From assembly GCA_027449545.1 (NCBI GenBank), contig DAIDLI010000152.1, positions 1 through 40,757 of the forward strand: a DNA stretch of 40,757 nt. The letters run 5' to 3'. Positions 1-40,757 of the stretch are shown here, piece by piece (positions within the stretch are counted from its first letter, which is position 1; the number at the start of each line of letters is the position of its first letter). This DNA is from Acidobacteriaceae bacterium (GTDB taxonomy: Bacteria > Acidobacteriota > Terriglobia > Terriglobales > Acidobacteriaceae). A program made the translations under genes and the position numbers. The notes beneath the pieces are model-generated. The model saw only the letters and a program-made list of their open reading frames with translations. It did not search any database and was not told the DNA's origin.

Positions 1-561
1 CCGGCGCGCTGGAATGAGGCCGTGCGCGATGCGAGCACTGTCGCATGGCGTCCTGCCATGCGCTCTGCCATGCTGTTTGGCATTCCCGCGGGTATCATGT
101 GTTCCTTTCTCTCCCCCGTCGGTATCTTTGGGTTCCTGCTGATGGGCGCGGCTGGCGCCTGGGTGGTTTCGACCTATATGCGCCACCGGCAGCCCGCCTG
201 GATCACACTGGGCGCGGGCGCGCGTATCGGCTTTGTGACCGGCATTGTGGGCAGTTGGGCGGCGGCAGCGACCACCGGCATCACCCTGTTTGTGCTGCGC
301 TTCGGGCTGCACCAGGGAAAGATCTTTGACGGCTTCTGGTCGTCGGTCGTGAACCATCAGCTTGTGCAGGAATGGACCGCGATGGGCGTCGATACCCAGA
401 CCATGCAGCAGCTACAGTCGCTGTTGCTGTCGCCGGCCGGCCGCGCCGGATGGATCCTGTGCGCCCTGGGCTTTCTCACGGCCGGCATGTTGATCTTTGC
501 CATCGCGGGCGGCGCGCTCGGCGCGCGCATGCAGATACGCCGGAACCGTCCCCACCTGTAG
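1..561 (+). CDS. Partial integral membrane protein, unknown function
   Basis: The reading frame is open from the first base, so the gene very probably starts upstream of the window; an internal GTG at 22 is only a fallback start. The visible part, about 187 residues, has three to four hydrophobic segments: two near the N-terminus (a Gly/Pro-rich pair between about residues 25 and 60), one around 80-100, and a C-terminal one (LCALGFLTAGMLIFAIAGGA) before a basic tail. A soluble stretch of about 40 residues lies before the last helix. I do not recognise the family. It is followed by 131 bases and then pyrR, so it is not clearly part of the pyr operon. The translation is compositionally consistent with a real membrane protein, but no function can be assigned. 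Confidence 0.7.
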   Translation, partial: PARWNEAVRDASTVAWRPAMRSAMLFGIPAGIMCSFLSPVGIFGFLLMGAAGAWVVSTYMRHRQPAWITLGAGARIGFVTGIVGSWAAAATTGITLFVLRFGLHQGKIFDGFWSSVVNHQLVQEWTAMGVDTQTMQQLQSLLLSPAGRAGWILCALGFLTAGMLIFAIAGGALGARMQIRRNRPHL

Positions 562-615
562 GAATTGCCAACCTCACAGCCGGCTGCCCGGCTTGCACAC
601 GCATGCCGGCGCAGC

Positions 616-645
616 AGTTGCAGCAGACAGCGCGCCTCTGCAACT
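616..645 (+). promoter_or_regulatory. Stem-loop in the pyrR leader
   Basis: AGTTGCAG at 616-623 pairs perfectly with CTGCAACT at 638-645 around a 14-base loop, ending 47 bases before the pyrR start. No U-run follows, so it is not an intrinsic terminator. PyrR proteins are known RNA-binding regulators of pyr operons, which makes this a candidate binding or attenuation element. The loop does not clearly match the classical PyrR-binding consensus. A smaller 6-bp stem (AGCCGG/CCGGCT) lies at 578-593. Confidence 0.35.
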
Positions 646-692
646 TGCTCCCGCCCCCCCGGCCCTCGTATCATCCGGCAAGAGACAGAGCG

Positions 693-1262
693 ATGAGCGA
701 AACCGCAATCAAGCCCAATCTGCGTGTCAAAGGCCGGTTGATGTCGGCTTCCGAGATAGAGCGCACACTGGTCCGCCTGGCCCACGAAATTGTGGAAAAG
801 AGCAACGGCAGCGAAGATCTGGCGCTGGTCGGAATCAAGCGCCGCGGAGTTCCGCTGGCCGAGCGCCTGGCCCGGCTGATCTCCAACATCGAGAAGCATC
901 CGGTCGACACCGGCAGCCTGGACATCCAGTTTTATCGCGACGATCTGTCGACCACCGGCGTTCGCCCCACCGTGAATCCCAGCTCCATCGGGTTCAATGT
1001 GGAAGGCCGCGACGTGGTCATCTGCGATGACGTGCTCTTCACCGGCCGGACGGTTCGCGCAGCGCTGGACGCGCTCTTCGATCACGGCCGTCCGCGCCGC
1101 GTGCAACTGGCGGTGCTGATCGACCGCGGCCACCGCGAGCTGCCCATCGAGGCCACCTACGTCGGCAAGCACATTCCCACCAGCCAGCGCGAGATCATCG
1201 AGGTCAAGTTCCACGAGGTGGACGAGAGCGACGAAGTGCTGCTGGTCGAAAGAGCAAACTGA
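693..1262 (+). CDS. pyrR: Bifunctional pyr operon regulator / uracil phosphoribosyltransferase PyrR
   Basis: This 189-residue protein belongs to the type I phosphoribosyltransferase fold. The PRPP-binding signature is visible as VVICDDVLFTGRTVRAALD at about residues 109-127. KRRGVPLA, the PyrR-type loop near residue 50, and the DIQFYRDDLS segment near residue 75 are typical of the family. Length matches family norms (about 180). PyrR binds UMP and pyr mRNA to repress pyrimidine synthesis, and has uracil phosphoribosyltransferase activity. The start at 693 is chosen because the homologous region begins shortly after it; a longer in-frame extension reaches back to 372 but would overlap the upstream gene. 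It heads a cluster with pyrB and pyrC, 116 bases upstream of pyrB. The family call is firm; the RNA-regulation role in this organism is inferred. Confidence 0.95.
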   Translation: MSETAIKPNLRVKGRLMSASEIERTLVRLAHEIVEKSNGSEDLALVGIKRRGVPLAERLARLISNIEKHPVDTGSLDIQFYRDDLSTTGVRPTVNPSSIGFNVEGRDVVICDDVLFTGRTVRAALDALFDHGRPRRVQLAVLIDRGHRELPIEATYVGKHIPTSQREIIEVKFHEVDESDEVLLVERAN

Positions 1263-1378
1263 GCTGTCAGGTTGCTGACTGTTCACTGCCCACTGTGGAC
1301 TGGTCGCGATCCTTAGCTGCCGAAGCCTGTCTCCGATCACTGACCGCTGCTCGCCGCAAGCTGTAAGCTGTCTTTAGC

Positions 1379-2401
1379 ATGACGCCTACTGCAACAGCCC
1401 CTCACCGCACCTTCGCTACGCCGCCCGCGCCGGAATCCGCCTTTCCCCACAATCCCGGTTCGCTGCTCTCCATCCTCGATCTCTCTGTGGAAGGCGTGAG
1501 CCGGCTCCTTGCCCGCGCCACCCAGCTCGAGCGCATGGATCCGATTGTGCGCGACCGGATTTTGGCCAAGCACCGCATCGCCCTGCTCTTTTACGAGTCT
1601 TCGACCCGGACGCGCACCAGCTTTGAGCTGGCCTGCAAGTCGCTGGGCGCCGATACCGCCCTGATCTCGAATCTCAGCTCCAGCATCGAGAAGGGCGAAT
1701 CGCTCAAGGATACGGGCCTGACCCTGCGCGCCCTCGGGGCCGAAGCCATCATTCTGCGCCACAACTCCTCCGGCGCTCCGTGGCTGCTCGAAGCTTCCAC
1801 GCACCTGCCTGTGGTCAATGCCGGGGATGGCATGCACGAGCATCCGACCCAGGCGCTGCTCGACCTGCGCACTATCCTGGCGCATCTGCGGCCGGGTGTC
1901 ACAACCATTGGTCCCGAGACCCTCGCCGGGGTCACCGTCACCATCGTCGGCGACATTCTGCACAGCCGGGTGGCGCGCTCCAACATGCTTCTGCTGCCCC
2001 GCCTGGGCGCACGCGTACTGTTCTGCGGGCCGAAGGAACTGCTGCCCGAGCAGGCGGCGCACGCGGCTCCGCGGATTGAGATCGAGCGCGACTTCGACCG
2101 GGCGCTGGCGCAATCGCAGGCCGTGATGATGCTGCGCATCCAGGCCGAACGGCTGGCTGGACTGCAACTCGACCTGGACGAGTACAAGGCGAAGTACCAG
2201 CTCACCGGGCAGCGGCTGGCCGCACATGCGCCCACTGCCATCGTGATGCACCCCGGCCCGATCATCCGCGGCATGGAGATCACCGCCGGCGTCGCCGACG
2301 GCCCGCAATCCACCATCCTCGAGCAGGTCACCAATGGACTGGCCATTCGCATGGCCGTCATGGAACGTGCGCTGAAGCACGAACAGGGAGAAGGCGCATG
2401 A
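1379..2401 (+). CDS. pyrB: Aspartate carbamoyltransferase catalytic subunit
   Basis: This 340-residue protein catalyses carbamoyl phosphate + L-aspartate to N-carbamoyl-L-aspartate, the committed step of pyrimidine synthesis. Visible signatures are FYESSTRTRTSFELA near residue 70 (carbamoyl-phosphate binding), SSIEKGESLKDT near residue 101, HPTQALLDL near residue 159 and HPGPIIRGMEI near the C-terminus. The first 25 or so residues (Thr/Ala/Pro-rich) are an extension beyond the usual start of the fold, and no clear Shine-Dalgarno sequence precedes the ATG, so the start is less certain than the identity. The stop codon overlaps the pyrC start in an ATGA arrangement, which implies translational coupling. 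No regulatory-chain gene (pyrI) is visible in the window. Confidence 0.96.
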   Translation: MTPTATAPHRTFATPPAPESAFPHNPGSLLSILDLSVEGVSRLLARATQLERMDPIVRDRILAKHRIALLFYESSTRTRTSFELACKSLGADTALISNLSSSIEKGESLKDTGLTLRALGAEAIILRHNSSGAPWLLEASTHLPVVNAGDGMHEHPTQALLDLRTILAHLRPGVTTIGPETLAGVTVTIVGDILHSRVARSNMLLLPRLGARVLFCGPKELLPEQAAHAAPRIEIERDFDRALAQSQAVMMLRIQAERLAGLQLDLDEYKAKYQLTGQRLAAHAPTAIVMHPGPIIRGMEITAGVADGPQSTILEQVTNGLAIRMAVMERALKHEQGEGA

Positions 2402-3717
2402 CAGCGATCGCGATTCGCGGCGGACATCTCATCGACCCGGCAGCGGGAGTCGATGCCCAACAGGACATTCTGCTCAAGGACGGGCGCGTGGCCGAGATCG
2501 CCGCGCCGGGCAAGCTGAAAGGCGCCGAGGGCGTCGAGACGCTGGATGCCAAAGGCCTGATCGTCGCCCCCGGCCTGATCGACATTCATGTGCACCTGCG
2601 CGAGCCGGGCCAGGGCTACAAGGAGACGATTGCCACGGGCACCGCGGCCGCGGCCGCAGGCGGGTTCACGTCGGTGGCAGCCATGCCCAACACAACCCCG
2701 GTGAACGATTCGCCGGAGATCACCCGCTGGATGCAGGAGCCGGAGCGCGGCGCCAGCGTGCGCGTGTTTCCCATCGCCGCCGCCACCCGCGGATCCAGGG
2801 GCGAGGCGCTGAGCGACTACGCAGCGCTGAAAGCCGCCGGCGCGGTTGCGGTCACCGACGATGGCCGCCCGATCTTGCAGGACAGCGTGATGCGCGAGGT
2901 GCTGATCGCCGCCGCCCGCGCCGGCCTGAGCGTGATCCAGCATGCCGAGGATACGCGCATGACCCAGGGCGCCAGCATGAACCTTGGACCGGTCTCCTTC
3001 AAGCTGGGGTTGCGCGGCATGCCTCCGGAGGCCGAGTCGAGCCTGGTGGAGCGCGATATCCGGCTGGTCTCGGAGCTGCGCGAGATGCATCCGCACCTTC
3101 ATGTGGCGCATACTTCCACGGCCGCCGCGGTCAGCGCCGTTCGCCAGGCGCGCCGCAACGGGCTGCGGGTCACCTGCGAGGTGGCGCCGCATCACTTCCT
3201 GCTTACGGAAGAGCATGTCGGGCTCTACAACACCCACGCCAAGATGAATCCCCCGCTGCGCTCGGCCGCGGATCGCGATGCCATGATCGAAGGCATTCTC
3301 GACGGCGTGGTGGATGCCATTGCCACCGATCACGCGCCGCACGCCCAGCACGAGAAAGAAGTCGAGTTCGAGCATGCGCCGAACGGCATCACCGGGCTGG
3401 AGACGGCCCTGGGCCTGTCGCTTCGCTGGCTGCACGCGGAGTGGAAGATGCCGATCGGCCGCGTGCTGAGCCTGCTGAGCGCCCAACCGGCGGCGCTGCT
3501 CGGCCTCAGAGGACGAGGCACTCTCACGGTCGGCAGTTTTGCCGATGTGGTGATCCTCGATCCCAAGGCGGAGTGGACCTATCGGGCCACTGAATCGAAG
3601 TCGAAATCCAAGAACACCCCCTTTGACGGCTGGACCATGCAGGGGCGCGTGCACTGGACCATCAGCGAGGGCCGGGTGGTCTACGCTGCCAGCGCCGCGC
3701 ATCCGGCACTGGCCTGA
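2398..3717 (+). CDS. pyrC: Dihydroorotase, class I
   Basis: This 439-residue amidohydrolase-fold enzyme catalyses reversible cyclisation of carbamoyl aspartate to dihydroorotate. The metal-binding set typical of active class I enzymes can be read: DIHVHLREPG (His64, His66), the Asp pair in VTDDG (154-155), His182 in QHAED, His238 in HTST and Asp311 in ATDHAPH. So this is a predicted active enzyme rather than the non-catalytic PyrC' partner found beside some ATCases. GYKETIATGTAAAAAGGFT near residue 75 is also typical. The ATG overlaps the pyrB stop by four bases, so the two are almost certainly cotranscribed. In several bacteria this class forms a complex with the ATCase; that is possible here but not shown. 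Confidence 0.96.
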   Translation: MTAIAIRGGHLIDPAAGVDAQQDILLKDGRVAEIAAPGKLKGAEGVETLDAKGLIVAPGLIDIHVHLREPGQGYKETIATGTAAAAAGGFTSVAAMPNTTPVNDSPEITRWMQEPERGASVRVFPIAAATRGSRGEALSDYAALKAAGAVAVTDDGRPILQDSVMREVLIAAARAGLSVIQHAEDTRMTQGASMNLGPVSFKLGLRGMPPEAESSLVERDIRLVSELREMHPHLHVAHTSTAAAVSAVRQARRNGLRVTCEVAPHHFLLTEEHVGLYNTHAKMNPPLRSAADRDAMIEGILDGVVDAIATDHAPHAQHEKEVEFEHAPNGITGLETALGLSLRWLHAEWKMPIGRVLSLLSAQPAALLGLRGRGTLTVGSFADVVILDPKAEWTYRATESKSKSKNTPFDGWTMQGRVHWTISEGRVVYAASAAHPALA

Positions 3718-3723
3718 GCCGTC

Positions 3724-3754
3724 TTGACGCAGGAATTGCCGTAAACTGCATAGT
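3724..3754 (+). promoter_or_regulatory. Weak candidate promoter upstream of the receiver gene
   Basis: TTGACG at 3724-3729 and CATAGT at 3749-3754 are separated by 19 bases. This is a plausible but weak sigma-70-like promoter just after pyrC that could drive the receiver-domain gene at 3850 independently of the pyr operon. The -10 match is poor. Confidence 0.3.
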
Positions 3755-3849
3755 GAAGTGCGGTTTCCCCAGAACCAAGCTTAAATTCTGAGATCGGCTG
3801 CATCGCCGGGGCGCTTCCCGCGCCCGCTGGATGCGCTGCGGAGGTTCGA

Positions 3850-4257
3850 ATGCCTGATATGTCAGGCAGGCCCATCGTGCTCGTCGTCGATGATGAGCAT
3901 GTGATTGCCGATACACTCGCCCTGATTCTTGGCAAGAACGGCTTTGCCGTAAGGGTGGCCTACCACGCTGAGGAAGCGGTGCGCCTTGCTGAGCTTCTGC
4001 CGCCCGACATCGTGATCTCGGATGTGCTGCTGGATGGCGCGAACGGTATCCGGACGGCGGTCCGGATCGCAGACCTCGCGCCCGGTTGCCGTGTCCTGCT
4101 GATCTCCGGGCAGACCATCGCGCCGCAGCTTATCCAGGACGCCCATGCCGAGGGGCGCGGATTTGAAGTCATTCTCAAGCCCGTGCATCCTCAGAAACTT
4201 CTGAACAGGCTAAAAGAGATCTCCGGCGGCGGTGAAGAATCGTCGGCGGTAGCCTGA
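3850..4257 (+). CDS. Single-domain response regulator (receiver only)
   Basis: This 135-residue protein consists of one CheY-like receiver domain with no output domain. The acidic pocket (VVDDEH, Asp14-Asp15), the phosphoacceptor Asp58 in VISDVLLDG, the switch Ser86 in LLISGQ and the conserved Lys110 in ILKPVHP are all present, so it should accept phosphate. GGAGG at 3840-3844 sits five bases before the ATG at 3850 and supports that start over the second Met at 3859. No kinase is adjacent. Receiver-only proteins usually relay phosphate or bind a partner protein; the partner here cannot be named. It is convergent with the RelA/SpoT gene. Confidence 0.88.
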   Translation: MPDMSGRPIVLVVDDEHVIADTLALILGKNGFAVRVAYHAEEAVRLAELLPPDIVISDVLLDGANGIRTAVRIADLAPGCRVLLISGQTIAPQLIQDAHAEGRGFEVILKPVHPQKLLNRLKEISGGGEESSAVA

Positions 4258-4281
4258 GCGACATAAGGGAGCGCCTGCCGT

Positions 4282-4305
4282 GGTGTGGGCTTGCCGGCCC
4301 GCACC
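4282..4305. terminator. Stem-loop between convergent genes
   Basis: GGTGTGGGC (4282-4290) and GCCCGCACC (4297-4305) form a nine-pair stem, with one wobble, around a six-base loop. It sits in the 85-base gap between the receiver gene and the convergent RelA/SpoT gene. The downstream T content is low, so terminator strength is doubtful. Confidence 0.4.
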
Positions 4306-4342
4306 TTCGCAGGCCTTGCCACTGCTGCTTGTTAGAGGGGTT

Positions 4343-6685
4343 CTAGACCTTCTGCGAGCGCAGCACCGACCGCACGCCCTGCACGCGCCGCACTCCAAGC
4401 ACCATACGATTCAGGTGGCGCAGGTCCTCGGCTTCCACCAGAAACTCGATGACCGCCTCGCCGCTGTCATTGTGGTGGATATCGACCGCGCGGATGTCGG
4501 TGTTCTCGTCGGAGATCACGGCGGTCAGCTCCTTCAGCATCCCGGTTCGGTCATCGCAGTAGATCGTGATCTTGACCGGGAAGCGCTGCTGCTGGCCCTG
4601 GCTCGGAGCGGTGGCACGCGACCACTCCACCGCAATCCGCCGATCGGACTCATACAGCAGATTCTGCACGTTGGGGCAGTTGCGCGCGTGAACGGCCACG
4701 CCTTTGCCGCGCGTTACGTAGCCCACGATCTCTTCGCCGCGGATGGGATTGCAGCAGCGCGCGCGGTACACCAGCAGATCGTTCTGCCCTTCCACCTGCA
4801 AGGAATCCGATCCGCGCAGATGCAGCTTGCGCACCGCATCGGTCATCGGCGCTTCGCCCGGCTTGGTCTCGGGTGTGGCCTCCGGCTCCGGCTGCGCGGA
4901 GTAGCCCGGCGCCAGCTTGTTCAGCACCTGGTGCGCGGAGTGTTTGCCGAGCCCCAGCGTGGCCAGCAGATCGGCGGCCGTGGCCACGCCGAACTCGTTG
5001 GCGATCCGGCTCAGGTCCTGATCTCCGACCTGGCCCATGGGCACCTTGAACTTGCGCGCCTCGCGATCCAGCAGCTTGCGGCCGATCTCGACCGCGCGAC
5101 GCCGCTGATCTTCATTGAGCCAGTGCTTGATCTTGTTGCGCGCGCGGGGGCTCTTGACGAAGGTGAGCCAGTCCCGGCTGGGCTTGTGGTCTTTCTGGGT
5201 GACGATCTCGACGATGTCGCCGGTGCGCAGCTTAGTGCGCAACGGCACCATGCGCCCGTTCACCTTGGCGCCGACGCAGGTGTGGCCTACGTCGGTATGA
5301 ATGGTGTAGGCAAAGTCGACCGGCGTGGCGCCGGCGGGAACCACAACCACCTTCCCCTTGGGCGTGAAGGTGTAGACCTCGTCGGGATAGAGATCCATCT
5401 TCAGGCTGGAGAGGAATTCGTTGGGATCCGTCATCTCCTTCTGCCACTCCACAAGCTGGCGGATCCAGTTCAGCCGTTCCTCGTCGCGCGCAGTGATGGC
5501 GCTTTCGCCGGCCTTGTACTTCCAGTGCGCGGCAATGCCCTCTTCGGCGATGCGGTGCATCTCCTCGGTGCGGATCTGCACTTCAAACTGGTGCCCGCTG
5601 CCGTCGATCACCGTGGTGTGCAGCGACTGGTAGCGGTTGGCGCGGGGCATGGCGATGAAGTCCTTGATGCGCCCCGGCACCGGCCGCCACAGCGTGTGGA
5701 TGAGGCCGAACACCGCATAGCAGGAGGCCACGTCCTGGGTAATCACGCGCACCGCGAGCAGATCGTAGACCTGGTCGAAGTTGATCTTGGCGCGCTCGAT
5801 CTTCTGGAAGATGGAGTACATGCGCTTGATGCGCCACTCCACGCGGGCTTGGATGCCGTTTTCGCGGAGCTGCTCCATGATGGTGTCTTCGACGCCGCGC
5901 AGGAACTGCTCGCCCTCCATGCGCCGCGCCTCGACGGCCGCGGCCACCCGCTCGAAGCTCACCGGGTCGGTGTAGCGAAAGGCCAGGTCTTCCAGCTCGC
6001 CGCGTACCTTGCCCATGCCCAGGCGGTGGGCGAGCGGTGCGTAAATGTCGAGGGTCTCGCGGGCGATGGCCTCCTGCCGATCCGGTTTCAGGTGCTCCAG
6101 GGTGCGCATGTTGTGCAGCCGGTCGGCCAGCTTGATGAGCACCACGCGCACATCCGACACCATGGCCAGCAGCATCTTGCGCACGTTTTCCGCCTGGCGG
6201 TCCTCGCGGTTGGCGAACTGGATCTTGTCGATCTTGGTGACGCCCTCGACGATGTGCGCCACCTGCTCGCCGAAATCGGCATCGATCTCTTCGCTGGTGG
6301 CGGGAGTGTCCTCCACCGCGTCGTGCAGCAGGCCGGCGGCGATGGCCGTGGAGTCCAGCTTCATCTCCGCCAGGACTTCCGCAACCCCAAGTGGGTGAAT
6401 GATGTAAGGCTCGCCCGAGGCGCGCGTCTGTCCCTCGTGATGGCGGACGCAGAACTCCCACGCCTTCCGGATCAGGGAAACGTCTTCGTGGGGGCGGTTG
6501 GCCTGGACGTGGCGCAGCAGGGTTTCAAATCGCTGCTGGATCGAGGGGGTCTTTGCTTCGGCGAGGGACGGGCGCTCAGCGGCTGTCGACTCCGCGGCGG
6601 GAGTGGGATGCGGCGTCGCCTGTTCGGCAGAGGAGACAGCTTGCGGGGAGACCTCTGCCGGCGTGAGGTGCCGGACAGTCGCCAT
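4343..6685 (-). CDS. rel: Bifunctional (p)ppGpp synthetase/hydrolase, RelA/SpoT family
   Basis: This 780-residue long RelA/SpoT homologue makes and degrades the alarmone (p)ppGpp. The order of domains is: a low-complexity N-terminal extension (1-48), an HD hydrolase domain with HHEGQ and the metal motif HDAVED (His121-Asp122) intact, the synthetase domain (YDLLAVRVI; RANRYQSLHTTVIDG), a TGS domain (DLYPDEVYTFTPKGKVVVVPAGA), and a C-terminal ACT domain (KITIYCDDRTGMLKELTAVISD). An intact HD motif argues for a bifunctional enzyme rather than synthetase-only RelA. The ATG at 6685 is the only ATG or GTG upstream of the conserved region. A TATAAT box lies five bases before it, so the mRNA is probably leaderless. 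It is the only stress-alarmone enzyme in the window. Confidence 0.95.
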   Translation of the reverse strand: MATVRHLTPAEVSPQAVSSAEQATPHPTPAAESTAAERPSLAEAKTPSIQQRFETLLRHVQANRPHEDVSLIRKAWEFCVRHHEGQTRASGEPYIIHPLGVAEVLAEMKLDSTAIAAGLLHDAVEDTPATSEEIDADFGEQVAHIVEGVTKIDKIQFANREDRQAENVRKMLLAMVSDVRVVLIKLADRLHNMRTLEHLKPDRQEAIARETLDIYAPLAHRLGMGKVRGELEDLAFRYTDPVSFERVAAAVEARRMEGEQFLRGVEDTIMEQLRENGIQARVEWRIKRMYSIFQKIERAKINFDQVYDLLAVRVITQDVASCYAVFGLIHTLWRPVPGRIKDFIAMPRANRYQSLHTTVIDGSGHQFEVQIRTEEMHRIAEEGIAAHWKYKAGESAITARDEERLNWIRQLVEWQKEMTDPNEFLSSLKMDLYPDEVYTFTPKGKVVVVPAGATPVDFAYTIHTDVGHTCVGAKVNGRMVPLRTKLRTGDIVEIVTQKDHKPSRDWLTFVKSPRARNKIKHWLNEDQRRRAVEIGRKLLDREARKFKVPMGQVGDQDLSRIANEFGVATAADLLATLGLGKHSAHQVLNKLAPGYSAQPEPEATPETKPGEAPMTDAVRKLHLRGSDSLQVEGQNDLLVYRARCCNPIRGEEIVGYVTRGKGVAVHARNCPNVQNLLYESDRRIAVEWSRATAPSQGQQQRFPVKITIYCDDRTGMLKELTAVISDENTDIRAVDIHHNDSGEAVIEFLVEAEDLRHLNRMVLGVRRVQGVRSVLRSQKV

Positions 6686-6690
6686 ATCTC

Positions 6691-6719
6691 ATTATAGGCC
6701 GCTTAGCTGCTTTTGGCAG
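6691..6719 (-). promoter_or_regulatory. Promoter of the RelA/SpoT gene, leaderless geometry
   Basis: On the minus strand a perfect TATAAT occupies 6696-6691. Seventeen bases upstream is CTGCCA (6719-6714), a four-of-six match to the -35 consensus. The expected transcription start, about seven bases past the -10 box, coincides with the ATG at 6685. No Shine-Dalgarno sequence fits between the box and the ATG. Confidence 0.6.
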
Positions 6720-6743
6720 TCAGCAGATTTCTCCCGGCCGAGG

Positions 6744-6914
6744 TCAGGTGCGCCGCGGCGGCGGCTTGTGGGTGAAATGCCATACAGCCACCGCGAGGGC
6801 CAGCGCCCCCAGCAGATAGGCCATGATCGCCATGTGCCCGTGGTGAATCTGCCAGCCCTTCCAAAAGGCTACGGCGGCTGCCAGCAGCATTACGAACCCT
6901 CGCACTGGGTTCAT
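6744..6914 (-). CDS. Small membrane protein, unknown function
   Basis: This protein has 56 residues and two predicted transmembrane helices (about 5-18 and 30-46), separated by a short His-rich turn (HHGHM), with a basic tail HFTHKPPPRRT. The start at 6914 is preferred over the longer frame beginning at 6977 because GAAAGGA lies six bases before it, whereas the longer form adds only an Arg-rich stretch. It lies 58 bases upstream of the RelA/SpoT start and on the same strand, but that gene appears to have its own promoter. I do not recognise a family. Confidence 0.6.
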   Translation of the reverse strand: MNPVRGFVMLLAAAVAFWKGWQIHHGHMAIMAYLLGALALAVAVWHFTHKPPPRRT

Positions 6915-7123
6915 GCCAGTCCTTTCTTCAAGCGGAGTGAGCCCTCGCTCTGCTCGTCTCCTCATCCTAAGGCGCACGGGGCAGGAACCGGGTGTGCTCA
7001 GCAGGTTGTTCTACCTTGAACCGGATCCCTTCGGGCCTCCTGTGCTCGGTGGCTACAATCGGAGAATCGCGACGCCTTCATCGCGCTTAAATCCCGCTCA
7101 ACCATCACCCGAGGAATACACGC

Positions 7124-7681
7124 ATGCCGAACCACGACCGCACCAGGATCATTCCCAGAAGAACTCCGGAGTCCGAGGCGATGCGGGCGAACGTGGAACG
7201 AGCGATGGCTCTCACTGCCCGGCTCAACTGCTTGACCTTCAACGACGCTGCCGAAGTGCGGGCCCTGTTCAGCGAGCTAACCGGCCAAAAGGTGGACGAT
7301 AGCTTTCTATTGATTCCGCCCTTCTACACTGCCGGAGGGGCGGAGATCCGCGTTGGGCGCAATGTCTTCGTCAATCAGAATTGCACCTTCTACGATCTTG
7401 GCGGCCTCACCATCGGCGATGATGTGATGATCGGGCCGAACGTCAGCCTCATTACCTCCGGCCATGGCATCGAGCCTTCGCAGCGGCGCAGCTACGTGAC
7501 CGCGAGCCCCATTGTGATTGAGCGCAATGTGTGGATTGCCGCCGGCGCGACCATTATCGGCGGCGTGACGGTCGGTGAGAATTCCGTCGTCGCAGCCGGA
7601 TCGGTCGTAACCCGCGATGTTCCCCCTAATACTCTGGTTGGAGGGAACCCGGCGCGCATGATTCGTTCCATCGCCGAATGA
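7124..7681 (+). CDS. Sugar O-acetyltransferase, maltose/galactoside acetyltransferase-like hexapeptide family
   Basis: This 185-residue protein has an N-terminal helical region (1-60) followed by a left-handed beta-helix built from hexapeptide repeats, readable from IRVGRNVFVNQNCTF to VVAAGSVVTRDVPPN. The C-terminal segment VGGNPARMIRSI is the usual capping motif of the LacA/Maa/NodL group. The catalytic histidine is probably His114 in LITSGHGIEP. These enzymes move acetyl from acetyl-CoA to a sugar hydroxyl; the acceptor cannot be read from sequence. GAGGAA precedes the ATG at 7124. It is a single gene upstream of gcvT and its role in this context is unclear. Confidence 0.88.
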   Translation: MPNHDRTRIIPRRTPESEAMRANVERAMALTARLNCLTFNDAAEVRALFSELTGQKVDDSFLLIPPFYTAGGAEIRVGRNVFVNQNCTFYDLGGLTIGDDVMIGPNVSLITSGHGIEPSQRRSYVTASPIVIERNVWIAAGATIIGGVTVGENSVVAAGSVVTRDVPPNTLVGGNPARMIRSIAE

Positions 7682-7721
7682 GCGCGCGTCAGAGTTGGAA
7701 ATGCGGGCTTGGACCGGGCCG

Positions 7722-7756
7722 CTCACCGTCACGGTAAGCCGCCGGCCGACGGTGAG
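7722..7756 (+). promoter_or_regulatory. Inverted repeat in the gcvT leader
   Basis: CTCACCGTC (7722-7730) and GACGGTGAG (7748-7756) are perfect nine-base complements around 17 bases. The right arm contains GGTGAG, which would be the ribosome-binding site for an alternative gcvT start at 7763. The hairpin could hide that site, or the repeat could be a protein-binding operator. No U-run follows it. Confidence 0.45.
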
Positions 7757-7783
7757 AAGATAATGTGTCGGAGAACAATCGCT

Positions 7784-8953
7784 ATGACTACACCCACGCA
7801 ACCTTCTGTTGACGCCTCCGTTGCCACGCCGCTGAAAAAGACTGCCCTCAACGCTACCCACCGCGCCCTCAAGGCCAAGATGGTCGACTTCGGCGGCTGG
7901 GATATGCCGGTCGAGTACCCTAGTCCGGGCGGAGGGCTGATCGCCGAGCACATGGCTGTGCGCACCGGCGTGGGTCTCTTCGACGTCTCGCACATGGGCG
8001 AGATTCAGTTTCGCGGCCCCGGCGCGCTGGAGGCCGTGCAGCACATCAGCATGAATGACGCTTCGAAGCTGGCCGACGGACAGGCCCACTACTCCGCGCT
8101 GCTCACGCCGCAGGGAACTTTCGTGGACGACATCCTGGTGCACCGCCTCAGCCCCAACGACTACCTGCTGGTGGTCAATGCCGGCACCACCGACAAAGAC
8201 TATGCCTGGATCCGCAAGCAGGCGGGCGGATTCCCCGGCATTCACATCAGCGACTACTCCGGCTACTACTCGCAGCTCGCCGTGCAGGGGCCGCGCGCGC
8301 TGGAGACGCTGGGCAAGCTCACCAAAACCGATCTCGCCGCCATCAAGAATTACTGGTTTACCTGGGGAACGGTGGCTGGGGTGCCCAACGTGCTGATCGC
8401 GCGCACCGGCTACTCCGGCGAGGATGGATTCGAGGTCTACACCCCCAGCGACCAGCCCACTACCGTGAAGGTGTGGGATGCGCTCATGGAAGCCGGACAG
8501 GAGTTCGGCATCCGTCCCTGCGGCCTGGGTGCGCGCAATACCCTGCGCCTGGAAGCCGGCATGAGCCTCTACGGCCACGAGATCTCCGAGGAGATCAACG
8601 TCCTCGAAGCCGGCCTCAACCGCTGGCTCAAACTCGACAAGGGCTCCTTTATTGGACGGGACGCTTTGCTGGCGGTGGAGAACTCCGGCGGTCCACAGCG
8701 GAAGATCGTGGGGCTGGAGATGGTCGAGCGCGGCATCGCCCGCGACTCCTACCCGGTGTTTTCACTCTCTGGAGAAGAGGTTGGGCGGGTGACCTCCGGC
8801 TCGCCCGCGCCGTTTCTCAAGAAGAACATCGCCATGGCGCTGCTGCCGACGGCTGTCGCCGCGTCAGGGGAAGATGTGCTGGTGGATGTGCGCGGCAACA
8901 AGGTGCGCGCCAGGCAGGTGCCGCTGCCGTTCTACAAGCGGGCCAGGAAGTAG
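7784..8953 (+). CDS. gcvT: Aminomethyltransferase (glycine cleavage system T protein)
   Basis: GcvT transfers the aminomethyl carbon from the lipoyl arm of H protein to tetrahydrofolate, releasing ammonia. This protein has 389 residues from the ATG at 7784, close to the family norm of 360-380. Characteristic segments are [13 protein letters not shown] near the N-terminus, [12 protein letters not shown] near residue 64, [14 protein letters not shown] near the middle, [21 protein letters not shown], and the C-terminal [25 protein letters not shown] at 7770-7775 supports 7784; an alternative ATG at 7763 would add seven residues. The genes for H and P proteins are not in the window, so the operon is split or continues elsewhere. 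Confidence 0.95.
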
Positions 8954-9200
8954 AATGGGCGGCCTGGGATTCTCGGCTTAGCCCGGTAAGAACTTCCGAG
9001 ACCACGTAGATATTGCCTGGTCAGAGGGCCTCGAAGTCGGCGGTGCAACCCAGTTCTGGCGCTCTGCATCGTGTTTTTGGCGTTTGATGCCCCCAAACTC
9101 CCTCTCCGGCGCTCATCCACCGGTTTGGTCCTGGGCATGCATCGTAAGGGGCGGGCACGGAAGCAGCAGGTGCCGAATCGCACCCCGGGGGAGGAAGCTC

Positions 9201-9428
9201 ATGCGTCTCGCACATCACATGCTCGGATTCACGATTCTCGTCACGGTGTTTTTACTGGGCAGGTTGATGGTCCAGCAAGCCCGGAGCTGGTCGGAAGTTC
9301 TCTCCTCCCGCTCCGCCTCCCGCGCCACCCTGGGAAGGTGGTTCGTAGGCACTGGCCGCACCGTGGAAGTGATCGCGGCCATCTGGGGTTTCCTGGAAGC
9401 GGTAGCCGTCATGATCTTGGCCACCTAG
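9201..9428 (+). CDS. Small membrane protein, unknown function
   Basis: This 75-residue protein has an N-terminal hydrophobic helix (about residues 7-23), a polar middle rich in Ser and Arg, and a C-terminal hydrophobic helix (about 54-74). The ATG at 9201 is preceded by the strong ribosome-binding site GGGGGAGGAAG, which makes a real gene likely and excludes the longer frame beginning at 9084. It is followed 32 bases later by a strong intrinsic terminator, so it forms the end of a transcript. No recognisable family; the two-helix layout is compatible with a small membrane effector or a hypothetical conserved protein. Confidence 0.65.
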   Translation: MRLAHHMLGFTILVTVFLLGRLMVQQARSWSEVLSSRSASRATLGRWFVGTGRTVEVIAAIWGFLEAVAVMILAT

Positions 9429-9460
9429 TGAGCTCACCGTGCAACTGGAGATCCAAAACA

Positions 9461-9496
9461 AACGCGCCGCTGACCAAGTGTCGGCGGCGCGTTTTT
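9461..9496. terminator. Strong intrinsic terminator, probably bidirectional
   Basis: AACGCGCCGC (9461-9470) and GCGGCGCGTT (9484-9493) form a perfect ten-base stem, followed by a T-run at 9492-9496. The opposite strand also has a T-rich flank (TTTGTTTTGG), so it could stop transcription from both sides. Confidence 0.85.
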
Positions 9497-9628
9497 GTTC
9501 TTTGCATGAGGAGGAACATCCGATCGAGGCTACGATTGGGAAGTCGGGGGGCTTACTGACACGGTTTGGTACTGGAAACGGCGCGATCCTTGTAGAACGG
9601 GAGGACGAGTCGATTCCGCCCTTTCCAG

Positions 9629-9842
9629 CCGTCTTTGCGCCGATCATGGGAAGCGCGTCGAGTAACTGGCAAAGCGCACCGGGCGCTCGAAGACTTTGTA
9701 TGTAACCCAGGCGATCGAGGAGCATCTACAGGAGCCGGAAGATATTTACATTGCCGAGCAGCGTCTGATTGAGCTGTGCGCCGGCCGACGCCGCACCTCC
9801 ACCAAGCAAGAAGTGAAGCGCGAGCTTGGGCTGGCAGATTAA
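9629..9842 (+). pseudogene. Decayed RelB-type antitoxin (ribbon-helix-helix) gene
   Basis: The frame from 9666 to the stop at 9840-9842 encodes 58 residues with the classic C-terminal half of RelB/CopG-like antitoxins: LAKRTGRSKTLYVTQAIEEH followed by an EDIYIAEQRLIEL segment and ending KRELGLAD. A TAA stop (9663-9665) sits immediately upstream in this frame. The N-terminal ribbon is still detectable in a different frame at 9629-9664 (SLRRSWEARR, compare SLRLP...LEARLD in intact relatives), so one extra base near 9665 joins the two parts. No start codon remains. The gene is therefore frameshifted and headless. Intact relatives pair with RelE/ParE toxins. Confidence 0.7.
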
Positions 9843-9987
9843 GTTCGAAGCGCGCATCCCTTCAGGAGAGGCTGGCGAAGAAAAACGCACACTGACGATC
9901 GATACGATCCTGGTGTGCACCCTCTCGATTTCATTTGGAAAAGATATTTCCTATCGAGTGGTAGGACCGCAACCCCTTTGCTTGTAA
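9832..9987 (+). pseudogene. Possible RelE-type toxin remnant
   Basis: Overlapping the antitoxin end, the frame from 9832 reads WQIKFEAR, which resembles the first strand of RelE-family toxins, where the toxin start normally overlaps or abuts the antitoxin stop. It stays open for 51 codons and ends soon after DISYRVVG, reminiscent of the YRVGDYR strand of RelE. No start codon is present, the middle is too short, and the catalytic C-terminal end is missing. The match is weak and rests mainly on position. Confidence 0.3.
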
Positions 9988-10084
9988 GGATCTCCTATGC
10001 CCGTGCACCTATCTGATCGAAATTCATTTCTTTTTATCGAGTAGCATGCTTCGCCAAAAATCTTGATTTACGCGCAATTTTTCG
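9988..10084. other. AT-rich non-coding stretch before the giant gene promoter
   Basis: No supported gene is seen here. The stretch is markedly richer in A and T than its surroundings (for example the T-runs near 10031 and 10079) and leads into the TTGACA promoter of the giant pectinase gene. Such composition could help promoter opening or bind a nucleoid protein; that is inference only. Confidence 0.5.
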
Positions 10085-10114
10085 TTGACAGCATGGAAGG
10101 CGCACGCCTAAGAT
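10085..10114 (+). promoter_or_regulatory. Sigma-70-like promoter of the giant PME-PG gene
   Basis: A perfect TTGACA at 10085-10090 and TAAGAT at 10109-10114 are spaced by 18 bases. The predicted transcript would start near 10121 and carry a leader of about 75 bases before the ATG at 10196. Confidence 0.6.
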
Positions 10115-10195
10115 CGTCCTCCAGTAAAGGTCAGACCACGTAATGATTCATGAAATGTGAGTCCAGACCTCCTCTTTCTTTTTTGGGAGAATCAG

Positions 10196-13100
10196 ATGAC
10201 GCATCACGTTCGCAGAGTTGCAGGATATCTGTGCGCCTTGGCGGGCGCTCTCTTCCTTTGCGCGGCACTGAGCGCGCAGCAGCCGGTTGCCTTGCCCTAC
10301 ACCATGACCACGATTGGCGGAGGTCTTGTTGCCACGCCGGCGAGTGGCGCCTATTGCCCCGGCTCGACCACGGTGAAGGCGAGCAATAGCTACGGGGATG
10401 GCTGTGCGGCGGTGGCTGCCAAGTTCGGCAGCGGGGGCAGAGGCGGCGTTGCCGTAGATTCCTACGGCAACGTCTTCGTTTCGGACGACAGCAGCACCCT
10501 CGTGCAGATGATCGATCCGAATACCGGGGTGATGAGTCTTGTCGCTGGCGGCGGAAATAAATGCTCCGGCGCGGTCGATGAGTTGGGTGACGGCTGCGTG
10601 GCCGCTACGCAAACCAAGTTGAAATCATCGCGCGGCATCGCCACCGATCCCTATGGCAATGTGCTGTTGGCGGGCTACAACGACAACGCGATTCACCTCG
10701 TGTGCCGCGCGGCCTCGCCGCTGTGCGTAACCGGTACGCCCTCGCCCACGGCGGCGAACCCCATCCAGATCCAGGTGGGGTACATGGGGCTTGTTGCCGG
10801 TTGCATGAAGAGTTCGGGAAGTGCTGGCGTGGGCGCCCCCGGTCTGGACAACACCCCGGGCTTCACGACCTACTCGAATGCGGTTGCCGCCTTCCAAAAT
10901 GGTGGTTCTTGCAGTGCCTCGCTCGGTGAAGCGGATCAACCGCGCGGCGTTGGAGCGGATATCTATGGGAACGTCTACTATGCGGATACCAACACCTCGC
11001 GTACGCGCGTGGTTCTGGGCCCGCTGACCTCGCCGTACTTCAGCGGCAACAATCCGCTCTACGCAGCGCTCAAGACGCATTGGGCCAATCCGATCGCCGG
11101 CTATGTGTACACGGTGGTGAATGAGGCCGGCACCTCCACGAGCACCGGCGGCACGCCGACGACGACGGGCGCAAGCTGCTCGGATAACAACAGCGGCACC
11201 ACCTACACCGGAACGGCGACCGATATTCGCGGCGACGGATGCCCCTACTGGCTGAGCTCGGTCAACGCAAACGGCGGCAACACGAACGATGCGGCAACGG
11301 ATGCGGCCGGCAACATGGTCTTCACCGATCCGGGCAATGGCAATACCATCCTGGGTGGCCTACGAGTGTTGTTTGTGCAGGGTTGGGCCACGGCGGCCGA
11401 TGCAGCGAGCGCCGGCGCCACTGGCTCGGTGGCCACGGCGGGCGTGGCCATGTACAACGCGATCAAGCTCAACAATCCGGGCGTGACCCCGCAACCCGGC
11501 TTCCTCTACGCCCTGGCTGGCGGAAGCGGCATGCAGGCGTCTCCCAGCGGCAGCAGCCTCTCGGCAACGCCGGTGCTGGGCAATAATGTCCAGATTCCGG
11601 ATTCGCAGATCACGAAGGTGACGCTGAGCCCGCAGGGGAATATTTACATCGGCGACAACACCCGGGTGCTGTTCTTCGACATCTACACCGGGACGATCCG
11701 CACGCTACTCTCGTCATCGGGCAAATCCACCACGGCGGGCGCGTACTGCAACGGCACCTCCGGCGCAGTGGCGACGAGCGCATTCGGCGATGGTTGCCCG
11801 GCCTCCGCGACCGGCAGCTATGCCGAGTTCGGCAATGGAAATGGCTTGGGGATTGCTGTGGACGGCGAGGGCAATCTCTACATGTACGACGGCTCGTCCT
11901 ATGGTGGGGGGATGCTGGTGCGCGAGGTGCTGGCGCAAGGAATGGGTGTGCAGTCCTCCGCCACGCTGGCAGCGCTCTCGACAGTCAGCACGGCATATCC
12001 GCAGCAGTCGCTGGGGGCGGTGCAGACCCAGATTTTCGAAGCGCACTTTCCGTCGACCACGGCAGCCCCAGTCACACTTACCAACTCGACCAATTCGAAC
12101 CTGACCTATGGGGCACCGGCCTGCACGTCGAATAGCGACGGTTCCGCGGATTGCACGGTGGCGGTCACCTACACCCCCACAGCCACCGGCCTGCAATCCG
12201 CCGCCATGACCCTGGCCGTGCCAGGTGAGCAGATGACTCTCGGGCTGGGCAGCACGGTTACCGGTCCGGCGCTGGCGGTCGATCAAGCCACTTCGGGCGG
12301 CACGAGTGTGCAGGCTACGGCAACGCTGTTGAGCGGACATACTCCGGCGGCACTGGCGGTGGATGGCGCAGGCAATGTGTACGAAGCGAGCGGCACGAGC
12401 ATCCTGGAAGCTGCCGCATCCAGCCCTTCCACCACCAAGGTAGTGGCATCGAGCCTGTCTGCGGCTCCCGCGAAGCTCGCCCTGGACCAGGGCGGCGACA
12501 TCTACTACGTGAACGGCACATCCAGCATCCAGGCGCTCATGGTCAACACCGCAGGCGCGGCTGGGACGGGGACCTACAGCTCCATCAGCATTTCCTATAC
12601 GCCAAGCAATCTGGGCACGGCGGATCCGGTGGCGCTGGCTATGGACGCGGCCAACAATCTGCTGGTGGCCGACGAGCAAAACTCCGTGGGAACCATCTAC
12701 CGGGTGTCTCCGTCGGCTACTGGGGCCAACTCGCAGACCAATTGCTCCTATCCCAAGGCGAACAGCACGGCGCCCACCCTCTGCCAGTCCGCGATTGCAA
12801 CGACTGAGACCTTTGGCGTGATCTCGGCGATGACGGTCGATTCGGCAGGGAATATCTATGTGGCCGACAACAGCGCCGTCTACAAGCTGGTGCCCAGCAA
12901 TGGCGTCTATGCGGGAAGCACGGTTGTGAGCGGCGGAGGAACCACCGGGCTGGCAACGGATGCAGCCGGCGATCTCTATGTGCAGTCCGGATCGACGGTG
13001 ACCATGTATCCGGTGAGCGGCGCGTCCAGCGTGGTGGTCACCAGCGGCGCCACCACTCCTTCGGGTGTTGCCGTGGATGGAATGGGCAACGTCTACGTTG

Positions 13101-16100
13101 CCGACGCGGCAGCCGGCTCGGTGACCGAGGTGCAGCGCGGGACTCTGACCGAGAACTTTGGCTCCGACTCGACGCTCCAGTTCGCAGCGACCCTGACCAA
13201 CATCGGCAATCAGGCATCTGCGGCACAAACCGCTACGACTTCAACGGGCGCGCAGGCGGGAGATTTTGCGCTGAACGGCGGCGCAAGCAGCGGCTGCGTC
13301 TTCAATAACAGCCTGCTGGCAGGCATGAGCGCCGGGCAGTCCTGTACCCTCACTGCCACCTTCCCCGCGCTGGGCAATGCCCAGGAGACAGACTATATCG
13401 TTCTTGCGCCGGTTCTGCCGGCGACTAGCTCCAGCGGAATGCTCACGCTGACCGGCCTGGCTAATGCGGAAGCCTTCGACACCACCACGGCGATCGGAGC
13501 AGCGTCCACGACCAGCCCGAGTTATGCGGTGAGCGGAACCGAGGTCTCGTTCCCGATCACGGTGACGGCCAGCGCAACGTCCACAGACAACTCGGTAACG
13601 AACAATACCAATGGGCCCACAACGGCGGACTACGCGACTGTGAGCGTGGATGCCGGAGCGAGCACCAACTACTACTTCACCAGCACCAATGGACTTTCGG
13701 CGACGCTGACGCTGAATCTTTCCGGACTGACCGCAGGGCCGCACAGCTTCAAGGTCACCTTCCCTCAACAGGGTGCGCTGCTAGAGTCCAGCGCGACATC
13801 TGGGATCTTCACGATCGGGCAAGTAACAACCGCGGTCACCTGGACGCCGGCGAGCAATACGCAGCAGGTGAGCGCGGCATTGGGCACGGCGGTACTGAAT
13901 CCCACCATTTCGCCGGTGATCGACGGATCGTTTGTCTACAGCACGGTGAGCTCTCCCTCGTGCACTGCAACCAACGTTCCCACGGTGGATGCTTCCACCT
14001 ACCTGCCTGTTGGCAGCTATACGATCTACGCCACCTTCTGCCCGGCAGACTCCGCGGACTACGTCAGCTCGACCTCCTCGATCAGCTATACGGTGACAAA
14101 GGCCGATACGACAGCAGCGGTGGGCGCCTCCACGATGGTCGTTGCTCCCCAAGGCGGCAACTTCACGAAACTGAGTGATGCGTTGAGCGCGCTACCGCCC
14201 ACCGGCGGGACGATCTACGTCGCCCCCGGAACCTACAACGAGCAAGATGCGATCAGCTATCCCAACGTGCAATTGCGCGGGTTGGGTGGCGATCCTACCC
14301 AGGTGATCCTGAGCGGGGAGAACGGCGCCTTCCGGAGCGGCTCCGTTCCTACCGGCTTTACGATGGGGCCCGCAGGGAAGGGCGGCGATGAAGGCTCGGC
14401 CACACTGGACGTGAGCAAGAACGCGTTCATGGGCACGCAGGCTCTTACCTCCACCTACACGCCGAACAACTTCTACGCCGAGAACCTGACCATCCAGAAC
14501 ACCTACGATACGGATTCGACGACCACCAGCATGTATAAAGGCAGTTGCCAGGCGGGCGGCACGGCGGCCACCCTGGAGTCTCTGTATAACAGCAGCAATT
14601 TGTGCGGCTCGCAGGCGCTGGCCCTCTATATCAACTCCGATGGGGCCGTGCTGAACAATGTGAATCTGGTCAGCGCGCAGGATACGCTCTACGCCTCCAG
14701 CATCGGCTGCGGAACGTACTGCACGGTAGCCCGCGAATACTTCTGGAAGGGCTTGATCGTAGGCAACGTCGATTATGTGTTCGGCGACGCAGCGCTGGTC
14801 TTCGACCACACCAACTTCTTCACTACCTGGCATGGCACCAGCGCCGGCGGGACGGAGACGATCGAAGCGCAGAATAAGCGCTTCGCCACCGGAACTACGC
14901 CAGCCACCAGCAGTTCCAACAGCACCAGCCAGGATTATCTGAGCGGTTTCATCTGCAACGCCTGCACGCTGCTGTCGCAGAGCCCGGGCATGACCAAGCT
15001 CTACTACGGTCGCCCCTGGGATATCAGCACCAGCAACTATCCATCGTCGTATTCCACGTGGATCATGCTGAACTCGTACGTGGACCAGGTAAATCCCGGT
15101 GGCTGGGTCGGCTGGGATGGCAATCTGCTTTACCTGAACACCGCGACTTACGGCGAATACAACACGCAGGCCTACACCGATCCGTCGGTGGGCACGGCGC
15201 CCTATCCATACGCGCTCTTCAACAGCACGCCTTCGGTGCTTTACACGGCCGATGCGAGTGACGCGGGCCCTGGGTCGCTGCTGCCGGCCGGCGGCAACGA
15301 CGGCAGCTACGGTGTGACAGCGACCAGCAGCACGCCGGCGAATCGTGAGCAGTATGCGATCGGTCTCACTGCGGCGGGTGCTGCGCAGTACTATCCGGTA
15401 GCATTTCTCTCCACTCCGGTACCCTCCAGCAAACTTGCGTCAGGTCAATCGGCACAATGGAATCCGGTGGGAGCTTTGGCTTCGCTGGTCAACGGCTTTG
15501 TGCCGGTTGCCAGTGTGGGCGCACTTACCGCGGGCAGCAGTGTTACGATTTTGGGCCGCCCGCAGACCCCCGGTGCCGGCGTGGTTCCCACAGGAACCTA
15601 CAGCTTCTACGACAGCCTGAACAACAACCAGGCCTGCTCGTCGGCGTCGAGCAGTTGCACGGTCCTGGCCACAGGCTCGCTCGACGGCAGTGGCGAGGCG
15701 TACCTGACGACCAGTTCTCTGGCTTCGGGCACGCACTACATCACGATGGTGTACGGCGGCGACAACAACTTCAATGCCAGCACCTCAGGGACATACAGCA
15801 TCTACGTGCTTGAGAACGGGCAGACGGCAACCACCACAAGCCTCTTCATCAACAACACCAGTTCGACCGTCGGGACGCCGATCAGCGGAACGGTAACGGT
15901 CGCGCCGACTGCGGCTGCGGGCGTGGTGAACATCAGCCTCGATGGCGCGCCGGCAACCACGTGCACGCTCGCCAACGGCGCCTGCGCGTGGTCGATCAGC
16001 GGAGCGACGGCGGGAACACACACGATCCTGGCGAATTATGCGGGGGATTCCAGCTACGGCCTCAGTGCTTCGGCGACCGTTACAGTATCGGTGACGAATC

Positions 16101-19100
16101 CAGTCGCCACCGGCGATTCGCGCACCGTGGCCGAACCTTCCTTCCCGGCCGGGTGCCAGCAGTTGACGGCGACGCTGACCACCGACCCGGCGATTCAGGA
16201 TCTGGACGCCTCGGTGGATGCGAACAACAGCAATATTGACGGGGCGCGCATTCAGGCGGCCCTGAACGCCTGCTCGGCCACCGCGGTGGCCGCCAACACC
16301 AATATGGCCGTGGAACTCTCCGCAGACAGCACGGGTGCGCACAACGCCTTCCTCAGCGGTCCGCTGACCATGCCGTCCAACGTGACCCTTCTGGTGGATC
16401 CGAACGTTACGCTCTACTTCTCGCGCAACGTGCAGGACTACGACATGGTGCCGGGCACGCATACTTGCGGCACCATCAATAGCTCCTCGAACACCAAGAG
16501 CTGCCAACCGCTGATCGACATTCCGGGGACGTCAACCAATGTCGGAGTCATGGGCTACGGCAAGCTCAACGGCCGCGGCGGCGATCCATTGCTCAACGGC
16601 TTCGCGACATCCGGCTTCCAGGCGCCCGCTACATATACGTGGTGGAGCCTTGCCTCGCAGGCGGATGGCGAGGGCAATCAACAGAATCCGCGTTTCATCC
16701 AGATGGACAAGGGCGCGAGCAATATCACGCTCTACAAGATCACCATCCTCAACTCGCCCAACTTCCACGTGTCCACAACGGGTGCAGTTACGGGCTTTAC
16801 CGCTTGGGATGTGAAGATCGTGACGCCTACCACTGCACGCAATACTGACGGAATCGATCCCGCGAACCTGCAGAACGGCACTATCACGCAGTCCTGGATC
16901 TCCGACGGCGACGACAACGTGGCAGTCAGCGCTCCGGGAACGACCGCGCCAGCCAAGAACATCACCGTTACGAATAACCACTTCTATGCCGGTCACGGCG
17001 AGTCCATTGGCAGCTATACAGGCGCGGGCGTAAGCAATATTCTCTTCGACGGGAATATGGCCGCCGGAAACGCATGGGCTGGTTACGGCAGCGCAGCGCT
17101 GACCGGGGTTGCCGATGGAAACTCGACTGCGGTGCGTATCAAAACCGCAAATGATCGCGGCGGCCTGGTGACGAATATCCAGTATTCGAACTCCTGCTTC
17201 CTCGACCACAAAGACGACATCCAGTTCACGCCCTACTACAGCAGCGGCGATTCCACGAACCTGTTCCCGAGCTACACCGGGATCCTGATGCAAAACCTCG
17301 TCTTCGAGAACGATGCCTCGAGTCAAGGATTGGTGGAGTTGACGGGAGAGTACAACACCAACAGTGGCGCGGCGGTGGTCAATCCGTTGACGCTGACGAT
17401 GGACAATGTGTCTTTCCCGTCGACACTGAGCAGCCTTGTGAACTCCACCACACCGGTGGAATCCAGTTCCGCGTGGGGCAACGGCAATTCCAGCGGAGGA
17501 ACGGGACAGTACGTCAACCTCACGGTCGGACCGGGTCAAGTCTCCGGCGACTTCCTGACCGCGTATAACGCGCTGGTGGCAAACAGCGCGAACAACGACA
17601 CGCTGAACAACAAAATCTCGCTGACCAGCCTCAACCCGCCTGCCTGTACATTTACTTACCTGGCGCCCGAGCTGACCGGACCTACCGGGATGCCGGAGAC
17701 CATCACCTACGGCCAGCCCGCAGCGCTTGACGTGATCCTGACGCCCACCGTTGGGGGAGCGCCTTATCCCACGGGGACGGTTACCCTGACGGATTCGGCA
17801 ACCAGTAACACCTTTACCGGAACCTTCACTGGTGTGGGCGACACCCTCGCTGTGACGATTCCCGCATTGGATCTTACCGCCGGCAGCCATACCTTCAGCG
17901 TGACCGCATATGCGAACGATCCCAACTACCAAGTGCCGACGTCCTACCAGACGTTCGGATCGTATGCGGTGACCGTCAGCCAGGCGACGCCGACGGTGAC
18001 GCTGACCTCCAATATCAATCCGTCGGCTGCGGGAGCCGCTGTGACCTTTACGGCCACGCTACCGAGCGACGCAACTGGCACGGTCAGCTTCATGAACGGG
18101 AGCACGACGTTGACCAGCGGTGTTGCTGTCAGCAATGGCACTGCAACGTACACCACCTCATCGCTGGTGGCATCGACTACCGCATACCAGATCACGGCGG
18201 TGTACAGCGGCGACACCAACTACACCTCGGCTACCTCGAATGCCGTAGCCCAGCTTGTGAATGGGAATCAGGTGGCGATCAGCTGGACGCCGGCCGCTTC
18301 CATCACCTACGGGACGCCGCTGAGCGCTGAGCTGAACGCCACCGCTTCCTTTAACTCGACGCCGGTATCCGGTACCTTTGCCTTTACGGCCGCGCCAGCG
18401 GGCGGCACCGCTGGTCCGGTTACAGGGGCCACCGTACTTGGGGCCGGTAGCTACACTCTGACAGCAACCTTCACGCCTGCCGACCTGACTCTGTATGCGC
18501 AAGCCACGGCTACGGCGAAGATCACTGTGGGGCAGGCGACTCCGGCTATCGTCCTCAGCTCCAGCTTGAACCCAGTACTGCTGGATAATGCGGTGACATT
18601 CACCGCGAAGGTCAGCGGCACCGGCGGCACGCCCACAGGTACGGTCAACTTCCTGGATGGGACAACCGTGATTGGAGCAGGCACACTGAGCGGCGGCGCA
18701 GCAAGCTTCAGCAGTGCGGCGTTGACGGTGGGCGCGCATTCCATCACCGCGTCCTACAGCGGGGATACCAACTTCACCGCGGCCACCAGTTCTGTGCTCG
18801 CGCAATCGGTGATCACGATTACGATTGGTTCGCCGAGTTCGGGCAGCGGCGGAACGGGATCCGGAAGCGGCAGTTCGCAAACGATCACCCCGGGAGGAAC
18901 GGCTTCGTTCAGCTTGCCGATCGTCCCGAGCACAGGAACCAGCTTCCCAACCCCGCTGACGCTGAGTATCACGGGATTGCCAGCCGGAGCGACCGCTTCA
19001 CTGACGCCGAATGTGTGGGTGCAATCGACTCTGCCCACCACGGTCTGGACCCTACCGGCCAATACGCCGATCGGCGGCAACACGGTAATTAACATCACCC

Positions 19101-19396
19101 TCCCAAAATCCACCATGGCCCGCTTGGACGGGGCCGCGGGATTCGGGGCCGGGTTGGGGCCATTGGCGCTCGGAATGCTGCTGCTACCCTTTAGCTCCCG
19201 GTTCCGCCGGCGCTCAAGGCAGCTCCATACCTGGATCGTAGTTGTCGTCCTTTTGATCGCCGGTTTGGGCGCGTTCAGCGGGCTGGTCGCATGCGGAGGA
19301 AGCAGCAGCCAAACCGGCAAGACGTATCCCGTCACTGTAACGGTTGCGTCCGGACCCCTATCCACCAGCACTCAGCTCTCGATAACGGTGCAGTGA
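10196..19396 (+). CDS. Giant secreted pectinase: propeller + pectin methylesterase (CE8) + polygalacturonase (GH28) + Ig-like domains
   Basis: About 3066 residues; the ATG at 10196 follows GGGAGA (10185-10190). A Sec signal peptide (1-28, ending LSAQQ) leads to NHL-type propeller blades (about 70-600 and 710-975), ASH-like beta domains and an Ig-like pair (to 1305). The pectin methylesterase (1314-1662) has GTYNE, QALAL, QDTL (Asp1496), VDYVFG (nucleophile Asp1526) and GRPW (Arg1606), all intact. Two Ig-like domains (1762-1966) separate it from a GH28 polygalacturonase (1974-2485) with NTDGID (Asp2218), DGDDN (Asp2239-2240), GHG (His2267) and RIK (Arg2314, Lys2316). Four more Ig-like domains and a Gly/Ser linker follow. 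The end has two hydrophobic helices, an Arg-rich loop and LVACGG (Cys3033). The esterase should free carboxyls on homogalacturonan and GH28 hydrolyse the backbone. Both catalytic sets are complete, so activity is likely; surface location is inferred. Confidence 0.9.
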   Translation: MTHHVRRVAGYLCALAGALFLCAALSAQQPVALPYTMTTIGGGLVATPASGAYCPGSTTVKASNSYGDGCAAVAAKFGSGGRGGVAVDSYGNVFVSDDSSTLVQMIDPNTGVMSLVAGGGNKCSGAVDELGDGCVAATQTKLKSSRGIATDPYGNVLLAGYNDNAIHLVCRAASPLCVTGTPSPTAANPIQIQVGYMGLVAGCMKSSGSAGVGAPGLDNTPGFTTYSNAVAAFQNGGSCSASLGEADQPRGVGADIYGNVYYADTNTSRTRVVLGPLTSPYFSGNNPLYAALKTHWANPIAGYVYTVVNEAGTSTSTGGTPTTTGASCSDNNSGTTYTGTATDIRGDGCPYWLSSVNANGGNTNDAATDAAGNMVFTDPGNGNTILGGLRVLFVQGWATAADAASAGATGSVATAGVAMYNAIKLNNPGVTPQPGFLYALAGGSGMQASPSGSSLSATPVLGNNVQIPDSQITKVTLSPQGNIYIGDNTRVLFFDIYTGTIRTLLSSSGKSTTAGAYCNGTSGAVATSAFGDGCPASATGSYAEFGNGNGLGIAVDGEGNLYMYDGSSYGGGMLVREVLAQGMGVQSSATLAALSTVSTAYPQQSLGAVQTQIFEAHFPSTTAAPVTLTNSTNSNLTYGAPACTSNSDGSADCTVAVTYTPTATGLQSAAMTLAVPGEQMTLGLGSTVTGPALAVDQATSGGTSVQATATLLSGHTPAALAVDGAGNVYEASGTSILEAAASSPSTTKVVASSLSAAPAKLALDQGGDIYYVNGTSSIQALMVNTAGAAGTGTYSSISISYTPSNLGTADPVALAMDAANNLLVADEQNSVGTIYRVSPSATGANSQTNCSYPKANSTAPTLCQSAIATTETFGVISAMTVDSAGNIYVADNSAVYKLVPSNGVYAGSTVVSGGGTTGLATDAAGDLYVQSGSTVTMYPVSGASSVVVTSGATTPSGVAVDGMGNVYVADAAAGSVTEVQRGTLTENFGSDSTLQFAATLTNIGNQASAAQTATTSTGAQAGDFALNGGASSGCVFNNSLLAGMSAGQSCTLTATFPALGNAQETDYIVLAPVLPATSSSGMLTLTGLANAEAFDTTTAIGAASTTSPSYAVSGTEVSFPITVTASATSTDNSVTNNTNGPTTADYATVSVDAGASTNYYFTSTNGLSATLTLNLSGLTAGPHSFKVTFPQQGALLESSATSGIFTIGQVTTAVTWTPASNTQQVSAALGTAVLNPTISPVIDGSFVYSTVSSPSCTATNVPTVDASTYLPVGSYTIYATFCPADSADYVSSTSSISYTVTKADTTAAVGASTMVVAPQGGNFTKLSDALSALPPTGGTIYVAPGTYNEQDAISYPNVQLRGLGGDPTQVILSGENGAFRSGSVPTGFTMGPAGKGGDEGSATLDVSKNAFMGTQALTSTYTPNNFYAENLTIQNTYDTDSTTTSMYKGSCQAGGTAATLESLYNSSNLCGSQALALYINSDGAVLNNVNLVSAQDTLYASSIGCGTYCTVAREYFWKGLIVGNVDYVFGDAALVFDHTNFFTTWHGTSAGGTETIEAQNKRFATGTTPATSSSNSTSQDYLSGFICNACTLLSQSPGMTKLYYGRPWDISTSNYPSSYSTWIMLNSYVDQVNPGGWVGWDGNLLYLNTATYGEYNTQAYTDPSVGTAPYPYALFNSTPSVLYTADASDAGPGSLLPAGGNDGSYGVTATSSTPANREQYAIGLTAAGAAQYYPVAFLSTPVPSSKLASGQSAQWNPVGALASLVNGFVPVASVGALTAGSSVTILGRPQTPGAGVVPTGTYSFYDSLNNNQACSSASSSCTVLATGSLDGSGEAYLTTSSLASGTHYITMVYGGDNNFNASTSGTYSIYVLENGQTATTTSLFINNTSSTVGTPISGTVTVAPTAAAGVVNISLDGAPATTCTLANGACAWSISGATAGTHTILANYAGDSSYGLSASATVTVSVTNPVATGDSRTVAEPSFPAGCQQLTATLTTDPAIQDLDASVDANNSNIDGARIQAALNACSATAVAANTNMAVELSADSTGAHNAFLSGPLTMPSNVTLLVDPNVTLYFSRNVQDYDMVPGTHTCGTINSSSNTKSCQPLIDIPGTSTNVGVMGYGKLNGRGGDPLLNGFATSGFQAPATYTWWSLASQADGEGNQQNPRFIQMDKGASNITLYKITILNSPNFHVSTTGAVTGFTAWDVKIVTPTTARNTDGIDPANLQNGTITQSWISDGDDNVAVSAPGTTAPAKNITVTNNHFYAGHGESIGSYTGAGVSNILFDGNMAAGNAWAGYGSAALTGVADGNSTAVRIKTANDRGGLVTNIQYSNSCFLDHKDDIQFTPYYSSGDSTNLFPSYTGILMQNLVFENDASSQGLVELTGEYNTNSGAAVVNPLTLTMDNVSFPSTLSSLVNSTTPVESSSAWGNGNSSGGTGQYVNLTVGPGQVSGDFLTAYNALVANSANNDTLNNKISLTSLNPPACTFTYLAPELTGPTGMPETITYGQPAALDVILTPTVGGAPYPTGTVTLTDSATSNTFTGTFTGVGDTLAVTIPALDLTAGSHTFSVTAYANDPNYQVPTSYQTFGSYAVTVSQATPTVTLTSNINPSAAGAAVTFTATLPSDATGTVSFMNGSTTLTSGVAVSNGTATYTTSSLVASTTAYQITAVYSGDTNYTSATSNAVAQLVNGNQVAISWTPAASITYGTPLSAELNATASFNSTPVSGTFAFTAAPAGGTAGPVTGATVLGAGSYTLTATFTPADLTLYAQATATAKITVGQATPAIVLSSSLNPVLLDNAVTFTAKVSGTGGTPTGTVNFLDGTTVIGAGTLSGGAASFSSAALTVGAHSITASYSGDTNFTAATSSVLAQSVITITIGSPSSGSGGTGSGSGSSQTITPGGTASFSLPIVPSTGTSFPTPLTLSITGLPAGATASLTPNVWVQSTLPTTVWTLPANTPIGGNTVINITLPKSTMARLDGAAGFGAGLGPLALGMLLLPFSSRFRRRSRQLHTWIVVVVLLIAGLGAFSGLVACGGSSSQTGKTYPVTVTVASGPLSTSTQLSITVQ

Positions 19397-19750
19397 CCTC
19401 CCAGGCATCGCTTAGCCAGAGTGCTGAAAAAGCCGGGGGGCTGCATGAACTTGCAGCCCCCTTCGCAACTACCCTCCAGTAGTACAACCGAGCTTCGGTA
19501 ATTCGTGTTGTCATCCTTCCACTCTGGAGGCACTGCGAGAGCTCATCCCCGAGGACAATTCACGTCTGCCAACTTATAGCGAGCTGCGATGTTCACCCGA
19601 AAACCGGTAACACGACAGCGAGTTACTTGTAGATTATCTATAAGATTCAATGACTCACTCTAGTAACATTATCTGTATTTCATCAACACACCGATGGTGC
19701 CGTCCACCTAGCATTCTAGTAATGCACTTCTATTTGCAACGCAGAGTATC
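19397..19750. other. Long intergenic region between the two giant genes
   Basis: No gene is supported. It begins with a stem-loop (19436-19461) and then becomes AT-rich from about 19600. It contains TCTAGTAA twice (19659-19666 and 19715-19722) and a short near-palindrome TAGATTATCTA around 19630-19640. These may be regulatory, but no known motif is recognised. Short open frames here have no ribosome-binding site or family resemblance. Confidence 0.5.
19436..19461 (-). terminator. Stem-loop downstream of the giant pectinase gene
   Basis: GGGGGCTGCA (19436-19445) and TGCAGCCCCC (19452-19461) form a perfect ten-base stem with a six-base loop. The T-run lies on the minus-strand side (19431-19427, four bases beyond the stem). 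On the plus strand only TTC follows, so as a terminator it reads better for minus-strand transcripts; it may still stabilise the 3' end of the pectinase mRNA. Confidence 0.45.
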
Positions 19751-19780
19751 TTGACATCGCAAATTGCACTGTGGAAATAT
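19751..19780 (+). promoter_or_regulatory. Candidate promoter of the second giant gene
   Basis: A perfect TTGACA at 19751-19756 is followed after 18 bases by AAATAT (19775-19780), a weak -10 match. The same TTGACA box is used upstream of the first giant gene. A leader of roughly 175 bases would precede the ATG at 19964 and contains the direct repeat CTATGCGCA at 19863 and 19876. Confidence 0.4.
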
Positions 19781-19963
19781 CCGTATTGTCTTCCCCTCAA
19801 AGATCCCCACCGATGAGGAACTAGTTAGCAGCAAGTGTGTCCAGAAGTACATCTGGCGAGATCTATGCGCAACAGCTATGCGCAGAGACTGCGGGGGCCT
19901 GTGTCCCTCGGCCCAGCCAAGGTTCTGCACATTCACATCCAACCTGTCCCCGGAGATCGACTT

Positions 19964-22900
19964 ATGGCATTCACAAGCCCTGTAAGCTCTGCGAACGTTT
20001 CCAGCCCGCTCAGACGGCAGATGGCGCGGTGTGCTGCTGTTCTCGCGAGCTGCCTTTGCTCCGCCCGGATGCGGATGTTGCTGTGGATTGCGGCGGCTGT
20101 CCTGACCGCAGCGCCTGCGTCGGCTCAGGCGGTGCAGTTCTTTGGACCGTTCACCTCATATCAACAAGGCGAGGTAGTGTTCGCACAGGGGATCGTGGCT
20201 AACGCGCAGGGAGACCTGTACGTGTCCGGCACGACGGCGATGGGATATGTGCCGGTGGATGCCAATGGCAATCCAATCCTGGCGCAACAGCAGGGCACCT
20301 CTGCCTATGGAAGCACGGTGTTGGGAATGGCGATCGATTCGGCCAACAACATCTACCGTGCCGATCCGGGCGAGCAAGACGTGCAGATGTACACCTACAG
20401 TGGGTCTACCACGAATTTTGTGCGCAGCACGATTGGGACGGGATGGCAGTATCCGACTGGCATAGCCGTAGACAGCAACCTGAATGTCTATGTTCTGGAT
20501 GGTGGCGCGGGGGCGATCGTGAAGCTGTCTCCGAACGGCAGCGGCGGATTCAATCAGAGCACACTCTATACAAATACGCTGTTAAAGGGCACCACGGGCC
20601 TGTCCATCGATAGCGCGGGGGACTTCTTTATCGCCTCTGGCCCAGACTACGGGCCGGTATACCAAACTGTTCCGGGCAATCCGAATGTGCCGGCGGCAGT
20701 TTACAAGGTGACGAATACCGGGTCTGGCTATACGCTTGCCAGCATTGGCAGCGGCTGGAACAGCCCGTCGTACACGCAGGTTGATAGTTTCGGCAACGTA
20801 TGGGTAGCCGATTATGGAGCGGGCGAAATCGTACTGCTGGTGCCTTCCGGCGGCAGCTATATCCAAAGCAATTATCAGAGCATTCCCACACTGCGCGCTC
20901 TGAATATCAATAAGGCCGGCAAAGTGTACGGCTTCGCTTACGGGAACGGAGAGGCGCAGATCTGGGCGGGTGGTTCGGCTCCGCACAATATGGGTTCCTA
21001 TGCGGTTGGCACGCCGGCGCCGACGGTCACGGTTACGATCACTTTCCTGAATTCGGCCACGGTGGGCGGCTTCCATGTCGTGACTCAGGGCGCAACGGGC
21101 GGCGACTTCAGTGTGGCCAGTGGCGGAAGCTGCGCAGCGGGTAGCTTCACTGCGCAGCAGACCTGCACGCTCAATGTAGGGTTTACGCCAAAGATTGCGG
21201 GACTGCGCGAAGGCGCAATCACGGTTACCGACACGAACGGCAATGTGCTGGGCACGAACTACATCTATGGGACGGGTCAGGCCCCGCTGGCCGCGCTCAC
21301 GCCCGGTACGATCAGCACCGTTGTCGGGACGGGAACCGCTTGCACTACCGGGAGCTGTGGCGACGGAGGAGCGGCGGCGAGCGCATCGCTGAACGTCCCG
21401 GTGGCCGTCGTGCAGGACTCGGTGGGAGACCTCTATCTTGCGGATTCGAGCTCTTACCGGGTGCGGAAGGTGGATACCGCCGGGAACATCACAACCGTGG
21501 CCGGCAATGGCAAGGCATGCAGCTCTCCCTCGGGGCCTTGCGGGGACGGTGGGGCGGCAACCAGCGCCAGCTTGCAACCCGTGGGCCTGGCTCTGGATGG
21601 GGCCGGTACCTTGTATATCTCCGATAATCAGGGTAATCGCATCCGCGCGGTGAACCTGACGACGGGCATCATTACGACGGTTGCGGGCACGGGCACGCCG
21701 TGCGCATCGTCGACCTCCGCCTGCGGAGACAACGGGGCGGCCATCAGCGCGGAGTTCAACGCGCCCAACGGCATCGCCGTGGATGGAATGGGCAATCTGC
21801 TGGTGGCGGACAGCGGCGATCACCGGATACGCTCGGTGAACCTAGCCGCGGGGACGGTTAGCACGGTGGCCGGAACCGGTACGGCGTGCAGCTCCACCAC
21901 CGCAGCCTGCGGGGATGGAGGTCCGGCGACGGCGGCCAACCTCACTGCTCCGCTGGGCGTGGCCGTCGATCAGAGCGGCAACTACTACATTGCGGATTAC
22001 AGGGATAACCGGGTGCGCGAGATCTCGTACCTGACCGGCGCCATTTCCACGGTTGCCGGGACCGGAGCCGCCTGCTCCTCGGCGGGATGCGGCGACGGTG
22101 GCGCAGCCAGCAGTGCTCAACTGAACCAGCCGATAGGTGTGGCTGTCGATCCTGCCGGTGATATCTATGTAACCGATGCGGGAGATTCGGCTGTCCGCAT
22201 GGTATCGATCTCCAGCGGCAAGATTGAGCTGGTGGCTGGCAACTACACTCAGTGCAGCGCGACGACTAACGCCTGCGGTGATGGCGGATCGGCCACCAGC
22301 GCTAACCTGGACGGCCCCGGCGGTCTTCTTGTCGACAAGTCCGGCAACCTGCTGTTTACCGACAGCCTGGATAACCGCATCCGCGCAGTGAACGTGAGCA
22401 GCGCGGGATCGGTGAGTTTCGCCGACACGGTGGCGGGGTCGGAGAGCAGCGATAGTCCTGCAATGGTGATGCTGAGCAATGCTGGCAATGCGGCGTTGAC
22501 CATCTCCGCGGCGGCTTCGGGTACGAATCCTGCATTTCCGGGCAATTTCCAGAACGATGCAGGCAAGACCACCTGCGCGATCGTGACCACGCAGGCCGGT
22601 TCACTAGCGGCCGGTTCCACGTGCCTGCTGGGCATCGATTTCGTGCCCGGCAATCCCGGACCCTTCAACGGCAGCGTGGTCTTCACGGATAACTCGGGCG
22701 GCGCGGCGGGTGCGATGCAGTCGATCCCGGTAGCGGGCACGGGAATGTCTGCTGCGCTGGTCTTCACGCCCACGCCGACCGGCGCGCCGGGCACGCCGCA
22801 GACAGCGCTGATCTCGATTCCCAACGGCAAGTCGGTGGCGAGCGTGATGGTGGTGACGCAGGGGATTCAGAACCTGGACTTCACCGCGGACCCGAGCACG

Positions 22901-25618
22901 ACCTGCACCAGCGGAGCAACGGGATCCTGCAGTGTTGTGGTGGACTTCAATCCCAAGGCACCTGGTTTGCGGCTTGGCGCTGCGATCGTAACGCTGAACG
23001 ACGGCACGACGCTGACCACCTATGTTTTCGGAATCGGGCAGGGGCCGGTGCTGCAGTTCCAGCCGGGAGCGATGAGCACGGTAGCCGGAACCGGCTCCCC
23101 CTGCTACAGCTCCACCGGGACGGGCTGCGGTGACGGCGGCAGTCCGCTGACGGCCAGCTTCAGCCATGCGAACACGGTGATCTACGACGCGGCCGGGAAT
23201 GCCTTCGTGGCCGATCTGGGCGCCAGCGTGGTGCGTGAAATTACGACCGCGGGCGTTGTCTCCACGGTGGCCGGCGAGGAGAATACGCAATGCGGCAGCA
23301 CGGCTGCAGGGTCCTGTGGGGACGGCGGAGCGGCGACCTCGGCGCAGCTGAACGGGCCTTCGGATATCGCGATTGACGGCGCGGGCAACCTGTACATCGC
23401 CGACAAAGGCGATAACCGGGTGCGCGTGGTGAATTTGATCACCGGGACCATCCAGGGCTTCGCGGGCAGCGGGAGCATCTGCTCCACGCCGAGCGGAGTG
23501 GGAAGCTGTGGGGACGGCAGCGCGGCCATCAACGCGAAGATGGGCTCGATTGACGGCATTGCAGCGGATGCCGAAGGCAACGTCTACATCGGCGATACCG
23601 ACGATCACGAGGTGCGCGAGGTGATCTACCGGACGGGCGACATCACCACCATCGCCGGAACCGGGATGCTGTGCGCGCAGCCGACCAGCGCTTGCGGCGA
23701 CGGCGGCCAGGCCACCGCAGCCCAAGTCAACTACCCCAACAAGATTCGCCTCGACTCGCAGGGCAATATCTACATTGCGGATGCTTCCGCCAACCGCGCT
23801 CGCGAGATCAACATCAGCACCGGGGTAATTTCTACAGTGGCGGGCAGCGGAGCCACCTGCTCGACACCAGGGTGCGGAGATGGCGGGCAAGCGACCCAGG
23901 CGCAGATGAGCACGGTCTGGGGGCTGGCTCTGGACGGGGCCGATAACCTGTACGTAGTCGATAATGGCGACGATACGATTCGCTTTGTGAATCACACCAC
24001 CGGCATCATCAGCACGGTTGTGGGGAACGGGCAGCAGTGCCCCAGCCCGACCATGGCCTGCGGCGACGGCGGCAATGGCACGCAGGCGGAGTTGAGTTCC
24101 CCGGTGTGCGTAGCCTTCAATCCGCAAGGCAACATCGATGTCTGCGATTCCAACGGCTTGAAGGTCCGGCAACTCAGCTTCGGGGCATCGAACCTGAGCT
24201 TCGCCTCGACCGATGTGGGCTCGACGAGCACGGACAGCCCGCAGCCGATCATGATTGTAAACGCTGGCAATGCGGCGCTGACCTTCCCGGCGCCTGCTAC
24301 CGAAACCAATCCGAGTTTTACCCTCGACGGCAACAAGACCACCTGCTCCGTCGTGGGCACCGCGGGATCGGCTGGCAGCCTGGCGGTAGGCGGATCCTGC
24401 ACCCTGGGCATCGACTTCTCGCCCACGCTGCCTGGGCCCAATAACGGATCACTGCGGCTGACCGATAACAACTTCGGGCTGAGCGGGCAGATCCAGACGA
24501 TCACTCTGTCCGGTACCGGCATCCAGGTGATTCCCACCATCGCCTGGCCGCAGCCGGGGGCAATCGTGTACGGAACGAACTTGAGCGCGGCGCTGAACGC
24601 CGTGGCCATGATCGGCTCCTCCAGCATTGCGGGCACCTATACCTATACGGCCGCGCCCGCCGGCGGCACTGCCGGCGCGGTGACGGCGGCATCGGTGCTG
24701 CCCGTGGGAACCTATACCCTCAACGTCAGCTTCACGCCGACCAGCAACAACTACAAGCCGGCGACGGGAAGCGTCACCCTGACCGTGAACAAGGCCACGC
24801 CGAGTGTGCTGCTGGCTTCGTCTGCGAATCCGGTGTTGCTGGAAAACCAGATTACGCTGACGGCAACGGTCTCCTCGAGCGCCAGCACCCCCACCGGGTC
24901 GGTGACGTTCTACAACGGGGTGACGGCGATGGGGCCGGCTGTTCCGCTGACCTCCGGCACGGCCACGCTGATGATGAGCTCACTGCCGTTGGGGACCGAC
25001 TCCATCACCGCGGTTTATACCGGCGACAGAAACTTTGTTGGCGGCGCCAGTAATGTGCTGCCGGAGAAGATCGAGGACTTCAGCCTCACCATCTCCCCGG
25101 CTTCGGGAAGCACCACCTCGCAGACCGTGATCCCGGGCAACACTGCGACTTACAACCTGGTCGTAAGCCCCGTGGCTCCGGCAACCACATTCCCGGCAGT
25201 GATCAATCTGTCGGTGACGGGATTGCCGCCAGGGGTGAGTTACACCATCACGCCGCAATCGTTGGCATCTGGCTCCGGCTCGACTCCCGTAACCCTGACG
25301 CTGACTACCACCCTTGGCTCGGCGGCGAATCACGGCGGAACGCAGGTTGCCCCGTTTGGCGAGCGGATGGCGCCCATCGCGCTGGGATTGTTGCTGCTGC
25401 CGTTTGCGCGGCGCATGCGGCGGACAGGCAGACGTCTGGGCCGTATCTTCACTTTGCTGTTGGTGCTGGCGGCAGGTGCTGCTGCTCTGGCGGGGCTCAG
25501 TGGCTGCGGCGCGCCGGCAGGTTTCTTCGCCCAGGGGCAGAAGACTTACACCGTCTCGGTGACCGGGACCTCCGGCCCCCTGTCGCACTCGACCAGTGTT
25601 TCGCTCACCATTCAATAA
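19964..25618 (+). CDS. Giant exported NHL beta-propeller / Ig-like repeat protein with cysteine-paired blades
   Basis: About 1884 residues. GGAGA (19952-19956) supports the ATG at 19964; a shorter start at 20069 would give a more classical signal peptide (MRMLLWIAAAVLTAAPASAQA). An irregular propeller (about 45-340) and an ASH-like domain come first. Then come six NHL blades (about 448-812), two ASH-like domains, six more NHL blades (about 1035-1409), an ASH-like domain and two Ig-like domains (about 1520-1704). Each of the twelve blades carries Cys, four to nine residues, then CGDGG or a variant, a strand, and the NHL core of the type GxAxDxxGNxYxAD. The C-terminus repeats the module of the pectinase giant: LALGLLLLPFARR, Arg-rich loop, hydrophobic helix, LSGCG (Cys1848), then an Ig-strand tail. 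No catalytic motif was recognised. The protein probably binds or organises ligands or glycans at the cell surface. A beta-barrel gene follows 13 bases downstream. Confidence 0.87.
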   Translation: MAFTSPVSSANVSSPLRRQMARCAAVLASCLCSARMRMLLWIAAAVLTAAPASAQAVQFFGPFTSYQQGEVVFAQGIVANAQGDLYVSGTTAMGYVPVDANGNPILAQQQGTSAYGSTVLGMAIDSANNIYRADPGEQDVQMYTYSGSTTNFVRSTIGTGWQYPTGIAVDSNLNVYVLDGGAGAIVKLSPNGSGGFNQSTLYTNTLLKGTTGLSIDSAGDFFIASGPDYGPVYQTVPGNPNVPAAVYKVTNTGSGYTLASIGSGWNSPSYTQVDSFGNVWVADYGAGEIVLLVPSGGSYIQSNYQSIPTLRALNINKAGKVYGFAYGNGEAQIWAGGSAPHNMGSYAVGTPAPTVTVTITFLNSATVGGFHVVTQGATGGDFSVASGGSCAAGSFTAQQTCTLNVGFTPKIAGLREGAITVTDTNGNVLGTNYIYGTGQAPLAALTPGTISTVVGTGTACTTGSCGDGGAAASASLNVPVAVVQDSVGDLYLADSSSYRVRKVDTAGNITTVAGNGKACSSPSGPCGDGGAATSASLQPVGLALDGAGTLYISDNQGNRIRAVNLTTGIITTVAGTGTPCASSTSACGDNGAAISAEFNAPNGIAVDGMGNLLVADSGDHRIRSVNLAAGTVSTVAGTGTACSSTTAACGDGGPATAANLTAPLGVAVDQSGNYYIADYRDNRVREISYLTGAISTVAGTGAACSSAGCGDGGAASSAQLNQPIGVAVDPAGDIYVTDAGDSAVRMVSISSGKIELVAGNYTQCSATTNACGDGGSATSANLDGPGGLLVDKSGNLLFTDSLDNRIRAVNVSSAGSVSFADTVAGSESSDSPAMVMLSNAGNAALTISAAASGTNPAFPGNFQNDAGKTTCAIVTTQAGSLAAGSTCLLGIDFVPGNPGPFNGSVVFTDNSGGAAGAMQSIPVAGTGMSAALVFTPTPTGAPGTPQTALISIPNGKSVASVMVVTQGIQNLDFTADPSTTCTSGATGSCSVVVDFNPKAPGLRLGAAIVTLNDGTTLTTYVFGIGQGPVLQFQPGAMSTVAGTGSPCYSSTGTGCGDGGSPLTASFSHANTVIYDAAGNAFVADLGASVVREITTAGVVSTVAGEENTQCGSTAAGSCGDGGAATSAQLNGPSDIAIDGAGNLYIADKGDNRVRVVNLITGTIQGFAGSGSICSTPSGVGSCGDGSAAINAKMGSIDGIAADAEGNVYIGDTDDHEVREVIYRTGDITTIAGTGMLCAQPTSACGDGGQATAAQVNYPNKIRLDSQGNIYIADASANRAREINISTGVISTVAGSGATCSTPGCGDGGQATQAQMSTVWGLALDGADNLYVVDNGDDTIRFVNHTTGIISTVVGNGQQCPSPTMACGDGGNGTQAELSSPVCVAFNPQGNIDVCDSNGLKVRQLSFGASNLSFASTDVGSTSTDSPQPIMIVNAGNAALTFPAPATETNPSFTLDGNKTTCSVVGTAGSAGSLAVGGSCTLGIDFSPTLPGPNNGSLRLTDNNFGLSGQIQTITLSGTGIQVIPTIAWPQPGAIVYGTNLSAALNAVAMIGSSSIAGTYTYTAAPAGGTAGAVTAASVLPVGTYTLNVSFTPTSNNYKPATGSVTLTVNKATPSVLLASSANPVLLENQITLTATVSSSASTPTGSVTFYNGVTAMGPAVPLTSGTATLMMSSLPLGTDSITAVYTGDRNFVGGASNVLPEKIEDFSLTISPASGSTTSQTVIPGNTATYNLVVSPVAPATTFPAVINLSVTGLPPGVSYTITPQSLASGSGSTPVTLTLTTTLGSAANHGGTQVAPFGERMAPIALGLLLLPFARRMRRTGRRLGRIFTLLLVLAAGAAALAGLSGCGAPAGFFAQGQKTYTVSVTGTSGPLSHSTSVSLTIQ
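21307..22400 (+). repeat. Six tandem propeller blades, cysteine-paired (first set)
   Basis: Six imperfect repeats of about 52-60 codons encode one blade each. Every copy contains a short TVAGxG strand, a Cys pair in C-x(4-7)-CGD(G/N)G, and an NHL core. The repeats are clear at protein level and partly at DNA level, and are part of the giant gene. Confidence 0.8.
23070..24190 (+). repeat. Six tandem propeller blades, cysteine-paired (second set)
   Basis: A second run of six blades has the same Cys-pair plus GDG(G/S) signature, separated from the first by two ASH-like domains. Blade three has the longest inter-cysteine loop and GDGS instead of GDGG. The twin arrangement suggests duplication of a whole propeller. 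Confidence 0.8.
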
Positions 25619-25631
25619 TCAGGAGAAGAAG

Positions 25632-26249
25632 ATGCGCCGACTCAATTTCCGCAAGATGCTCCTGACGGGAGCGATGTTTCTCTCAGCAGGGGCGATGAGC
25701 ACCTCCACGGCATCCTGGGCTGCGCAGCCGCGGCCCCAGGCTGCCGCTGATGCACCCTCGCTGAATGTAGCGCTGACTTACCAGGCCATGCATGCAAACC
25801 TCGTTACCAGCCCCACCTTCTGGATGCAAGGCGGAAGCGCCCAGATCGAAGGCCGCTTCTACCACGGATGGGGCGCGGTGGCGGATATCTCGGGGATGCA
25901 CGTCGCCAACATGAATTCCAGTGGTGTCGGCCTCAATCTGGTCACCGCCACCTTCGGCCCGCGCTACACCTGGCGCCTGCCGCATAAGCAGCGCTATGAG
26001 ATGTTTGGCCAGGGTCTGGTAGGCGTGGCGGACGGATTCGACAGCACCTTCCCCAACCTGCTTGGTGCTACCTCGACGGCCAGCAGCCTAGCGGTCAAGG
26101 CCGGCGGCGGCCTGAACCTCGCTCTTAAGACACATCTGGCGCTGCGCCTCTTCGAGGCAGACTATCTGCGCACGCAACTCCCGAACGCCACCAACAGCGC
26201 GCAGAATAACCTACAACTTGGCGCCGGTATTGTGCTGCGGTTTCGCTAG
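25632..26249 (+). CDS. Outer-membrane beta-barrel protein, small
   Basis: This 205-residue protein has a signal peptide (MRRLNFRKMLLTGAMFLSAG... to about residue 31). The rest reads as alternating amphipathic strands with polar turns, typical of eight-stranded OmpA-like barrels: SLNVALTYQAMHAN, AQIEGRFYHGWGAVADISGMHV, LVTATFGPRYTWRL, and a last strand NNLQLGAGIVLRFR. The final residue is Arg after Phe rather than a terminal Phe, a small departure from the usual outer-membrane signal. AGGAGAAGAAG directly precedes the ATG at 25632. It starts 13 bases after the giant propeller gene and is almost certainly cotranscribed with it, which suggests a linked envelope function. It is followed by a convergent response regulator gene. 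Confidence 0.85.
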   Translation: MRRLNFRKMLLTGAMFLSAGAMSTSTASWAAQPRPQAAADAPSLNVALTYQAMHANLVTSPTFWMQGGSAQIEGRFYHGWGAVADISGMHVANMNSSGVGLNLVTATFGPRYTWRLPHKQRYEMFGQGLVGVADGFDSTFPNLLGATSTASSLAVKAGGGLNLALKTHLALRLFEADYLRTQLPNATNSAQNNLQLGAGIVLRFR

Positions 26250-26382
26250 GGCCTGACCGTCGCCAGATTCCAGCCGCACCGTAACCCAGCAGCATCCCGA
26301 CTTGCCGGATCCGAACGACCCGGCAAGCCCTTCCTGCCGCGGCCGGCAAGCGAAGAGCTCTTGCGAACAGCCCTTGCGTTCC

Positions 26383-27030
26383 TTAGAGATGAACGATGCC
26401 GCGCTGGAGGGCGGTGACCACTGCCTGGGTGCGATCCTCGACATTGAGGCGCATCAGAATCACGCTGACATGGCATTTGACGGTAGACTCGGCGATCCCG
26501 AGCAGGGCCGCGATCTCCTTGTTGCTTCGACCGCGCGCGATCAGATCGAGAACCTCGCGTTCGCGTGTGCTCAATTCGGATTTGGGAACGCGGGAAGACA
26601 AGGCGCGCGAAACCGGCGGCGGAAGGAAGCGGCCGCCGGCATGTACTCGCCGCAAGGCGCTAACCAGCGCATCGTGGGGCATGCCCTTGATGATGTAGCT
26701 GCGCGCTCCCGCCTCGAGCGCCTGGTGGATATCCTCATCACCTTCATAGGTCGTGAGCACAACGAACTTCGCCGAGGGATGCTGGGACATGAGCGTCCGA
26801 ATGGCCTCTACTCCGCTGATGCCGGGCAGGCGAAGGTCCATGAGCGTGATGTCGGGCAGGTGCTGCTCGAACATTTCGATGGCTTCCTCGCCGCTGCCCG
26901 CCTGTGCCACCGTTGTCATGTCGGGCGTCGCCTGGATAATGGCGGCAATACCGATGCGCATGATCGGGTGATCATCAACCACCAGCACACGGATTTTGGA
27001 AGCGTCCTTCTTTGGCATCTGCTCGTCCAT
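26383..27030 (-). CDS. NarL/FixJ-type response regulator
   Basis: This 215-residue protein has a receiver domain (about 13-130) with the acidic pair Asp19-Asp20, phosphoacceptor Asp65 in LMDLRLPG, Thr93/94 and Lys115. A LuxR-type helix-turn-helix follows (about 150-210): LSTREREVLDLIARGRSNKEIA...ESTVKCHVSVILMRLN. It is a phosphorylation-controlled transcription factor. GGAG lies seven bases before the ATG at 27030. The start is 29 bases downstream of the GH53 stop, so it is probably the last gene of the galactan operon. The matching HisKA_3-type kinase is at 34663-37590; these two families normally pair, so the regulator probably controls this locus. A direct test is lacking. Confidence 0.95.
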   Translation of the reverse strand: MDEQMPKKDASKIRVLVVDDHPIMRIGIAAIIQATPDMTTVAQAGSGEEAIEMFEQHLPDITLMDLRLPGISGVEAIRTLMSQHPSAKFVVLTTYEGDEDIHQALEAGARSYIIKGMPHDALVSALRRVHAGGRFLPPPVSRALSSRVPKSELSTREREVLDLIARGRSNKEIAALLGIAESTVKCHVSVILMRLNVEDRTQAVVTALQRGIVHL

Positions 27031-27059
27031 TGCCCGTCTCCAGCCTAAACCAATTGCCG

Positions 27060-28121
27060 CTATTTGGACGTTGTTGTTGCCGGCCGATCGAAGGCGGTGA
27101 TCACAGGCAGAACGTTGCCGTTGGCATCAAAGAAGCCGCGGCCGCGCAACGACCCCTCGGCGGCTGGTTCCCACCAGAAGACGCCTTGGCCAAGCCCGTC
27201 GGGAATGGCGCGCACCGCCGCGTCGACGGCGCGCAGAAACTGAAGCTGGCCCTGCGGATTCTCGGGAAAATCCTGCTTCTTTGCGGGCCGGCCGCTGGGC
27301 GTCCAGTTGGCCGCGGTCTCCACGACGATGATGGGCAGGTGATAGCGCAGCGCAAGATCGTGCAGATTGCCACGTAGTTTGACGATGTTGCCGTGCCAGA
27401 AAGGGTAATAAGAGAGCCCGATGACATCGAAGGGCACATGGTGGGCGATGAGATTGTCGAAGAACCAGACCGCCGCGTCGTAATCGCCACTGCGCTCGAT
27501 GTGAATCATGATGCGGGGGCGGGGTCCAGGCTGCGTACCGGCATACACCCCGCGAATGCCGGCCCGGAGTAGATCGGCGAAGTTGTCCCAGTTGTCGGGC
27601 AGCTTGCCGTCGGGCCACAGCATGCCATTGGTCACCTCATTCCCGACCTGCACCATATCTGGTGTTACGCCCTGATGGGCAAAGGCAGCCAGCGTATCGC
27701 GTGTGTAGACGAAGACCTGTTCAACGAGTTGCTTGTGCTTGAGCCGCTTCCATGCGGCAGGCGTGAACTGTTTGCCCGGGTCGGCCCAGGTATCGGAGTA
27801 GTGCAGGTCAAGCAGGATATGAAAGCCCAGGGCGTGGGCACGACGGGCGAGCGCCAGGGTGTAGGGCAGATCGTTGGGGAGCTTGTCAGGGCTGGCCGCG
27901 GGATCGTGAAAGAGGCGCAACCGAACCCAATTGTAATGATGCTCGCGCAGCAGGGAGAGGACATCAACCGGTTTCCCGCCTTCTTTAAAGACGATTCCAT
28001 CCTGCTCGCACTTGGCGAGAAACGACACGTCCGCGCCGATGGCGTAACCCTGCCCCATCCCATGAGGCGCGATCAGCAGGGCAACGGCAATCATCCAGAG
28101 TACACTGACGGATTTACGCAT
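27060..28121 (-). CDS. Arabinogalactan endo-beta-1,4-galactanase (GH53)
   Basis: This 353-residue secreted enzyme has a signal peptide at 1-24 (MRKSVSVLWMIAVALLIAPHG). The GH53 TIM barrel is recognisable from ADVSFLAKCEQDG, VRLRLFHDP, LLDLHYSDTWADPGKQ, then VGNEVTNGMLWP with the acid/base Glu162, and IIVVETAANW with the nucleophile Glu268. The WADPGKQ and EVTNGMLWP segments are diagnostic for this family. It should cleave internal beta-1,4-galactosyl bonds in type I (arabino)galactan, the side chains of pectic rhamnogalacturonan I, releasing oligosaccharides for the adjacent receptor and GH35 enzyme. No good ribosome-binding site is visible before the ATG, and a very stable hairpin sits just upstream, so expression is probably lower than that of the receptor. 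Confidence 0.93.
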   Translation of the reverse strand: MRKSVSVLWMIAVALLIAPHGMGQGYAIGADVSFLAKCEQDGIVFKEGGKPVDVLSLLREHHYNWVRLRLFHDPAASPDKLPNDLPYTLALARRAHALGFHILLDLHYSDTWADPGKQFTPAAWKRLKHKQLVEQVFVYTRDTLAAFAHQGVTPDMVQVGNEVTNGMLWPDGKLPDNWDNFADLLRAGIRGVYAGTQPGPRPRIMIHIERSGDYDAAVWFFDNLIAHHVPFDVIGLSYYPFWHGNIVKLRGNLHDLALRYHLPIIVVETAANWTPSGRPAKKQDFPENPQGQLQFLRAVDAAVRAIPDGLGQGVFWWEPAAEGSLRGRGFFDANGNVLPVITAFDRPATTTSK

Positions 28122-28148
28122 CGAGAGAACCAGAGAAGCGGGAGAAAT

Positions 28149-28170
28149 CCGGCAGCCCGAAGGCTGCCGG
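28149..28170 (-). promoter_or_regulatory. Ultra-stable UUCG hairpin between receptor and galactanase genes
   Basis: On the minus strand CCGGCAGCC, TTCG, GGCTGCCGG form a perfect nine-base stem closed by a UUCG tetraloop. It is followed only by GATTTC, so a full intrinsic terminator is doubtful. It lies in the 77-base gap after the receptor stop and 27 bases before the GH53 start. It could act as an attenuator or as a 3' stabiliser of the receptor mRNA. Confidence 0.7.
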
Positions 28171-28198
28171 GGTGAGAATTCCGAATCGAGCTCGGACT

Positions 28199-31100
28199 CT
28201 AGAAATAATACTTTGCGGCCAACTGGATCTCGCGGTGGCCGGTTTTGTTGTCCACCGTGCCGGCGGAAGGTGAGATGGTAGGACCGCCCGCCGCTGCAAA
28301 TCCCATGTACATATTGGGGTCGGAAGCGATGAACTCGTTCCAGGGATGATTGAACAGGTTGAAGGCCTCACCACGGATCTCGAGACTGCGATTTTCCCGC
28401 ATGGCGAAAGTCTTGAAGATGCCAGTGGAGTCATTGATGAAGGCCGGTCCGTGGATGTACGGCAGCCGGTAGGTGCCATTTTGCAGATAGGATGGCGCGG
28501 CGAAGCAGGCGGGGTTGAAGTATTGCCCGCTCTTCAGGCCCTTGCGGGGGTCGCAGATCATCTTGGGAACCGCGGTTTCGTCCGGAGTGCCGTCAGCGAA
28601 CGCGCCGCCGTTGGTTGCGAGTGAGATGTTGGTATTTTGCTGGCCGTTGATGACCGGTCCGGATACTGTGCCCCAGATGCCGAACGTGTTGCGGTTGGCG
28701 GCGTATTCGGATCCAAAGTTGTTGGAGATCGGACCGCCGGTCATGGCCTGGAAGATTCCGGAGAGCTGCCATCCGTCGAAGAAGCCGCTTGCCAGCTTGC
28801 TTCCGCCCAGGTCTTTGCTGAACGCCGGCAGCTTCAAATAGTACGAGAAGCTGAGGATCTGGGAACGGTCGAATGGCGCAGGCCCGTACCAGCGCTTCAT
28901 GTCGAAGGGGTCTTCCGCGTTGTAGGCGAGCGTCTTCCCAAAGGTATAGCTGCCCCAGTAGTTCAGCCATCCTTTCTGCCGCGTCACCATCAACTGCAAT
29001 GCGTTGTAGTTGGAGTTGAGGTTATGGAAGTGGGTGCTGATGTCGCCGTAGTCCGGATAAGGACGGAGATAGGGTGTGGCGTAGTCATCGTAATAAGTGC
29101 CGTACCACGGGCCGGTTTCGGCGCCCTCGGGAACAGCGTTACGAATGCCGTACCCCACTAGATTGTGGCTGGAGTTGCCTACGTAATTGACCTCGATCTT
29201 GTTGGCGCCTGCGAAGACATGGGAGAGCGCCAGGTTCCAGGAATAGGTGACCGGGGCGTGATGATCGGTGGGGTTCGCGGAGCCCCAGACCGTGGGCGCA
29301 CACAACGAATAGGGTATCTGGGAGATGCTTGCGAGCGTATACGCTGAGTTAGATGTGCAGGGCGTGCCGCCGCCTCCGGAATACTCCTGGACCACCGTGA
29401 AGTTAGGCGGGGCCTCGATGGCAGAGTAGGCGTTGATCCCGGGGTCAACATAGTAGTTGGTGCCAATGCCGCCGCGCACGATGGTTTTTCCGCCCCCGAA
29501 TACGTCGTAGGCGAATCCAAGATCAGGCGCCCATTGGAAGCTGAGCGGCTGGGATCCGGACATGGGTACGCTGGGAGTGGTCGAGTGGCTCTGGATTCCG
29601 CTGTAAGAGGTGTAATTCGGGGTGGAGGTGGCCACATAGGCCGCGGGATTGAAGATGGCAATGCGCCCTTTGCGGTCGTACCACCAGCCAATATGATCCA
29701 CGCGCAGGCCGTAGTTCAGGGTCAGGCGCGAAGTCGCCTTCCAGGTATCCTGCGCAAAGAAATCGAAGCGATTGGCCTCCATCTGCGCCATAATGTTGCT
29801 CGAGCTTTGCGACCACTCGCAGGTGTAGCCCAGCAGCAGGTCGGCCCAATCATTGCCCGAGAGGCCGCAGTAGGATTGTGTGGACACAAAGCCGTTGTCA
29901 TTGCCGGTGGTGAGATTGTTAAAGCGCCCCACCTCTGTATAGAACCCCGCTTTGAGCAGGTGCCGCCCGAGGAGCTTGGTGAGAGCTTCGTTGAAGGTAT
30001 AAGTGTTCTCCACACTGGTGAACGGCGGCGCCTCGCCGCCGCCAATATACAACTGGTCGTTTGCAATTTCGGTATTGCCGGCTTCGAATTGCACGTTGGG
30101 AATGAGGCCAGAACCGTTGGCGAAGAGAAAAGCATAGGGGTAATGCAAGGCGGTCGTGGAGACGGTGTTCAAATTGCTGAGCGCTTGGCGCAGGGTAAAG
30201 CGCGTGTACGCAAGCGATGCTTCGTTCGTTAACGAGGAGCTCAAGGTGTTGGTCAGCACCATGTTGATGGAATCGGAGGCATCCTTGCCGGTCTGATAGG
30301 CGGGATAAGGCACCTGGTTCCAGACGTTGTACGGCCCATACGGCCAGGGCACGCTTTCATTCTCGTGGTTGTAGCGGCCGGAAAGGTGCGTGTTGTCACT
30401 GATGGCGTAGTCGAGTTTGAGGATCTCTTGATTGCGTGGGTCGGAGGTAGTGAAGTCGGTGATCAGGTTGTATCCGCCCTGGTCCGCGGGATTCACGTTG
30501 GGCAGAGGAAAGGCACTCAGCAGGATCTGGCCAGCGGGGTCGATGGCGCTGCTCTGGATGTGGCCCCAGGAATTCGAGCCGTAGACCTGGTTGGCGCAGG
30601 CGGCGCTGTAGTGGCTGCCGCCGCAGGGTTGGCTGCTCACCGGCCAGAAGAGGTAGCCGTTGCTGGCGTTCGAGAGCGCGTTCAAATAGCCGGTGTCGCT
30701 AAAGTCGCCGGTGCGCATGGCAGCGGTGGGCACGGCCGCCTTGCGAACCCCCTGGTCTACATGCTGCTGGGCAAGTTCACTCGCCGCGAAGAAGAAGAGC
30801 TTTGCGTGATCGCGGCTGAGGCCGGGCCACAGCACCGGGCCGCCAATATTGACGCCGGGATAGTATAGGCTGCTTTGCGGCCTGGCAAAGCCGATGGATT
30901 TTTCCTGCCAGTCATTGGCGTTGAAGTTGTAATTGCGCGCCGTAAGATAAGCTTCGCCGTGGAAGGATCGGCCTCCGGACTTAGTTTCGGTCGACACGAC
31001 TACGGGGCCATTCGGTTCAGCGGCAGAGTACGCGGCAGATTCGACCTTGAGCTCGGAGATCATATCGACATTGGGCGTTACGGCCACGGCTCCCGCGGTG

Positions 31101-31750
31101 TTCAGATCAGTCACCGTCGAGCCTTCACTCTCGATCTGTACCTGATCAAAGCGATTGCCGTTCACGGTGAAGGTGCTGGCATTTTGGGTGAAACCGGCCT
31201 GTCCGCCGTTATACTGCGACTGCGTAAAGTTGCCGGTATTGCCGGCGCCGGGAATAAGGCCGAGCAGCTCGATGGCACTGCGACTCTCGATGTCCATGTT
31301 GTGCAGCTGAGTGGCGCTGAGGGTGTAGCTCAGCGCGCCCGACGTGGTCGGCGTCAATTCCTCTCCGCTAGCCGTGACCACCACAGTAGCCGAGGTTGAT
31401 GCCACCTTCAGGGCGATCTTTCTGAGTTCAATTTGGTCGTCGATATGCACGGCGATGCCGTTGCGCAGCAGGCTGTCGAATCCTTTGGCAGAGATCTTCA
31501 CGTCGTAGGTGCCGACGGGAATTCCCACCAGCGAGAAGAATCCGCGCGCGTCGCTGTGGGTGGTGCGCACCACTCCCGAGCTCTGGTCGATGACGGCGAC
31601 GGTCGCGCCGGGAATGATGGCCCCGGTTGAGTCGGTCACCGTACCAGTGAGCATGGCCGTGTTGCCCTGCGCCCTCGCCGCTGGCCCTGCCAAAAACACG
31701 AACAACGCCAGCACAAGCCCCGCGATCCCTAGTTGGCTGGTCTTTTTCAT
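28199..31750 (-). CDS. TonB-dependent receptor, Oar-like, with carboxypeptidase-regulatory domain
   Basis: This 1183-residue protein has a signal peptide (MKKTSQLGIAGLVLALFVFLAGPAARA). An N-terminal CarboxypepD_reg-like beta domain (about 28-115; LTGTVTDSTGAIIPGATVAV, GTYDVKISAKGF) is followed by a plug region (about 120-260) and a large barrel with many aromatic-rich strands, ending EIQLAAKYYF with the terminal Phe of outer-membrane proteins. This is the standard layout of Acidobacteriota Oar-type transporters. The start at 31750 is chosen from the strong AGGAGAGGAG just upstream; a frame reaching 31834 is longer but has no such site. It lies between GH35 and GH53 genes on the same strand, so it probably imports galacto-oligosaccharides, although the family alone does not prove substrate. 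No SusD-like partner is present. Confidence 0.93.
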   Translation of the reverse strand: MKKTSQLGIAGLVLALFVFLAGPAARAQGNTAMLTGTVTDSTGAIIPGATVAVIDQSSGVVRTTHSDARGFFSLVGIPVGTYDVKISAKGFDSLLRNGIAVHIDDQIELRKIALKVASTSATVVVTASGEELTPTTSGALSYTLSATQLHNMDIESRSAIELLGLIPGAGNTGNFTQSQYNGGQAGFTQNASTFTVNGNRFDQVQIESEGSTVTDLNTAGAVAVTPNVDMISELKVESAAYSAAEPNGPVVVSTETKSGGRSFHGEAYLTARNYNFNANDWQEKSIGFARPQSSLYYPGVNIGGPVLWPGLSRDHAKLFFFAASELAQQHVDQGVRKAAVPTAAMRTGDFSDTGYLNALSNASNGYLFWPVSSQPCGGSHYSAACANQVYGSNSWGHIQSSAIDPAGQILLSAFPLPNVNPADQGGYNLITDFTTSDPRNQEILKLDYAISDNTHLSGRYNHENESVPWPYGPYNVWNQVPYPAYQTGKDASDSINMVLTNTLSSSLTNEASLAYTRFTLRQALSNLNTVSTTALHYPYAFLFANGSGLIPNVQFEAGNTEIANDQLYIGGGEAPPFTSVENTYTFNEALTKLLGRHLLKAGFYTEVGRFNNLTTGNDNGFVSTQSYCGLSGNDWADLLLGYTCEWSQSSSNIMAQMEANRFDFFAQDTWKATSRLTLNYGLRVDHIGWWYDRKGRIAIFNPAAYVATSTPNYTSYSGIQSHSTTPSVPMSGSQPLSFQWAPDLGFAYDVFGGGKTIVRGGIGTNYYVDPGINAYSAIEAPPNFTVVQEYSGGGGTPCTSNSAYTLASISQIPYSLCAPTVWGSANPTDHHAPVTYSWNLALSHVFAGANKIEVNYVGNSSHNLVGYGIRNAVPEGAETGPWYGTYYDDYATPYLRPYPDYGDISTHFHNLNSNYNALQLMVTRQKGWLNYWGSYTFGKTLAYNAEDPFDMKRWYGPAPFDRSQILSFSYYLKLPAFSKDLGGSKLASGFFDGWQLSGIFQAMTGGPISNNFGSEYAANRNTFGIWGTVSGPVINGQQNTNISLATNGGAFADGTPDETAVPKMICDPRKGLKSGQYFNPACFAAPSYLQNGTYRLPYIHGPAFINDSTGIFKTFAMRENRSLEIRGEAFNLFNHPWNEFIASDPNMYMGFAAAGGPTISPSAGTVDNKTGHREIQLAAKYYF

Positions 31751-31865
31751 ACCTGCTCCTCTCCTGGCCTTCCTGAATTGCAGCTTTCCTTCCCTCAGCG
31801 ATCCGCCAGTGGTGGCTTCATCTGGATCCTGCATGAGGGGGAAAGCCTGCGGTATCGAATCATAT

Positions 31866-34490
31866 TCATCTCGAAGCGGCTTGCGAATCCGACGAAAGTC
31901 GGATTCCCCGCAGAATTTGGGCGTTTGATTGTTTCAGGTGGATCTGATCCGGAGCTTCTGCCGCGCCGAGGTTGAGCGAGTACTCCGGAACCAGGCGAAT
32001 GCTGCTCACTCCCACTGCCTGGCCATTGCGGGCAAACTTTGCCGGCTGGGACAGCTCGAAATAGACCGGCGCATCCCTCCGCAGCGGCAGAATACTGAGC
32101 CGGAAGCGACCCGAGCCGTCGGGGTGGAGAAAGCGCTTCAGGCCGATTGTCCACGGCTTCCCGTTATAGAAGTTGTCGTCGAGCAGGCGCTGGTTCGCAG
32201 TCAGGCGGGCAATATCGCCCTGGTAATCGATGGTGAGATAGAGGTTGCTGACCCCGGCCAGAGATCCGCGGGGAATGGAGATGGTCCACTGCCCAGCGTT
32301 TGGCAGCGGACCGGCCGGAGGAGCTTCGGCCACGCCTTGAGATCCGTGTGCTGCGGGCCCAAATTGCACCGGAGGCGCTACGCCGGCTGGATGTACAAGC
32401 TGGTATGTCAGGCTTACGGTTCGTGGCTGCGCTTCGGCGGTATAGCTGGCCATCTCTGCAGTTTTTGTTGTCTCGCGTAGCTTAAGGTTGGCGGCAAGAG
32501 GGCCGGTAGCCGGCGGGAGCAGCGTGAAGCGGAATTCGGGCGAGCCCTCGGCCAGCAGGCGCACGGTCCCCGCCTCACTATTGGGCACGATCTCCTGCGG
32601 AGTTATCAGCAGGTGATCGCGGCCGTCGATCCGCACCTTCCAGGCATGCTCTGCTTCGCGGGCAGTCAGCACCACGATGCGCAGCGGCGGCCCCTTGCGC
32701 GGGACCACGCGGATATACCGTTCCATCCCAGGCTGGAGCCCAGAGACGTAAAGGACACCGCCATCACGGACCGTCGCCGCGCCCGGGGCCTCGACCGACC
32801 GCACCCCGTCCGCGCCGAATGCAAACTGAGGCGCAATTCCTGGCAGGGCTTCGAAGTAGACGGTTGTTCTGCCGCCGTTTTCGATCTGTGTAAAGAGCTG
32901 TGCCGTGCTATAGCGGAGCGTAGCGCTGCCCAGCCTCAGGTTGAATGGCCAGATGAAAAACGATCCGGCCGGCAGGTCAATCGGATGCCGCGGAACCAGC
33001 AATTCGCTGCTGGTATTGCTGGCGTTGCCGGGCAGGCGAATCGCAAATTGCGTAGAGCGCCGCTCTGGCATCGCGTAGCCGCGCACATAATTGTTGAAGA
33101 AGATGAAGCCGGACGTTCCGCGTGAGCGCACAGCCGCCCGCGGCGTGAAGAGATCGTTCGCATGATGCGGCACCAACTGTGGGGGGTGAACTGTCATCGG
33201 CGCCAGGGCCCCCCCAAAATCATTGAGAAAGTAGTTAAAGACCTTGAGCTGCCGAAAGGACTTTCGCTCCTGACCGAATTCCCCGAGCGGCGCCTGGAAA
33301 TCATACGACTTGATCGGCACATCATTGGGGTAACCGGTCGCCTGGGATTCCTCGAGCGTCGACAGCTTCCCGTCCGGGTTCTCGCCGCCCTGAAACATAT
33401 AGGTTCCGTAGAGATTCACACCGGAGCCGAGCATCACCGGGACCATGGCGGCAACGTCGCGAGCCGCAATCACCGGCCGCCGGTGATATGTGACCTCATT
33501 TCCCCCACCGAGCTCGGCGGTCAGGAACGGCAGCGAATCGCCCGCATGATAGTTCATGCTTGGGGAAGCGGAGATGTCCTCATTCGCGGCGACGCGGCTG
33601 GCGAACCGGAAGGCATAGACCTCCTGCGGAGGGAGAGGGCCAGTGGTGCGAGTCCACGGCGCTGCCGGATAGCCGCCATAGACCGGAATCACCGCGCCGC
33701 GGGGAACCACAGCATCGTCCCAGCCGGTCACCACATAGAGCGGAACGTCGAGGCCGCTGGCGATAGCGATCTTCTTCAATTCCAGGATGTGCGCCTGCCC
33801 CGCGCCGGGGCCGCGCTTGGAGTACTCATTTTCAAGCTGGATTCCGAGGACAGGGCCGCCATCTTTGAAGAGGAGTCCCTTCAGCTGTTCACCGATCTGT
33901 CCGTACCAGGCACGGACAGAGGCGAGATAAATGGGATTGTTAACACGGGTAGGGCTCTGCTGGATCATCCAATCAGGCAGGCCGCCATTGCGTACCTCGG
34001 CATGATCCCAGGGACCGATCCGCGGCAGCAGATAGAGGCCATGTTTGGCGCAAAGCTCGGCGAAGGCGCGCAGGTCGCGCTGCCCGGTCCAGTCGAATTG
34101 CCCCTTGATCTCTTCGTGGTGAATCCAGATCACATAAGTCGAGACAATATTGACTCCGGCGGCCTTCATCTTGAGGAGTTCCTCTTCCCATTCCGCCCTC
34201 GGATAGCGCGAGAAGTGGAACTCTCCCATCACCGGCAGCCAGGGTTTTCCGTCCAGAGTGAGATAGCGGCTGTTTACGCCGAGAGTGGAACCCAATGGGG
34301 AAGTTGCGGAGCCTTCTGAGTAGAGAGCCGGGCCGGGCGCGCTGTAAGGCTGGCTGGCGTCAAAGCGTATGGTCGTGTGTGCCTGTGCGAAAGCTAAGGG
34401 GGGAGCGCAAAGGAAGGCGGGCAGAATGGCATATGCCAAAAAACATTGGAACTTTTTCCTTCTCCTAAAAGGCGGCAAAGATGACGGCAT
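31866..34490 (-). CDS. Beta-galactosidase, glycoside hydrolase family 35
   Basis: This 874-residue exported enzyme has a signal peptide with a basic start (PFRRRKKF) and hydrophobic core, ending near AFAQA (about residue 36). The GH35 catalytic barrel is clear: LPVMGEFHFSRYPRAEWEEEL, the acid/base Glu222 in IQLENEY, and the nucleophile Glu326 in FLTAELGGG. The second half is beta-rich and would form accessory domains. It should remove terminal beta-galactosyl residues from oligosaccharides produced by the neighbouring GH53 enzyme. AGAGGGA nine bases upstream supports the ATG at 34490; the open frame extends to 34751 without other support and would overlap the divergent kinase gene. It is probably the first gene of the operon GH35, receptor, GH53, response regulator. 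The last codons lie in a perfect hairpin that matches a motif upstream of the kinase. Confidence 0.93.
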   Translation of the reverse strand: MPSSLPPFRRRKKFQCFLAYAILPAFLCAPPLAFAQAHTTIRFDASQPYSAPGPALYSEGSATSPLGSTLGVNSRYLTLDGKPWLPVMGEFHFSRYPRAEWEEELLKMKAAGVNIVSTYVIWIHHEEIKGQFDWTGQRDLRAFAELCAKHGLYLLPRIGPWDHAEVRNGGLPDWMIQQSPTRVNNPIYLASVRAWYGQIGEQLKGLLFKDGGPVLGIQLENEYSKRGPGAGQAHILELKKIAIASGLDVPLYVVTGWDDAVVPRGAVIPVYGGYPAAPWTRTTGPLPPQEVYAFRFASRVAANEDISASPSMNYHAGDSLPFLTAELGGGNEVTYHRRPVIAARDVAAMVPVMLGSGVNLYGTYMFQGGENPDGKLSTLEESQATGYPNDVPIKSYDFQAPLGEFGQERKSFRQLKVFNYFLNDFGGALAPMTVHPPQLVPHHANDLFTPRAAVRSRGTSGFIFFNNYVRGYAMPERRSTQFAIRLPGNASNTSSELLVPRHPIDLPAGSFFIWPFNLRLGSATLRYSTAQLFTQIENGGRTTVYFEALPGIAPQFAFGADGVRSVEAPGAATVRDGGVLYVSGLQPGMERYIRVVPRKGPPLRIVVLTAREAEHAWKVRIDGRDHLLITPQEIVPNSEAGTVRLLAEGSPEFRFTLLPPATGPLAANLKLRETTKTAEMASYTAEAQPRTVSLTYQLVHPAGVAPPVQFGPAAHGSQGVAEAPPAGPLPNAGQWTISIPRGSLAGVSNLYLTIDYQGDIARLTANQRLLDDNFYNGKPWTIGLKRFLHPDGSGRFRLSILPLRRDAPVYFELSQPAKFARNGQAVGVSSIRLVPEYSLNLGAAEAPDQIHLKQSNAQILRGIRLSSDSQAASR
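31884..31906. promoter_or_regulatory. Palindromic motif upstream of the TonB receptor (copy A)
   Basis: GAATCCGAC (31885-31893) and GTCGGATTC (31898-31906) are perfect nine-base complements around GAAA. It lies within the last codons of the GH35 gene, 134 bases before the receptor start. The 17 bases from 31884 (CGAATCCGACGAAAGTC) match 15 of 17 bases of a site upstream of the kinase gene. It is a candidate operator for the locus regulator. Confidence 0.45.
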
Positions 34491-34582
34491 CAAGGATTCC
34501 CTCTGTGGTTTCTGTCCCGATCTTCGGCACATGATGCTGGAGTGGCCGAGAAAGAATACTCTATGCCCGGAACCTGGCGTTT

Positions 34583-34617
34583 CGAATCCGCCAAAAGTCT
34601 GAGTTGAGCTGGATTCG
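34583..34617. promoter_or_regulatory. Inverted repeat in the GH35/kinase divergent region (copy B)
   Basis: CGAATCC (34583-34589) and GGATTCG (34611-34617) are inverted repeats 21 bases apart. The left part CGAATCCGCCAAAAGTC is 15 of 17 identical to copy A at 31884. It lies five bases upstream of the kinase -35 box and 92 bases upstream of the GH35 start, a suitable place for an operator controlling both directions. Confidence 0.5.
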
Positions 34618-34622
34618 GTGCT

Positions 34623-34652
34623 TCGACGATGTAACCAGACTGCCGTTATACT
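34623..34652 (+). promoter_or_regulatory. Candidate promoter of the sensor kinase gene
   Basis: TCGACG (34623-34628) and TATACT (34647-34652, five of six matches) are spaced by 18 bases. Transcription would begin about three to four bases before the ATG at 34663, giving a nearly leaderless mRNA. This fits the absence of a Shine-Dalgarno sequence there. Confidence 0.5.
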
Positions 34653-34662
34653 TACCTCCGCT

Positions 34663-37590
34663 ATGCAAAGATTTTGCAGGTTTGCCGCCTGGCTGCTGTT
34701 CTTCGCTGCCAGCTCCGGGTTGGCGCGGGGAGACAGTCTAGCCGGCTTCACGCGCCATCTGTGGCAGGCATCCGACGGTCTTCCCGAGCAGACTGTTCAG
34801 GCGTTCGCGCAGACTCCTGACGGCTACCTGTGGATCGGGACAACGGGCGGGCTGGTGAGGTTTGATGGCGCGCATTTTACGGCTTTCGATCGGCACAATA
34901 CACCGTCACTCCACGAGAACAGCGTCTTCTGTCTGATGGTTTCGCGCGATGGCGCGCTGTGGATCGGGACGGAAGGCGGAGGCCTGACGCGCTACGCACA
35001 CGGACAATTCCGTTCGTGGACGGCTCAAGAGGGGCTCAGCAATGAATTTGTGAGAACTCTTGCACAAGATGCCGAAGGCAATATCTGGGCAGGGACGGAC
35101 AATGGGCTGTTGAAGCTGGAAGGCCAGCGCTTTGTGCGTTTCGACGGAGGCGGCGGCGTTCCCGCGCTGGCCGTGCACGCACTTTATCTGGACCGGGAGA
35201 AGCGGCTGTGGGTGGGCGGATCGAAGCTCTTGTGCCTGCAGAAGGGAGTTGTGAAGCAATACACGCTGCGCGACGCGGCAAGCCAGAACCGCGTGAAATC
35301 CATCCTGCAGACAAGCGATGGGACGATTTGGGTGGGAACGGTGACCGGTTTGAATCGTATGCTGCCAGGCCACGACAGCTTTGAGCGGGTCAGCGGCATC
35401 GCCGGCACGGTGCGCGTACTGCGCCAGACGCATGACGGGGTGTTGTGGATCGGCACCATCGGCCGTGGTGCTTTCGAATATGATCGCGGGAAACTCACGC
35501 ACATCACCGCGCCTGACTCTCTGCCCAGTAACACCGTCTTGAATTTTTTTGAGGACAGCGAGAAGAACTTCTGGATCGGCACGCAGGCAGGCATGGTCCG
35601 GCTTACCCGCACGCGCGTATCCTTTGTGCCGCTGCCCAAGGCCAACGACTCGGATTTCGAGACGATCTATCGCGATCGCGACGGCAGTCTGTGGATCGGC
35701 TCCACGCTTCTGTTCCGCATGCGCGATGGCAAGCTGGTACAGCAGAACCTGCCGGGGTTGGGCGCTGCGCACGTACGCAACGTTTATCGCGATCGCTCCG
35801 GGGCGCTCTGGGTGGGCACCGATGGGGAAGGCATCTATCGTCTTTCGCACGGTCGCATCGTGCACCTTACAACTCGAGACGGCCTCTCCAATAACTTCGT
35901 GCGCGCAATGACGCAGGACCAAGACGGCAGTATGTGGGTAGCTGCCGACGAGGGTCTCAATCACGTCCTCGAAGACGGAGCGAAGACACAGATCGTCCGC
36001 TACGAAATGGGCGACGGGCTGGCGTATTTCAGCACCCGCGCCGTCTTGGAAGCCAGCAATGGCGACCTTTGGATTGGCACGGATCATGGCTTGAGCCACC
36101 TGCGCCACGGCGTCTTCCTTCACGACTCTGTGACCGCGGCTCTGGCGCAGATGAAGATCTGGGCGATTCACGAAGACACCGACGGCGGCCTATGGTTTGG
36201 CACGCGCAACTCCGGGCTGTTCAGGTACCGCGATGGTCAGTTAGCAAGCTTCACCACGAGTGACGGACTGGCAAGTAACGCCATCTATCAAATTCTGGAA
36301 GACGGAGCAGGACACCTCTGGCTGAGCGGACCCAACGGAATCTCCATGTTGAACCGGCGCGAATTGGACGCGCAGGCGCAGGCATTTCCGCGCCACTTTG
36401 CGCTGATCTTCTACTCGACTGCAGATATGGCTGCCAACACCGAGATCTACGGCGGAACTCAACCTTCCGGTTCCATAACGCCGGCTGGGGACGCGTGGTT
36501 TCCAGGGAATCTCGGACCCATTCACGTCCTTCCCTATCAAAGTTCAACCTTGCCGCCTCCACCTCTGCGAATCCGCTCAGTGCTGGCAGACGGAGTCGCC
36601 GCACCCACGAGCGGACCGGTCGTGCTCCAGCCGGGCAACCGGCGTCTGGAAGTTGCGTTTACTGCCATCCGGCTCCGCTCTCAGAACGACGTTCGCTTTC
36701 GCTACAAGCTGGTCGGCTTTGATAAGAGCTGGAGCGCCCCCACCGGATCGCGCACCGCGGAATACACCAACCTGCCTGCGCGCCGCTATCGCTTTGAGGT
36801 GCGCGCCTATGAAGTCAACAAACCTACCGACCTGTCTGAGGCGGCGATTGAGGTTGTGCAGCGGCCGTACTTTTATCGAACCTGGTGGTTTATCGCTGCC
36901 TGTATGATCCTGGGTATCGTTCTGGTCTATTTGGTGTATCAATATCGCGTGCGGCAAGTACGCTCGCGGGCCGAGGCGGTGCTTGAGGAGCGCAGCCGGT
37001 TAGCTCGCGAGATGCATGACACAGTTATTCAAGGGTGCACAGGCGTATCCGCGCTACTGGAGGCAGTCTCGATGGAAGCGCCAAAGGAGAGCGAAGGTGT
37101 GGGGCTGATGGATTTTGCGCGCCTTCAGTTGCGCAACACCATTAATGAGGCCCGCGATGCCATCTGGAATCTTCGTCAGGCAGATGATCCGGACCACCTT
37201 GGGGAAAAGCTCGAGAGTATGGTCCACCAGATTGCGGAGGAATTTCATCTGCCGATTTCCTGGGAGATGAGTGGAACGCCGGTTTCGCTCAGCCCGCCGG
37301 TCGCGCATGACCTGCTGATGGTTGCGCGCGAAGGCGTGTATAACGCGGTGCTGCACGGACACCCGGCGCGTGTGCAACTTGCACTTGCCTATAAGTACCG
37401 CGAATTGACCCTGCTGGTGACAGATGATGGCTGCGGCTTTGATCCCCGGCAGGTGGACAACACAAATGGCCGCCATTTTGGGTTGAGAGGAATGCGCGAG
37501 CGCATCGAGCGCTCAGGCGGCAAGTTCCGCTTGACCAGCGCCGTGGGCAAAGGCGTCCAGATCGAAGTGCGGATGCCGCTGTATCGATGA
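34663..37590 (+). CDS. Propeller-sensor histidine kinase (Reg_prop, Y_Y_Y, HisKA_3)
   Basis: About 975 residues. After a signal peptide (MQRFCRFAAWLLFFAASSGLARG) come roughly a dozen two-component-regulator propeller repeats (WIGT-type motifs with D-G-LWIGT cores, about 35-590). Next are a Y_Y_Y immunoglobulin-like domain (about 640-735), one transmembrane helix (about 740-763), a HisKA_3 dimerisation domain with the phosphorylated His785 in REMHDTVIQG, and a HATPase domain with N-box EGVYNAVLHGHP and G-boxes DDGCGFDP and GRHFGLRGMRER. The extracytoplasmic propeller probably senses a glycan or oligosaccharide. Unlike the hybrid kinases of Bacteroides loci it has no fused receiver or HTH; the NarL-type regulator at 26383-27030 is the likely partner. 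It is divergent from GH35. A GTG at 34618 is a possible earlier start but would give no signal peptide at the terminus. Confidence 0.93.
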   Translation: MQRFCRFAAWLLFFAASSGLARGDSLAGFTRHLWQASDGLPEQTVQAFAQTPDGYLWIGTTGGLVRFDGAHFTAFDRHNTPSLHENSVFCLMVSRDGALWIGTEGGGLTRYAHGQFRSWTAQEGLSNEFVRTLAQDAEGNIWAGTDNGLLKLEGQRFVRFDGGGGVPALAVHALYLDREKRLWVGGSKLLCLQKGVVKQYTLRDAASQNRVKSILQTSDGTIWVGTVTGLNRMLPGHDSFERVSGIAGTVRVLRQTHDGVLWIGTIGRGAFEYDRGKLTHITAPDSLPSNTVLNFFEDSEKNFWIGTQAGMVRLTRTRVSFVPLPKANDSDFETIYRDRDGSLWIGSTLLFRMRDGKLVQQNLPGLGAAHVRNVYRDRSGALWVGTDGEGIYRLSHGRIVHLTTRDGLSNNFVRAMTQDQDGSMWVAADEGLNHVLEDGAKTQIVRYEMGDGLAYFSTRAVLEASNGDLWIGTDHGLSHLRHGVFLHDSVTAALAQMKIWAIHEDTDGGLWFGTRNSGLFRYRDGQLASFTTSDGLASNAIYQILEDGAGHLWLSGPNGISMLNRRELDAQAQAFPRHFALIFYSTADMAANTEIYGGTQPSGSITPAGDAWFPGNLGPIHVLPYQSSTLPPPPLRIRSVLADGVAAPTSGPVVLQPGNRRLEVAFTAIRLRSQNDVRFRYKLVGFDKSWSAPTGSRTAEYTNLPARRYRFEVRAYEVNKPTDLSEAAIEVVQRPYFYRTWWFIAACMILGIVLVYLVYQYRVRQVRSRAEAVLEERSRLAREMHDTVIQGCTGVSALLEAVSMEAPKESEGVGLMDFARLQLRNTINEARDAIWNLRQADDPDHLGEKLESMVHQIAEEFHLPISWEMSGTPVSLSPPVAHDLLMVAREGVYNAVLHGHPARVQLALAYKYRELTLLVTDDGCGFDPRQVDNTNGRHFGLRGMRERIERSGGKFRLTSAVGKGVQIEVRMPLYR

Positions 37591-38195
37591 CCTGTTGACT
37601 CGCTGCGGGTCATTTGGCTTCGATTCGCGCGCAGCAGGCAGGATATTTCAATCTTCATGCCCTGCAAGCAGCGCTTAATCAGGTTGCGGCCGAGTAAGCA
37701 ACGAATCCCCCTCGCACTGCAAAATACGTTGCAATGATTCGTCCAGCTCTTCGACCGAGCGGCTGATTGTACGGTGGCTGTTTGCGCGGAAGCCGTCAAC
37801 CGAGCTGCATATACGACCTTTTGGTGTTGACACGCTAAAGGCAATCTGAAACAGTCATACTGTTCCCTGATTTACTTCCCCTGGTTTCTACTTTTCTTCC
37901 GTGCAGGGTCATTGTGCTGATAGGTGAGTGTGCGCCGTCGCTGCGTTTATCGACGCGACATCGTTCTTGTGCCTGAACCAGCTTTGTGCGCCGCTCAAGA
38001 TTGTTGCGGCGTCTGACAAGAACGGCTCCAAGGCAGCCTTCCAGCCGCCCCATGCCGTTGCGTCTATTGGGAACCTGCACCATCGCAGTCTGAGTTGTGA
38101 TTTTGCCAGACCGTTGCTGCCAGGGCTCGATCCCCCCTCGTCCCGCTGCGGCTGAAGGTCAAAAGTGATTTTTGTTCCCCGGATCAGGAGACCTT
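37591..38195. other. Gene-free region between kinase and third giant gene
   Basis: No gene is supported; open frames on both strands lack ribosome-binding sites and family resemblance. It contains an inverted repeat ACGAATC (37701-37707) and GATTCGT (37736-37742), with TGCAA and TTGCA nested inside. A perfect TTGACA at 37827-37832 has no good -10 box at normal spacing. CAGGAG at 38185-38190 is the ribosome-binding site of the next gene. Confidence 0.6.
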
Positions 38196-40757
38196 ATGTC
38201 CCTCTGCAGCGCCTTTCCTCGCCTCAAAGACCTGCGAATGATTGTTTCGTTGGCAGGCAGCCTCACCGTGTTTGCTCTGCTTGCAGCATCTGGTTCTGCG
38301 CATGCACAGGTTACCTATACCGGAACCACCGAGACCACGGCTTCTTATGGGAGTTCCACTACGATTTCTCCGATTGCTGTCGATAGCAACGGCGACCAGT
38401 TCTACGTGCTGAATAACGGCACCAACAACATCCTGTACAAGGCCACGGCCAGCGGCACGTCGACGGTGCTGAACAGCTCCTTCCCGTATCAGCCGTCGGC
38501 TCTGGCGGTCAACCCCGCAGGCACAGCGCTCTACATGATCTACACGGCATCTTCAACGAGCTGCAATGGGGTCACCTACCAGCGCGTCTCGATCGTCTCG
38601 ACGGCGGCGAACTCGACTCCCTCGGATCTGCCGCAGTGCTTTACGAGCGTAGGCTACAGCGCATCCTATTCGGATCCGACGGGGGTTACCACCGACTCCT
38701 CCGGCAATCTTTACGTGGCAGATTTCGGTGCGGGGACCATCTGGAAATTGGCGGCCACGGTCGCTTCCAGCAGCGTTCCGACCGACATGCTGGAGACTAC
38801 TGAGCAACCCTATGAAGCCGTGGTGGTGGGCGGCACGCTGTATTACACCGCGCTGAACGGCTCCAGTCAGAACACTCTCTACAGTACCTCGACTTCGGCC
38901 TTTGCCAGCAATTACACCGGTGCAACCGCACAGTCCGGCAGCAGCCTGGCGACGATCTCTTCCATCCAAAGCGGAATCGCAGCCGATTCCAGCGGCAACG
39001 TCTATCTGGGCAGTTCCAGCGGCGTGCAAAAATACAGCGGCGGAACCCTCTCCACGGTGAATAACTCCTTGCCAGGCGGGGCGGTGGGCGTGGGCGTCGA
39101 TGCCTCCGGCAATCTCTACTTCGACGGCACCGACTCCTCCGGCAACGTGCTCGTGGAGGGACATGGAAGCGGGCCTGTTAACTTCGGTTCAGTCAGCGTT
39201 GGTTCTACCAGCAATTCGTCTGCCTTGTCCTTCACCATCGGCGCCAGCACTTCCACGACGGTCACCAGCATCCAGGTGCTCACGCAGGGCGCTAGCGGCA
39301 AGGACTTCGCCGATGCGGGCGGCAGCACCTGCACCGCCCAGACCTACTCGTCCTCCACCAGTTGCACTGTCAACGTGCACTTTTCTCCTGAGTACGCGGG
39401 CCTGCGCCCGGGCGGGCTGGTGTTCTACGACGGCAGCACTGCGCTGGCTACGGTATACCTGTACGGCACGGGCACGGGACCGCAGGTGACCTTCCCCAGC
39501 AACACCTCGGTGACCACCCTGGGCGGGGGCTTCTCTGGTCCGCGCGGCATCGCGGTGGACGGCAACGGCAACATCTACGTCGGCGATTATCTGAACACCG
39601 ACGTTACCAAGGTCCCGCCAACCTGCACCAGCGCAAGCTGCGAGAGTGCGGTGGGCGGAAGCTGGCTACTGCCTGCGGGTGTGGCTGTGGATGGCGCCGG
39701 CAACGCGTATGTGGCCGACTACGGCGCGGCCCAGGTGTGGAAGGTGCCGCCGGGTTGCACCAGCCAAAGCTGCGAAACGGCCATCGGCGGCGGCTGGCAG
39801 TATCCGCTGGGCGTGGCCACGGATGAGAGCGGCAACGTCTATGTGGCCGATTTCAATGCCGGGCAGGTGTACAAGGTGCCCGTGGGCTGCGTCTCGTCAG
39901 GATGCAGAGTCGCGGTCGGAGCAGGGTTTGCCGGGGCCATCGGCGTCGCGGTGGATGGCAGCGACAACGTCTACGTCAGCAGTCAGGGAACAGATGGCAA
40001 TGGACCGTATGCCGTCACTGAAGTGCCCGCTGGCTGTACCCAGGCCAGTTGTCAGGTGCCGCTTCCCTACCCCAGTGGAAGTTGGAGCTATCCCGCGGCC
40101 ATGGCCACAGATGGCGTAGGCAACCTGTACGTCGGCTCCAACGGAACCGAGATCGTGAAGATCCCCGCCGGCTGTACCCAGACGAGTTGCGAGAGCCTGC
40201 TGGGCGGCTGGAACGCGATCTGGGGCGTTGCTGTCGACGCCAGCGGCAACGTTTACTCCGGGAATTACGGTACTCCCATTCAGGTGGGCAGGCTCAACCT
40301 GGCCAGCGCGCCCACGCTGAACTTCCCCACCGCGACTGACGCGGGCCAGGTAGACTCGACCGACAACCCGCAAACCGCGACCATTGCCAACAGCGGCAAT
40401 GCGGCGCTGACCTTCGAGCTGCCCACCGTCGCCGGAGATTACAACCCCAGCGTTTCGCCGCAGTTCTCTTACTACGGCCACGGCTCGGCCTGCACGCAGA
40501 CCGATTCAAGCTCCTCGCCGGCCTACCAGTTAGCGGCAGGCGCGAGCTGCACCATCCCTATCGACTTTGCGCCCACCGCGCCGGGGAGCATCCCCGGCAG
40601 AGTGGTCATTACCGATAACAATCTGAACGCTGATGCTTCGCCTTACACCAGCCAGACCATCAACCTCACCGGCACTGCCAACCCCTCCCTCACCGCCACG
40701 CTGGCCGTGGCCTCCGAGACGCTGACGGTGCAGACCGCGGCCACGCCCTTCACGCCG
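38196..40757 (+). CDS. Third giant exported propeller protein, truncated by the window end
   Basis: The frame from ATG 38196 is open for 854 codons to the last base, so the C-terminus lies outside. CAGGAG five bases upstream supports the start. A signal peptide (about 1-38; LAGSLTVFALLAASGSAHAQ) is followed by a loosely conserved propeller (about 45-325), an ASH-like domain with a Cys pair (about 328-430), and a five-bladed run of NHL repeats (about 445-700). In that run the linker between blades carries C-x(4)-C, as in GCTSQSCET and GCTQTSCES, ahead of a G-W/F turn and the core GVAVDxxGNVYVAD. A further ASH-like domain follows (about 705-830). It is a paralogue in style of the protein at 19964-25618, but with a different cysteine spacing. 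No enzyme domain is visible in this part; one could lie downstream, as in the first giant protein. Confidence 0.88.
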   Translation, partial: MSLCSAFPRLKDLRMIVSLAGSLTVFALLAASGSAHAQVTYTGTTETTASYGSSTTISPIAVDSNGDQFYVLNNGTNNILYKATASGTSTVLNSSFPYQPSALAVNPAGTALYMIYTASSTSCNGVTYQRVSIVSTAANSTPSDLPQCFTSVGYSASYSDPTGVTTDSSGNLYVADFGAGTIWKLAATVASSSVPTDMLETTEQPYEAVVVGGTLYYTALNGSSQNTLYSTSTSAFASNYTGATAQSGSSLATISSIQSGIAADSSGNVYLGSSSGVQKYSGGTLSTVNNSLPGGAVGVGVDASGNLYFDGTDSSGNVLVEGHGSGPVNFGSVSVGSTSNSSALSFTIGASTSTTVTSIQVLTQGASGKDFADAGGSTCTAQTYSSSTSCTVNVHFSPEYAGLRPGGLVFYDGSTALATVYLYGTGTGPQVTFPSNTSVTTLGGGFSGPRGIAVDGNGNIYVGDYLNTDVTKVPPTCTSASCESAVGGSWLLPAGVAVDGAGNAYVADYGAAQVWKVPPGCTSQSCETAIGGGWQYPLGVATDESGNVYVADFNAGQVYKVPVGCVSSGCRVAVGAGFAGAIGVAVDGSDNVYVSSQGTDGNGPYAVTEVPAGCTQASCQVPLPYPSGSWSYPAAMATDGVGNLYVGSNGTEIVKIPAGCTQTSCESLLGGWNAIWGVAVDASGNVYSGNYGTPIQVGRLNLASAPTLNFPTATDAGQVDSTDNPQTATIANSGNAALTFELPTVAGDYNPSVSPQFSYYGHGSACTQTDSSSSPAYQLAAGASCTIPIDFAPTAPGSIPGRVVITDNNLNADASPYTSQTINLTGTANPSLTATLAVASETLTVQTAATPFTP

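Follow-up and report, generated by a model that had tools for sequence, protein, structure and literature searches.

The window, a stretch of 40,757 bases, makes up the whole of one contig (C152) in a 4.43-Mb assembly of 221 contigs, and its genome belongs to a family, the Acidobacteriaceae, that includes Terriglobus albidus. A giant gene at 10196..19396 on the forward strand, identified from its open frame, its domains and its orthologs, encodes a pectin methylesterase (PME) and a polygalacturonase in one chain. Translation yielded 3,066 residues with zero internal stops. The ATG at 10196 is preceded by a purine run, GGGAG, and opens a typical signal peptide; an alternative in-frame start, GTG, lies 39 bases upstream at 10157. 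A promoter-like site, TTGACA-18-TAAGAT, was located on the forward strand at 10085..10114, 81 bases before the ATG, with a match to the consensus at 10 of 12 positions, and we regard it as weak because two such sites were observed in 9000-20000 against 3.4 expected from shuffled sequence. Upstream of the giant are housekeeping genes for a phosphoribosyltransferase, a carbamoyltransferase, an amidohydrolase and a glycine cleavage T protein. No structured RNA was detected within the window at the gathering score, and no tRNA was found in it.

Pfam matches in the giant were to Pectinesterase, Glyco_hydro_28, Big_3_5 (five stretches), SBBP and NHL, and at their E-values they are not attributable to chance. 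The chain, with all of its features on the forward strand, begins with a Sec-type signal peptide (about residues 1-28; 10196..10279), whose hydrophobic stretch spans residues 7-28 and whose cleavage site (ALSA/QQ) was placed by eye. Ten blade motifs fell into two clusters, five at residues 85-553 and five at 720-958, indicating two propellers. Propeller I, delimited by pattern count, covers about residues 35-590 (10298..11965), and propeller II, which also carries the SBBP and NHL matches, about residues 691-990 (12266..13165). Two Ig-like blocks (residues 1091-1300; 13466..14095), recognized from Big_3_5 stretches and conservation with boundaries by inspection, precede the PME (CE8) domain at residues 1301-1760 (14096..15475), and two Ig-like linkers defined by block conservation (residues 1761-1968; 15476..16099) connect it to the GH28 domain at residues 1969-2480 (16100..17635). 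Further Ig-like domains lie 3' of GH28 at about residues 2490-2875 (17663..18820), with the best Big_3_5 stretch at 2788-2872 and the other boundaries by inspection. The chain ends in a last beta domain with a lipo-invert-like tail (residues 2877-3066; 18824..19393), assigned by reading of the sequence and a match to NF058595. With the limits of the propellers and other blocks set by our own choice, about 68% of the residues belong to neither catalytic block. Domains, blades and tails were delimited by regular expressions that follow known family motifs.

The initial annotation had proposed one polypeptide with a complete PME and a complete polygalacturonase, and a domain search with PF01095 and PF00295 confirmed that both families score above their cut-offs within the single 3,066-residue frame. 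PF01095 matched residues 1464-1658 with 73.9 bits (cut-off 27), the match spanning only profile positions 97-262 of 298 and missing the first 96. A profile made from seven giant PMEs matched the tomato PME 1xg2 (E = 1.1e-26) with part of the N-terminal region also aligned, and its QDTLY, DxxFG and GRP blocks aligned with tomato and carrot PME. The two catalytic Asp residues, the Arg of GRPW and conserved Gln residues of the giant's PME align with solved PMEs; Q1473, D1496, D1526 and R1606 mark these sites in the window's giant. The catalytic Asp, Asp and Arg are invariant in all seven giant rows of alignment A5, and an eighth giant (from genome G339) contains the blocks QDTIYA, DYIFGDA and GRPY by reading. 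In the other six rows of A5, Tyr occupies the position of the GRPW Trp, and therefore PME activity could differ among the giants. AlphaFold2 run on the seven giant PME rows produced no usable PME fold (mean pLDDT 28.7).

PF00295 matched residues 2101-2376 with 117.6 bits (cut-off 22.9). The best solved relative of this domain was 1bhe (E = 7.4e-48), which we take to be the polygalacturonase of Erwinia (Pectobacterium) carotovora, and the exo-enzyme 3jur followed at E = 3.2e-4. Because 1bhe is so far ahead of the exo-enzyme, the giant's GH28 is probably an endo-type polygalacturonase. D2218, D2239, D2240, H2267, R2314 and K2316 pair with D202, D223, D224, H251, R280 and K282 of 1bhe, and the NTD, DD, H and RIK sites all aligned. 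The giant's domain thus shares its catalytic residues with 1bhe along query residues 2015-2409, whereas 1bhe itself is a 376-residue chain without the scaffold. The GH28 catalytic set is invariant in the five giant rows and the one compact row of alignment A6. We assume the catalytic roles of the aligned PME residues and of the GH28 residues of the giant and 1bhe. All eight residues that had initially been assigned to the two active sites (D1496, D1526, R1606, D2218, D2239, D2240, H2267 and K2316) carry the expected letter, and both catalytic sets are complete. At an E-value limit of 0.1 Pfam gave 7 families, and none of them was a pectate lyase family such as that of the PmeC5-type proteins, which join PME to PL9.

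The next gene (19835..25618, forward strand) encodes a protein of 1,927 residues that has NHL/propeller and Ig domains and ends in the same tail, as identified by Pfam and NF058595, and its true start is probably further inside. No catalytic glycan-active family was matched in this protein, which shows 42% identity to the giant's final 372 residues and about 27-37% identity to the post-GH28 propeller part of other giants. Further downstream are three genes on the reverse strand, encoding a GH53 endo-beta-1,4-galactanase (27060..28121; PF07745, E = 1.5e-89), an outer-membrane beta-barrel with a carboxypeptidase-regulatory domain that is a probable TonB-dependent importer (28199..31834; PF25183, E = 5.4e-138) and a GH35 beta-galactosidase (31866..34751; PF01301, E = 1.4e-50). 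They are followed on the forward strand by a sensor histidine kinase with a Reg_prop propeller (34618..37590), recognized from the frame list and Pfam. GH53 and GH35 enzymes have established roles that fit the use of pectic galactan, and the four genes at 27060-37590 likely constitute a pectic-galactan utilisation locus. Matches to the barrel family number 63 in the window's genome, with some being pieces of one gene. A third NHL/Ig-type protein, at 38172-40757 on the forward strand, runs off the contig end.

Single-frame giants with the same domain order (two propellers, Ig, PME, Ig, GH28, Ig) and lengths of 3,298-4,213 amino acids were found in four other genomes, two of them those of Terriglobus albidus and Granulicella paludicola. 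A frameshift or assembly error, named at the outset as what would refute the fusion, is excluded by the uninterrupted frame and by these orthologs: four intact single frames in other genomes mean that the PME-GH28 fusion does not stem from a frameshift or a chimera. Complete giants with both enzymes therefore number five (P0001 of the window, P0002, P0003, P0008 and P0009), and two giants carry PME without GH28, P0006 according to Pfam and P0010 of G339 by reading; another, at locus L081, is cut by the contig end after the PME. Because some giants contain both domains and others PME only, GH28 has been gained or lost within the scaffold family. An NHL-like protein adjoins each PME-only giant, at L085 (6422-14436) and at L133 of G339; it was recognized by Pfam NHL at 12514-14436 in L085 and by eye in a 753-residue frame of L133.

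The best-conserved blocks between the window's giant and the four other GH28-bearing giants were the PME (54-66% identity), the Ig domain that follows it (56-63%), GH28 (56-66%) and propeller I (43-58%), and the remaining blocks were 23-56% identical. Against the six other aligned giants, propeller I was 37-58% identical, the first inter-enzyme Ig linker 53-63% and the second 23-42%. Pfam matches, alignments and block conservation across the giants thus bear out a conserved propeller/Ig scaffold around the enzyme pair, as had been suggested. Compared with the window's giant, the four others with GH28 have an inter-enzyme linker longer by about 80-95 residues, and they contain extra NHL/propeller matches after GH28 that the window's giant lacks. 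The giant and the next gene could together correspond to one chain of the other giants divided in two, with shared repeats as the alternative. Conserved gene neighbours were not found at the loci inspected in T. albidus, G098, MAS3.bin168 and G. paludicola. The neighbours differ among these four loci, and a conserved operon around the giant was rejected. A barrel gene lies directly upstream of the giant only in G. paludicola, and in G098 it is on the other strand, beyond one gene.

The distribution of the giants was examined in two draws of genomes. Among 150 genomes of the family, with the best four candidates per genome scored, at least 33 contained a PME and at least three, including the window's genome, contained one in a frame of more than 2,000 codons, with GH28 in the same frame in each of the three. 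The other four genomes of the window's genus in this draw (G008, G144, G083 and G124) yielded no giant. Among 297 genomes of the phylum, with the best five candidates per genome scored, at least four had a giant-type PME, all of them in family f1. A contig scan of named genomes returned seven loci, five of which were giants (T. albidus DSM 26559, G. paludicola DSM 22464 and three metagenome assemblies) and two of which were remote matches with 25-31% identity in Anaeroplasma and Acholeplasmatales assemblies. A plasmid collection contained no near match to the giant gene, and at the protein level its PME matched 28 plasmid records, all below 60% identity and at most 32% among the 12 listed; mobile carriage of the giant was rejected on these results.

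The C-terminus of the giant carries an anchor-like tail that the initial annotation did not mention. It consists of a hydrophobic segment (about residues 2979-2999), the basic run RFRRRSR (3002-3008), a second hydrophobic segment (3012-3030), a lipobox-like LVAC with C3033 (codon at 19292..19294, forward strand) and a final 33 residues with two predicted strands. The same hydrophobic-basic-hydrophobic-Cys-beta order characterizes the NCBIfam family NF058595 (invert_tail, "lipo-invert putative C-terminal anchoring domain"), which is itself called putative, but the giant's tail scored 33.8 and 35.1 bits, below the cut-off of 37, and so resembles the family without being a member. The next gene scored above that cut-off, with 46.1 bits for the whole protein and 53.3 in the genome search. 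In the literature searched, no paper was found for the name lipo-invert. The reading of the tail is the newest part of the giant's story.

The window's genome gave 16 NF058595 matches at E <= 0.01, nine of them above the cut-off; at the same E-value 11 of 14 control genomes also gave matches, none above the cut-off. The ten tails of alignment A7 had been picked by a cysteine-requiring pattern and were a biased selection, and for this reason the check was redone on all 16 matches without the pattern. Thirteen proved to be C-terminal tails, with the protein ending 33-59 residues past a Cys that is preceded by Ala, Gly or Ser in all 13. The weakest three run past the lipobox-like site, look like N-terminal lipoprotein signals and were dismissed as chance. 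In the phylum draw, matches at E <= 1e-8 occurred in 5 of 60 genomes, namely in each of the five f1 genomes but not in any of the 55 remaining ones, and in no control genome. By reading, three of the seven complete giants (P0001, P0008 and P0009) have the tail and four (P0002, P0003, P0006 and P0010) do not, and so it is not essential to the giant architecture. A model of the tail (mean pLDDT 56.4, pTM 0.42) placed strands on both sides of one helix and matched no solved structure at E <= 0.001. The giant's C-terminus looks like a membrane anchor, but with a model of low confidence and the tail in three of seven giants, anchoring itself is an inference.

We favor, with moderate confidence, the view that the giant is a secreted, probably outer-membrane-tethered pectinase that demethylesterifies and then cuts homogalacturonan, encoded beside genes for pectic galactan. 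The signal peptide would export the chain, the hydrophobic-Arg-hydrophobic-lipobox tail would hold its C-terminus to the membrane, and the propellers and Ig domains would extend both catalytic domains away from the cell; propeller I may also bind the cell wall, as its conservation suggests. The PME, given its complete catalytic set, would strip methyl esters off homogalacturonan, and the endo-polygalacturonase, two Ig domains away and likewise complete, would cut the freed runs of galacturonate. Such action of PME and then GH28 in turn, as the initial annotation had it, is likely. Pectin products, together with galactan fragments generated by GH53 and GH35, may then enter through TonB-type barrels.

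The giant might instead be released, as a free or vesicle-borne pectinase. Its propellers would then bind the plant cell wall, and its tail would be a remnant or a signal needed only transiently for export. Release would fit three observations: on reading, no such tail is present in four of the seven complete giants, the window's tail scores under the NF058595 cut-off, and propeller I is well conserved. We nevertheless consider release somewhat unlikely, since every element of the tail is present in the window's giant, the next gene has the same tail above the cut-off, and 13 of the 16 matches in the genome end their proteins 33-59 residues after a Cys preceded by Ala, Gly or Ser. As to how a tethered giant would be held, we advance, as a speculation to which we give little credence, an inverted lipoprotein anchor in the outer membrane. 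In this anchor the hydrophobic stretch preceding C3033 would serve as an internal lipoprotein signal, C3033 would carry the lipid, and the last 33 residues would add their two strands to the final Ig-like sandwich, the rest of which is encoded ahead of the membrane segments. Were the chain also cleaved ahead of the cysteine, strand complementation with a small lipidated hairpin would be all that kept the 3,000-residue enzyme in place. If this arrangement were real, the tail, here over threshold only in genomes of family f1, would be a general display system of that family.

The scaffold could also serve mainly as an adhesin or matrix protein, with the catalytic domains secondary, so that the giant attaches to plant litter and loosens pectin locally. 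The 68% of the chain outside the catalytic blocks, the retention of the PME scaffold without GH28 in P0006 and P0010, and the occurrence in the next gene of a scaffold of the same kind with no matched catalytic glycan-active family are consistent with such a role. We judge it unlikely, given that the catalytic domains rank with the best-conserved blocks and have kept their catalytic residues.

Among the matches listed in the literature search, the scope of which lay largely outside subscription papers, there was no described CE8-GH28 chain of the giant's kind. A known system for comparison comes from Butyrivibrio fibrisolvens, a Firmicute. The PmeC5-type proteins of this organism are reported to be secreted chains of about 2,000-2,200 residues with a PME, a PL9 pectate lyase and cell-wall-binding domains (PMC12109409). 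Like the giant, these proteins join a secreted PME to a pectin-cutting domain, but the cutter is a PL9 pectate lyase and not GH28, the accessory domains are different and the organism lives in the rumen (PMC12109409). The giant is a variant of multimodular pectinases, a kind already known. In it a plant-litter enzyme is coupled to an uncharacterised domain that resembles a membrane anchor, and it could reveal how very large proteins are displayed by soil Acidobacteria.

A second single-chain pair was found in the window's genome, P0004, which contains GH28 followed by PME in 814 residues and has no propeller or Ig match. Its locus (L048, 76-2520, on contig C160) shares the contig with a barrel match at 4761-7427 and a further GH28 at 17592-18290. 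In total, the genome has 12 GH28 matches and three PME matches. Compact GH28-then-PME frames of the family sample measured 739-887 codons, and matching of frames between the PME and GH28 searches gave at least 17 compact loci in at least 15 of the 150 family genomes. With G047, where both motif sets lie in one 810-codon frame, the total is at least 18 loci in at least 16 genomes. A further compact GH28-PME protein, WP_209160125.1 ("pectinesterase family protein"), is encoded on a Rhizobium plasmid typed as conjugative. WP_209160125.1 and P0004 resemble the giant in that polygalacturonase and PME, with their catalytic motifs present, share one chain, but the compact form has the reverse order and 739-887 rather than 3,066 codons or residues, P0004 is without propeller and Ig domains, and the two forms fall in separate clades.

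These compact pairs, in at least 16 of the 150 family genomes and on the Rhizobium plasmid, run against the idea that a single-chain PME-polygalacturonase in a bacterium is remarkable in itself, as does the published PME-PL9 giant of Butyrivibrio, and they rule out a unique one. The proposed search for other one-chain proteins found giants with the same scaffold in four other genomes and compact fusions that are common in the family. The pairing of PME and GH28 is ordinary in the family; the giant format is not.

A tree built from 42 PME domains placed the eight giants in one clade (100/100), separate from 17 compact-labelled and 17 single-labelled rows. The compact label was given by motif or by a frame of more than 700 codons, and two labels are doubtful: L079 is compact by length only, and the row L068_solo_446 is a piece, cut by the locus end, of a 739-codon frame counted as a fusion. 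With 37 GH28 domains, the tree likewise united the five giants in one clade (100/100), separate from the 15 compact and the 17 single rows, and the row grouped with them was a long-branch single, L035 (96/87). Both trees have long branches, and the letter make-up was flagged in seven of the eight giant PME rows and four of the five giant GH28 rows. Because the giant PME and GH28 each form a clade of their own that excludes the compact rows, these results suggest that the giants and the compact form represent two separate fusions in opposite orders. It is improbable that the giant is a permuted, inflated copy of the compact GH28-then-PME fusion, for although both forms occur in the window's genome, with GH28 parts 38% identical over 399 columns and PME parts 32% identical over 370, the two giant clades, to be read with caution for their long branches and skewed letter make-up, exclude the compact rows. 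One family provides a comparison set of a two-enzyme giant, a PME-only giant, a compact fusion of opposite order and single enzymes, and with it a natural way to ask whether pectin is broken down faster when a demethylesterase is tethered to a depolymerase. On contig C42 of G021, at 5869-10392, two compact fusion genes on opposite strands are arranged tail to tail.
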